A DNA stretch of 47,321 nucleotides from NCBI GenBank assembly GCA_022361155.1, contig JAKSBK010000034.1, forward strand, positions 1-47,321, in the 5' to 3' direction. The first letter of the stretch is position 1. Each line of letters begins with the position of its first letter. The stretch is from Pseudomonadota bacterium. GTDB taxonomy: Bacteria > Myxococcota_A > Polyangia > Polyangiales > JAKSBK01. A program made the translations under genes and the position numbers. Shown here in pieces: positions 1 to 47,321 of this stretch. The notes under the pieces were generated by a model that had not been told where the DNA came from, did no database searches, and was given only the letters and a program-made list of their open reading frames with translations.

Positions 1-4
1 ACAG

Positions 5-164
5 TAAGGACCCGCGGAAGATAACTCATCCATTTCGCCGGTTCTAACCACCGCTGGCCATGTTCCTCCTCCTCGAAGTATCCCCAATACTCCTCGTCGT
101 CGCGCCTTGCCAGCGGCGCCCAGTCCTCGCCGAAACACACGAGTTATTCTTCAGCGGGCCCTTA
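5..164 (-). mobile_element. MITE-like element, copy A, at the 3' end of prkA
   Basis: The body is 8-161 (154 bp). Its ends are an imperfect terminal inverted repeat: the left end reads GGACCCGCGGAAGATAACTC, and the reverse complement of the right end begins GGGCCCGCTGAAGAATAACT. The trinucleotides TAA (5-7) and TTA (162-164) flank it. It matches the reverse complement of 7613-7767 along nearly its whole length. The central part holds inverted arms of the CCGCTGGC / GCCAGCGG type. No reading frame in it looks coding, so it is best read as a non-autonomous palindromic element. The TAA stop of prkA is formed by its outer edge. Whether it moves, terminates transcription or both cannot be told from two copies. 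Confidence 0.7.
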
Positions 165-2396
165 GACGTCGAGGTAGCGCCGGTGCAGCAGCTCGTCCAG
201 TACTTCCAGCGCGCATTCGTCGCAGTAGGCGTAATGGCTCTTGAACTGCTCGAGCGCGTCGCTTGCTCTCGAACGTGGTCCCGGCTCCAGATGCTCCGCG
301 TCGCCCCTCAACAAGGCCAGCATCCCGCGCAAGACCTCGGCGATCTGCTTGGCTCGTTCGGCAAAGTACGATGCCTTGACCCGCTCCAGGTAGCGCCCCG
401 ACACGACGGAGTGGTCCACCTTCTGTCCGGGATGATCTATGGCGTGCGCGGCGATCGCGTTGATGAGGTTGCGGCGAAAATCCTCCGCATCGCGTACTTC
501 CAGGATGCCCTCGATCGATTTCATGAGCTGCGCGTCTGGATCCTCCAACTGACCGGTAACTGGGTTCTCGTAGCGCTCGTTCTTGACCCACAGCGACACG
601 TGCGTGATGTAGCGCTCGAACAGGTCCCTGTACTGGGCTTCGTCGACCAGCCCTGAACAGGTACGCACCGAGTCATCGACCTTGAACAGCCACTCGTCGC
701 GCACGCTGTCAATGAACGAGCGGTGGTCGTAGTAACCATCGTCCGGTTTCCGCTCCAGGTACTCGTAGTCCTTCTGGTCGCACAGCTCCTCAAGACACTC
801 GAGAACAGCGAGTGGGGACAGGCAGCGGTAGTCCGGGTGCTGAGCAGCGTCGAGAAGCCGTGTCCTGATCTCCCGCGGGGACGCGCCTGTCGCGCCCTCG
901 TACACGTCGCTTGCGTCGACTTCGTGAACGATGTCCGCCAAACCGGCACGCAGCTCCTTGCCCTCGTCGGCGGATAGACGCGAAGGAACGGTGGCGTCGG
1001 CATACAGTCGCAGCTTCTCCATCGGCGTCAGCGAACAGGCGATCTTGGCGAGTGCGTGGTTGCGGTAGTTCTTTGCCTCGGGGCGCAGCAAGCGCGTGAG
1101 TACAGCCCACATGGCGGCGACCATGGTGGTGTGGGGTGCCACCGGTCGCTGCATTTGAGGCACGATCTGCGCGTCGTAGATCTGCTGCTCCTGGCGGTAG
1201 TCCAACAGATAGGGCATGCGCACAGGCTGCAATCGGCCCCGAAAGGAGCGATACTCCGGGTGCTCGCGGAACGCTCTGAGGTGCAGGTCGTTGGAGCTTG
1301 CCACCAAGACCGAGTTCACCGGCAGAATCGAGTACTGCAAGGCCACTTCCCCGGTCTCGATCGCCAGCAGCAGGTACTTCCAGGCCTCCAGGGGACGCGT
1401 CAGCAGGTCGCTGTATTCGATCAACCCACCGGAACCGTCAACCAATTCGCCGGCGGTTTCGAAGAGCGTGACGGTGCTAAGCGATCCAGGCAACGATGCG
1501 AGGGAGCGATCCGCGGTCAGCTGGCGTTCCCGCGCATCCACAGCCATCTCAGGGCCTATGGTAACCGCCCCTGTGCGGAACCGACGGGATATGTAAAAGC
1601 GCTCGACCTGCACGTGGGCGAGTACCTTGCGCAGATCTCCGCTGTAGGCCGTCAGCAGGGCCTCGAAGATGTCCTTGTTCTTCTGGCTCAACTGGCCGTT
1701 CCAGATGAGATCGGGCAGCGTGTCGTCAAGGTCGTGCGCCCGATAGGCCCTGGACAAGAACTTGCGTCGTTCGTCCAGCGGCAAGAGCAAGAGCGGATGC
1801 TCGCGAAGCTCGCTAGCGAGCTTGACATCTATCTTACCGGGCTCGAGGTTCGCAAAAGTGTGCTGCGCGCTGGAAGCTTCATCCTCGGATCCGAAGCCGA
1901 TGGTCTGGCCGTCCCTCCCTCTGGGAAAAATCCAAGCGCTCCGGTAGAGGGCGCCTTCATCCGAGGTCGAATAATGCTCTGTGGCTTTCATCAGGCAGGC
2001 GACAAAAGTGCTCTTCGCGCTGCCGTTGGGACCGTAGAGGAGCACCAGACGGTTGGCCCGCCCCTCGCGCACGAAATTCGACACGATTCGATAGAACGCT
2101 TCTTGAGCTTGCTCCTGGCCAGCGAGCAGCTCCCGTCTGCGCTGGCCGTCGCTCGCCTGAAACTCCAGATCGAATAAGCGCCAGCGCCGCGACTTGCCGT
2201 AGGGCCGCTCCACGCTGTAGTGACCGAAGTAGTCGAAGCAGCTCTTGAGATAGCGAGCCGCGTCGCGTGTGTGGCGCCGGGGGTGCTCGAGCACCTGTCC
2301 CAGGTATTCGTCGTACGACAGCACGCGCTTCTCGGCCAGGAAGCGGTCACGAACTGCAGCGCTCAAAGACTCGAGCTCGTGGTCGTCCTTGCTCAT
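162..2396 (-). CDS. prkA: PrkA family serine protein kinase
   Basis: A 744-residue protein of the PrkA family: an AAA+ ATPase-like N-terminal domain followed by the PrkA kinase domain, normally cytoplasmic and linked to stationary-phase, stress or sporulation signalling. The Walker A motif GPNGSAKS lies at residues 122-129. Upstream is the family's N-terminal helical segment, and the C-terminal third carries the conserved YEGATGASPREI stretch followed by the long helical region typical of PrkA. Length is slightly above the common 640-690 residues. The ATG directly abuts the TAA of the upstream lipoprotein gene (TAAATG), implying translational coupling. In many bacteria prkA is followed by yeaH and spoVR genes; here they would lie beyond the left edge. 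The stop codon lies at the edge of repeat element A. Confidence 0.93.
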   Translation of the reverse strand: MSKDDHELESLSAAVRDRFLAEKRVLSYDEYLGQVLEHPRRHTRDAARYLKSCFDYFGHYSVERPYGKSRRWRLFDLEFQASDGQRRRELLAGQEQAQEAFYRIVSNFVREGRANRLVLLYGPNGSAKSTFVACLMKATEHYSTSDEGALYRSAWIFPRGRDGQTIGFGSEDEASSAQHTFANLEPGKIDVKLASELREHPLLLLPLDERRKFLSRAYRAHDLDDTLPDLIWNGQLSQKNKDIFEALLTAYSGDLRKVLAHVQVERFYISRRFRTGAVTIGPEMAVDARERQLTADRSLASLPGSLSTVTLFETAGELVDGSGGLIEYSDLLTRPLEAWKYLLLAIETGEVALQYSILPVNSVLVASSNDLHLRAFREHPEYRSFRGRLQPVRMPYLLDYRQEQQIYDAQIVPQMQRPVAPHTTMVAAMWAVLTRLLRPEAKNYRNHALAKIACSLTPMEKLRLYADATVPSRLSADEGKELRAGLADIVHEVDASDVYEGATGASPREIRTRLLDAAQHPDYRCLSPLAVLECLEELCDQKDYEYLERKPDDGYYDHRSFIDSVRDEWLFKVDDSVRTCSGLVDEAQYRDLFERYITHVSLWVKNERYENPVTGQLEDPDAQLMKSIEGILEVRDAEDFRRNLINAIAAHAIDHPGQKVDHSVVSGRYLERVKASYFAERAKQIAEVLRGMLALLRGDAEHLEPGPRSRASDALEQFKSHYAYCDECALEVLDELLHRRYLDV

Positions 2397-2921
2397 TTAG
2401 GGGTCGGCCTTGTCGGACGGGGCGACCCGCAAGGCCAACACGACCCGTCGCTCTTCGGGAATGCAGGTCTCCTCCGTGCACACGGCGAAGGCCACCCTCG
2501 CTTCAACTTCGTGGGTCCCCGGCCCTCTCGGCGTAAGCGGAACATCGAAGCGAGCGCGTCGCTCCCCGAAATGGGTGGCATCGACTTTTGCCAGGCGCGC
2601 CTTTGGCAGCATCAGATTCGCAGATGCAGTCAGTTCGACCGTGCATGGGAAATCCTGATTGATGTGGAACTCGCCGCGGGGCTCGAGCGTGATCAGGGCC
2701 TGGCCGAGCTCTCCATCACGGTAGCTGCCAACCGGCGAAGCCTGCAGCCGGAAATGGCTCTCCTGGACACGCGGCGAAGGCGGCCCCGCTTGCAGGGCTG
2801 CCTGGCCCGGGGCGCGCTGCTCGGAGGCGCTCCGTGACGATGGTGCCGGCGCCTGTTCCGAGCCTGCCGCCCCATTGCTCCCCTTGCACGCTGGCAGGGC
2901 CGCAGAGCAAGCGACCAACAT
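2397..2921 (-). CDS. lipoprotein with DsbD-N-like domain
   Basis: A protein of 174 residues from the ATG at 2921. A hydrophobic N-terminus leads to a lipobox-like Cys (AALPAC), then a Ser/Ala/Pro-rich linker, then a beta-rich domain. That domain contains FHINQDFPCTVEL and near its end CTEETCIPE, a pattern resembling the alpha (periplasmic) domain of DsbD and related myxobacterial proteins with an F-[SA]-V-C-x4-C motif. It is probably anchored in the envelope; a redox role is inference only. The gene is immediately followed by prkA (TAAATG junction). No clear Shine-Dalgarno precedes 2921. A GTG at 2978 in the same frame would add an arginine-containing n-region, making a better signal peptide, and it lies inside repeat C. 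The frame stays open up to 3374. Confidence 0.65.
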   Translation of the reverse strand: MLVACSAALPACKGSNGAAGSEQAPAPSSRSASEQRAPGQAALQAGPPSPRVQESHFRLQASPVGSYRDGELGQALITLEPRGEFHINQDFPCTVELTASANLMLPKARLAKVDATHFGERRARFDVPLTPRGPGTHEVEARVAFAVCTEETCIPEERRVVLALRVAPSDKADP

Positions 2922-3425
2922 GACGTACGCGCGTGCCCACCCCAGCCTGGAGCTTCCGTTTCCGGCTATGCGCTGCACAGCATTGAAATGAACCGCGGTC
3001 TTCGTCGGTGCGCCTTGCCAGCGACCGCCAGCCCTCGGCGCCAATCGATCACGATCCCTGGCAAGCGGCACCAGTACTCGCTTACGCGAGCGGGGCGGCG
3101 CAACAGCACCGCCTCGAGATGGGAAGAATCTACCCGCCAGAAGTTCCTTGCCTGAGTGGCCCGCAGGGCACGGCGGTGGTTCAACTAGCCTGCATCGGTC
3201 GCCCGTCAAAGATCGCCTCCATCTGCCAAGGGCTCGTGACAGAATAGCTGGTCGAGACCGGTCGCGCAGGGTGGATGCGATTCGCCGGCGCGCCCGGAGG
3301 AAAAGCCGCAGCAACAGTAGCGCTATTGCGAGGATTCTTGCGAGGACGAAAGCCGCGAGCGCGCCGCCCTGCACGGCCGCAACCGACCGAGTCTCCAGTT
3401 CGGTGCGCCGGGTCCTCGACCCCAG
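2922..3425. other. gene-poor gap with repeat C and an open minus frame
   Basis: No gene is confidently supported here. The gap holds repeat C (2967-3077). The minus-strand frame of the lipoprotein stays open to an ATG at 3374, whose first 30 residues would form a hydrophobic helix ending in arginines (LAAFVLARILAIALLLLRLF). This could be a small membrane protein or the broken end of one, but there is no similarity I recognise and no clear ribosome binding site. Confidence 0.4.
2967..3077 (-). repeat. dispersed repeat family 2, copy C
   Basis: The reverse complement of this stretch matches 32828-32936 almost base for base over about 110 bp, including GCTGGCGGTCGCTGGCAAGG and GGTTCATTTC followed by TGCTGTGCAGCGCATA. 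Copy C ends at GCATA, whereas the other copy continues about 30 bp into arms shared with elements A and B, so C looks truncated at that end. It lies just upstream of, and in frame with, the DsbD-N-like lipoprotein gene. Confidence 0.8.
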
Positions 3426-4016
3426 CTACCTGGCACGAACCGTACGTTGTATCCTGGTAGCCCCGGGGAGGCTATCCACGCCCCTCACCCGCTCGAGCCA
3501 GTGGGAGGTGCGCCGCAACACGGGCCGGCTCGCAGGAGCGAGATGCCAGTGAGCGGCGATTTCTCCGAGATCGTTCCGATACCACTTGACATAAGCAACC
3601 AGACGCGCATTCAGTAATCGCTGCTGGTTGCGGGCTACGCTGTCCACTCCCGCTTGCCCGTACGCCGATGGCAGTTCCAGCTCGTTCGGCGCCTCACCGA
3701 GCAGTGGCTGCTCGACCTGCGTCCGGAGCCGATAGGACGTGTGCTGTTCCGGGTCCACCTCCACGAGAATGTTCGAGACGCGAACCACGCCGATGAAGTC
3801 CGCCCATCGAACGCGATCATGCAGTTCTCGCTCCCAGTTCATACGCCAGCGCCCCGAGAGCGCTCGTGGATCGTGGACGAAGTCCACGCCGTCCTCGTAA
3901 AGCTGTGCATGCTCGGCCGTAAACTCCGAGACGGGCAGTCGAAGCGCCCCGTCCGCGCCGCACCCGACGAGGAAAACGACCATCGTCAAGCACGCACTGC
4001 GCAGCCCGCCCTTCAT
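3426..4016 (-). CDS. hypothetical lipoprotein
   Basis: A 196-residue protein. The start MKGGLRSACLTMVVFLVGC is a good lipoprotein signal with lipobox LVGC (Cys19). The mature part is mixed alpha/beta, about 175 residues, with no motif I recognise; a stretch near residues 75-105 (WADFIGVVRVSNILVEVDPE) looks like a beta-sheet core. Its ATG overlaps the TGA of the upstream pseudouridine synthase gene by four bases (ATGA, 4013-4016), so the two are probably translationally coupled. Function unknown. Confidence 0.75.
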   Translation of the reverse strand: MKGGLRSACLTMVVFLVGCGADGALRLPVSEFTAEHAQLYEDGVDFVHDPRALSGRWRMNWERELHDRVRWADFIGVVRVSNILVEVDPEQHTSYRLRTQVEQPLLGEAPNELELPSAYGQAGVDSVARNQQRLLNARLVAYVKWYRNDLGEIAAHWHLAPASRPVLRRTSHWLERVRGVDSLPGATRIQRTVRAR

Positions 4017-5107
4017 GCGAGCTCGAGTCCTTCGTAACCGCTCTCACGCGCTCGATGGGACGACGAGTCGGACTCCAGTGCTGGCGGAGGCAAACTGGGC
4101 GGAGACAAACTGCGCCACAAGCGCCCTAGATCGGCGGCCAGCGGGGCGGACACGCTGACGAGATCGCCCTGCGAGGGATGGGAAAAGCGCAGCGTCTGGG
4201 CATGCAAGGCCTGCCGGTGATGGCCCAACCTGGCCTCGAGCGATGGCGTCATGCCGGTTTCGATGTACTCGAGGAATGGACCTTCGCCTTCGGGACCGTA
4301 GAGCTTGTCTCCGAGGATCGGGTGCCCGAGAGCGGACAGGTGCACGCGAAGCTGATGCTGGCGGCCCGTCTGGGGCTCGAGCTGCAGCAGCGTGTGGCGC
4401 AGACTCCGGGCCAGCACCCGATAGCGCGTAAGCGCGGGCCGTCCACCCCCGGCGACGCACGCCTGCATGAGCAGGTGAAGCCCCCCTGCGCTGCGCACGA
4501 CGGGCAAGTCGATCACGCCGGAATCCAGCTGCACGACACCTCGAACGATGGCCACGTACCGCTTGCGAACGAGCCGCCGTTCAAAGGCGATCTTTAGCGC
4601 GCGCTCAGACTGCGGATGGCGCCCGCACAACACTACGCCGCTGGTCTCTCGGTCCAACCGGTGTGCGATCCGGGGAGCCCCATCCGGAAAGCGTTGCCGC
4701 AGCAGCCAGCTAAGCGTGTTGCGGTGATACGTCGCCGATGGATGCACCGGAAGACCCGCCGGCTTGTCGACCGCGACGATCGAATCATCCGACATCAGGA
4801 TCCTGAACTCAAGAGGAACCTCAGGCTCAGCGAAGCGCCGGCGCACCAGAAGCACCACTTCCCCGCCACGGACGAGCTCTGCTGCGCGCCGTCGAGAGCC
4901 ATCCGCGCGAAAGGCGCACGCTCGCACGATCTGTTGCGCGCGAGTGCGAGACAGCCGCGGAATGCGCCAGCGAATGAACCGGTCCAGGCGCATGGCGCTC
5001 ACCTGGCTTGGCACGCGAAAAGTGAGCACGATCGAATCAGGCGAACAACCGGGCGGTGGAGCCACCGGGAGACGCAGGGCTCTGTGCTGGCGCGCTCCCC
5101 GAGGCAT
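4013..5107 (-). CDS. RluA-family pseudouridine synthase
   Basis: A protein of 364 residues from the ATG at 5107, only 5 bp after the rpmB stop. It has an S4 RNA-binding domain near the N-terminus (MRLDRFIRWRIPRLSRTRAQ), then the RluA catalytic domain with the signature HRLDRETSGVVL; Asp152 in this motif is the expected catalytic residue. The later motifs LEPQTGRQHQLRVHL and HPILGDKLYG are also diagnostic of the RluA/RluC/RluD group. It isomerises uridine to pseudouridine in rRNA or tRNA; which site cannot be told. An alternative start is the ATG at 4993 (MRLDRF), but the extra residues SIVLTFRVPSQVSA resemble the usual beta strand before the S4 domain, so 5107 is preferred. The frame is open further upstream through rpmB, which is not meaningful. 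Confidence 0.9.
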   Translation of the reverse strand: MPRGARQHRALRLPVAPPPGCSPDSIVLTFRVPSQVSAMRLDRFIRWRIPRLSRTRAQQIVRACAFRADGSRRRAAELVRGGEVVLLVRRRFAEPEVPLEFRILMSDDSIVAVDKPAGLPVHPSATYHRNTLSWLLRQRFPDGAPRIAHRLDRETSGVVLCGRHPQSERALKIAFERRLVRKRYVAIVRGVVQLDSGVIDLPVVRSAGGLHLLMQACVAGGGRPALTRYRVLARSLRHTLLQLEPQTGRQHQLRVHLSALGHPILGDKLYGPEGEGPFLEYIETGMTPSLEARLGHHRQALHAQTLRFSHPSQGDLVSVSAPLAADLGRLWRSLSPPSLPPPALESDSSSHRARESGYEGLELA

Positions 5108-5112
5108 CGGGG

Positions 5113-5304
5113 TCAGGCCGCCTTGGTCACCCGCCCCGAGCGAATGCAGCGCGTACAAACGACGATGTGTGTCGCTCGGCCGTCTACGAGCGCGCGCACG
5201 CGCTGCAGGTTTGGCCGCTGCCACTTGCGCGTCTTGATGTTGGAGTGACTCACCTTGTGAGCCGCCTGCCTTGTTTTGCCACACAATGCGCAGCCATGTG
5301 CCAT
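5113..5304 (-). CDS. rpmB: 50S ribosomal protein L28
   Basis: A 63-residue protein starting MAHGCALCGKTRQAAHKVSH and ending in CTRCIRSGRVTKAA. This is bacterial L28 with two CxxC pairs (CALC, CTRC), that is the zinc-binding form. It is a structural component of the large ribosomal subunit. The next gene (pseudouridine synthase) starts 5 bp after its stop, so rRNA modification and ribosomal protein genes appear to share a transcript. It is divergently oriented to the gene starting at 5423, with about 118 bp between them that must hold both promoters; no convincing boxes were found there. Confidence 0.95.
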   Translation of the reverse strand: MAHGCALCGKTRQAAHKVSHSNIKTRKWQRPNLQRVRALVDGRATHIVVCTRCIRSGRVTKAA

Positions 5305-5422
5305 GACGCCCTCGAAGCCGAAGCTTGGACCGCAGCCTGTAGCACCGGCGTCGTGCCACCGCAACCGCAGGCAAGGGACCTAGGTCGCGAGCGGGCCCCG
5401 GATCGCGTATAAGCGCTGAGGC

Positions 5423-5818
5423 ATGCTTGAGGACATCGGTGGCGCATGGCTCGCGCCCCTGGTCGCCGCAGCGACCATCGCCTGCGGCGGCGCGGCTTCC
5501 GAACAGCGTCCTGCCACGACCTCCGGCAGCACTCTTCACGAGGGCTTCAGGCGAATCCAGCTGCACGAGGCCGCAATCACGCGACGGGCAGACCGGCTGG
5601 CCAGGGCTCGCCTCACCCGCCAGCAAACCTGTGCCGAGGTAACTGCCCTGTGTGCGGATGCACGAGAGCTGTGTAGCGTTGCAGACACCCTCGACGATGC
5701 CGATGCCGCCGAACGCTGCTCGAGGGCGTTGAGCCTATGCGCCAACTTTGGTCGAAGCGCCTCGCGCACGCATCGCTGCGGCGGCCGGCCGGTTCAGTGG
5801 CCACGCGGTGCCTCGTGA
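5423..5818 (+). CDS. small Cys-rich exported protein, hypothetical
   Basis: A 131-residue protein. The N-terminus MLEDIGGAWLAPLVAAATIACGG is hydrophobic with a lipobox-like Cys21, although it lacks the usual positive n-region, so export is probable rather than certain. The central part (RIQLHEAAITRRADRL, then QTCAEVTALCADARELCSVAD) is helical with regularly spaced Cys residues, a pattern I associate with small hypothetical proteins of myxobacteria. The TGA overlaps a GTG start of the next gene (GTGA at 5815-5818), suggesting a coupled pair. Function unknown. Confidence 0.6.
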   Translation: MLEDIGGAWLAPLVAAATIACGGAASEQRPATTSGSTLHEGFRRIQLHEAAITRRADRLARARLTRQQTCAEVTALCADARELCSVADTLDDADAAERCSRALSLCANFGRSASRTHRCGGRPVQWPRGAS

Positions 5819-7023
5819 ATGTCGATCCGGGCCATGGCGGCCAGGATGGGAGCTGGGTTCCGGATGCCCAAGACGCGCTCGATCGCGGGGGCAACGGCCA
5901 GTTCGAGGTGCTCGCGGCAAGGCGCCCGCCCCTGCTCGGGCGCGGATCACTTCAAGCCCTCACGGCACCGCTACTCGCAGCCATCGCCTGGGCCGGAGCC
6001 GTCTTCCGCGAAACCGTGGTTCAGACCCCTTTGGACCCCTGGTCGCTGCTCATGCGTATGCTTGCCCTGGCCCTCACGGTGCGTGCGGTGCTGCTCGGCA
6101 TCGGTTTCGCCCGCACGCTACGCGACTGGCTCAGCGCCAGGCGCTGGGCGATCGTCCTGGGTCCGGAGGGTCTGCTCGTGCGAAGTCCACATGGCGATGA
6201 GGTGGTCGGCCGCGAGCTGATTCTGGCCATCAAGCGGCAAGGCAGCTCGCGCCGGCACGACGGGGGCGACCGCTTCGGCCATGTCTACGTCATCTGTGAC
6301 GGTGCGCGGCGAACCGCCGCCGGTCCGACCCCGAGCTACCTCAATATCCCGCCCTTCTTCGAGGCGAGCTCCGGCGTGCTAGCCGAGACCCTGATGCGCT
6401 GGCTAGCCCCCATCGGTCCCCGGCCTCCGGCGGCGGCATCGATTCAGAACCGCGTGCCCGAGGTGCCCGGGCAAACAGCCGCGTCCTCGTCTCGACTCTA
6501 CGACCGCGTGGCGGCCGGCGAGTGGCCCAGGGGAGTGGCGGCGATCCCCCATGGACCGGCGTGGCTCAAGCGAGGGCCCTATCTTTCGCTGCTGCTTGGG
6601 GTTGCCCTCATCGAAGGCACGCTGCGCCTGCCCCCCTCATCGCTGGCACGGCTCGGACTGCTGCATCCCGTGGTCATCGCCGCATGCCTGCTGCTCGTGT
6701 GTCTGGGGTGGATCGGCCTGACCAAGCGAGCGCTGCGGCCGCGCAAGGGAATAGCCTTCATCGTGACCCCGTCGGCCGTGCTCACGCGCACGGTCAGCGG
6801 GGTTGTCGAGGTGCCGTGGCGGACGGTGCAGGCTTTGCGCATCGACGTGCGTCGCAGCTGGTCGCTCGTGCAGGGCTACCACGAAGTGCGCCGCCTGGTG
6901 CTCGTGCGCAAGGACGCCAGCAACATCAGCCACGACGAGGCCTTCCTGGCAGTACCCGCCGAAGTGGCCCTAGCGCTCTGCCAGGCCTACAAAGCAGGCC
7001 GAGCACCGGTGCGGCCTGGGTAG
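5815..7023 (+). CDS. membrane protein with duplicated TM-pair plus PH-like domain
   Basis: A protein of 402 residues if started at the GTG at 5815, which overlaps the preceding stop codon; an ATG at 5737 in frame would lie inside the previous gene. Two hydrophobic segments (around ALTAPLLAAIAWAGAVF and LLMRMLALALTVRAVLLGIG) are followed by a beta-rich stretch with WAIVLGPEGLLVRSPHGDEV. A second pair (YLSLLLGVALIEGTL, VVIAACLLLVCLGWIGL) is followed by a similar stretch GIAFIVTPSAVLTRTVSGVV. The layout is therefore an internal duplication of two membrane helices plus a bacterial PH-like domain. It is likely in the inner membrane; function unknown. It converges on greA. Confidence 0.65.
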   Translation: MNVDPGHGGQDGSWVPDAQDALDRGGNGQFEVLAARRPPLLGRGSLQALTAPLLAAIAWAGAVFRETVVQTPLDPWSLLMRMLALALTVRAVLLGIGFARTLRDWLSARRWAIVLGPEGLLVRSPHGDEVVGRELILAIKRQGSSRRHDGGDRFGHVYVICDGARRTAAGPTPSYLNIPPFFEASSGVLAETLMRWLAPIGPRPPAAASIQNRVPEVPGQTAASSSRLYDRVAAGEWPRGVAAIPHGPAWLKRGPYLSLLLGVALIEGTLRLPPSSLARLGLLHPVVIAACLLLVCLGWIGLTKRALRPRKGIAFIVTPSAVLTRTVSGVVEVPWRTVQALRIDVRRSWSLVQGYHEVRRLVLVRKDASNISHDEAFLAVPAEVALALCQAYKAGRAPVRPG

Positions 7024-7051
7024 TCCGCGTCGGTCACCGGCCTCCGGCCGC

Positions 7052-7079
7052 GAGCACTAGCACTATAGTGTGCTAGCTC
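7052..7079. terminator. bidirectional hairpin between convergent genes
   Basis: GAGC A CTAGCAC - TATAGT - GTGCTAG CTC forms a stem of at least 7 bp (CTAGCAC/GTGCTAG), extendable by GAGC/CTC around a bulge. It sits between the stop of the plus-strand membrane gene (7023) and the 3' end of greA and contains greA's TAG stop. There is no T-tract, so it may be a hairpin-type or transcript-end-stabilising element rather than a classical intrinsic terminator. Confidence 0.55.
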
Positions 7080-7546
7080 CAGCGCAGCTCCGTGATCTCG
7101 TAGACGCGTAGACCCCCGGGAGCCTGGACCCTGACCTCGTCGCCGACTTCCCGGTTGATCATGGCCCGGGCAACAGGCGAGGTAACCGAGATGGTACCCT
7201 TGTCGATGTCCGATTCCACGGGTCCGACAATTCGGTACTCCAGCTGCCTGCCCGAAGCCACGTCCTCGAGCGTCACGCGAGCACCGAATTTGACCCGGTC
7301 ACCCTTCATCTGACTGCTGTCCACGACGTCCGCGCGCGCCAGCTTGTCCTCCAGGTCCGCGATCCGCGCCTCGATCAGCCCCTGCTTGTCCTTGGCCGCA
7401 TGGTATTCGAAGTTCTCCCGCAGATCGCCATGCTCGCGAGCCAGGCCGATCTCGTTTGCAACCCGAGGCCGCTCGACCTCCTTGAGCCGTTTCAGCTCGC
7501 CAGCGAGAGCACGGTGGCCCTCCAGGGTCATCGGTACCCGTTCCAT
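7073..7546 (-). CDS. greA: transcription elongation factor GreA
   Basis: A 157-residue protein of standard GreA length: an N-terminal coiled coil (residues 1-75) with the conserved tip region AREHGDLRENFEYHAAKD, whose acidic residues stimulate RNA cleavage by backtracked polymerase, followed by the FKBP-like C-terminal domain (VTLEDVASGRQLEYRIVGP, SVTSPVARAMINREVGDEV). It acts in the secondary channel of RNA polymerase. The start at 7546 has GGGGAG about 10 nt upstream. It follows carB, as in the carAB-greA order of pseudomonads, but a repeat element (7610-7770) fills the gap, so it may have its own promoter. The stop is within a hairpin. Confidence 0.96.
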   Translation of the reverse strand: MERVPMTLEGHRALAGELKRLKEVERPRVANEIGLAREHGDLRENFEYHAAKDKQGLIEARIADLEDKLARADVVDSSQMKGDRVKFGARVTLEDVASGRQLEYRIVGPVESDIDKGTISVTSPVARAMINREVGDEVRVQAPGGLRVYEITELRWS

Positions 7547-7609
7547 ACCTATTTACTCCCCGTACACCCGCGCCTACCACGGGGCAAGTCAGTGGAATCG
7601 GATTGGGCC

Positions 7610-7770
7610 TAAGGGCCCGCGGGAGAATAGCTCGGGTGTTTCGGTGAGGACTGGGCGCCGCTGGCGAGGCGCGACGACGAGGAGTATCGGGGATACTTCG
7701 AGGAGGAGCAACATAGCCAGCGGTGGTCAGAACCGGCGAAATGGATGAGTTATTCTTCCGCGGGCCCTAA
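7610..7770 (+). mobile_element. MITE-like element, copy B, between carB and greA
   Basis: The body is 7613-7767 (155 bp), flanked on both sides by TAA (7610-7612 and 7768-7770), a possible 3-bp target duplication. The terminal inverted repeats read GGGCCCGCGGGAGAATAGCT on the left and, reverse-complemented, GGGCCCGCGGAAGAATAACT on the right. Inside are arms CGCCGCTGGCGAGGCGC and GCCAGCGGTGG around a centre with GTATCGGGGATAC. It is the inverted counterpart of element A (5-164). The TAG stop of carB straddles its right edge. No open frame in it looks coding. Confidence 0.78.
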
Positions 7771-10700
7771 GGGCGCCTGGAGCCTGCAGCTTGCCGCTCG
7801 TGGTATTCCTGCAGCGAGCGCACGCGGGGTTCTGCGTTGGTCTCGGTGGCCACGGCACCCGCTGCCGCAGCCGCAGCCGCGATCGTGGTGAAATAGGGCA
7901 CTCCGGACATCAGGGTCTGCCTGCGCAGCGAGAAGCTGTCCTGAATCGCTTCCTCCCCCGATGTCGTATTCACGACAATGTCGATCTTGCCCGCCTTGAG
8001 CAGGTCCGCAATATGGGGGGAGCCTTCCTTTACCTTGTTGACGTGTTCGACAGGAATACGCGCGCCCCTCAGTGCGCAGCGAGTCCCGGTGGTCGCGATC
8101 AGGTTGAAGCCCTTCTCCCACAGGCGCAGCGCAATCTCGCAGGCTGCGGGCTTATCGGCATCTCGCACGCTGATGAACACGGTTCCGCAGTTGGGCAGGC
8201 CGTTGCCGCTGGCCAGCATGGACTTCAAAAAGGCTTCGGGAAAGGTGTCGGCGATGCCCATGACTTCGCCGGTGGAGCGCATTTCCGGACCCAAGATAGT
8301 GTCGACTCCGGGAAACTTCGCGAAAGGGAAGACAGATTCCTTGACTGCTACGTGCGGCGGTGTCAGCTCGCGATCGAAGCCAAGCTCGCTCAGCGTCTTT
8401 CCAGCCATGATCTTGGTCGCCAGCTGGGCGAGCGGCCGGCCGATTGCCTTGCTGACGAAAGGTACTGTCCTCGACGCTCTTGGGTTCACCTCGATCACAT
8501 ACACGGCGCTACCGCGAATCGCGAACTGCACGTTCATGAGGCCAACGACACCGAGCTCCACGGCCAGTGCACACGTCGACGAGCGGATGACCGCCAGCAC
8601 CTCGGGGGGCAACGTATGGGGTGGCAGCACCATGGTCGAGTCACCGGAATGTACCCCGGCAGCCTCGACGTGCTGCATCACTCCAGCGATTACGACCTGA
8701 GTGCCGTCCGAGAGACAGTCCACGTCCACCTCGATGGCGTCTTCGAGGAATTCGTCGACGAGAATCGTGCCGATCTCGCTGTCCTCGAGCGCCTCGAGCG
8801 CCAGACGAAGGTAGCGCTCGAGCGCCTCGCGCGAATGCACGATCTCCATGGCCCGCCCGCCGAGCACGTAGCTCGGTCGAACCACGACCGGCAGCCCCAA
8901 GCGATCCACCGCGTCGATCGCCTCGTTAGCGCCGCGCGCAATGTAGCCCCGCGGGCGGCGCAGCTTCAATGCCTCCAACAAGTCGTCGAACTTCTCCCTG
9001 TCCTCGGCTCTATCGATGGCTTCCGCCGGCGTTCCGAGCACCCGGACCCCCGCTCTGGCCAGCGGCACCGCCAGCTTCAGCGGGGTCTGGCCGCCAAACT
9101 GGACGATCACGCCGCCGGGACGTTCCGCTCGCACGATCTCCATGACGTCTTCGAACGTAAGGGGCTCGAAGTACAGCCGGTCCGAGACGTCGTAGTCCGT
9201 TGACACCGTCTCGGGATTGCAATTGACCATGATGGTCTCGATGCCCAGATCCCTGAGCGCAAACGCCGCATGAACGCAGCAGTAGTCGAACTCGATCCCT
9301 TGCCCGATTCGATTCGGTCCGCCGCCCAGGATCATGACCTTCTGTCGGTTGGACGACTGAACCTCGGAGCGCTCCCCCCACGTCGAATACAAGTAGGGCG
9401 TCAACGCCTGAAACTCAGCGGCACAGCTGTCCACGCGCGCATAGACTGGATGCAGCGCCGCCTCCTGCCGCTGCCGCCGTAGCGCCTGTTTGCCCTGGCC
9501 GACCGCCCGAGCAATGGCAGCATCCGACAATCCGAGCGACTTCGCCGAGGCGAGCGTCTCCAGGGGCAGCGGCGCGTCCAGTCGAGCGAGTCGCTGCTCC
9601 TCCTCCACGATTTGCGCCAGTTGAGACAGGAACCACGGATCGATCCCGGTAGCGGCCTGCACCTCGCGCTGCGTGGCGCCACAGCGGAACGCGTCCGCGA
9701 GGAACCAGAGTCGATCGCTGAGCGGCGTGCCAATAATCTGCAGCAGGGCCTCGCGCAGCTCCTCCCTCCCCGCCGCTCCCGCTTCCGAGGCCGCGCGGGG
9801 CAAGCTGTCAAGCTGCTGGCCCTTCCCCTCGTCGTCGGCAAGCCGCCCGGCAAGCTCGCAATAATCGATCTTACCAATCAGTGATGTCAGTCCATCGCGA
9901 CCATTCTCGAGCGCCCGCGAGGCCTTCAGCAGCGCTTGCTTGAAGGTCTTGCCGATCGCCATCACTTCGCCCACGGATTTCATTTGGGTGGTCAAGCGTG
10001 GATCGGCACCCGGAAACTTCTCAAACGCAAAGCGCGGGATCTTGACGACCACATAGTCAATGCTCGGTTCGAACGCCGAGTTGGTCCCGGTCACATCGTT
10101 GCGCAGCTCGTCAAGCCGGTAGCCTATCGCTAGTTTCGCTGCGATCTTTGCGATCGGGTAGCCCGTCGCCTTGGAAGCCAGGGCGCTCGATCGAGATACC
10201 CTGGGGTTCATTTCAATCACCACGACCCGCCCGTCGTCCGGGTTGACTGCAAACTGGATGTTGGAACCTCCCGTGTCCACGCCCACTTCCGTGATCACCG
10301 CCCGCGCCATGTTGCGCAGCCGCTGAAATTCCTTGTCGGTCAGCGTCATGGCGGGCGCCACCGTGATGGAGTCGCCCGTGTGCACGCCCATCGGATCCAG
10401 ATTCTCGATCGTGCAGATCACAGCGAAGTTGTCGGCATGGTCTCGAATCACCTCGAGTTCGAACTCTTTCCAGCCGAGGACGCTCTGCTCCAGGAGACAC
10501 TCGTGCGTTGGACTTTGTTGAAAAGCCCACTGGATCGCTGCCTCGAACTCTTCCGCCCGCTGCACTACCCCCCCACCGGATCCCCCCAACGTGTACGAGG
10601 GTCGCAGGATCACAGGAAGACCGATCTCGGCGACGGCCTCTCGAGCCTCCGCCAGAGTCCGGACAAGCATCGCGTGAGGCACGTCCAGGCCGATCCGCTC

Positions 10701-11108
10701 CATCGCCCGCTTGAAACCCTCACGATCCTCTGCTTTGCGGATCGCCTCGACGCCGGCGCCGATCAACCTGACGCCATGGCGCTGCAGCACGCCCCGTTCA
10801 GCCAGCGCCAGCGCTACGTTCAGCGCGGTCTGGCCACCGAGAGTTGGCAGCAAGGCGTCGGGCTGCTCCCGCGCGATAACGGCTTCGACGGTTCGCTCGT
10901 CCAGCGGTTCGATGTAGGTCCGATCAGCAAAATCGGGATCGGTCATGACCGTCGCCGGATTCGAATTGACCAGGATGACCTCGTAGCCCTCTTGACGCAG
11001 AGCCCTGGCCCCCTGCGTGCCCGAATAATCGAACTCGCATGCCTGCCCTATTACGATCGGTCCAGACCCAAGTAGGAGTATGCGTCGAATGTCGCTGCGC
11101 CGCGGCAT
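7767..11108 (-). CDS. carB: carbamoyl-phosphate synthase large subunit
   Basis: A 1113-residue protein of the expected length for CarB (about 1070-1110). It makes carbamoyl phosphate from glutamine-derived ammonia, bicarbonate and two ATP for pyrimidine and arginine synthesis. The two homologous ATP-grasp halves are clear: [19 protein letters not shown] near the N-terminus and [15 protein letters not shown] at about residue 590. The C-terminal MGS-like allosteric domain is also present ([32 protein letters not shown]). The start [17 protein letters not shown] at 11108 matches the family start; 12 further residues are open upstream. carA is not adjacent; tsaE lies 65 bp upstream. The last codons abut repeat element B, so the final residues (GSRRP) may have been replaced by its insertion. 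Confidence 0.96.
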
Positions 11109-11173
11109 CCGCGCCCAGCTACCAGAGCCCGCGGAGCACCGCAAGTCCGTACGGGTAAGGCGCCCTGTGGCGC

Positions 11174-11662
11174 TCAGCCACTCGAATCCTCACACGCGCG
11201 CAGCGTGGCCAGCAGCCGTCGGCCCATGACCCCATGCGGAATCGAGTGGACGATCCTTCCGCCTCGAGGGGCAAAATCCAGCCTCAACACAAGGGCTTGC
11301 CTACCTAATCCGTTCAAGAAGCGCTCGCCCCACTCCACCAGCACCACAGCATCGCCACCCACTCGCTCGCGCAAACCGATCTCCTCCAGCGCCCGCCCGT
11401 CAGGCAGCCGGTAGAGATCCGCGTGAACGACAGGCACCCGACCCGGCAGCTCGTGCACCAAGGCGAACGTCGGGCTTGTCACTGCCACGCTCGCGGGCAC
11501 GCCGAGTCCTCTGGCCACAGCGCGAGCCAGGAACGTCTTGCCGGCGCCGAGTCCACCTTCGAACAGCAACAGGTCGCCCGGCCGCAGGGCCTTGGCCAGC
11601 GCCCTGCCGAAGCGCCGGGTATCGCGCCGTGTCGAGAGCTCCCGCTCATCGCTCGCTGGCAT
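11174..11662 (-). CDS. tsaE: tRNA threonylcarbamoyladenosine biosynthesis ATPase TsaE
   Basis: A 162-residue P-loop ATPase needed with TsaB, TsaC and TsaD for the universal t6A37 modification of ANN-decoding tRNAs. Walker A is [12 protein letters not shown]; further family motifs are [33 protein letters not shown] and [10 protein letters not shown] (Walker B). Length is typical (about 150-165). The ATG at 11662 was chosen because it gives the usual N-terminal length; a GTG at 11695 in the same frame is an alternative. It lies 52 bp downstream of the giant TPR gene and 65 bp upstream of carB. Confidence 0.92.
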
Positions 11663-11714
11663 GGCACCGGTGCTGTCCACGTCGTCAGGACCCACCCTAT
11701 CCTGCAGCGCCTCC

Positions 11715-14700
11715 TTAGCCGATGTTGATCCGAGTCCCCAGAGCCTCCCTGAGACGAAAATACTCGTCCGCAGTGCTGAACAGCACAAGCTCCCTGACTT
11801 TGTCACGCGGGTTCAGGTCGCCCCCGGGCATTCCCGGATCGGCTTGGATCATGCGCGAGGCGATCTCGAGATCGTCGCACATCAAGAGCCCCGCACGGCA
11901 GGCGGTGATCTCCACGGACTGCATCCAGCGCTTGAGATCGGTTTTCGCCCCTCCTTGAAGGAGCCGTTTACCAACACTCACCAGCAAATGGTGATCGGCT
12001 GGCTCGGTGCCTTTGCGGATTTGTGCGGCCCACTGCTCCACGTGCTTGTCCTGGATGTCGACTCCCGCCAGACGCATCGCTGCAAGAAGAACCAACTTGA
12101 GCTCTTCCCTGGAAGCGAAAAGGGTCCGAATGAAATGTTCCCCCCTGTAGTATGCGAGATGCCTGCCCACGACGAACATCAGGTCATTCGGGCTGAACCC
12201 CGACAGCAGCGCGCTCCCGCATACCGAGGCTGGCGGCGAGGTAGCGACATAGGCGAGCCCTCCCTGCCGATCGGGGCACACGAAGAGCCTGGGTGTGAAC
12301 GGCAGCCCCAGCACCTGAGCGACAAATCCGAATGTCCGCGCAAACGTCAGCGTGGTACCGGCAAAATTGGTGACCTGCTGCTTCCGGTTGAGCCCCCACT
12401 GCTTGTCGCTCTTGTGCTTCAGCTTCAGCACCGCGGGAGCCACCCCTTCAAAGAGCTTGCCCACCAACGGATCCTCGCCAGGATGGAAAAGATCCTTCAA
12501 CCAAAGCTCGTTGCTCAGACGAGATGAGGGCCGTATGGGTCCTTTGGATTTGTACTGCTCATAAAACTGCAACTGTTGGTTGTCTGCCTTCTGCAGAAAC
12601 CTAGCCGTCGCCGCGACACACCAAGCCTTGTCGTAGGCTCTTGCGTCGAAGTACAACTTGTACAAATGGCGGTAGGAGTCGACTCGATAAGGATCTGCTC
12701 GTAGCAGCTTCTGGTGCTCGGCAATCGCATCGTTGATGCGGCTGGGCATCGCGGCATAGATCTCGGCCAGAATCTGATGCTCCTGCATGTTGTCGGGCTG
12801 CAGCGAGCTGGCCATCTTGAAAGCCTCCGCGGCCGCCTCGAAGTTCCGCTGCCGATCCCGGTAGATGACACCCAAAGCGTGCCAAAGGTTGAACTCGAGC
12901 CCCACATCGCCCTTGCCCGTGACACGATGCAGCATCTTGCGGTACGCCCGCTCGAGTCCCTTCCAGTCTTTCTGTTGCGTCGCCAGCCTGTTGATGGCCT
13001 CGAACGCCTTCAGCTGGCCCATCGGATCAGCATCCAGCGCAGCGTCGAAGTGCGAAATCGCCCGCTCGGGATCCTTTAGCTCATCGCGTACGATGACCCC
13101 GACGGTGTAGGCGTATTTGCCCTTCGCCTCGGGGCGCTGCTCGAGCTCCGACACACGCTCGATGATCTCGATCGTACGCTCCCATTGCCGCGTAATCTGA
13201 TACAGCGATAGCAGCTTATGCAGCACGCGATGGTCCTGGGGGCGTAGTGTCGCGGCTTCCTCGTAGGCGTCGATCGCCTTCGGGGCCGCGTTGAGCTTCT
13301 CCTTCCAGAGGTCGCCAATCCTCACCAGCATGTCGAAGCGCTCGGACTCCTCGGCCACTTCCAGGATGCGCTTCTTGAAGTGAACGACCTGCTGGAAGTC
13401 ACCGACCTTCTCGTGTGCTTCAACGAGCGCCTCGAGCGTAGGACGATGATAGCCGTCCTCCTCCAGCGCCTTATCGAACATATTGAGCGCTTTGCGATGG
13501 TCGCCTTGCTTGAGCTTGACGACTCCCAGCTTGTGAAAGACCTCGGTGATCTCGGGACCGTCCAGCTCGTCTCGATGGTGGACCAGCAATGTTTGAAAGT
13601 ACTTGAAAGCGTGGTCCCAATCCTGGGTCCGGTAGTACGTGGCAGCAAGCCCCCACAGCGAGGGCAGATGCGTCTTGTCGAGCTCGTAGGCCTGAGCATA
13701 GGCCCTGATCGCCTTGTCGTCGTTGTTGAGCTCGCGCTCGCAGATCGCGAGCTTGTACCACAGCTCTTGTCGTTCGCCGTGCTCCCGCTCCGTACCCCTC
13801 CTAACGAGCATCTCGAGCAATGGTTCTGCCGCCTGCCAGCGCTCGTGTTTCGCGTACTCGTCGACCAGAGGCAGCGCGGCCTCCTCGTTGTCCGAGTCCC
13901 GAGCCAAGGCCCGCTCGAAGCTCTCAATCCCCCGGTCGTGCTCATCAAGCTGATCGTCGTATATGCGTCCCAACTCGACGTGAAGCGCGGATACCTGGCG
14001 ATCACTCTGATCGATTTCAGCGGCCCGCTCCAATACTCGCGCAGCCGCGCGCCATTCCCCCGCGTCCCGGTGGATCGCAACCATCGCCTGCAATGCGGGT
14101 AGGTGATCGCTCTTGATCTCGACTGCCCGCTCGAACGCTTCCAAGGCGGCCTTGCGGTCCCCCATCTGCCCGTCGAGGATTTGGCCCATTCGGAAATGCA
14201 GGCTTACCAGCCGGTCGGGATCGGAGATCACCGTGGAAAGCTGCTGCATGTAGTCCAACGCCTGAGCCGGCTCTCCTTGTCTGTCGTAGAAGGTTGCCAA
14301 CGAGTCCAGCGCCTCGCTGTTGCGGTCGTCGAGGGCGAGGATATTCAGGTACGCGTCGATAGCCCGATCGGTGTCCTTGAGCTCCTTTGAGTAGACATCC
14401 CCAATGCTGCAATAGAGCTCGATCTTCTTGCCACGATCGGGCGTCGCGGCGATGTGTCTCTCGTACGTTTCAACCAGCCGGTCCCAGCGCTGCAACGAAC
14501 GGTTGAGCTTGCTGAGTGCCTCCAGCGTTGGCAGGTGCATGGGGTCGATGTCTACGATTTGCTCAAGGCGCTCAGCCGCTCGGTCCGGCTTTCGGAACTC
14601 ATCTGCCCACATCGTGGCCATTCGTTCGAGCAAGCCGATCTGCTCCTTCTCGGTTGCGCCTACCACAAGCATGCGCTCCAGCACGCCCAGAAGCTCCTGC

Positions 14701-14927
14701 CAGCGCTGCGTCTTGCCGTACAGACGCTCCAGCCCTTTGAGCGCTGCGATGTTCTCCTCGTCCGCTTCCAGAACCTTCTCGTACAAGCCAACAGCGGAAT
14801 CCAAGTCCTCCAGCTGCTCCTCGTAGATTGCCGCTATCTGAAGTCGTGTGGCCTGAGCCGCCTCCACGTCCTCTTGCGCGTTCAGCTTTCGCTCCAGCAC
14901 ATCGAGCAGCTGGGACCACCTGCGCTC
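11715..14927 (-). CDS. C-terminal part of giant TPR protein (after in-frame TAG)
   Basis: This is the continuation, in the same frame, of the gene at 14928-21872 beyond a single TAG. Coding resumes at once: ERRWSQLLDVLERKL is the expected completion of the interrupted TPR unit. The first possible internal start is a GTG at 14898-14900, which would give 1061 residues, but no Shine-Dalgarno is evident. The part up to about 12600 is TPR units; the last ~290 residues form a non-TPR globular domain with GTTLTFARTFGFVAQVLGL and FVVGRHLAYYRGEHFI, the latter resembling a degenerate M48-type metallopeptidase helix without the HExxH motif. If the TAG is real, this part is either untranslated, made from an internal start, or made by readthrough. 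Confidence 0.85.
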   Translation of the reverse strand, partial: ERRWSQLLDVLERKLNAQEDVEAAQATRLQIAAIYEEQLEDLDSAVGLYEKVLEADEENIAALKGLERLYGKTQRWQELLGVLERMLVVGATEKEQIGLLERMATMWADEFRKPDRAAERLEQIVDIDPMHLPTLEALSKLNRSLQRWDRLVETYERHIAATPDRGKKIELYCSIGDVYSKELKDTDRAIDAYLNILALDDRNSEALDSLATFYDRQGEPAQALDYMQQLSTVISDPDRLVSLHFRMGQILDGQMGDRKAALEAFERAVEIKSDHLPALQAMVAIHRDAGEWRAAARVLERAAEIDQSDRQVSALHVELGRIYDDQLDEHDRGIESFERALARDSDNEEAALPLVDEYAKHERWQAAEPLLEMLVRRGTEREHGERQELWYKLAICERELNNDDKAIRAYAQAYELDKTHLPSLWGLAATYYRTQDWDHAFKYFQTLLVHHRDELDGPEITEVFHKLGVVKLKQGDHRKALNMFDKALEEDGYHRPTLEALVEAHEKVGDFQQVVHFKKRILEVAEESERFDMLVRIGDLWKEKLNAAPKAIDAYEEAATLRPQDHRVLHKLLSLYQITRQWERTIEIIERVSELEQRPEAKGKYAYTVGVIVRDELKDPERAISHFDAALDADPMGQLKAFEAINRLATQQKDWKGLERAYRKMLHRVTGKGDVGLEFNLWHALGVIYRDRQRNFEAAAEAFKMASSLQPDNMQEHQILAEIYAAMPSRINDAIAEHQKLLRADPYRVDSYRHLYKLYFDARAYDKAWCVAATARFLQKADNQQLQFYEQYKSKGPIRPSSRLSNELWLKDLFHPGEDPLVGKLFEGVAPAVLKLKHKSDKQWGLNRKQQVTNFAGTTLTFARTFGFVAQVLGLPFTPRLFVCPDRQGGLAYVATSPPASVCGSALLSGFSPNDLMFVVGRHLAYYRGEHFIRTLFASREELKLVLLAAMRLAGVDIQDKHVEQWAAQIRKGTEPADHHLLVSVGKRLLQGGAKTDLKRWMQSVEITACRAGLLMCDDLEIASRMIQADPGMPGGDLNPRDKVRELVLFSTADEYFRLREALGTRINIG

Positions 14928-14930
14928 CTA
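14928..14930 (-). other. in-frame amber codon splitting the giant TPR gene
   Basis: On the minus strand the frame reads LEHLYG, TAG, ERRWSQLLDVLER. Aligned with other units of the same protein (LERLYG-K-TQRWQELLGVLER, LDRLYG-A-TRRWGELAKIL), the stop occupies a position normally filled by K, Q or A. A CAG or AAG codon is one substitution away from TAG. No frameshift is involved. Confidence 0.9.
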
Positions 14931-17900
14931 TCCATAGAGATGCTCGAGCGCCTCCAGGGCCCTCGGCTGGCTCGGAAACGCTTGCAGCGCTTGCTCGTAG
15001 TAGCCGATCGCGCGCTCGGGCTGTCCCAGATGCTCTCCGTGCAGCTCGCCCATACGAACGAGCACCTCGGCGAGATCGCGAGCCTCCTCCGTCATCTCGG
15101 AAATCTTGGCGAGCATCTTGCCGTAGACGTCCCACTGTTCAGTGCTCTGGTAGAGATCCGCCATGCCCTTCATCGCGGACAGATTGCGAGGCTCGATTGC
15201 CAGCACCTGCTCCAGATACGGAATGGCGTAGTCGGGGCGTCCTTCGCGGTTGTACCAGCGCGCGCACTTGAGACAGACCGCGATCTTGGTATCCGTCTGC
15301 TCCTCGCCAAGCGTCCCCAAGACCCCGTTCGCCGTTGTCAGCAGCTCGTTCCAACGTTGGGTCAGGCCCGCGACGCGTTCCAGTCGCTCGGCGACCTCGT
15401 CCCGCGTGAAATCCTGAGTCCATGCCAGCTGCAGCGCGTCGAACGCCCGATCGCGGTCCCCCAGATCCTGTTCGTAGATCTCCGCGAGACCGCATAGCAG
15501 CCTCACGCGCGCCTCGAGGTCCTCGTCCGCCTCGATTCGATGCAGATAGAGGTCCACCAGCTCCTCGAAACGGGCAGCCTCGCGGTAGGCGCCATCGAGG
15601 CGCTTGAAGGCTCGCTCGTGAAGCGGATCGATCTCCAAGACCGCATGCAGCGCCTTGGCGCTGCGGTCTTCGTCGCCAAGCTGCTCATCCGCCATCTCGG
15701 CGACTGCCAGCAGCACTTCGATACGCGATTGGTCTTCGGTGAGGGCCTCGGCGCGCTTCTGCAGCACAGCTACACAATCGTCCCACTGTCCCTCCCGTCG
15801 GTGAATCAGCTCCAGAGCATCCAGGGCGGCCAGGTTGCGTGGGTTCACATCCAACACAAGCTGGTAGGATTCCACCGCCTCAGCGGGCTGTTGGAGCTTG
15901 TCGAGGTACAGTGTCCCTAGCTGCATATGAACTTCCTCGAGCGTGGCCTCGTCCAAGGTCGTCGCCCCCACCTCGCTCACACGGTGCAGTGTATCGACCA
16001 AGTCGTTGAACGAACCCGCCGCACGATGGATCTCGGCGATTGCGAACAGCGCGGCCGTGCTTCCCGGCTCGATGTCGAGCACCCGCTCCCAGCTCTCGAG
16101 CGCGCTTCGGTCCCGCCCGAGCTTCTCGTACCAGATTCTGCCCAGGTCGGCGTAGATGCTCACGCGCAGGTCGTCGCCCTCCACCACCGCGGCTTCGCGC
16201 TCCAAGACTTCGACCAGATCCGTCCAATTCTCTCGGGAAGCATGGATATTGCCCAGTGCGTTGAGCGCTTCAGGTTGCTCGCCTCCGAGCTCCAACACCT
16301 GCTCCCAAAGCGCGATGGCACGGACGGGATCGCCGAGGCGGTCGTGAGCCAATCTCGCCATGCGCCCGAACACCTGCGCACGCTCGGAATCTCCAAACAC
16401 CGTTTGGCTTTCAAGCTCGAAAGCCTTGTATAGACTCGGCCAATCCGCTCGTCGCGTGTAGATGCTCTCGAGCGCGAAGATCGTTGGCTGGTGATCTGGC
16501 GCGAGGTCCTCGACGATGTGGACAAAGACGCGGATCGCGTCCTCGCCGCGGCCGAGGTCACGATCCAGCACCTGTCCTAGCCGGAAGTTGAGCTCGACCA
16601 GATCCAACGGATCCTCGGTGATGGCGATGCGTCTGGTCAGGATCTCGGCCAAGGCCTCGTGGGCACCGTGCTCTTGGTAGAGCCGATCCAGCGTCTGCAG
16701 GACCTCCGCCTCCCCCGGGTCGTGGGAGATGACAAAGCGGCCGGTCTCCTCGGCTCGATGCACATCATGCAGCTCGTGCTCGTAGATCCTCACTAGCGCC
16801 CTGCCGCAGCCTGTAATGACCTCGGGATCCTCGCTGGATTCCAGAACACTGGCGTAGGTGTTGGCCAGGATGTCCCAAGCCTGCAGGGAGCCGGCCAAGC
16901 GCTCCGCCTCGTGACGCGAGTGTTCGTGCAGCGGGTCCTCTAGAAGCGCGCGCTGCACCCAGAAAAACGCCTTACGAAGGTCCTCGGCACGGTCTTCGGC
17001 GGTTTCGGCCATACGGTGCATCATGGCGACGCGCTCCGAAACGTCGGCCTGGTAGCGCAGCTGAATCTCCTGAATGTCCACCAAGCGCCCGTAGTTTTCC
17101 TGATCGCGGTAGAGCGGCTCTAGGATCTCCCCCACGGCGAGCGGTTCGATACCCGCATCGAAGAGGCCCTCGAGTGCTTGGATCGTCTCGGCGTGATCGG
17201 GTGCGGCGGCCAAGACTTCCTGGTACTGCTTCAGTGCCTCGCCTACCCGACCCAGAAACGTCTCGTGGACCTTGCCCAAACGATACCGCAACGAAAGCAC
17301 TTCGTCGGGCGTCCCCGCAAGCTCGACTTCCTGCAGCAGGATCTTGGCCAGCTCCCCCCAGCGACGCGTAGCCCCGTACAAACGATCCAGCGATTGGATG
17401 GCCTCGACGTGTCCCGGGTCAGCTTCGTACACAGCGCGGTAGCGTTCGATTGCCGTGTCCTGATCCACGACGCGCTGCTCGTAGATCTCAGCGACGCGAA
17501 ACATCAGCTCCACCACCGAATCGGGATCGATCTCGCTTAGAATCTGAAGTTGCGCGTCAAGCAGCCGCGCCACTTCCCCCCAGGCCTGAAGCTGCTCCGC
17601 CAAACGCTCCAGGGAGTGCAAGGTATCGGGGTTCTCCCTGTCGGCCGACAATGCCCGAGCGTAGGCGTCCAGCGCATCCTGCGGGCGGTCGAGATGCACC
17701 TCGTTGAGTTCTGCGACCTGGTGCAAGAGCTCGACCTTGCGTACTCGATCCTGCTCGTGTGCAGCCTGCACTTCCAGCACACCAACAAGCTTCGCCCAGT
17801 CCCCTTCGCCTCGATACAGCGGCTCCAGGACCTCCGCCGCACTCAGCGCCTCGCGGCCACCTGCCACCATGCGCTCGAGCGCCTTTACGCTGGGAGCATG

Positions 17901-20900
17901 CCACCCCAGATCGTCAACGATGGCCCGATAGCATTCGATGGCCCGTTCGGAATCCTGCAGCTTGGTGTCCCAGAGCTCACCGACCCGGAAGCGGAAGGAT
18001 GCGCTTTCGTGCGGATCGCTTGTCAGGGCCGCCTCTCGCTCCAGGACCGAAAGCAAGTCTCGCCAGCTCTCGGTGGTGTGATAGAGCGCATCCAACCTGG
18101 CGAGCGCAGCCACATCATCCGGATCCACTTCGAGGATGCGCTGGTAGGTATCGATCGCCTGGGGCACGTCACCGAGCTCGCGCTCGTACACGGCCCCGAC
18201 CTCGGCGTAGAGCGCCTTCTTGTCCTCGGGGTCGTGGACCATATCGGCCTTGCGCTCGTAGACCGCGAGCAGCTCCTGCCACTGCTCGAGCCGAAGGTGC
18301 AACTCGATCAGCTTGTCAACCGCAGCCACATCTTCGGGATCAACCTCCAGAACCCTCCTGAAGGTTTCGACCGCGTCTTGTGGGCGATCAAGGAGCTCCT
18401 CGTATATGAAGGCGGCCCGGAAACAGTGCTCTTTTCGTTGCTCCGGAGCCTCGAGCATCGCGGCCTTCTTGAAGTAGATTGCCGCGAGATCCTCGTAGCG
18501 CTCTGCCAACTCATACAGTCGCTCAAGAGCAGTTGCCGCCTCGAGATGCTCGGGCTCTAGCTCCAGCACCTCGCAATAGTGAGCAATAGCTCCGTCGGCG
18601 TCGGACAGGTGCTCCTCTCTGATCCCGGCCGCTTTCACGTGCAGCTTTGCGGCGAGCGCCGGGTCGTCGACGTGCCCGACGCGTTCCTCATACACGCTCG
18701 CCAACTGGTCCCAGGTGCCTGCGGAACGAGCAATGCGCCCCAGATGCTCTTGCGTTTGCTCGTTCGCGGGGTCCTCCGCAAGCGCCCTAGCGTAGGCGGT
18801 GAACGCTCCTTCGAAATCGTCGAGCGCTACCTCGTACAGTTCAGCCACATCGTGCAGGAGCGCGACACCATAATCGGGCGAGTGGCTGTGCTCGAGACGT
18901 ATCTCCTGAATACCGATGAGCTTGCGGAACTCACTGTGAGCGCGGTAGTGCGGTTCGAGGATGTCGGTAACCGTAAGCCGATACTCGGGGTCCTGGAGCA
19001 GGCGCTCGAGTTCCGCCATGCTGTCGGCGTTGTAGGGGTCGGCTTCGAGCACCTCCCGGTAGATCTCGATCGCCCCGGCCGTGTCCCCGAGATGCGTTTG
19101 TCGAATCCTCGCTAGCCGGACCATGCACGAAGCGCGTTCCTGAGAATCCTCGGCCAAACGCAGTTGTCGCTCCACGTTGTCGGCCAAATCCGTCCAACGC
19201 TCCTGGCGTTCAAAGAGTCCGTCCAAAGCGCGCAGCGCCGTCAGGTCGTTGGGACTGAGCTCGAGGATCTCGATATAGCGGGAAATCGCCTCGTCGGGCT
19301 CAGCTAGCTCATGCTCGTGTACCTGCGCCATTCGAGCAAGCAGCTGGATCTTGTCCTGCTCGTTGGCCAATTCGCTGCGCTGGCGCAGCAGCGCGAGCAG
19401 CTCTGCCCAGCGCCCCGTGCGCTGATACACGGCGTCGATCGCCTCCACCACCTCCGGATCGTCGGGATCGTACGCAAGTGCCCGCTGGTAGGCTGAGATC
19501 GCGCCGTCGCTGTCCTCGAGCTGTGCCTCACGCTGGTGAGCCGCGCGCATCCACAGCTGCCGTCCCAGCGCTTGGTCTTGCACCGTCCCAGCCAGCTCCT
19601 CCAGCAGCTGTACCAGCTCTGCGACGCGATCCTGCTCCGTTGCGAGCACCTGCAGTCGCGCGAGGATGTCGTCGTTGTGGGGCCGCTCACGCCATGCGCG
19701 GCAGAGCATATCGAAACCCCTGGCGGGGTCTTGCAGCGGGCCGATGTAGACTTCCGCGGCCTTGGTGAAGTACTCCAACCGCTCGTCCGGGCTCTCGCTA
19801 TGAGCCATCAGCGCTTCAAGCGCGCCGGCCAGCTTCGGCCAGTCGCCGACCGCCTCGTAAATCGGCTCCAGCACGCGTGCGACTTCTCCCCCCAGTCGCG
19901 CGTCGTTCAGCAACCCCTCCAACGCATCCCTCGCTCCCTCGTGCTCGGGCGCCAGCGTCACGACCTCTCGATACAATTCAACGGCACGCGCGCCGTCGTC
20001 CAGGAATCCAGCCGACGCCTTGGCCAAGCGAAACTTGAGCGTAGCGAGCTCATCCGTGTCGCCGGCAAGGGCGATGCGACGCTCCAGCACCTCGGCGAAC
20101 TCCTGCCAGCGTTGGGCGCTCTCGTACAGACGCTCCAAGGCCACGTAGGCCTCGGGCTCCTCGTTCCCATACTCCTCGATCAAAGCCTGATAGCTTTGGA
20201 TCGCGCGCTCCCCATCTTGCAGCCTCTCTTCCAGCAGCCGAGCGATCTGGTAGCACAGTCCCCGCCTCGTCTGCGGGTCGTCCTCCAGGTCCGCACGTCG
20301 CTGCAACACGTGCAGCAGGCCGGCATCGTTGGCTGTATCCCGATACAGAGCATCTAGTGCTTCGATGGCCTGCGCGTTGTCCGGGTCGATCTCCCAAACC
20401 GCTTCGAAGCAGGCGATGGCCTCCTCGGCGCGCCCCTCGCGCGCCAACACGCTGCCCAGATGCAAGCGCAGGCCCACGGTCGCCTCGGGATCGGTGGCTT
20501 CCTTGATCGCCTCGGTCAGGACCTGTACGACCCGACTCCAGCCGCTGACGCGGTCCGCGAGTCGTTCCACGTCTTGCCGGATGGCGTCCTGGACCGGGTC
20601 CAGCGAGTAGGCCTCCAAGAAGGCCTCGAAGGCCCGATCGGGCGCCCGCAGCTGCGTTTCGAACAAGAGGCCGAGCTCTCGCAGCATCAGCAGTCGCTCC
20701 GGTCGCTCCAGCTGCTGTTTCAGACGCACCTGGTAAACAGAAGCCAGCTTGCGCGCGTCGCCGCTTGCCTCGTAGACGGGAATCAAGGCTGCCGCTGCGT
20801 CGCTATTCTGGGGATCCAGCGCCAACACCTTCTCGTAGGCACGCGCCGCCCTATCCGGTTTGTTCCTTTGGGTGCCCCACAGGCGCGCCACCCGGAACAG

Positions 20901-21872
20901 CAGGTCCAGCTTCTCGCCCGGTTCGGCGGCCGAGGAGTCTGCAGCACGCTCCAGCGTGCGAATCAGCTCGTCCCACTTTTCTGTTCGGGCGTAAAACTCT
21001 TCGAGCTCGTCCCAAGCTTTCTTTGCGACATAGCGTCGCTTCAGCTGTTCCTGCGCGCGCCGGTCATCGGGCTGCACGTCCAGCAGGCGCCGAAACGCTC
21101 GGATGGCTCCCTCGTCGTCTTTGAGCTTGTCCGCGTAGGTCATGCCGAGCTTCTGGAGCGCGGCAATCAGTTCCCGTTCGTCCGCGATGAATTCAACTTG
21201 ACGCTCGAGCGCTTCGGCCAGCGGCGCCCAGTTTCGCGCGCGCTCGTGCAGCGCGGACAGCGCCGTCAACGCCTCGGGGTTGGACGGATCGTCGTCCAGC
21301 AGAGCCTGCCACAGCTCGATGCACACGGCGGGCTTTCGCACGCGCTCGGTGGCCAGCCGGGCGATCTCGAGCCAGCGTTCGGGGCGCTCGTCCGGTTCGA
21401 GCAGCTCCGCCTCGAGTTTCATTGTTCCGATCAGCCGCTCCCAATCGCGACGTTTCTCGTAGAGCCCTTTCAGCCGTGTGATCGCCTCGACATCGTGCGA
21501 CGAGTGCTCCAGCACGCGCTGGAAACACTTGATCGCTTCCGACTGGTTCGAGGACTTGTCCAAGTACATTCGCCCGGCTTCACGCAGCAGCTCGATCTTC
21601 TGCTCTGGGTCGCGGATCAGTTCGGCCTTGGCAATCAGCGTCCTTATGAAGTCCGACCATCGGCGCTGCGTTTGGAACCTCTGGAGACGCGCATCAAGCT
21701 CCCGGAGCTTCTCCTGCTCCTCCGGGCTCGGCTCGTACCCGACTCCACCACCATCGGATTCCGCGCCTACGTCGAGCCCGGGCTCTCCGGAGCCAGCGTT
21801 GGAGTTCACCTCGCCCTGTTCGGAAGAGGGAGGATGCGTTTCCCCAGAAGCAGGAACGTTTCGTTCTGGCAC
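14928..21872 (-). CDS. giant cytoplasmic TPR protein, GltI/AgmK-like (N-terminal 2314 residues)
   Basis: A 2314-residue product up to the TAG; the full frame would be about 3385 residues. The GTG start at 21872 is supported by AGGAGG five bases upstream. There is no signal peptide: an acidic, Gly/Ser-rich N-terminus of about 45 residues is followed by dozens of TPR-like helical pairs in units of about 70-75 residues, with recurring W-x2-L-x3-LER, RxA-x-LYE and A-x2-ALERLY patterns. Size, lack of export signal and position next to a GltG-like gene resemble GltI/AgmK of the Myxococcus gliding machinery, but similar giant TPR proteins occur in non-motile relatives, so the assignment is tentative. 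It is likely a scaffold for protein-protein contacts. Confidence 0.85.
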   Translation of the reverse strand: MPERNVPASGETHPPSSEQGEVNSNAGSGEPGLDVGAESDGGGVGYEPSPEEQEKLRELDARLQRFQTQRRWSDFIRTLIAKAELIRDPEQKIELLREAGRMYLDKSSNQSEAIKCFQRVLEHSSHDVEAITRLKGLYEKRRDWERLIGTMKLEAELLEPDERPERWLEIARLATERVRKPAVCIELWQALLDDDPSNPEALTALSALHERARNWAPLAEALERQVEFIADERELIAALQKLGMTYADKLKDDEGAIRAFRRLLDVQPDDRRAQEQLKRRYVAKKAWDELEEFYARTEKWDELIRTLERAADSSAAEPGEKLDLLFRVARLWGTQRNKPDRAARAYEKVLALDPQNSDAAAALIPVYEASGDARKLASVYQVRLKQQLERPERLLMLRELGLLFETQLRAPDRAFEAFLEAYSLDPVQDAIRQDVERLADRVSGWSRVVQVLTEAIKEATDPEATVGLRLHLGSVLAREGRAEEAIACFEAVWEIDPDNAQAIEALDALYRDTANDAGLLHVLQRRADLEDDPQTRRGLCYQIARLLEERLQDGERAIQSYQALIEEYGNEEPEAYVALERLYESAQRWQEFAEVLERRIALAGDTDELATLKFRLAKASAGFLDDGARAVELYREVVTLAPEHEGARDALEGLLNDARLGGEVARVLEPIYEAVGDWPKLAGALEALMAHSESPDERLEYFTKAAEVYIGPLQDPARGFDMLCRAWRERPHNDDILARLQVLATEQDRVAELVQLLEELAGTVQDQALGRQLWMRAAHQREAQLEDSDGAISAYQRALAYDPDDPEVVEAIDAVYQRTGRWAELLALLRQRSELANEQDKIQLLARMAQVHEHELAEPDEAISRYIEILELSPNDLTALRALDGLFERQERWTDLADNVERQLRLAEDSQERASCMVRLARIRQTHLGDTAGAIEIYREVLEADPYNADSMAELERLLQDPEYRLTVTDILEPHYRAHSEFRKLIGIQEIRLEHSHSPDYGVALLHDVAELYEVALDDFEGAFTAYARALAEDPANEQTQEHLGRIARSAGTWDQLASVYEERVGHVDDPALAAKLHVKAAGIREEHLSDADGAIAHYCEVLELEPEHLEAATALERLYELAERYEDLAAIYFKKAAMLEAPEQRKEHCFRAAFIYEELLDRPQDAVETFRRVLEVDPEDVAAVDKLIELHLRLEQWQELLAVYERKADMVHDPEDKKALYAEVGAVYERELGDVPQAIDTYQRILEVDPDDVAALARLDALYHTTESWRDLLSVLEREAALTSDPHESASFRFRVGELWDTKLQDSERAIECYRAIVDDLGWHAPSVKALERMVAGGREALSAAEVLEPLYRGEGDWAKLVGVLEVQAAHEQDRVRKVELLHQVAELNEVHLDRPQDALDAYARALSADRENPDTLHSLERLAEQLQAWGEVARLLDAQLQILSEIDPDSVVELMFRVAEIYEQRVVDQDTAIERYRAVYEADPGHVEAIQSLDRLYGATRRWGELAKILLQEVELAGTPDEVLSLRYRLGKVHETFLGRVGEALKQYQEVLAAAPDHAETIQALEGLFDAGIEPLAVGEILEPLYRDQENYGRLVDIQEIQLRYQADVSERVAMMHRMAETAEDRAEDLRKAFFWVQRALLEDPLHEHSRHEAERLAGSLQAWDILANTYASVLESSEDPEVITGCGRALVRIYEHELHDVHRAEETGRFVISHDPGEAEVLQTLDRLYQEHGAHEALAEILTRRIAITEDPLDLVELNFRLGQVLDRDLGRGEDAIRVFVHIVEDLAPDHQPTIFALESIYTRRADWPSLYKAFELESQTVFGDSERAQVFGRMARLAHDRLGDPVRAIALWEQVLELGGEQPEALNALGNIHASRENWTDLVEVLEREAAVVEGDDLRVSIYADLGRIWYEKLGRDRSALESWERVLDIEPGSTAALFAIAEIHRAAGSFNDLVDTLHRVSEVGATTLDEATLEEVHMQLGTLYLDKLQQPAEAVESYQLVLDVNPRNLAALDALELIHRREGQWDDCVAVLQKRAEALTEDQSRIEVLLAVAEMADEQLGDEDRSAKALHAVLEIDPLHERAFKRLDGAYREAARFEELVDLYLHRIEADEDLEARVRLLCGLAEIYEQDLGDRDRAFDALQLAWTQDFTRDEVAERLERVAGLTQRWNELLTTANGVLGTLGEEQTDTKIAVCLKCARWYNREGRPDYAIPYLEQVLAIEPRNLSAMKGMADLYQSTEQWDVYGKMLAKISEMTEEARDLAEVLVRMGELHGEHLGQPERAIGYYEQALQAFPSQPRALEALEHLYG

Positions 21873-22035
21873 CGGTGCCTCCTAATCAAGCGCGCCCATA
21901 TCGAGCGGACACCCACGAAGATCGACCGATCGGACTTCCGGCGGCGAGCACAGGCCCGCATCGGTCACCAACTTCGATTGGAACGGAACCGGACTTGTTC
22001 GGAGACACCAGGTTCGGGCCTGTTGGGTCGTACAA

Positions 22036-22908
22036 CTAGAAGCCCTCCGCCAGCTCGCTGAGTCGGTCCTGGGCCGCCTTGACGTAGTGCGCCGGCGCTT
22101 CCGCTCCGGCGACGTCGACAAACTTGCGCAGAAAACGCTTGGCCTCGTCCACCTTGCCCATTTGGTAGTAAGTCCAGCCCAAAGAAAACAGGGCATCGCG
22201 CAAGCCCGGTACCACATCAAGCGCGGCACGAAACTCGCGCACGGCATCGTCGAACTTCTGTTGCTCCTGGTAAACCGTGCCTAGGAAGTGGTGCGCGCGA
22301 GCCTGCTCCTCGGTTCCCTTGAGGGCGACCTCAAGCGCGCCCTGAAGCACCTGCACCGAGTGATCAAGGTAGCCCAGGTCCGCGTAGAGCCTGCCGAGAG
22401 CATTGTAGGCTTCCAGAAAGCGCGGACCTCTTCTTACCGCCTCGGTGTAATGCTTGAGAGCAGCTTGCTGGTCGTCCAACTCCTCGCAGACTTGGGCTAG
22501 CTTGTAGTACGCCTTGAACAGGCCGGGCTCCAGCTGGATAGCCCGCTCAAATGCCTGCTTCGCTCCAGTCCAGTCCTCGAGCTCGAGCAACACGGTCCCC
22601 AGCTTCTCGTGCATGCCTGCCGAGTCGGGGTTCACCGCCGCGGCCTTCTGGAGCTCATCCCGCGCGCGCTCGAATTTGCGCAGCTCCATCAACACTATGG
22701 CCAGGTTCCAGTACGCCTTCTCGTTCTGCCCGTCGATCGCAATGGCGCTCTCGAGGGACTTGATCGCATCCAAGTAGCGCTTTTGCTGCGCATAGGTCAC
22801 CCCCTCGTTCATCTTGTTCATGGACTCCACGCGAGCGCGGGAGCACTCGCTCCCCATCATCACCCCAGCCGCCAGCAGCGCCACAGCAATCCTCGGCCCC
22901 GATTTCAT
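22036..22908 (-). CDS. exported TPR protein
   Basis: A protein of 290 residues from the ATG at 22908, which has AAGGAGAG just upstream. The N-terminus MKSGPRIAVALLAAGVMMGSE is a signal-like helix followed by Cys22; the lipobox (GSEC) is poor, so lipidation is uncertain. The rest is about seven consecutive TPR units (for example NEKAYWNLAIVLMELRKFER, AGMHEKLGTVLLELEDWTGA, RAHHFLGTVYQEQQKFDDA). It is a probable periplasmic or outer-membrane-attached adaptor. It lies between the GltG/PglI-like gene and the giant TPR gene on the same strand, about 134 and 163 bp from each, so it probably belongs to the same operon. Confidence 0.8.
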   Translation of the reverse strand: MKSGPRIAVALLAAGVMMGSECSRARVESMNKMNEGVTYAQQKRYLDAIKSLESAIAIDGQNEKAYWNLAIVLMELRKFERARDELQKAAAVNPDSAGMHEKLGTVLLELEDWTGAKQAFERAIQLEPGLFKAYYKLAQVCEELDDQQAALKHYTEAVRRGPRFLEAYNALGRLYADLGYLDHSVQVLQGALEVALKGTEEQARAHHFLGTVYQEQQKFDDAVREFRAALDVVPGLRDALFSLGWTYYQMGKVDEAKRFLRKFVDVAGAEAPAHYVKAAQDRLSELAEGF

Positions 22909-23029
22909 CGCACTCTCCTTCGAGACCGGACCCGATCCCAGGCCGATACTACGGACCCTGGGGGCCCTACTCAACCGCATCTTTGGAGTTTTCTGGGCCG
23001 AGCGAGGCAAACCGATCGCCGGATCGATG

Positions 23030-23048
23030 GGCTAGCTTCAGGCTAGCC
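23030..23048. terminator. CTAG hairpin over a stop codon
   Basis: GGCTAGC - TTCAG - GCTAGCC forms a perfect 7-bp stem with a 5-base loop, and the TAG stop of the FHA/TonB-C gene is one of its CTAG cores. No T-tract follows. It could stabilise or partly end the upstream part of the operon transcript. Confidence 0.4.
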
Positions 23049-25049
23049 ACCCACCTGCTGCAGCACAAAGGGATACGTCACGACTACGATCCCGCCACCC
23101 TCGGGTGCCGGGAATGTCCAGCGACGCACGGCTTTGGCTATGCAGTTCTCCGCACGCGCATTGCCCAGGGAGGACTTGGCCACGACCGCGCTTTGCACGG
23201 CACCGGTGGGCGAGATGATGAACTTGACGGCTACGCGGCCCTTCAAATCCGGCCGCATGTTGAGCTCCTGCTCGTAGCAGAACCGCACCTCGTTGATGTG
23301 GCGCCGGATGATGCGTCGGATCACTTCCTTGGAGAGCGAGCCTCGAACATCGGCCCGTCCCGTGCGAATCCGTGGCACCTTGGCCCGACGGCCCCTGAAG
23401 CCGCCCGCTCCGCGACCGTACCCGGAGCCCTTGCCTCCGCCCGCTCCGTGACCGATGGTTCCAACGCTCCCCAACCCGATGGTACCCTCACCGGTCCCGC
23501 CGCCGCCGCGACCGGTTCCACGCACGCCGAGTCCACCGAAGCCGAAATTCTGACCGATCTGGTCGCCCATCAGGGCACCGAGAGCCGCCATGGGATCAGC
23601 CCCGAGAGCGGTTTCGGCGCCATACGGTGAGGTGGGTGAGTTCCAAGCACCCGAAACCATCTTGAGAACACCGATGATGCCGGCGTTGCGAGCCTCCTCC
23701 TTCGCCTCCTCCCGCGCCATCTTGAGATCCTTGTTGTCCTGCGGTCCCTCGATGGCGTACTTGTCCTTGGTCTTCTTTTCCTCCTTCTTGCCCATTTGCC
23801 CCTGCTCGTCCTTGTGTTTCTTGCCTTTTCCGCCCTCGTCGTCCTTGTTGTCCTTCAACCACTCGGGGGTCTCCTCCTCGAGGGTCTCAGGAGGTTCGAT
23901 CAGGTACTTGACCAAGCGCGAGTCGGCATTGAGCAAGTCAAGGGACAGCGACGAAGCGTATGGCGGCAGAAAGTAAAACAGCAGCAGGAAGGCACCGTGC
24001 AGGAGCAAAGACAGCATGGTCCATAGGTAACGCTTCCACTCGATGCCCCTTCCGCCCACTCCGATTGGCCTGGCGGCAGACACGGGCTTCACGACGAACT
24101 GAAAGCCGTTGTACATCACGCGCGCCAGGGAGTTGGCGGGGAGCTGGAACTGCTGAGCGCCCTCGAGCTCCGGGCAGGGAGACAGTCGACCCGTGGCGGC
24201 GAGCTCCTCGAAGGCATAGTACTCGTCATCGCCTATGGTGACGTCGCCGACGGCACCCGGTGGTATGACCACGGCTCCAGCCGACGTGGTCACGGGCAGG
24301 CGCTCGGTCCCCAGGGACTCGCTGCCCACCAAGAAATCGGTCTGAAGCTTGCCTTTCGCATCGGTGGCATCGCCTACAGAAAACGGTTGCGAAGGAGGCT
24401 GGTGAGCCACGTGGAGCACGCTCAGCTCACCCCACATCACCACGATCTCCAGGATCTGCTCGCCGGAGTCGATATCCTCGGGCGCAACCGGTGGCTCGCT
24501 GGCGACGAGCTGATACTGCGCAACCTCGCCCTCGCTCACTCCCGGCGGAATCTCCGGCGCGTAACCAGCGCCGTAGGCCGGTTGGGTGTAGCCGCTTGGG
24601 TCCCCAGCGCCCATGGACTGCTCCATGGAACCGTACGTGCCGGGCTGCGCTCCAGGCGAGCCGCCGGCCGCGCTCGCGCCGCTGGCAGTGCCGGCCACGG
24701 CCGCGCTTGGGGCAACGGCGTCGGCAGCCTGCGCCTGAGACATGTCAACCACGATCCACGTGCCGCCAAGGAGGATCTGATCGCCGTGACGCAGCGGCGC
24801 CTTATTGACCTTGGCACCGTTGACGATCGTGCCTGCCGCCGAGCCAAGATCGATGATGTAGACGTCGTCCGGCGCCGAGACCTCGATCACGGAGTGCATC
24901 TTTGAGACGTTGTCGTCCTCGATCCTGAGATGACTGGACTCGAGTCGCCCGATCTTGATGATGTCCTGCGCCAGGGTCTCCGAGCGAACGCAGCGATCCC
25001 CCTCGTAGAAATGGAATGTAATCGGGACTTGCACGTTGCCTTGGCTCAC
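23043..25049 (-). CDS. FHA and AgmX/PglI C-terminal domain protein, GltG/PglI-like
   Basis: A protein of 668 residues from the GTG at 25049, chosen because GGAGGT lies four bases upstream; an in-frame GTG at 25076 is also possible. Order of parts: FHA phosphothreonine-binding domain at about 22-95 (IGRLESSHLRI, HSVIEV, NGAKVN); disordered Gly/Ala/Pro linker; a second cytoplasmic beta region (about 190-325); one membrane helix at about 341-362 (LWTMLSLLLHGAFLLLFYFL); Lys/Glu-rich stretch (386-451); Gly-rich stretch (496-551); TonB-like AgmX/PglI C-terminal domain (569-668) with a conserved Cys pair in RFCYEQEL and NCIAKAV. This layout matches GltG/PglI, which spans the inner membrane in the Myxococcus gliding complex and reaches through the periplasm. 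Neighbours agree. Confidence 0.88.
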   Translation of the reverse strand: MSQGNVQVPITFHFYEGDRCVRSETLAQDIIKIGRLESSHLRIEDDNVSKMHSVIEVSAPDDVYIIDLGSAAGTIVNGAKVNKAPLRHGDQILLGGTWIVVDMSQAQAADAVAPSAAVAGTASGASAAGGSPGAQPGTYGSMEQSMGAGDPSGYTQPAYGAGYAPEIPPGVSEGEVAQYQLVASEPPVAPEDIDSGEQILEIVVMWGELSVLHVAHQPPSQPFSVGDATDAKGKLQTDFLVGSESLGTERLPVTTSAGAVVIPPGAVGDVTIGDDEYYAFEELAATGRLSPCPELEGAQQFQLPANSLARVMYNGFQFVVKPVSAARPIGVGGRGIEWKRYLWTMLSLLLHGAFLLLFYFLPPYASSLSLDLLNADSRLVKYLIEPPETLEEETPEWLKDNKDDEGGKGKKHKDEQGQMGKKEEKKTKDKYAIEGPQDNKDLKMAREEAKEEARNAGIIGVLKMVSGAWNSPTSPYGAETALGADPMAALGALMGDQIGQNFGFGGLGVRGTGRGGGGTGEGTIGLGSVGTIGHGAGGGKGSGYGRGAGGFRGRRAKVPRIRTGRADVRGSLSKEVIRRIIRRHINEVRFCYEQELNMRPDLKGRVAVKFIISPTGAVQSAVVAKSSLGNARAENCIAKAVRRWTFPAPEGGGIVVVTYPFVLQQVGG

Positions 25050-25165
25050 CGCTACCTCCGCCCCGCTTGCCGTCACTTCTTAACGTCCGACTGCCGTCGG
25101 CCAATCAGCTTTTCCCTCGCGGCCAACCCCGGTCGGGCGGACCGGACCGCCTATCCCAACACTAG

Positions 25166-25181
25166 CTAGACCTTGGTCTAG
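25166..25181. terminator. CTAG hairpin over a stop codon
   Basis: CTAGACC TT GGTCTAG is a 16-bp palindrome with 7-bp arms. The TAG stop of the small GltF-like gene (25178-25180) is part of its right arm. It lies about 115 bp before the start of the next gene of the operon and has no T-tract. Confidence 0.4.
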
Positions 25182-25423
25182 AGGTCCTCCACCGATTTCA
25201 GCATCTCTGGGATGAAATGCTCGCGGATCCTGATCAACGAGCTTCTCGCGCCACGCCGCCTGACGTGAAGCATCTCTCCGTCCGGACGCACCAAGTCGCC
25301 CTGAACCAAATCGTCCTCGAAATCGTACGTGGTGGCGTTGTCCGCGCTATCCTGAGCGGCGGCCGGCCCGCTGCCCAACGCCACCAGCACCCCTGCAAAC
25401 AGCACACTTCCTACTGCCCTCAT
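25178..25423 (-). CDS. small exported protein, GltF-like
   Basis: An 81-residue protein. The start at 25423 has GGAGGAAACG directly before the ATG. The signal peptide MRAVGSVLFAGVLVALGSGP ends at about AAAQ, leaving a mature peptide of about 56 residues. It carries acidic DFEDDLVQGDLVRPDGEM and ends in SSLIRIREHFIPEMLKSVED. This short conserved type is usually found next to AgmX/PglI-domain genes in myxobacteria, and its place between GltE- and GltG-like genes is that of gltF in Myxococcus. Assignment to GltF is by position plus pattern, not by a diagnostic domain. It is probably periplasmic. Confidence 0.7.
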   Translation of the reverse strand: MRAVGSVLFAGVLVALGSGPAAAQDSADNATTYDFEDDLVQGDLVRPDGEMLHVRRRGARSSLIRIREHFIPEMLKSVEDL

Positions 25424-25502
25424 CGTTTCCTCCGCACGCGGGCACCGCTTGCCTAGCAAACCCACGCTCCTCGATGTCGCCGCTCGAAACGCACATTTCT
25501 TC

Positions 25503-25544
25503 AACGGCCTGTCATCAACGGCCTGTCATCAATGGCTTGTCCAC
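25503..25544. repeat. 14-bp tandem repeat, three copies
   Basis: AACGGCCTGTCATC occurs twice in perfect tandem (25503-25516, 25517-25530), followed by a diverged third copy AATGGCTTGTCCAC. It lies in the 292-bp gap between the GltE-like stop (25716) and the GltF-like start (25423). No other feature was seen in that gap, which is longer than others in this operon. Confidence 0.7.
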
Positions 25545-25715
25545 CGAGGCTTTTTGGGCGCAGTGTACTATCCTGACACGATCAGGACAATCCCACCAAC
25601 GAAGCCTGAGCTCCCTGGCCAAACGCCATCGGTCCGGCGATTTGCCCGCGGAGTCATGCAAATACTTGCCGCTTCAGGGCGCTAGCCATACGGCCCTCAA
25701 CCCCGATCCAAGCTC

Positions 25716-27179
25716 TCACTTCTTCCTTTTCCCTTTTTCCTTTTTCTTCCCTTTTTCCTTTTTCTTTCGTTCTTCTTCGCGCTTCAACTGCTCCTGCTCC
25801 CGCCGTTCTTGTTCCTTCTGCATCTCCTGCATTTTTGCCATCTCGCGCTCCATCTTCTCCATCTCGCGGAGCGCCTGCAGCGTGTCGCGAATGTTCTGAA
25901 GCCTGCCGGCAATGCACTTGTGACTCTTTAGCTTGCGCTTGCGTCGCGTCTTTTTGCGCTTGCAGACTCTCGTGATCTCACTGACCTGACTCGCGTAGCG
26001 TCGTGCTTCACCAGCCTTGGCCAAGAAGCTCCGATAGTATTTTGCGGCCTGGTTAAGCTCCGCCGGTTGCGCATTCATGAAGTCTTGGTGGAGCACGCCA
26101 AGGTTATAGTACGGCTCTGCTCTCCGCGGCCGCAGCTTCATCGCCTTTTCGTATTCGGCCTTGGCCTTGTCGTTCTCCTCCAGCCCACGATGAGCCATGC
26201 CCAGGCCAATATGAGCGTCGAACTTGTCGGGATGCGCCTCCAGGGCCTTGATGAACGCATCCTTAGCGTCCGCATACCCCCTGAAACCCAGCGTGAGCTG
26301 CCCGAAGTTCATGTATGCTTCGAACATCTGAGGATCCAGTTCGATCGCGCGCTTGAACTTGGCCGCGGCCGCAATGATCTTGTCACGCCGCAAATCGATT
26401 AGCCCCCAGGTGTTATAAATGGGTGCGTAGTCCTTGTCGATCTTCTGCGCCTGACTGCACACAACCTCCGCAAGATCGAGCATCTTCTTGTTGCCCCGAG
26501 CTTCGTCCAGATAGATCAGGGCCATCTCGTTGAAGGCAGGCAAGTACGACGCGTTGATAGCCAGCGCGCGACGCAGGTTATTGAGCGCTTCCCGGTTGTT
26601 CTCCTCCCCGCCCGCACGGTGCTGAACGATCGCCAAGTTGACATAGCCTTCCGTGCACTGCGGGTCTGCGCGCACAGCTTCGTGAAGCTCCCGCCGTGCG
26701 TGCGAGTCGTCCCCTCTCTTCATCGCCTCGATCGCCAGCGCGACCCGCGCACGGCAGTACTTGGGGCTCACATTGTGAGCTTTGCGATAGAATTTCAGCG
26801 CCGGGCCGCTCCGGCCGCAGCGCTCGTGGGTCAGGCCTGCCATGTAAAGCGCCTCTACGAAGCCCCCCTGCGCGTCCGACGCCTTCTGAAAAAGCTCGAT
26901 CACTTCTGCGCATTGCTCGTCGTTCCAGGTCCCCTTCTCGTACTTGGCGAAAGCCTCCTTGCCCTCGAGCCAGTAGTTGTGCGCATCCACACTCACCGTT
27001 TGGCCTCCGGCCACGCGCACCACGCGCCCGCGCTCATCCACTGCACGCTTGTCCCTAGTGACTCGCGACACCTTGCTTCCACCCGTTGCCGCCGCGCCCC
27101 CTCCGCATCCGACCATGCTCGGGGCCAACAGCCCCAACCAGAAACCGACGACCACGCGCCTGAGGCGTCGCCTAACCAT
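25716..27179 (-). CDS. TPR lipoprotein, GltE/AglT-like
   Basis: A 487-residue protein. The ATG at 27179 overlaps the end of the upstream gene by 8 bp and has GAGGAGC upstream. The signal MVRRRLRRVVVGFWLGLLAP is followed by lipobox MVGC, so a lipoprotein. Residues about 70-400 are TPR units (for example GGFVEALYMAGLTHERCGRS, MFEAYMNFGQLTLGFRGYAD, AEPYYNLGVLHQDF). The C-terminus is a Lys-rich then Glu/Lys/Met-rich coiled coil (EKMEREMAKMQEMQKEQERR) ending in low-complexity lysine runs. Size, lipidation, TPRs and position match AglT/GltE, a TPR protein of the Myxococcus gliding apparatus. Confidence 0.82.
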   Translation of the reverse strand: MVRRRLRRVVVGFWLGLLAPSMVGCGGGAAATGGSKVSRVTRDKRAVDERGRVVRVAGGQTVSVDAHNYWLEGKEAFAKYEKGTWNDEQCAEVIELFQKASDAQGGFVEALYMAGLTHERCGRSGPALKFYRKAHNVSPKYCRARVALAIEAMKRGDDSHARRELHEAVRADPQCTEGYVNLAIVQHRAGGEENNREALNNLRRALAINASYLPAFNEMALIYLDEARGNKKMLDLAEVVCSQAQKIDKDYAPIYNTWGLIDLRRDKIIAAAAKFKRAIELDPQMFEAYMNFGQLTLGFRGYADAKDAFIKALEAHPDKFDAHIGLGMAHRGLEENDKAKAEYEKAMKLRPRRAEPYYNLGVLHQDFMNAQPAELNQAAKYYRSFLAKAGEARRYASQVSEITRVCKRKKTRRKRKLKSHKCIAGRLQNIRDTLQALREMEKMEREMAKMQEMQKEQERREQEQLKREEERKKKEKGKKKEKGKRKK

Positions 27180-30100
27180 CGCTTTGCTCCTCTTCGTCGC
27201 CCAAGCCCAAATCCACGACGTCCGGTCTTGCCTCCGCCGTGTGAATGTAGCGACCCCTGCCCCTGAGCTCCGCCGCCCTTGGATACTTGCGTGGATCGAG
27301 CCTGAACAGCTCCGTCTCACATTGCGTCATGAACTCATTGAACCAGCGCACCTTCGTTGCCGTGATCAAACAAAACTCGTAGGCGTCTTTGGCCCTCATC
27401 ACCCACGGCTGCGACTGCTCGTCCAGCGACTGGTAGTAGATGTCGACCAGTTCCTCGTCCTTTTCGAACACCGGCGGTACCGGTGCCTCACGGAACTGGT
27501 CCACGATCTCTCGATACATGTCGCCGATGCGGGCAGCGGCAGCGATATCCCATTGCGGCACCTTCAGCTTCGCAATCTGCTCGTAGGACACCCTTGCCGC
27601 GGTCAAGGCCTTTTCTTTGCTCTTCATCCACTTGACGAAGTCGTTCTGCAACCACTTCTGAAACGTCTCCATCCGCTTCTTCTGAGCCTTCTGGAGCTTG
27701 CGGCTCCAACGTCGCGACTTCTTCTTCTTTTTCTTTTTGCTCTTCTTTATCTTCCCGGTAGCCTTCCCTTTGAATATGGGAAACTCTATCGCTCTAAACC
27801 TCTCGAAAAGCTGATCGGATTGGCGAAAAAGGGCCTCCCCGACCGCGACCTTGGCTACAGCCGAGTAGCGCTGCTTCTTGGCCGCTTCAACCGGTAGCTT
27901 GGCGATCCTCTTTGCGGCTCCCTTGCGCCACAGATCCGACGCCACCTTGTAGGCCCGGACGCTCTTCTTCCTGTCGCCCAGCTGCCAATAAGCACGACCG
28001 ATCTCCACGTTCGCCTGGATCTTTTCGTGCGGCATGGCCATACGACCGTAGGTCCGCAGGTACTTCTGATAGTGCGAAACGACCTTGCTCCAGTTCTCGT
28101 CTCGCTCGTAGATCGAACCCAGCGAGTACACGACCTGCGATGTTTGCCGCGGGTGCTTGCGCTTGAAGTGTCTTTCGAAGAGGCTCGCGTCCTCGACTGC
28201 CTTTTCCTCGTCGCCTAGACCCAGGCGGAAGAACACCGCGTTCTGCAACGCATCGTGAGCAATTGCGCACACGCCAGTGCGTTTTTCCTTCGCGGTGCAG
28301 CTCCGTCCATCCTCCTTGGGGTACTCGCGTGCAAACTGCTCGTAGTAGTCCGCGGCCGTGCTGTAGATGGCGAGCGCGTGATAGTTGGCACCGATTAGAA
28401 AGACGGCGCGCCGGGCCAGCTTGCTCTTCGGAAAGCGCTCCGCCAGCACCTTGCGCACCTTGATCGAGCGCCCGAGCAGCCGCGCGGCCTCGAAGTTCAA
28501 CGCGGCATTGTACAGCACCTCGTCGAGCCGGCCGCACTCGGCGTACTTGCGGAAGATGCCCACGTAGACCTTGGCGGCGTTCTTGTACTCCTCGTTCTCC
28601 TGATACGCTTCGGCCTTCTTGCGCAAGAGATCGCATCGCAGCTGTTCGAGCACTCCGCACAGGTCCTGGTGATCCTCCTTGGCCTGTTCGCCGGCACAAT
28701 AGATGCCGTAAAGGGGCTCGATGCTGTCGTTCATTTCATCGTAACAGCTGGGACGTCGCGGCTTCGTGAAGCTGGCGAGAACATTCAAGGAATCCAGGTA
28801 CAAGTTGGCGGCATAGACCGCTAGATCGCTTTCTTTGTGGTTGTAAGCGATGTCTTTGAACAGGAGCGCCGCCTCTTCAAAGTGATTGGACTCGTAGTAG
28901 ATCCGAGCCCGACGATACTTGATTTGCGGCAGATCCTGGCTATCCGGAACAAAACAAACGTAGCGCTGGAACGCGCTGAGCATGCCACTCTCGAGCTTGG
29001 TGAAGTCGCGAGGCCTGAACTTGGCGATCTGAGCCGACTTCTGCCCCCTGCCCTTGCTGCCTCGGAGCTGCGTCTCCCTCCGCTTGAACGTCTGCTGGTA
29101 CAGATTGTTGTAGCAAAGCACGGCAGCGTAAGCGGCGTCGGAGGTGAATTCGCCTTGCGGGTTGATCTCGACGACCTTGTCGAAGGCGGGACCGCACTGT
29201 CCCCAGTCCTCCATCTTCCACAACAGCTCGGCCTGAAAGTAGCTGACACGATAGAGCGTGGGCCAGTCCCTGCGGTCGATCTCGGGAAACTCCATCTGCT
29301 CCATCTCGGGGAATTTCTTCGTGATCAGTCGATACAGTCGCGACGCCAACTCCATGGTGCTGCGATCGTTGGTGCCAGGCTGCGAATCGGTGCCGATGGC
29401 CTCTCGGTGCCAGGCGGTAGCCAGATCGATGAGGACCGAGGCTGCCGCCTGCTTGCACTTGCGCTTGTCCTCGTCCGAGTACGACCCTCCGACAAATGCC
29501 TCGTACAGATCGACAAGGCGCTCGATTTCGGTGACCTGCCTGTTCTTGGCTCTGCTGGAGACGACCGCGTTGGTGACTCGACTCTGCCAGAAGCAGACCC
29601 TGCCCGACCGTGGCTGCTCGGCCATGAGTGCGTGGTAGACGGCGATGGTGTTCCGCCAATTTCCGGTATCGTAGTAGATTTCCGCCAGGGACTCGAGCAG
29701 CTCCAGCGCGTGCTTGTCGTTATCGGCGTAGCGCCGGAAGAACTCCAGCGCCCGGGTCGGATTACCTACCTGCGCGTAAGGCATCACCATCTCGCGCCGG
29801 GACTGCTTGGCCAGATTCTTGACGTCCTTCGCCTCGGGGTGTTTCTGCGCGAATTCGACGGTCTCGACAAACGACTGCAGTGAGCGGCGGTAGTCCTCCA
29901 AGTTGTAATGGCACCAAGCCTGTTTGTAGACCGCGTATCCGTAAACCGGATTACGCCCAGGTGGCACGTCGGTCACCTTCCGATAGAAGGTCAGCGCAGC
30001 GCGCATCTCTCCGTTGCCGAAGTAGTGCTCCGCAAAGGAAAGGTAGGCATGCGGAATGAAGCGGCTCTGCGGATAACCCTTCACCAGCTTGCGGTAGACC

Positions 30101-30900
30101 TTGAGGGCCCGGTCGTTCTGGCGCATCTCCTCCAACGCGAAGCCGAGCTGGAACAGCACCTCGTCCATACGCCGGAAGTGCGGGTGGTCCTGCACGAGGG
30201 TGGCCAGGGTGCGGATGTTCGCCTCGCGAGTCTTCTTGAGCGCCGCAAATGCGGTCTTCTGTTGTCCTTGGAGGCGCCTGCATCTACCGGCGTCCTTCTT
30301 CTCCTTGCACGCGGCGAAAATGGGATCGTCCAGGTTGCGCAAAGCAACTGTTTGCTGCTGCATGAGCTCGAAGTAGCCCTCGCCCAAGCGCAGCAAGTAG
30401 TCGGGACGCTGGGGGTGATTCTTGCGCGTGTTGCGGATCAGCCGCTGCGTGATGCGGATCTCTTTCTTTAGCAGCGACTGAGCTTTGCTCTTGATGCGGT
30501 CTCGGGCGGTCAAGGTGGCCAGATCGATTTCGAAGGAAGGTCCCTTGGGCCTGGTGTCCTTCTTCGGCTCCGCCTTGCGCTTGGCCTGGCGCAGGCGCGA
30601 CCGGGGAGCCCGACTTCTTCTCAGCCTGCTCTTGGGCTGGTAGTCCGGGCACTCAGAGATCGCCTTGGGTGCAGCCGGTGAGATGCAGTAGCCGCCTTCC
30701 GGTTTCCGTTCCTTGCCTTCGGCTTTCTCGTCCTTTGCAGCCGCCTTTGGCTGCTGCGCGTCGAGGGCCGCGGAAGCCCGCGAGGCTCGCTTGACCTGTG
30801 ACCGGCGCTTCTTCGCGCTTGCGCTCCCAATCTCGAAACCGAGCAACGACGCGAACGCCAGCGAGATCAAGATGAGCAGCGCCCTTCGGTACCTCTGCAT
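27172..30900 (-). CDS. large periplasmic TPR protein, GltD/AgmU-like
   Basis: A 1242-residue protein. The ATG at 30900 is preceded by GGGAGGT eight bases upstream, and lies 5 bp after the previous stop. The signal peptide MQRYRRALLILISLAFASLL has likely cleavage after GSASA. A basic, low-complexity segment (residues about 30-120) precedes a long array of degenerate TPR/Sel1-like helical repeats up to about residue 1000 (for example ALKVYRKLVKGYPQSRFIPH, ALEFFRRYADNDKHALELLE). A Lys-rich patch follows (KKSKKKKKKKSRRWSRK). Length and architecture are close to AgmU/GltD of Myxococcus (about 1200 residues), a periplasmic TPR component that moves with the machinery. Confidence 0.82.
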   Translation of the reverse strand: MQRYRRALLILISLAFASLLGFEIGSASAKKRRSQVKRASRASAALDAQQPKAAAKDEKAEGKERKPEGGYCISPAAPKAISECPDYQPKSRLRRSRAPRSRLRQAKRKAEPKKDTRPKGPSFEIDLATLTARDRIKSKAQSLLKKEIRITQRLIRNTRKNHPQRPDYLLRLGEGYFELMQQQTVALRNLDDPIFAACKEKKDAGRCRRLQGQQKTAFAALKKTREANIRTLATLVQDHPHFRRMDEVLFQLGFALEEMRQNDRALKVYRKLVKGYPQSRFIPHAYLSFAEHYFGNGEMRAALTFYRKVTDVPPGRNPVYGYAVYKQAWCHYNLEDYRRSLQSFVETVEFAQKHPEAKDVKNLAKQSRREMVMPYAQVGNPTRALEFFRRYADNDKHALELLESLAEIYYDTGNWRNTIAVYHALMAEQPRSGRVCFWQSRVTNAVVSSRAKNRQVTEIERLVDLYEAFVGGSYSDEDKRKCKQAAASVLIDLATAWHREAIGTDSQPGTNDRSTMELASRLYRLITKKFPEMEQMEFPEIDRRDWPTLYRVSYFQAELLWKMEDWGQCGPAFDKVVEINPQGEFTSDAAYAAVLCYNNLYQQTFKRRETQLRGSKGRGQKSAQIAKFRPRDFTKLESGMLSAFQRYVCFVPDSQDLPQIKYRRARIYYESNHFEEAALLFKDIAYNHKESDLAVYAANLYLDSLNVLASFTKPRRPSCYDEMNDSIEPLYGIYCAGEQAKEDHQDLCGVLEQLRCDLLRKKAEAYQENEEYKNAAKVYVGIFRKYAECGRLDEVLYNAALNFEAARLLGRSIKVRKVLAERFPKSKLARRAVFLIGANYHALAIYSTAADYYEQFAREYPKEDGRSCTAKEKRTGVCAIAHDALQNAVFFRLGLGDEEKAVEDASLFERHFKRKHPRQTSQVVYSLGSIYERDENWSKVVSHYQKYLRTYGRMAMPHEKIQANVEIGRAYWQLGDRKKSVRAYKVASDLWRKGAAKRIAKLPVEAAKKQRYSAVAKVAVGEALFRQSDQLFERFRAIEFPIFKGKATGKIKKSKKKKKKKSRRWSRKLQKAQKKRMETFQKWLQNDFVKWMKSKEKALTAARVSYEQIAKLKVPQWDIAAAARIGDMYREIVDQFREAPVPPVFEKDEELVDIYYQSLDEQSQPWVMRAKDAYEFCLITATKVRWFNEFMTQCETELFRLDPRKYPRAAELRGRGRYIHTAEARPDVVDLGLGDEEEQSDG

Positions 30901-30905
30901 GTTAG

Positions 30906-32579
30906 CTACCTCCCGCACCGATAAGTGACCTGCTGGCGATAGAAGCCGAGCTCGTCGCGCCAGTACTCCCCATCGAACGGCCAGAGCTGATGCTCAGAAT
31001 CAACCTCCACTTCACCTCCCGTCGACTCAGCGGCGATCTTCGACTGAGCCTGCAGCTCCTGGGACAGCTGACCGCGCTCGTACGTCGCGACCTCCAGGTC
31101 CACGGTGTCGATTTGGTTGAACAGGTCCTGCAACTCGTTCAGCAGACGGTTGTAGCGAGCTTTGGCCAGGTCGCCGGCCTGATCTATCGCAAACGACTTG
31201 GCCACCAGGACGTCTTGCAATATGCGCGCCCCGACGCCCGAATTCCTGAACGCGGCCGGGGCTCCATTCATCCTCTTCTCCTCCTCCTCCAGCAGGCGTA
31301 CGTACTCGAGGTTGCGCACGACGGTGCGATCCGACAGCGCAGAGGCCACAACGGCGCGAACTGCCGTCGGCAGCTCTGCTTGCCCCGAACGCACTCGCTT
31401 GAGGAACGTGAAGAACTGTTCGTTATCTTTGTATTTCTCCAACAAATCCTCCAGTCGCCGCTTGACTGGATCGTAGTAATTGTGAAAAAGCTCAACCATT
31501 GCGGCGGCATTGTTCATTTGACAGTTGGAAAAGAAGACCACCGCCTTGAGCACGAGGGCCTCCGGATAGAAGGCGTTCTCGAAATAGGGAGAAAAGAGCG
31601 TGTGCACGTTGCCCAGCGCTCGAGCGTACTCGTCTGCCAAGAACAACGCCCACGACGCCTCGAACAATGCATCAAGCCAGTACTCGCTGCCCTGGCCGAT
31701 CCGGTTCCAAGCCTCCACCGCGTTGCCTAGCAGCTGCGGGTTGACATCCCGCTCACCCTCCTCCGTGGTTCGGTTCGCCGCCGTGTAGTATGTGCGCGCC
31801 AACGAGATCCAGGCGAGATCGCGCATGCGCTCCTCGTCCTCAACACCTTCGACGCCACGCTCCAGAGCATCGAGAATGGCGCGAAACGATCCGATAGCCG
31901 GCTTTGCCCTGCGCATTCGGATATGTGAGATCCCTTGAAAGAACCGGGACTGGACGTACCACCGCGACTCTCGACTGACACGCTCGAACAGGGCGATCGC
32001 CTGACGAAACTCCCCCTGTTGATACTTGGAGCGACCCATGAGGTACAGCAGCTGGTTATACAGATCGAAATTGTCGGGTGTGTTGAACCGATCCAGCTGC
32101 TTCATGCCGAAGCGACCGATCTTCTGGATTATTCCTGCCGACTCTGGAAGCTGCGAAGCCAGCTGAGCCAACCATTGTAGCGTCTGGTCGAAGAACACGT
32201 GGCGCCTGCGTTTCTCGCTGATCTCGTCGAAAAGCGAGAGAGCAGACTGGTAGAACTGCAGGTGATACAGGGTCTTGCCCAGAAAAAACTGGGCCTTTTG
32301 TACGTTCGCAGGGGCGTCGCGGGTTTCGCCTTGCACTACTCGCTGGAGCTGGACGGCCGCCTCCTCGTAGCGCTCGCGCTGGTACATGCGAAACGCGTTG
32401 GCCAGGACCCGCGACGGCGGCCCCCCTCTGACCCGGCCTCGGCGACCGGTCGAGGCCTCGTCCATGCCAAAAACCATGTCCTGCGCCTTGACCGGACCTG
32501 GTGAAGGGAAGTGCGAGCACACGAGCAGGGTCGCCAACGACGTCACGCTGGCGCTCATCTTCGTTAGGCTATGGCTCAT
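30906..32579 (-). CDS. exported TPR-like protein, GltC-like
   Basis: A 557-residue protein. The ATG at 32579 has GGAGGAACG directly before it. The signal peptide MSHSLTKMSASVTSLATLLV continues to cleavage near VKAQD. Mature sequence: helical repeats (ANAFRMYQRERYEEAAVQL, AQFFLGKTLYHLQFYQSALS, YLMGRSKYQQGEFRQAIAL) in the first 350 residues, then a long helical region with LLEEEEKRMNGAP and QAGDLAKARYNRLLNELQDL. It is the first gene of the long minus-strand run and directly precedes the GltD/AgmU-like gene, consistent with GltC, a periplasmic TPR protein of the gliding core. The specific name is inferred from order and repeat type. Confidence 0.75.
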   Translation of the reverse strand: MSHSLTKMSASVTSLATLLVCSHFPSPGPVKAQDMVFGMDEASTGRRGRVRGGPPSRVLANAFRMYQRERYEEAAVQLQRVVQGETRDAPANVQKAQFFLGKTLYHLQFYQSALSLFDEISEKRRRHVFFDQTLQWLAQLASQLPESAGIIQKIGRFGMKQLDRFNTPDNFDLYNQLLYLMGRSKYQQGEFRQAIALFERVSRESRWYVQSRFFQGISHIRMRRAKPAIGSFRAILDALERGVEGVEDEERMRDLAWISLARTYYTAANRTTEEGERDVNPQLLGNAVEAWNRIGQGSEYWLDALFEASWALFLADEYARALGNVHTLFSPYFENAFYPEALVLKAVVFFSNCQMNNAAAMVELFHNYYDPVKRRLEDLLEKYKDNEQFFTFLKRVRSGQAELPTAVRAVVASALSDRTVVRNLEYVRLLEEEEKRMNGAPAAFRNSGVGARILQDVLVAKSFAIDQAGDLAKARYNRLLNELQDLFNQIDTVDLEVATYERGQLSQELQAQSKIAAESTGGEVEVDSEHQLWPFDGEYWRDELGFYRQQVTYRCGR

Positions 32580-32740
32580 CGTTCCTCCGCCCGCTGCTGC
32601 CGCCGACCCGGTATGTCGCCGCTCGCGCTGGATCGAACCCGTACTCAAACCGGCCCGCGGCCCGTTCTGACTCCGTCGCGGGGTGAAAGAAATCAGGAAA
32701 GCCTCAGCAATCTCGGAAGGTTAGCCTCTGTAGAGCCGTG

Positions 32741-32770
32741 ATAATAGTGACCGGAAAAAGAGCTTGTCAA
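32741..32770 (-). promoter_or_regulatory. sigma70-type promoter of the glt-like operon
   Basis: On the minus strand TTGACA (32770-32765) is followed after 18 bases by TATTAT (32746-32741). The -35 box is a perfect consensus and the -10 box matches 5 of 6 bases. Transcription would begin near 32734, giving a leader of about 155 nt before the GltC-like ATG at 32579. It is the strongest promoter-like match noticed in the window. Confidence 0.65.
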
Positions 32771-32827
32771 GGGGGCCGCCCTCGAAAGGTTGCAAGGCAC
32801 TTCGCGCCGGCCGGACAACTGCTAGGG

Positions 32828-32967
32828 CACTAGTACCGCTTGCCAGGGATGTGATCGATTGGCGTCGAGGGCTGGCGGTCGCTGGCAAGGCGCACCGACG
32901 ATGACTGCGGTTCATTTCGATGCTGTGCAGCGCATATTCGAGGAGGTGCAACACCGCCAGCGGCGGG
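32828..32967 (+). repeat. dispersed repeat family 2, copy D
   Basis: Positions 32828-32936 match the reverse complement of 2967-3077. The extension to 32967 (TTCGAGGAGGTGCAACACCG, then CCAGCGGCGGG) matches the corresponding part of element B (TTCGAGGAGGAGCAACATAG, then CCAGCGGTGG), so copies C/D and elements A/B share the inner arms CGCTGGC...GCCAGCGG. It lies upstream of the promoter of the glt-like operon and of the TonB receptor gene. Confidence 0.75.
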
Positions 32968-33282
32968 CACGAGTTGTCTCGCTTGAAGAGCGTTCATCGC
33001 CCGGGATTGCTGGGGGCCGGCTTTGGTGAATGTGCTGCTCTTGCGTACAGGGCGGCTGCCGGGCTCCGCGTCTCCGTAGCGGACAAGCAAGTCGTGCAGC
33101 CAATCATCAAAAGTCCTAGCTGTGAGGGAAGAACCACTCGTGATGCACGAGACGACCCTCTCGAAGTCGGAGCGCGTGTATGCAAGGGAGGCAGGCGCCG
33201 AATGCAATAGGATTGACTCGAATCGCTCATTGTATTAACCCCGGAGCGGCCTTGGCACGACAGACGGGGAGAAGGCGTCCCG
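32968..33282. other. intergenic stretch without a supported gene
   Basis: Between repeat D and the 18-bp tandem repeats. A minus-strand open frame (to an ATG at 33207) reads SDFERVVSCITSG and FDDWLHDLLVRYGDAEPG, which looks protein-like but runs straight into repeat D and has no clear ribosome binding site. It may be a gene remnant; I do not recognise the family. Confidence 0.35.
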
Positions 33283-33358
33283 AGTCGTGGAACGCACAAG
33301 ACCCGAGTCGTGGAACGCACAAGAGTCGTGGAACGCACAAGAGTCGTGGAGCGCATGG
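33283..33358 (+). repeat. 18-bp tandem repeats upstream of the TonB receptor
   Basis: AGTCGTGGAACGCACAAG occurs at 33283-33300, 33306-33323 and 33324-33341, with a diverged fourth copy (AGTCGTGGAGCGCATGG) at 33342-33358. A 5-base insert separates copies 1 and 2. The array ends 4 bp before the receptor's ATG, so it forms the 5' leader. It could be a binding-site array, an mRNA leader element or a simple minisatellite. Confidence 0.8.
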
Positions 33359-33362
33359 GAAA

Positions 33363-35978
33363 ATGAGAAACGTCAACACGCTTACAGCGAGACGGATGCT
33401 CGGGGTGGCCGGTTGGCCGTTCATCGCAGCCTTGGGACCAGTACTCGTGATGCCCGCTTTCGCGGCGGCGCAAGAATCGCTCCCTCAAGATGCCGCGGCT
33501 GGCGATTCCGAGTCATTTGCCCCGGTGGGCTCGGCTGGGGAGCGTCCTGCTCCGCACAGCGGGTCGGAGGCTTCCGGCACGGCCGGCGCCGAGGCGGAGA
33601 CCGGGGATTCGGAGCCCCCCGAGGAGTTGCTCGTGACAGGTACGCGCTTCGGGGGCCGCACCAGCATGGATTCCGCGGTTCCTATCGACTCATTCAAGGT
33701 CGAGACGCTGCAGCAGCAGGGCAACGGGGATATGACGGAGATCCTGAAGAACATCGTGCCTTCTTTTGCCGCCACGTCCTACACCGGAGACGGCAGCGCC
33801 TTCATTCGTTCGAGCTCCCTGCGTGGCTTGCCGCCCGACGAAACGCTGGTGTTGGTTAACCGCAAACGCCGACATCGTTCCGCGCTGGTGGCCCTTGGCG
33901 GCGCCGCCATGAACCAGGGCGCTCAGGCCGTCGACGTCGGCATGATCCCGACCATTGCCCTTAGGAACATGGAAGTGTTGCGTGACGGTGCGGCGGCGCA
34001 GTACGGCTCGGACGCCATTGCCGGCGTGATCAACTACATCCTCAAGGACAATGCACAGGGCGGTGAGGTGCAGGCCCGAGTCGGGCAATGGTACGGCGGC
34101 GAGCACGAGTTTCAGATCGCTGGCAACCTGGGCCTGCCCCTGGGCCCGGAGGGCTTTCTCAGCCTCAGCGCCGAGTACACGGATTCCCAAGAACTGTCCC
34201 GAGGTGGCCAGCACGAAAAGGCGCGAGCATTGACGGACATGGGAGTGCAAGACGTGCCCGATCCCGCCCAGGTGTGGGGCCGTCCCCAAAGCCGGGGCCT
34301 GCGCTTGTTCTGGAACGGCGGGCTGCCGGTCACCGAAGACGTCAGGCCCTATTTCTTCGGCAGTTTTGCTCGCACCTACGGCAACTACGGCTTTTTCTAC
34401 CGCGAGCCCAACAAGTCCGGCGTGAGCACCCCGTTGCCGCTCGATCCGATGGATCCCTCGAAAGGCAATTTCAGCTGGTCGGACCAAGGCCAGTGGCCCG
34501 TCGGCTTCACGCCGCGCCTTGAGGGCTTCATCACCGACTTCAGCCAGGTTGCCGGTGTGGGCGGTGCCTTCCCGTTCGGTGTTCAGTACGATCTCAGCGG
34601 CGCCTTCGGCATGAACCGGATCAGCTACACGCTGAACGACAGCATCAATCCGTCCTGGGGCCCCGAGTCACCCACGGTGTTCAAGCCGGGGGACTTACAA
34701 CAAAGGGATCTCAATTTCAATGCCGACTTTTCCTATGGCATCACGGAGGGCCTCAATCTCGCCTGGGGCGCAGAATGGCGCAGCGAGGAGTTCACCATGT
34801 ACCAGGGTGACGATGCCTCCTGGCAAGCCGGAAGGTGGAGCGGCGTGAGCAGTCTCCGCGACCCGACGGCGATGATCGACCCGATGACCATGATGAGCAT
34901 GCCGTACACGGAACCGCTCATCGGAGCCAACGGCTACCAGGGCACATCCCCAGACATGGCGGGCGCATGGACTCGCACCAATTGGGCCTTCTATGCGGAC
35001 ACCGAGTGGGACGCGAATGAGGATCTGCTTCTCCAGGGTGCAGGCCGGTTCGAGAACTTCTCGAGCTTCGGCTCGACCCTGAATGGCAAGCTGGCAGCTC
35101 GCTACGCCGCCACGGACTTCTTGACGCTGCGCGGTGCCGCGTCTACGGGCTTTCGTGCTCCGACGCCGGGCCAGTCCAACCTGACAAACGTTGCAACGGT
35201 CTTCGTGCCCGGAACCATCGAGCAGCAGCTAACCGGAACCGTGCGGCCAACCGACGAGGTGGCCCGGCCGCACGGGGGCCGGCTGTTGCAGCCGGAGAAG
35301 TCGGTGAACGTGAGCTTCGGCTTCACCACCCAACCCACCGGCTCTCTACGGCTGACGGCCGACGCGTATCGCATTGCCGTCGAGGGCCGCATCGTGATGG
35401 CGGCCGACATCGATGTCTCGGCCATGGCGGCCCCTCCGGGCTCGCCGACGTATCAGAAGATCCGCTTCTACACCAATGGTCTGGATACGGTGACGACTGG
35501 CCTCGATGTGGTGCTGCTCTACGATCTTGACTGGGCAGATTTCGCCTTGGAGGGTGCCGGCGATATGAACGTCAGCCTGGCCTACAATTTCAACAGAACG
35601 AAGGTTGCCGAACAAACGAACATCGCCGTGAACGAACGGCGCAAAGCCAACATCGAGAACGCCTTGCCCAGGCACCACCTGGCTGCCACCGCAACGCAGA
35701 ATCTCGGCAAATGGTCGTTGATGCTGCGTGCCAACTACTACGGCTCGCACCAAGACGAAGATCCCCAATACTCGGTCGGTGGCGAGGTGCTCTTGGATGC
35801 CCAGCTGACCTACCGCATCGACCGCCGGTTCTCGCTAATGCTCGGCGCCAACAACATGCTCAACAACTTCCCCGATGAGGTACCCACACGTATGGCGAAC
35901 GGACTTCCCTGGCCCCGCCGCAGTCCGGTCGGCTATCACGGCGGTATGGTCTACTTGCGTGGCGTTGCGCGACTGTGA
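33363..35978 (+). CDS. TonB-dependent outer-membrane receptor
   Basis: A protein of 871 residues from the ATG at 33363. A signal peptide (MRNVNTLTARRMLGVAGWPF to about AFAAA) is followed by a low-complexity acidic stretch, a TonB-box-like EELLVTGTRF and a plug domain (residues about 85-195) with VPSFAATSYTGDGSAFIRSS, LRGLPPDETLVLVNRKRRH and VLRDGAAAQYGSDAIAGVIN. The rest is a 22-strand-type barrel with SVNVSFGF, LTYRIDRRFSLMLGANNMLN. It imports a substrate across the outer membrane using proton-motive force via TonB. The substrate is unknown; proximity to glucan genes allows, but does not show, a carbohydrate. The last residue is Leu (YLRGVARL) rather than the usual aromatic. The frame is open 61 codons further upstream through tandem repeats, rejected as leader. 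Confidence 0.92.
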   Translation: MRNVNTLTARRMLGVAGWPFIAALGPVLVMPAFAAAQESLPQDAAAGDSESFAPVGSAGERPAPHSGSEASGTAGAEAETGDSEPPEELLVTGTRFGGRTSMDSAVPIDSFKVETLQQQGNGDMTEILKNIVPSFAATSYTGDGSAFIRSSSLRGLPPDETLVLVNRKRRHRSALVALGGAAMNQGAQAVDVGMIPTIALRNMEVLRDGAAAQYGSDAIAGVINYILKDNAQGGEVQARVGQWYGGEHEFQIAGNLGLPLGPEGFLSLSAEYTDSQELSRGGQHEKARALTDMGVQDVPDPAQVWGRPQSRGLRLFWNGGLPVTEDVRPYFFGSFARTYGNYGFFYREPNKSGVSTPLPLDPMDPSKGNFSWSDQGQWPVGFTPRLEGFITDFSQVAGVGGAFPFGVQYDLSGAFGMNRISYTLNDSINPSWGPESPTVFKPGDLQQRDLNFNADFSYGITEGLNLAWGAEWRSEEFTMYQGDDASWQAGRWSGVSSLRDPTAMIDPMTMMSMPYTEPLIGANGYQGTSPDMAGAWTRTNWAFYADTEWDANEDLLLQGAGRFENFSSFGSTLNGKLAARYAATDFLTLRGAASTGFRAPTPGQSNLTNVATVFVPGTIEQQLTGTVRPTDEVARPHGGRLLQPEKSVNVSFGFTTQPTGSLRLTADAYRIAVEGRIVMAADIDVSAMAAPPGSPTYQKIRFYTNGLDTVTTGLDVVLLYDLDWADFALEGAGDMNVSLAYNFNRTKVAEQTNIAVNERRKANIENALPRHHLAATATQNLGKWSLMLRANYYGSHQDEDPQYSVGGEVLLDAQLTYRIDRRFSLMLGANNMLNNFPDEVPTRMANGLPWPRRSPVGYHGGMVYLRGVARL

Positions 35979-36071
35979 ACATGGTGCGCCTTCGTAGCTG
36001 GGAAGGGACGCCCGGGAAACAGCCGTGACCGCCCAGGAGACGCGGAGGGCAGCAGCCACCCCAAACATGCA

Positions 36072-36255
36072 GGCCCGGTGGTCGGGATGTTTTGCGGGGG
36101 CGCAGCGCGCGCCGACCCGCATGCCAGTTCGCTCGCCGGGTTGGCGCGCGCGTCGAGGCCGGCGTGCGCGCGCCTAGGCTCAGCTCGTGGGCTTGACTAC
36201 CGCGCGCACATCGTGCACGTCGGCCGACCCCGCAAAACGTCCCGACCACCGGGCC
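36072..36255. mobile_element. 184-bp inverted-repeat module 1
   Basis: The two ends, 36072-36099 and 36228-36255, are 28-bp inverted repeats with one mismatch. The outer end starts GGCCCGGTGGTCGGGATGTT. The 128 bp between are very GC-rich with many GCGC runs and no plausible coding frame. As RNA or single-stranded DNA it would fold into a long stem. No clear target duplication is visible. It is followed 19 bp later by the 51-bp repeat at 36275 and then by glgE. Confidence 0.75.
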
Positions 36256-36274
36256 GACCCGGCAGCGGTACATT

Positions 36275-36325
36275 CCGCTCTTTGCCGTTCACTCCAAAAA
36301 CACCTACAAAAGTGCTGAACTCGAG
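36275..36325 (+). repeat. 51-bp conserved repeat, copy 1
   Basis: This 51-bp stretch (beginning CCGCTCTTTGCCGTTCACTC, ending GTGCTGAACTCGAG) is the reverse complement of 46800-46850 with one mismatch. It forms most of the glgE 5' leader, ending 14 bp before the ATG. A weak promoter-like pair (TTGCCG, 17 bp, TACAAA) lies inside, so it might supply the promoter of glgE; this is a guess. Confidence 0.85.
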
Positions 36326-36339
36326 ACTAGAGAATCAGC

Positions 36340-38310
36340 ATGCTTCCTCCCGATGTAGTGAACCGGGTCTGGATCGAGGGCGTTCGGCCGGAGATCGATG
36401 GCGGCCGTTGGCCGGTCAAGGCCATTCTTGGCGATCGGTTCGCGGTCCAGGCCGACTTGGTGGCGGATGGCCACGACGCCGTGGCAGGCGTGGTGCTGTA
36501 TCGGTTTGGGCAGGGCGGGAGCTGGAGCGAGACGCCCCTTGATCTCCTGGTGAACGACCGCTTCGAAGCCAGCTTCGACCTCACGGAGCTCGGCCTGTGG
36601 GAGTACACGCTCGAGGCCTGGGTCGACGACTTTGCAACTTGGCGCGCTCGCCTGCAGAAGCGGATCCAGGCAAAGCAGGAAGTAGCGCTCGAGCTGCTCG
36701 TCGGGGCAGACTTGGTAGAACAAGCGGCCGAACGCGCTTGGAGAAAACACGAGGGGGATCACGCCCTGCTCGAGCGCTTCGCCCTGGATTTGCGCGATCC
36801 CGACACCACAACGGCCAAACAGGCTGCGCTGGGCATCGGTCTCTCCGACCTGATGGCTGCCTATCCGGACCGCAGTCGTGGTACGCGCTACGACCATGTC
36901 CTGCAGGTACGCGCCGAGCGGACCAAGGCGCGATTCTCGGCCTGGTACGAGCTCTTTCCACGCTCGACCGGCAGCAACGGCAAGCACGGCTCTTTTGCGG
37001 ATGTCGAGGCCGTGCTGCCCTACGTGGCCTCCATGGGCTTTGACGTCCTGTACCTGCCACCCATTCATCCCATCGGCAGGAGCTACCGCAAAGGCAGGAA
37101 CAACGCTCTCGAAGCCCAGCCTGAAGACCCCGGCAGTCCATGGGCCATAGGCTCCTCCCAGGGCGGCCACAAAGCGATCCACCCGGAGCTCGGAACCCCG
37201 ACCGATTTTCGCCATCTAGTGTCTGCGGCCCGCGAACATGATTTGGAGGTGGCCATGGACATTGCGTTTCAAGCTTCGCCGGACCACCCCTACGTGAAGG
37301 AGCATCCCGAATGGTTCAAACAGCGTCCGGATGGCACGATTCAGTATGCCGAGAACCCGCCCAAGAAGTACCAGGACATCTATCCTTTCGATTTCGGCTC
37401 CAGAGATTGGTGGCCACTATGGCAAGAGCTTTATAGCATTCTTATCTATTGGATCGAACAGGGTATCCGGATCTTCCGTGTCGACAATCCACATACCAAG
37501 TCGCTTCCCTTCTGGGCCTGGTGCCTGTCCGAAATCTACAAGCAACATCCGGATACGGTGTTTCTTGCCGAGGCCTTTACTCGACCCAAGCTCATGGCCG
37601 CGCTCGCCAAGGCAGGGTTCTCTCAATCGTATACGTACTTTACCTGGCGAAACACCCGTTGGGAAATTCAACAGTACCTCGAAGAGCTCACAACCACGCA
37701 GCTGGCCAGCTACTTTCGACCTAACTTTTGGCCAAACACGCCAGATATTCTGCCGGAGCACCTTCAGCACGGTGGCCGGCCGGCCTTCATCGCTCGCTTC
37801 GTCCTAGCCGCTACACTCGCAAGCAACTACGGTATCTACGGACCCGCATTCGAGCTCATGGAGCACGTAGCCCGGCCTGGATCCGAGGAATATCTCGATA
37901 ACGAGAAGTACGAAATTAGGTCATGGAACCTACGCGAACCGAAAAGCCTGCGCTCGATCATAACCCGCATCAATCAAACGCGCAAATCCCAGCCAGCCTT
38001 GCAGGATAATCGCAATCTACGTTTTCACCCCACGGACAACAACCAGCTCCTATGCTTCAGCAAGCATAGCGACGACTGCGAGAGTCGGGTTCTAATCGTA
38101 GTCAACTTGGATTATCGCTACAAGCAATCAGGATGGGTTGAGCTGGACCCCAAGCTGCTTGGTGTTGAAGAAGACAGCGCTTACGAGGTCCACGACGTCC
38201 TCACGGGTGCGCGCTACCCTTGGCGTGGCGGGCGCAACTATGTGGAGCTGGACCCGCAGCGCGTCCCGGCCCACCTTTTCATCGTGCAGCAACCGGCTAC
38301 AAGCGCGTGA
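36340..38310 (+). CDS. glgE: alpha-1,4-glucan:maltose-1-phosphate maltosyltransferase GlgE
   Basis: A 656-residue protein of typical GlgE length. The enzyme transfers maltosyl units from alpha-maltose-1-phosphate onto alpha-1,4-glucan chains. An N-terminal beta-sandwich and helical insertion (residues 1-190) precede a GH13 (GH13_3) catalytic barrel. Motifs: FSAWYELFPRS, YLPPIHPIG, YRKGRNN, the nucleophile Asp382 in RIFRVDNPHTK, acid/base Glu411 in FLAEAFTRPK and Asp469 in NTPDILPEHLQHGG. The C-terminal beta domain ends near 650. It is followed after 65 bp by the TreS-maltokinase gene that produces its substrate. The ATG at 36340 is the first Met in frame with family-like sequence. Confidence 0.95.
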   Translation: MLPPDVVNRVWIEGVRPEIDGGRWPVKAILGDRFAVQADLVADGHDAVAGVVLYRFGQGGSWSETPLDLLVNDRFEASFDLTELGLWEYTLEAWVDDFATWRARLQKRIQAKQEVALELLVGADLVEQAAERAWRKHEGDHALLERFALDLRDPDTTTAKQAALGIGLSDLMAAYPDRSRGTRYDHVLQVRAERTKARFSAWYELFPRSTGSNGKHGSFADVEAVLPYVASMGFDVLYLPPIHPIGRSYRKGRNNALEAQPEDPGSPWAIGSSQGGHKAIHPELGTPTDFRHLVSAAREHDLEVAMDIAFQASPDHPYVKEHPEWFKQRPDGTIQYAENPPKKYQDIYPFDFGSRDWWPLWQELYSILIYWIEQGIRIFRVDNPHTKSLPFWAWCLSEIYKQHPDTVFLAEAFTRPKLMAALAKAGFSQSYTYFTWRNTRWEIQQYLEELTTTQLASYFRPNFWPNTPDILPEHLQHGGRPAFIARFVLAATLASNYGIYGPAFELMEHVARPGSEEYLDNEKYEIRSWNLREPKSLRSIITRINQTRKSQPALQDNRNLRFHPTDNNQLLCFSKHSDDCESRVLIVVNLDYRYKQSGWVELDPKLLGVEEDSAYEVHDVLTGARYPWRGGRNYVELDPQRVPAHLFIVQQPATSA

Positions 38311-38375
38311 GGACGAAGGAGCAGCTAGCCCGTCGCCAATTGCTCGCCGCCCTCCGCACGGATACAGGACACTAG

Positions 38376-41300
38376 ATGAGCCGTCGCCGCCCGCGTCAGG
38401 AGCCAGAGAGCGAACCCCAGTGGTACAGGGATGCCGTCATCTACGAACTCCACGTCCGCGCATTTTGCGATTCCAATGCAGACGGCATAGGAGATTTCCA
38501 GGGCCTTATCAGCAAGCTCGACTATCTCCGGGATCTGGGTGTCACCGCCATTTGGCTGCTTCCCTTCTACCCGTCGCCGCTGCGCGACGATGGCTACGAC
38601 ATTGCGGATTATACGAGCGTGAACCCGGCGCATGGCACGCTTTCGGACTTCAAGCGTTTTCTACGGGAGGCGCATGCGCGCGGCCTGCGCGTGATCACGG
38701 AGCTCGTTATCAACCACACTTCGAGCGAGCATCCGTGGTTCCAGCGCGCGCGTGAAGCCCCGCCTGGCAGCCGGGAGCGCAACTTCTATGTGTGGAGTGA
38801 TACGGCGGAGCGCTATTCCGACACCCGGATTATCTTCAAGGACTTCGAGACGTCGAATTGGACTTGGGATCCGGTGGCAAAAGCCTACTATTGGCACCGC
38901 TTCTATTCTCACCAGCCGGATCTGAACTTTGATAGCCCGCAGGTTCATAGGAGCTTGCTCAAGATCGTGGATTTCTGGATGGATATGGGTGTGGACGGGA
39001 TGCGACTGGATGCCGTGCCGTACTTATATGAGCGGGAGGGAACCAATTGCGAGAACCTTGCGGAAACGCACGCATTCCTTAAGGAGCTTCGGAGGCATAT
39101 CGACGGGAAATACAAGGATCGCATGCTGCTTGCAGAGGCCAACCAATGGCCGGAGGATTCGGCGGCATACTTCGGAAATGGAGACGAGTGCCACATGAAC
39201 TTCCATTTTCCTCTGATGCCGCGGATGTTCATGGCCTTACATTTGGAGGACCGGTTTCCGCTCGTCGATATTCTGGATCAGACACCTGCGATCCCGGAGA
39301 ATTGTCAGTGGGCCATCTTTTTGCGTAATCATGACGAGCTGACGCTGGAAATGGTAACGGACGAGGATCGGGACTATATGTGGCGCGTATACGCGGAGGA
39401 TCGGCAGGCGCGGATCAACCTCGGCATACGCCGGAGACTGGCACCGCTGCTTAGGGCGCGACGGAAGATCGAGCTGCTGAACGGGCTGCTGTTCTCGCTT
39501 CCGGGCACACCGGTTGTCTACTACGGGGACGAGATCGGCATGGGGGACAACATCTACATGGGCGACCGCGACGGTGTACGAACACCCATGCAGTGGAGCC
39601 CGGATCGCAACGCGGGTTTTTCGCGGGCCAATCCTCAGCGGCTATATCTGCCGGTCATAATCGACTCGGAATACCACTACGAAGCGGTGAACGTGGAGAC
39701 AGCGCTTGGCAATCCATCGTCGCTGTTGTGGTGGATGAAGCGAATGATCACGCTGCGGACGAGACACGCGGCCTTCGGGCGGGGGGCCTTCAAGCTGCTG
39801 CGGCCGAACAACAACAAGGTGTTCGCGTTCGTGCGGTCCTACGAGCAGGAGCGGATTCTTGTAGTGGCGAATCTTGCGCGTTTCTGCCAGCACGTGGAGC
39901 TGGACTTGGCGGACTACGCGGGGTCGGTTCCGGAGGAGCTCTTTGGACGCACGCCGTTTCCTGCGATTTCGGAGGGACCATACTCGCTCTCGTTGAGCCC
40001 ACACGCTTTTTTTTGGTTTCAGTTGACGGAGCCGAGCGCTCCGGCCACGGGCGGGGGGGATGTCCCGGAGTTGCGGGATGTGGGGGAGTTGAAAGTGCTT
40101 TTGGAGCGGCCGGGGAGGGGAAGGCTGGAAGGGCTGCTCACGCAACATGTGACGCGGCAGCGTTGGTTTAGATCCAAGGCCAGGCGGATACGGAACGTAC
40201 AGGTGGTTGACGAGGCTGCGGTTGGCAGGGCGAGCTTGCTCGTGCTGCTGCAGGTGGACTTCTATCAGGGGTCGAGCGAGATCTACCTGCTGCCGCTGGG
40301 GATATGCAGCGGTGCTGAGGCAGCCGGTGTGCTGAAGGCACATCCGGCGGCGGTGTTGGCCAAGGCGGGCAAGGATGAGGATCTTTCCAACGAAGCTGCC
40401 AGCATCGTCTGTGAGGCCAGCCTGATCGAGGACTTTGCACGACAGCTTTTGGCGGTGATGGCGAGCCGCCGGGGCCTGAAGACCGGCAAGGGGCGCTTGG
40501 TGGGTTGGGTGCAGCAGGGGACCGAAACCGCGCGCGAAGCAGCTCGAAGTACCCCGCGTTCGATGGGCGTGGAACAGACCAACACCAGTATCGCGTTCGG
40601 TGAAGTTGCGATCCTGAAGCTCCAGCGCCTGATCGAGCCAGGGGTCAATGCGGACGTGGAAGTCGTCCGTTTTCTCAACGAGAGTACGACGTTTCGGCAG
40701 GCACCGGAGGTGCTCGGGACGCTGCAGTACGAAACCCAGAAGAAGGAGCCTGCCCTGGTTGGGGCGCTGCAGAGGTTCATTCCGAACCGCGGTGATGCCT
40801 GGACATTCACATTGGAGGTGATCCAACGCTACTACGAGCAGGCGCTGGCACAACCGGTTGATGTCAAAGCGGAGTTCCCGGAGGGTGGATTGGTGAAACG
40901 GGCGCTCGAGACGCCGCCCAAAGTGATGGAGGAGACGCTCGGACCGTACGTGCCGCTGGTTCGGCTCCTCGCAGAGCGAACGGCGGAGCTGCATGTGGCG
41001 CTTGGCTCGCGGCGCCGTGACCCGAGCTTTGGTCCCGAAGCATTCTCGGAGCTCTACCAGCGTTCGATGTACCAGTCCGCGCGGTCGCGGCTGGCGGCGA
41101 GCATGGACTCCCTGCGCTCCAACGTGAACAGTCTTTCGGACGCGGACCGTGACCGTGCCAACGGATTGTTGAGTCGGAGCGATGCCATCGACCACAAGTT
41201 GCGCGCGATCGCAGCCGGCAGGATCGCAGCCCAGCGAATTCGTTGCCACGGCGATTATCACCTGGGGCAGGTGCTTTACACCGGTAAGGACTTCGTGATC

Positions 41301-41702
41301 ATCGACTTCGAAGGGGAGCCAGCGCGGTCGATCACCGAGCGTCGCTTCAAGCGTTCGGCCCTGCGCGATGTTGCGGGTATGATTCGGTCGTTTCACTACG
41401 CCGCGGAAACCGCGTTACGGGAGTGTCAAGAAACGGAAACCGAGATGCAGCGGCTGGGTGCCTGGAGTCGGGCCTGGGCGGAGTGGGTGAGCGCGCTATT
41501 TCTCGGCACGTATCTCGATCGCGCCAAAGCAAGCCCTGGCGTCCCGGCTCGCGAGGAGGACACTGGCAGGTTGCTGGAGTTCTACTTGCTCGAGAAGTGC
41601 ATCTACGAGCTTGGCTACGAGTTGAACCATAGGCCGGACTGGGTGTGCATTCCGCTGTCCGGGCTGGAGCAGCTTCTGGCGCAGGGCGCGGTGCAGGGAT
41701 GA
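38376..41702 (+). CDS. treS: trehalose synthase / maltokinase fusion protein
   Basis: An 1108-residue bifunctional protein. Residues about 15-555 are trehalose synthase (GH13), interconverting trehalose and maltose: WYRDAVIYELHVRAFCDSN, nucleophile Asp212 in GMRLDAVPYL, acid/base Glu254 in LLAEANQW, Asp320 in FLRNHDELTLEM, and VRTPMQWSPDRNAGFS. Residues about 580-1108 are maltokinase (Pep2/Mak), phosphorylating maltose with ATP: N-terminal cap (RWFRSKARRIRNVQVVD), ILKLQRLIEPGVNADVEV, the kinase catalytic loop CHGDYHLGQVL (His958, Asp960) and the metal-binding Asp977 in IIDFEGEP. Such fusions occur in many bacteria. Together with GlgE it makes a trehalose-to-glucan route. Confidence 0.95.
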   Translation: MSRRRPRQEPESEPQWYRDAVIYELHVRAFCDSNADGIGDFQGLISKLDYLRDLGVTAIWLLPFYPSPLRDDGYDIADYTSVNPAHGTLSDFKRFLREAHARGLRVITELVINHTSSEHPWFQRAREAPPGSRERNFYVWSDTAERYSDTRIIFKDFETSNWTWDPVAKAYYWHRFYSHQPDLNFDSPQVHRSLLKIVDFWMDMGVDGMRLDAVPYLYEREGTNCENLAETHAFLKELRRHIDGKYKDRMLLAEANQWPEDSAAYFGNGDECHMNFHFPLMPRMFMALHLEDRFPLVDILDQTPAIPENCQWAIFLRNHDELTLEMVTDEDRDYMWRVYAEDRQARINLGIRRRLAPLLRARRKIELLNGLLFSLPGTPVVYYGDEIGMGDNIYMGDRDGVRTPMQWSPDRNAGFSRANPQRLYLPVIIDSEYHYEAVNVETALGNPSSLLWWMKRMITLRTRHAAFGRGAFKLLRPNNNKVFAFVRSYEQERILVVANLARFCQHVELDLADYAGSVPEELFGRTPFPAISEGPYSLSLSPHAFFWFQLTEPSAPATGGGDVPELRDVGELKVLLERPGRGRLEGLLTQHVTRQRWFRSKARRIRNVQVVDEAAVGRASLLVLLQVDFYQGSSEIYLLPLGICSGAEAAGVLKAHPAAVLAKAGKDEDLSNEAASIVCEASLIEDFARQLLAVMASRRGLKTGKGRLVGWVQQGTETAREAARSTPRSMGVEQTNTSIAFGEVAILKLQRLIEPGVNADVEVVRFLNESTTFRQAPEVLGTLQYETQKKEPALVGALQRFIPNRGDAWTFTLEVIQRYYEQALAQPVDVKAEFPEGGLVKRALETPPKVMEETLGPYVPLVRLLAERTAELHVALGSRRRDPSFGPEAFSELYQRSMYQSARSRLAASMDSLRSNVNSLSDADRDRANGLLSRSDAIDHKLRAIAAGRIAAQRIRCHGDYHLGQVLYTGKDFVIIDFEGEPARSITERRFKRSALRDVAGMIRSFHYAAETALRECQETETEMQRLGAWSRAWAEWVSALFLGTYLDRAKASPGVPAREEDTGRLLEFYLLEKCIYELGYELNHRPDWVCIPLSGLEQLLAQGAVQG

Positions 41703-41723
41703 GCAGGGGACACGGGATGACCT

Positions 41724-42096
41724 ATGAGGGCGACTACTCGCCGTTCCGCAAGCGTCGCCACGGGCGCCGAAGTCCTGGCTCTAGCGTGCGCGGGGCTGTG
41801 CCTCAAGGCGGGAGTCTTCCCGGCGCACGCTTTGGCTGCGAACGCTCGTCGGTCCGCTGGACTTCGTGGACGGAGGGTTCTTGGCGAGCACCACGATCGC
41901 GGGGAGCTCGGACTTGCGGCTGGCGTTCCGGCTTCTCATCCCCGGCTTCGGCGTGCTTGGCGTTCACGCGATCGCCTCGCTGAGGGGAGTTGCGCGGCGC
42001 CTACCCCTGACAAATCCTGCCCTTTCCGTCGCCGCCTTCGGCATGATCGGCTTTCCACCGATGGCCGGCTTTGTTTCAAAACGGCATTGCCGGTGA
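41724..42096 (+). pseudogene. decayed NuoN/MrpD-type antiporter-subunit fragment
   Basis: Two pieces in different plus frames. The first (from 41724) reads VLALACAGLCLKAGVFPAHA, the LKAG-FP-H motif of complex I / Mrp antiporter membrane subunits. The second (to 42096) reads VARRLPLTNPALSVAAFGMI followed by GFPPMAGFVSK, the next conserved helix pair of the same family. The frame changes between about 41850 and 41880. The C-terminal part of the family and most of the N-terminus are missing. It fills the 429-bp gap between treS-mak and malQ, and nothing else in the window is related. No functional product is expected. Confidence 0.6.
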
Positions 42097-42131
42097 GATC
42101 GGTGTCTTTGTAAGCGAGCACGGTCGGCATC

Positions 42132-44237
42132 ATGGACGCACGTCAAGCCCTCGAACACCTTGCCCGGCTTCATGAAGTCGAGACCTGCTACGAGGACGCC
42201 TGGCGCAACACCAGGCGCGCAGGCGAAGCGGCGCTATTGGCGATTCTGCGGCAGCTTGGTGCGCCGATGGATTCGCTTGCGGACGCGCCGGATGCGCTGG
42301 TTGTTTGCCGGCGACAGTGGCTGCGTCAATGCCTGGAGCCGGTGACCGTATGCCAGGTCGACCGGCGGCCAGCCCTGACGCTGCGTGTGAGCGGCCCGAC
42401 AACGGGTGGCTACAGGGCTCGCATCGAGCTCGAGGACGGCGAGGCCCTCGTCAGCGAGGGGGCGCTTTCTGACCTGCCCGGCGTGAAAGCGCACGACGTG
42501 GCCGGGGAGCAGGTCGTCGACAAGCAGCTTCGGCTCGATCGGCCGCTGCCGTGCGGCTACCATCGTGCCCGGATCGAGCTAGCTGACCGGCCGTGGGAAA
42601 CGCTCATTCTCTGCCCGCCCAGGCGGAGCTTTCAGCTCGAGGGGCGTTCATGGGGCCTTTTTGCACCCGTGTACGCTCTGCGCGGGGATCGGAGCCTCGG
42701 AGCGGGTGACCTGAGCGATCTCGAAGCCATCTTGGACTGGCTTGCCACGCTCGGAGGCCAGGTGCTCGGCACGCTTCCCCTACTTGCCACGTTCCTCGAT
42801 GAGCCCTTCGACCCGAGCCCGTACGCGCCGGTAAGCCGGATGTTCTGGAACGAATTCTACCTCGACCTCCACAAGCTGCTCGAGACCGCGGAAGCACGTG
42901 CGGCCCGCTCTGCAGTCAAATCCGAAGTGTTCATGCGCAAAGTGGATGCTCTGCGCGCGCAGCCTCTGGTCGACTATCGTCGCCAGATGGCGCTCAAGCG
43001 CAGCGTGCTCGGCGAGCTTGCGCGCGCAGCCTTTGTGGAAAATGGTGTCGCCAAAGAATCGCTCGACGCCTTCATCCGCGCCAAGCCTGCGCTGCGGGAC
43101 TATGCCGAGTTTCGAGCGGCAACCGACCTTTCGCGCAAGCCGTGGCAGCTATGGCCCGAGCCTCAACGCTCCGGCCGGCTGGCCAGCGCCGATTACCGCG
43201 AGGCCGACGTCCAGTATCACCTGTATGTTCAGTGGCGCTCTTTCCAGCAGATGCAGGCCCTCGGTGACAGAGCCCGCTCGCTGGGGGTCGGGCTGTACCT
43301 CGATTTGCCGCTCGGAGTACACGACGCCGGCTACGACACGTGGCGCGAGCGCGACGCGTTTCTGCAAGGCTGCTCGCTGGGCGCCCCGCCCGACGTGGTG
43401 TTCACCGCGGGTCAACATTGGGGCATCACCCCGCTCGACCCGGGCGGCCTCAGGAGACAGGGCTACCGGTATTTCATCGAGTGCATTCGTCATCACATGC
43501 GCTGTGCGGGTGCGCTCCGCATCGACCACGTGATGGGACTGCATCGCGCGTACTGTATCCCGGAGGGCATGCCTGCCAGCGAGGGCGTGTTTGTCCGCTA
43601 CCGTCCCGAAGAGCTCTACGCCGTGCTGGCCATCGAATCGATGCGGCACCGTACCCTGGTGGTCGGAGAAGATCTCGGCACGGTGCCGGCGCAGGTCCGA
43701 CACAGCATGAAACAAGCCGGCGTGCACCGCATGCACGTGCTGCAGTACGAGCTGGAAGGCAGCCAGCGCGATCCCCTCGAGCAAGTCCCACCGGCGGTTG
43801 TCGCGAGCATCAACACCCACGACATGGTGCCGTTCGCGAGCTGGTGGCAGGGCTCGGACATCGAGGATCGAGTTTCAAGACATCTCATCGCACCAGGCCA
43901 AGCCATGGACGTCTACGAGGAGCGGGCCCAGGCCCGCATCGTGTTGATGCAGAGGCTAGGGCTTGCCGCCTCGACCCAAGAGCGGAACCAGTTGTTCGAA
44001 GTCCTAGCGGCGATTCTCGTGAGGTACGCCTCGAGCCCCGCGCAGGTGCTGCTCGTAAACCTGGAAGACCTCTGGCTCGAGCGCGAGCCCCAAAACGTGC
44101 CGGCCACGGCCGAGGAGCGACCCAACTGGCGCAGGAAACTCCAACTCACGCTACCGGAGATCAAACAAAGACACGAGCTGATCCGGCTGCTGGAGCGGAT
44201 CGACGCGGCAAGAGCTGTTACGGATGGCGCCGGTTGA
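42132..44237 (+). CDS. malQ: 4-alpha-glucanotransferase (amylomaltase)
   Basis: A 701-residue GH77 enzyme that transfers maltodextrin segments between alpha-1,4-glucans, releasing glucose. The length matches the long E. coli MalQ-like type with an N-terminal extra domain (residues 1-160). Catalytic motifs: LRIDHVMGLHRAYCIPEG (nucleophile Asp465), LVVGEDLGTVP (acid/base Glu513) and INTHDMVPFASWW (Asp564); also WGLFAPVYALRG, FDPSPYAPVSRMFWNEFYLD. It probably trims or extends glucan made by GlgE, or degrades it to feed back into maltose and trehalose. It is transcribed with treS, separated by a decayed gene fragment. Confidence 0.94.
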   Translation: MDARQALEHLARLHEVETCYEDAWRNTRRAGEAALLAILRQLGAPMDSLADAPDALVVCRRQWLRQCLEPVTVCQVDRRPALTLRVSGPTTGGYRARIELEDGEALVSEGALSDLPGVKAHDVAGEQVVDKQLRLDRPLPCGYHRARIELADRPWETLILCPPRRSFQLEGRSWGLFAPVYALRGDRSLGAGDLSDLEAILDWLATLGGQVLGTLPLLATFLDEPFDPSPYAPVSRMFWNEFYLDLHKLLETAEARAARSAVKSEVFMRKVDALRAQPLVDYRRQMALKRSVLGELARAAFVENGVAKESLDAFIRAKPALRDYAEFRAATDLSRKPWQLWPEPQRSGRLASADYREADVQYHLYVQWRSFQQMQALGDRARSLGVGLYLDLPLGVHDAGYDTWRERDAFLQGCSLGAPPDVVFTAGQHWGITPLDPGGLRRQGYRYFIECIRHHMRCAGALRIDHVMGLHRAYCIPEGMPASEGVFVRYRPEELYAVLAIESMRHRTLVVGEDLGTVPAQVRHSMKQAGVHRMHVLQYELEGSQRDPLEQVPPAVVASINTHDMVPFASWWQGSDIEDRVSRHLIAPGQAMDVYEERAQARIVLMQRLGLAASTQERNQLFEVLAAILVRYASSPAQVLLVNLEDLWLEREPQNVPATAEERPNWRRKLQLTLPEIKQRHELIRLLERIDAARAVTDGAG

Positions 44238-44309
44238 GCGCCAGATCTATCGAACGCAGCCGCGCCCGCGGGTCTGGAGATCGCTCGGCGCTTAGGTTAG
44301 CGTGACCTC

Positions 44310-46718
44310 ATGAAGGCTTCGTGGATCGCAATCGTCTGGCCATTGCTGTTAGCAGCCGGCTGCGGGACGCGCTCCACACCCAGCGGCTCGCTGCCAGCGC
44401 GCTCGAACGCGACTCGGCCGCCGGCACCCGTGCGATCCGCGCCATCTGCCGTTCATGCGAGCTCGTCAAGCAGGGCAACGCCTCGGCCGCCCGAAGTCCC
44501 GCTGAACACAGGGCGGGACACCGATCCAAACCTATGGTTGGAGGAAATCACCGGCCAAAAAGCGCTGGCATGGGTGCGGACACACAACGAGCGTTCGCAA
44601 GCTGAGCTCGAGGCCGAGCCCGGCTTCGAGCCCTTGCGCAAGCGCGTACTCGCCATCTTGGACTCGTCGGACAAGATCCCGTGGGTCAGGAAACGGGGAC
44701 GCCACTACTACAACTTCTGGCGTGATGCGGACCACCCCAAGGGGCTGTGGCGGCGCGTTTCAAGCCTTCGGGCGTATCGAAAGGGCAAGCCCAGGTGGCA
44801 GACCGTGCTCGACGTGGACGCGCTCGCCGACAAGGAAGGGGAGTCTTGGGTCTGGAAGGGCGCCGTGTGCCTCTACCCCAAACGCACCCGCTGCCTCGTA
44901 CGCCTGTCGCGAGGTGGGGCAGACGCCACCGTTGTCCGGGAGTTCGACACCATCCGCAGAGCGTTCGTGAAGAACGGCTTCTATTTGCCCGAGGCCAAGT
45001 CCCACGTAGCCTGGCGGGATCGCAACACGCTTTACGTGGGAACGGACTTCGGTCCGGGCTCGATGACCGACTCGGGCTATCCACGGCAGGTCAAGCTCTG
45101 GAAACGCGGAACGCCGCTGAGCGCGGCCAAGCCCATCTTCGAGGGGAAGCGTAGCGACGTGACCGTGGGAGCGTACCGATCTTGGGACCATGGCCACGTG
45201 CGCGACTTCGTGTACCGCAACGTGACCTTCTACAGCTCACAGCATTTCCTGCTCGAGCAAGATGGGCTCGTACGCATCGAAGTTCCGGACTCGGCCATGA
45301 TCGACACCTGGGATGATCAGCTGCTGGTGACTCTGCGCGACGACTGGAAGCTCGAGGACCGGACGTGGTCCAAGGGCTCGCTGCTCGCGACCAACCTTTC
45401 GGCTTTCCTGGACGGGCGACGGGGGTTCACAGCCTTGTTCACGCCGGAACCAACCAAGTCGCTGGAGGATGTCACACGGCTCAAGACAGCCCTGATCGTC
45501 AACGAGCTGGAGCACGTCAAAAGCCGGCTCTGGATCTGGACGCTGAAAGGCAAGCGCTGGCGGCGGCGCCCACTCGAAGGGTTGGGTCTGGGCACGTTTT
45601 CGGCCGGTGCCGTCGAAGCGAACGAGTCCGATGCGTACTGGTTTACCGCCACGGACTTCACGCAGCCTTCGACGCTGTCGCACGCGACCTTGGGCAAGCG
45701 CCGCAGGCAGCTCAAGCAGACTCCTGCGTTCTTTGACGCTTCCGGCTTGGAGGTCTCGCAACATTTCGCCACCTCGGCGGATGGCACGCAGGTGCCCTAT
45801 TTCCAGGTCTCGAAGCGAGACCTCAGGCTCGATGGCAATAACCCGACGCTGCTCTACGGTTACGGTGGTTTCGAAATCAGCCTCAAGCCTCGCTATCGAG
45901 CGGTTGCGGGAGCGGCTTGGCTGGAACATGGCGGGGTGTACGTGCAGGCAAACATCCGTGGCGGCGGCGAATACGGTCCGAGCTGGCACCAGGCGGCACT
46001 CAAGAGCAAGCGCCAGCGTGCCTACGACGATTTCGCGGCAGTCGCACAGGACTTGATACGACGCAAAGTGACTCGTCCCGAGCGTCTGGGTATTCAAGGC
46101 GGATCCAACGGCGGCCTGCTGATGGGTGTGATGTTGACCCAGCGCCCGGAGCTCTTTGGCGCCATCGTGTGCCGAGTGCCGCTGCTCGACATGCGTCGCT
46201 ACTCCGTCCTGCTTGCCGGCGCATCTTGGGTCGGCGAGTACGGCGATCCCAGCGATCCCGAGCAATGGGCGTGGATTTCGAAGTACTCGCCCTACCAGAA
46301 CCTCAAGATGCAAACCAACTACCCGCCCGCGCTCTTCATGACCTCGACGCGCGACGACCGCGTGCATCCCGGACACGCTCGCAAGATGGTCGCGCGCATG
46401 GACCGAATGGGCTACAGGCCGCTGTACTACGAGAACATCGAGGGTGGCCACGGCGGCGCCGCCAACAACGAGCAGCGCGCACACATGGCGGCGCTGGCGT
46501 ACGTGTTCCTGGCCAAGCGGCTGGGCCTGGAACTTCGAACCCCGGAACCCGGAACCCGGGGTCCCATGTCCGAACCCGACATCCGTCTTCGCAATCCGCA
46601 ATCCGCAATCGCAATCGGACCTCGGCCTCCGCATCGGACCTCGGCCCCCGCATCGGGCTCCAATGCCGATCACTTTAGTTCCGAAGAGATCGGAGTCATT
46701 GGGAAAAGCCGAAAATAG
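44310..46718 (+). CDS. S9A prolyl oligopeptidase family lipoprotein
   Basis: An 802-residue protein. Lipoprotein signal MKASWIAIVWPLLLAAGCGT (Cys18), a Ser/Pro-rich linker to about 65, then a beta-propeller (about 100-480) and an alpha/beta hydrolase domain (about 490-730). Catalytic triad: Ser599 in GIQGGSNGGLLMG, Asp682/683 in STRDDRVHPGHA and His714 in IEGGHGGAANN. It cleaves peptides after proline or related residues, probably outside the cytoplasm. The hydrolase fold ends at about AKRLGLEL (residue 740); the remaining ~60 residues are encoded by tandem-repeat DNA and look like accidental readthrough into a minisatellite. Its role next to glucan genes is unclear. Confidence 0.9.
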   Translation: MKASWIAIVWPLLLAAGCGTRSTPSGSLPARSNATRPPAPVRSAPSAVHASSSSRATPRPPEVPLNTGRDTDPNLWLEEITGQKALAWVRTHNERSQAELEAEPGFEPLRKRVLAILDSSDKIPWVRKRGRHYYNFWRDADHPKGLWRRVSSLRAYRKGKPRWQTVLDVDALADKEGESWVWKGAVCLYPKRTRCLVRLSRGGADATVVREFDTIRRAFVKNGFYLPEAKSHVAWRDRNTLYVGTDFGPGSMTDSGYPRQVKLWKRGTPLSAAKPIFEGKRSDVTVGAYRSWDHGHVRDFVYRNVTFYSSQHFLLEQDGLVRIEVPDSAMIDTWDDQLLVTLRDDWKLEDRTWSKGSLLATNLSAFLDGRRGFTALFTPEPTKSLEDVTRLKTALIVNELEHVKSRLWIWTLKGKRWRRRPLEGLGLGTFSAGAVEANESDAYWFTATDFTQPSTLSHATLGKRRRQLKQTPAFFDASGLEVSQHFATSADGTQVPYFQVSKRDLRLDGNNPTLLYGYGGFEISLKPRYRAVAGAAWLEHGGVYVQANIRGGGEYGPSWHQAALKSKRQRAYDDFAAVAQDLIRRKVTRPERLGIQGGSNGGLLMGVMLTQRPELFGAIVCRVPLLDMRRYSVLLAGASWVGEYGDPSDPEQWAWISKYSPYQNLKMQTNYPPALFMTSTRDDRVHPGHARKMVARMDRMGYRPLYYENIEGGHGGAANNEQRAHMAALAYVFLAKRLGLELRTPEPGTRGPMSEPDIRLRNPQSAIAIGPRPPHRTSAPASGSNADHFSSEEIGVIGKSRK
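46538..46655. repeat. cluster of short tandem repeats in the 3' end of the peptidase gene
   Basis: Three adjacent arrays: CCCGGAA units at 46541-46560; CGCAATC units at about 46590-46616; and a 19-bp unit, GACCTCGGCCTCCGCATCG at 46618-46636, repeated with one change at 46637-46655. They encode the unusual C-terminal tail of the S9A peptidase. Confidence 0.8.
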
Positions 46719-46799
46719 CTGCGAAAAGCGCTCCATTGATCAGCATTGGTATCGGGCTCCGTATCGGGGTCGGTCCCGCGATAGCACCCCAAGACTCGG

Positions 46800-46850
46800 C
46801 TCGAGTTCAGCACTTTCGTAGGTGTTTTTGGAGTGAACGGCAAAGAGCGG
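46800..46850 (-). repeat. 51-bp conserved repeat, copy 2
   Basis: Inverted copy of 36275-36325, 50 of 51 bases identical; the change is A to G in the CTAC(A/G)AAAG segment. It lies 81 bp after the peptidase stop and is followed after 22 bp by an inverted-repeat module, the mirror image of the arrangement at 36072-36325. Confidence 0.85.
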
Positions 46851-46872
46851 AGATGGGTAGGGATGACCTGGC

Positions 46873-47050
46873 GTCGTCCGGGCGGGGGGTCTCGTGCTCG
46901 GGCCCGGCGGTACCCCCGGACTCGCGCCCTGTGCCGGAGGCACACCGGGGGGCCGGCTCGGAGATGCTCGCTGCACGATAGCGTCCGTCAGCGCTCAAAC
47001 ATCAGGACCCCCCGCCGGTCCCTGCGCGCGAGACCCCCCGCCCGGACGAC
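46873..47050. mobile_element. 178-bp inverted-repeat module 2
   Basis: The ends 46873-46894 and 47029-47050 are perfect 22-bp inverted repeats (outer end GTCGTCCGGGCGGGGGGTCT). The interior has secondary short inverted runs (GGTACCCCCGG, GCCGGAGGCACACCGG) and no plausible gene. Size and position relative to the 51-bp repeat mirror module 1, but the arm sequences are different. Confidence 0.75.
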
Positions 47051-47321
47051 TTGCGTGGTGACTGGCTCGGGGGCGTTGTGGGCGGCGAGCTGGCCGCCAC
47101 CACCGCACCCGCCCGGATATCCCCAAGCCTCAACGCTGAAGCTGTAGAGCGGCCGGCCCCTTCCTGGCATCGTTGGATTACTGTCGCCGGGGGTGGAAAA
47201 GCGCGTCTAAACGGCGCTGGCCAATTGGATCAAGCAAGGCACCCACCGAATCCCGGGGCTTGAAGCGCGTCTTTTTGGCGCTTGGTTAGGCGCGCGGGCG
47301 AAGATCGTGGCGGAGCCAGCC
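47051..47321. other. right-end intergenic DNA, no gene seen
   Basis: Short open frames on both strands lack ribosome binding sites and recognisable sequence. The only structure noticed is the repeated hairpin pair at 47199-47285. Confidence 0.5.
47199..47285 (+). repeat. pair of direct repeats with AGCGC/GCGCT arms
   Basis: AAGCGCGTCTAAACGGCGCT (47199-47218) recurs as AAGCGCGTCTTTTTGGCGCT (47263-47282). Each copy is itself a small inverted repeat (AGCGC...GCGCT). Confidence 0.55.

Follow-up and report, generated by a model that had tools for sequence, protein, structure and literature searches.

The window analyzed here is a stretch of 47,321 bp, contig C34 of a 5.41-Mb draft genome in 608 contigs. 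In it, four co-directional genes encoding GlgE, a TreS-maltokinase fusion, MalQ, and an S9 peptidase lie between two mirrored repeat assemblies. A 51-bp sequence, here called the tag, is found at 36275–36325 and, inverted, at 46800–46850 (50/51 identical); the inverted pair extends to 57 nt at 95% identity (36274–36330 and 46795–46851), enclosing the 51-mer. On the left, hairpin arms at 36072–36102 and 36225–36255 span 184 bp, 19 bp from the tag. On the right, arms at 46873–46902 and 47021–47050 span 178 bp, 22 bp from the tag. Folding of both hairpins (z −9.2 on the left, −3.9 on the right) beat all 200 dinucleotide-preserving shuffles. The initial annotation gave the same tag coordinates, identity, spans, and distances, all correctly, and its mirror arrangement is exact; it was silent, however, on two properties of the layout. 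The left (A) and right (B) hairpins have unrelated sequences and form two families, and the last bases of the tag are a CTAG-type transposon tip. The features are as follows.

35999–36071, plus strand: left element, inner part before hairpin A; 88–89% identity to the C436 and C443 copies
36072–36255, no strand: hairpin A, subterminal palindrome; 31-bp outer arms 94% complementary
36274–36330, plus strand: terminal inverted repeat (tag) of the left element; tip type matched at the IS701 ends of G115 and L211
36340–38310, plus strand: GlgE (PF11896, PF21702), outside the element
38376–41702, plus strand: TreS-maltokinase fusion (TIGR02456, TIGR02457), flanked gene
42132–44237, plus strand: MalQ 4-alpha-glucanotransferase (PF02446, TIGR00217), flanked gene
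44310–46718, plus strand: S9 prolyl oligopeptidase-type peptidase (PF00326, PF02897), flanked gene
46795–46851, minus strand: terminal inverted repeat (tag) of the right element; decayed tip CGAG at 46795–46798
46852–46872, minus strand: right junction or linker; native B sequence up to CCCTACCCA
46873–47050, no strand: hairpin B, subterminal palindrome; seven further substantial copies, two of them in the C60 IS701 ends
47051–47181, minus strand: B-family sequence inward of hairpin B, common with C199 and C103 to 47096 and with C163 to 47181

The CTAG of the left tip (36327–36330) lies 9 bases ahead of the glgE start codon, and the left remnant begins about 20 bp after a TonB-receptor gene (ORF 33180–35978). 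The window's match to C436 and C443 begins exactly at 35999; the match between those two copies extends further inward. At the right junction, B-family sequence ends at 46854 and the tag begins at 46851, a position where several other B copies run on with CAAGTTGCTCC or similar. From there the right element runs toward the contig end (47321). Elsewhere in the window, a weak inverted match (78%) between 33050–33085 and 36026–36061, either side of the TonB-receptor gene, is possibly another A-element remnant, and pieces of further dispersed repeats at 2967–3083 and 32829–32964 are mutually 95% complementary over 86 nt.

Dispersed copies of the tag and hairpins

A search for the tag across the genome, as suggested with the initial annotation, returned only the two window copies at three or fewer mismatches; diverged copies and tips are numerous. 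Full or nearly full diverged tags were found on C210, C18, C503, C392, C98, and C435, besides partial ones. Wherever the context is readable (C210, C18, C503, C392, and C98), the inner neighbor of the tag is hairpin A or the right arm of A; contig C435 begins at the tag, and C163 carries the base of A with a decayed tag. Hairpin A has further copies on C98, C503, C443, and C436, and partial ones on C18, C392, and C210. The A-plus-tag copies have the tip in common and differ in their inner break points (35999, 36061, 36091, 36198, 36220, and 36241), as expected for decaying copies. A genome-wide tip search found no opposite partner or matching second end for any tag-type copy on its contig.

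Seven other substantial copies of hairpin B were detected (C199, C173, C163, C103, C345, and two in C60). None has the tag directly attached, and homology between these copies and the one in the window is lost at 46854 or sooner. The right assembly is therefore a chimera that was seen nowhere else in this genome. Hairpins A and B are each present elsewhere without the other. The initial annotation had also proposed that the tag plus a variable hairpin is a genome-wide cassette type. We keep from this a dispersed family of transposon ends, two copies of which flank these genes by chance, but not a neat cassette, because the other readable tags adjoin A and hairpin B is normally tagless.

Two of these contigs hold further features. 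On C163 (locus L143, 94–920), hairpin B, a collapsed hairpin A reduced to its stem base, and two tRNA genes occur within 830 bp. On C443 (L141, 2941–3336), weak CRISPR-repeat matches with a spacing of about 72 bp lie near the hairpin A remnant and the contig end.

IS701 elements and the architecture of their ends

The outer end of the tag, its tip, is GCTGAACTCGAGNCTAG. Across the genome, the pattern GCTGARCTCGAGNCTAG is matched exactly at 15 places and with two or fewer mismatches at 47, against 20 for the reversed control. Inverted tip pairs 162 to 163 bp apart represent complete 163-bp miniature elements. Those on C11 and C443 have the exact tag tip at both ends, those on C397 and C454 have it with one to two mismatches, and those on C162 and C167 have a closely related tip of the C60 type. 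A third repeat family consists of ~160-bp elements with terminal inverted repeats (TIRs) ending GGGCCCTTAG, found in the window (5–165 and 7609–7768) and genome-wide, with about 40 copies scored at 88 to 94% and 273 first-look candidates. Its internal core (TCGTCGTCGCGCCTTG) is common with the 163-bp CTAG elements; the terminal repeats are different.

A near-complete element of ~2.18 kb at C60:123–2301 has 30-bp inverted ends (93%) with CTAG at both tips. Its transposase matches PF13546 and scores 271.9 bits against NF049999 (cutoff, 170); with a curated model above its cutoff and paired TIRs, it is an IS701 insertion sequence. Hairpin B adjoins each of its terminal repeats, at 77 and 73% identity to the window copy. 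Because hairpin B lies just inside both C60 ends, the hairpins are subterminal parts of transposon ends, and an IS701 element end is built in this way, with a hairpin immediately inside a CTCGAGNCTAG tip. The transposase frame of this element (L130) resumes in another frame at ~640–680, past a run of C and A, which appears to reflect a mutation or a programmed shift. As the frame apparently continues elsewhere near the 3′ part of the transposase, the C60 copy may be inactive. A 93-amino acid SEC-C protein (TIGR04102, PBPRA1643 family), encoded at 1726–2007 opposite the transposase, is a possible accessory or passenger gene. The DDE_Tnp_1 genes on C35, C519, and C574 were rejected as related transposases, having no match to that of C60; nor was there such a match between the C199 hairpin B and the tip at C199:17475.

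An independent mosaic repeat of REP/BIME-like or BOX-like kind, untied to any DDE transposon, would accommodate the pairing of a single tag with two hairpins and of a single hairpin with two kinds of terminal repeat, and the dispersal of the copies. We nevertheless consider it very improbable, because hairpin B is part of both ends of an IS701 element, and the tip ends both TIR-bounded elements and the IS701 elements of other genomes.

Among 184 genomes of the order, 15 (the window's own included) encode a related transposase at E ≤ 1e-20. The closest, in G115 (C288), a genome that matches a Polyangiaceae MAG contig (JAICQQ010000177.1) and from which the order is taken to be Polyangiales, is 51% identical. 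This insertion sequence starts CTAGCCTCGTGTTGAGCACTTTT, and its left end, given as CTAGCCTCGTGTTGAGCACTTTTTAG, is identical to the window tag at 20 of 24 positions; the best of 576,000 control positions in other loci reached 17 of 24. Its two subterminal regions both fold strongly (z −3.3 and −4.4), with sequences other than A or B. An NF049999 element in a Chloroflexota MAG (L211; JAUJPG010000001.1) has the ends CTAGCCTCGACTT and AAGTCGAGCCTAG and no unusual folding, and multicopy IS701 elements in G177 (Polyangiales) have CTCGGGTTTCGCCC ends, TCWGA flanks, and left subterminal folding that is not unusual. A tip of the type CTAG-N-CTCG ends IS701-family elements in both the Polyangiaceae and the Chloroflexota MAG. 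From the ends and folding of these relatives, we infer that the tip is a signature of the NF049999 branch and that hairpins are limited to part of it. The target of IS701 elements is of CTAG type (YTAR), backed in this genome only by the CTAG at the tips; a literature search on IS701 target duplications found nothing useful. The exact 22-base core of the tag had 0 matches among GTDB genome contigs.

We conclude that each assembly is very probably a solo end, a non-autonomous remnant of an IS701-family DDE transposon separate from the other. Read from the tip inward, such an end comprises a CTAG-type target, a 52- to 57-bp terminal inverted repeat (the tag), and a palindromic subterminal hairpin of ~180 bp. 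The tag would once have served as the binding site of a transposase, which would have placed such elements into CTAG-type (YTAR) sites, and the rest of each copy would have been lost by later deletions. For the parent element, the hairpins may have acted mainly as transcription blocks or end-folding structures. The right copy probably arose by recombination that replaced a B module's native flank with a terminal repeat of the tag type. The window copies have a terminal inverted repeat with the tip type of C60, G115, and the Chloroflexota element, and they share subterminal sequence with the C60 ends in the form of hairpin B; they have no transposase gene, and only one end each rather than two with a target-site duplication. 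No complete element was seen to contain hairpin A. This genome yielded no tag-type IS701 element in intact form, so tag and transposase are linked through tip similarity and the G115 relative. Given the assembly in 608 contigs, intact repeated copies may be missing from the data.

Polarity of the ends and the resident genes

From the outside, the order in C60 is tip, terminal repeat, hairpin, gene. Read from right to left, the left window element has its tip (36330), repeat, hairpin A, and a remnant to 35999; read from left to right, the right element has its tip (46795), repeat, hairpin B, and a remnant to at least 47181. Both tips thus point at the glgE block and both bodies point away, which is the reverse of the polarity needed to mobilize the block by outer ends. 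Outer ends are absent on the left, and none was seen on the right before the contig end. A tblastn search of the window with the C60 transposase gave no match, so the window copies are not autonomous insertion sequences. For tRNA-linked integration, no tRNA was found in the window.

A treS-type gene closely follows glgE in all 14 relatives examined, and the glgE-treS adjacency is ancestral. The vicinity of glgE in those 14 yielded no MalQ, peptidase, or TonB receptor. No convincing repeat copy was found in the 56 relatives searched; the sole match to an A-plus-tag query (G052:C349; 83% over 45 bases) had no element around it and was attributed to chance. Relatives with the same genes and no repeats, which the initial annotation had named as evidence against its proposals, were therefore encountered in part: the glgE-treS pair in 14/14, and no tag in 56. 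The glgE block itself is resident DNA and has no particular connection with the repeats.

The first alternative offered in the initial annotation was that the block moved or inverted as a unit. A composite transposon of 10.5 kb, or movement or inversion via the two inverted tags, would suit a 50/51 inverted pair around four co-directional genes. The window tags, both near the family consensus, are also the closest pair of all tag copies (98%; next, 94%), which independent insertion does not predict, and eight tag copies in 5.41 Mb give ~0.11 pairs within 10.5 kb expected by chance. With such closeness, one end may have been copied locally. However, the CTAG tips face inward with the hairpins outside, whereas in C60 the hairpin is inside the tip; outer ends and a transposase are lacking, and the left element abuts the TonB-receptor gene; the element types occur singly elsewhere; and the glgE-treS adjacency is an ancestral trait. 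With transposon-end tips pointing at it, the block is not a mobile unit, and we regard its movement as very improbable. Inward tips, no paired end, and a conserved glgE-treS adjacency instead indicate two separate solo ends that lie by chance around ordinary genes. The polarity of transposon tips can thus decode a striking symmetric layout, and here it rules against a mobile block.

Hairpin persistence and comparison with known systems

Across eight copies of hairpin B, both partners have changed in five pairs; shuffles gave 1.2 and slid controls no more than two. One arm has been rewritten to match the opposite arm in two copies, the right arm in C199 (L144) and the left arm in C103 (L146). 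Template switching at quasipalindromes rewrites one arm to match the other (PMC8794818). Because it makes the same kind of arm rewriting, the covariation seen in these alignments need not mean selection on an RNA. This is a warning that base-pair covariation in repeated hairpins can stem from mutation, not selection.

The strong folding of both hairpins, the excess of pairs changed on both sides in B, and the proximity of the left tip to the glgE start would also be compatible with selected structured RNAs, a regulator or terminator of glgE and its neighbors, instead of transposon debris. This is highly improbable, given that Rfam has no match even at E ≤ 1 in 32700–47321, that the copies are scattered over unrelated sites, many of them cut off within the stem, and that the arm rewriting in C199 and C103 is obtainable by template-switch correction without selection (PMC8794818). 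No known RNA family matched at its gathering score in the whole window. A cobalamin riboswitch at 35999–36061, with the TonB gene nearby, was rejected without Rfam support.

What is unusual about the solo ends is that palindromes of ~180 bp, with compensatory changes and arm homogenization, are joined to different terminal repeats. The interest of the locus lies in these hairpin-bearing IS701 ends and in the right-hand combination of modules, not in the gene block. A possible but doubtful extension is that, in a Polyangiales branch of IS701, large subterminal palindromes evolved into a functional component of the element ends that can be exchanged (transposase-guiding, transcription-blocking, or expressed as a structured RNA). 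Template switching would keep these hairpins palindromic, and their transfer from one terminal repeat to another would create new end types by module exchange. Our findings point to an IS701 branch with ~200-bp hairpins in its element ends, and the dispersed copies of one hairpin, some of them arm-rewritten, are a natural dataset on the persistence of long palindromes in bacterial genomes.

Composite transposons likewise place two inverted IS-like ends around a gene block, but they have outward-facing ends outside the cargo and a transposase; the window has inward-facing ends only, with no transposase and no outer ends. REP/BIME elements are short palindromes with a Y1 (RAYT) transposase, whereas the window copies are, in size and ends, more in keeping with a DDE element. 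Quasipalindrome correction by template switching (PMC8794818, PMC7202029) resembles the homogenization of hairpin B arms, in opposite directions in two copies; here it would have acted on dispersed transposon ends, as read from alignment only. Bacterial MITEs are also short non-autonomous copies with IS-type ends, and the 163-bp elements, short and with two TIRs, are classic examples; the window elements, in contrast, are single ends and not TIR-to-TIR miniature elements. With IS701 insertion sequences (C60, G115, and L211), the likeness extends to CTAG-N-CTCG tips, terminal inverted repeats, a DDE_5-type transposase, and a CTAG-type (YTAR) target, from which the window copies differ in having no transposase and one end each. 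Within IS701, C60 (with hairpin B) and G115 (with other hairpins) are strongly folded in their subterminal regions, unlike the Chloroflexota and G177 elements.

Follow-up and report, generated by a model that had tools for sequence, protein, structure and literature searches.

The window analyzed here (contig C34, complete at 47,321 bp) contains two copies of a short sequence tag. Each lies beside a large hairpin, and the arms of the two hairpins are unrelated in sequence. This raises the question of what kind of element joins a constant tag to a hairpin that changes. We consider it likely that the tag is the end of an IS701-type MITE, that the hairpins are subterminal modules, and that the second hairpin (module 2) represents a lineage-restricted family. 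The source genome comprises 5.41 Mb in 608 contigs; the relatives searched included no other genome from its family. Below, C-numbers denote its contigs, G-numbers other genomes of the same order, and L-numbers sequence stretches.

Two tag and hairpin loci

The first locus is flanked by a TonB-dependent receptor gene (33180-35978) and by glgE (start at 36340). Its hairpin, module 1 (36072-36255, 184 bp), has outer arms of 28 to 31 bp (36072-36102 and 36225-36255; 31 nt, 94% complementary, spaced 122 nt) that close two inner hairpins in a three-way junction. Upstream on the forward strand, the left part of the element (35999-36071) continues the repeat, and positions 35999-36073 match the copy on C443 at 87% and also match C436. 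An 18-bp spacer (36256-36273, forward), similar in C98, C503, C18, C392, and C210, leads to tag copy 1 (36274-36330, forward), the putative end region of a non-autonomous IS701-type element, which ends in CTCGAG (36320-36325), A, and CTAG (36327-36330). As seen at 36327-36340, this transposon end stops 9 bp short of the glgE start codon, so that the element of tag copy 1 forms the sequence directly upstream of the gene group led by glgE.

The second locus, close to the contig end, follows a prolyl-oligopeptidase gene (44310-46718). Tag copy 2 (46795-46851, reverse strand; end sequence CTCGG-CTCGAG) is inverted relative to copy 1, and the two are 95% identical over 57 nt. A 21-bp spacer (46852-46872, reverse) forms a chimeric junction: from here inward, the sequence resembles module-2 copies and not module-1 copies. 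Module 2 (46873-47050, forward, 178 bp) has arms at 46873-46902 and 47021-47050 (30 nt, 90% complementary, spaced 118 nt) and the conserved internal-loop motifs GTGCTCGG / CCTGCGCGC, GGACTCGCGC, and CTCAAACA(T)CAGGACCCCCC. The modules thus start 18 bp (module 1) and 21 bp (module 2) from the inner end of the tag, in the same orientation, and both fold far better than dinucleotide shuffles (z = -9.2 for module 1 and -6.6 for module 2; 0 of 200 shuffles as good in either case). The layout described by the first-pass annotation, two tag copies each with a hairpin of about 180 bp and unrelated arms, is therefore present.

The tag as a transposon end

The tag terminus reads CTAG-N-CTCGAG. A pattern search of the genome returned 21 perfect ends of this kind, many of them paired, inverted, and 162 to 163 bp apart. 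These pairs delimit palindromic, MITE-like 163-bp elements, about 10 full-length and about 10 partial, which share the end CTAG-N-CTCGAG-TTCAGCACTTTT with the tag. The elements are short and non-coding, occur in multiple copies, and have the TIRs of a known transposase, as MITEs do. Their interior segment (positions 58 to 107) matches many genome places and is possibly related to a dispersed repeat, TCCTCGTCGTCGCGCCTTGCCAGCG..., found in the window at 21-165 and 7609-7753 and also at 91-132, 2967-3052, and 32851-32936; its better copies are 93 to 95% alike.

The sole IS701-family transposase gene found in the genome lies in an element at C60:123-2297, which is likewise bounded by CTAG-N-CTCGAG ends. 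The transposase exceeds the cut-off of the NCBIfam IS701 model NF049999 (271 bits; cut-off, 170) and that of Pfam DDE_5 (92.7; cut-off, 27). The element has CTAGTCTCGAGTTTGGCGGTTTTGGGT at one end and an inverted copy at the other (C60:123 and C60:2297; 25 of 27 positions identical), and CTAG flanks it on both sides. IS701-family insertions generate a 4-bp target duplication, YTAR; since CTAG is palindromic, such a duplication is indistinguishable here from a fixed end. An alternative right end is possible near 2039 (CTCGAG-TTG-CTAG at about 2027-2039), and the hairpin on the right could belong to a neighboring element. Between the transposase gene and that hairpin lies a gene for a SEC-C/SWIM-motif protein (TIGR04102, above cut-off; L115 1711-2004), either a passenger or a host gene. 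Plasmids matched the C60 element only over stretches of about 55 bases, in part of the SEC-C gene.

The C60 ends have the sequence TTTGGCGGTTTTGGGT and resemble those of the MITEs at C162 and C167, whereas the tag reads TTCAGCACTTTT, as do the MITEs at C443, C11, and C454; at least two end types have therefore been active. One point counts against the favored explanation, namely that the sole IS701 gene found has TTTGGCGG ends and the tag has TTCAGCAC ends, from which it follows that the tag's own transposase is absent from the assembly. In the same order, the nearest IS701 relative is in G115 (transposase 50 to 51% identical; 299 bits to NF049999), and its element has CTAG-N-CTCG ends; relatives in G011 and G177 have ends of the GACTCGGG/GACTCGCC type. 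The tag itself was found in none of 85k GTDB genomes, queried by exact pattern in a set that possibly excludes the source genome, and in none of 56 same-order genomes.

Ends shared with MITEs and with IS701 elements thus identify the tag as a transposon end. Judged by its sequence, the tag would be the terminal sequence of an IS701-type MITE and the short copies MITEs, which is a known kind of thing; the first-pass annotation had recognized no matching element class.

Hairpin modules, covariation, and template switching

Tag matches over at least 38 bp occur at nine places in the genome. Module 1 adjoins the tag at six of them (C34 copy 1, C98, C503, C18, C392, and C210), complete in two and truncated in four. 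At C435 the tag is interrupted by the contig end, at C521 its outer part alone is kept, and module 2 stands beside it only at C34 copy 2. The proposal that the same tag accompanies each hairpin consequently holds for the two window copies and fails elsewhere in the genome, where the tag accompanies a complete or truncated module 1 and where module 2 is mostly tagless. Tag copies without an adjacent inverted-repeat module, which had been named as grounds for refuting the proposal, were found in part: C18, C392, C210, and C521 have no complete module.

Module-1 copies, some truncated, are present at C98, C503, C443, C436, C18, C392, and C210. The 56 same-order genomes gave only short, weak, GC-rich matches, and on this comparison module 1 appears private to the source genome. 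The module-1/tag element has a clear tag end and a left end that is not delimited; C475 may be a compact two-ended relative. A further module-1 copy (C163:625-671; L042 about 612-671) has its hairpin deleted to the arm tips (GGCCCGG-CCACCGGGCC), as expected for palindrome deletion.

In the source genome, module 2 recurs in full or in part at least eight more times, mostly without the tag. At C60, hairpins of this type stand on either side of the transposase gene, each about 40 bp in from the element's end and with its 5' arm outward. A search with the C60 end revealed the module-2 hairpin in G034, G043, and G015, three genomes that belong to a second family of the order. Outward-facing inverted pairs occur at C60 and at G015 L203 and L204, with another in G015 probably lying across the L234/L240 contig join (83-bp overlap). 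In G043, module 2 adjoins an ISAs1-family gene and not IS701, which counts against the favored explanation. A model built from the aligned copies, R1, detected additional ones when applied to about 600 kb of G015 and G043 contigs picked regardless of hairpin; the window module scores 164 bits to R1 but is itself among its building sequences. A match in G176 (L193) was dropped as partial and without an R1 match.

With module 2 beside the tag seen only once, the window junction could reflect a misjoined contig or chance adjacency. Copy 2 lies 271 bp from the contig end in a 608-contig draft in which repeats are prone to misassembly, a circumstance that weighs against the favored explanation. Yet at C60 a hairpin of this family also stands next to an IS701-type end, a different one, so that this kind of junction is not odd, and we regard an artifact as improbable. 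Exchange of hairpins beside a fixed tag, as suggested by the first-pass annotation, is accordingly supported, but by a single chimera, window copy 2.

The stems of the 12 aligned module-2 copies differ, but the copies have GTGCTCGG, GGACTCG, CTCA(A/G)ACA, CCTGCGCGC, and related motifs in common, apart from deviations in individual copies. Across these 12 copies from four genomes, RNAalifold predicts 39 pairs, of which 19 show compensatory changes on both sides. The covariation score is 0.289 compared to 0.082 for shuffled alignments; none of 500 shuffles reaches the observed value, and slid controls are far lower. Realignment to the model with two newly found copies left this picture unchanged, but it is fitted to the structure and includes two reverse-strand duplicates, making the 12-copy count the cleaner one. 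Compensatory arm change, anticipated by the first-pass annotation, is thus present far above controls in module 2; module 1 shows one paired difference, between C34 (T-A) and C98 (C-G). Searches with Rfam at the gathering threshold (window) and at E<=5 (seven loci) gave no match at the hairpins, and no viral contig contained the module-2 motif. On this sequence comparison, module 2 appears to be a new, lineage-restricted, transposon-associated hairpin family, uncatalogued so far, that recurs in related soil bacteria with changing stems and a constant core.

Two further sets of hairpins were seen in G015. Near-perfect hairpins with stems of about 26 to 37 bp (L275 1602-1713 and 1854-1997; L232 4262-4389) are weak matches of the module-2 model and possibly another such family; the two on L275 have unrelated stems and a shared but inverted core. 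Compact hairpins with different stems (L203 4654-4720, L228 10497-10561, and L240 8366-8428) have a near-constant loop, CGAGCACGGACCCGC(C/T)GGACCGCGCGCAGG, and a core inverted relative to module 2. An origin of the arms as copies of host coding sequence was dropped, the second L275 hairpin lying beside and not in a long reading frame. Integron attC sites, whose ends follow GTTRRRY/RYYYAAC, were dropped as well, the ends here being unlike that consensus.

How pairing is kept while sequence changes can be read from individual copies. In C103, the 3' arm block CCTGCGCGC is now the exact complement of the 5' arm; in C199 the direction is opposite, the 5' arm now complementing the 3' arm. Copying of several bases from arm to arm is known from template switching during replication (PMC8794818), and such whole-arm copying explains pairing that persists as sequence changes. 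Hence, the covariation of module 2 agrees with the suggested selection for structure or a structured RNA but by itself proves neither, because template switching may give much of the pairing, as suggested by the two whole-arm conversions and by the absence of G-T wobbles from about 310 outer-stem positions. In another reading, the hairpins are functionless DNA palindromes, made and renewed by template switching and hitch-hiking in decaying MITEs. Arm conversions in both directions, the truncations, the internal palindrome deletion at C163:625-671, and many degenerate copies are consistent with such decay. Mutation alone, however, is insufficient for motifs conserved outside the stems across two families and for a fixed polarity relative to the ends, both of which template switching leaves unexplained; this reading seems doubtful to us.

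The same conserved unpaired motifs and covarying stems in two families would fit an alternative in which module 2 is primarily a structured RNA, for instance within the 3' UTR of the transposase message or as a small RNA, selected for structure and merely carried by transposons. The outer stems of 15 copies (about 310 positions) contain 296 Watson-Crick positions, 9 A-C mismatches, 5 other mismatches, and no G-T. All nine transition mismatches are thus A-C on the modeled strand, which means G-U wobbles on the opposite strand, although several share one homologous position and hence are not independent. On the G-U strand, the hairpin lies 3' of a transposase gene in all three cases with such a neighbor: C60 left, G043 (40 bp after the ISAs1 gene), and G034 (an IS701 remnant about 0.7 kb away). 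Against an RNA stand the lack of an Rfam match at E<=5, the near absence of wobble intermediates, and the mirror-image copies at opposite ends of C60, which place the hairpin on opposite strands relative to the gene. From sequence, we judge this alternative unlikely. A more far-reaching version is improbable. In it, module 2 would form a previously undescribed class of structured elements, encoded at the termini of DDE transposons (IS701, perhaps ISAs1) in Polyangiales-like myxobacteria. The inner strand would be read to give an RNA in the transposase 3' region, or the DNA would be recognized in its folded form, and transposition would require module 2 or be regulated by it.

A proposed modular transposon end among known systems

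Under the favored explanation, an IS701-type MITE end with interchangeable hairpins, the tag (the end plus about 50 bp) would be the terminus of short non-autonomous elements that IS701-family transposases inserting at CTAG move or once moved. Modules 1 and 2 would be interchangeable subterminal modules of these tag-type elements. The second would represent a family of hairpins of about 180 nt, with constant internal-loop motifs and freely changing complementary stems, positioned immediately inward of transposon ends with constant polarity. Window copy 2 may stem from recombination between a module-2 element and a tag-bearing element, or from insertion of the former into the latter. Switching of the replication template from one arm to the other would renew complementarity, so that the arms drift as pairs. 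The module-2 hairpin may work in folded DNA form at the end; alternatively, it may protect the transposase gene against transcription entering from outside.

On this account, exchangeable parts make up transposon ends, and within one hairpin family the stems change in matched pairs around a fixed core. Covariation commonly counts as proof that an RNA structure is functional, and module 2 offers a clean natural test of how much of it comes from template switching rather than selection. Any role of the hairpin in transposition would make it a new control element of DDE transposons.

Several known systems share parts of this design. The C60 transposase belongs with the IS701 family (NF049999 group) by its model score, and same-order IS701 relatives have similar TIRs, with CTCG followed by a T-rich stretch and, in G115, the CTAG-N-CTCG ends; unlike C60, none of the relatives tested (G115, G177, and G011) has a module-2-type hairpin at its IS ends. 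Bacterial MITEs reviewed previously (Correia/NEMIS, ERIC, RPE, and YPAL/RU-2; PMC2229807) are likewise short, non-coding, and dispersed, mostly with TIRs and with long stem-loops predicted in transcripts. The elements described here differ in being G+C-rich, in ending in CTAG instead of 5'-TA-3', and in combining a modular end with an exchangeable hairpin whose internal loops are conserved while the stems change. REP/BIME sequences (GTAG-/CGTC-tagged; PMC3733652) similarly place a short conserved tag beside a palindrome of variable sequence. However, REPs are palindromes of 20 to 40 bp with a GTAG/CGTC tetranucleotide, in contrast to modules of 178 to 184 bp and a tag of about 57 bp that is a transposon end. 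Quasi-palindrome correction by template switching (PMC8794818, PMC7202029) yields the same multi-base compensatory changes from the opposite arm, which here occur within a mobile hairpin family. Finally, the bridge or seek RNAs of IS110/IS1111 (PMC11208160, PMC11187229) also represent a structured non-coding segment near an IS end, but these elements have DEDD transposases, and module 2 shows no guide loop.
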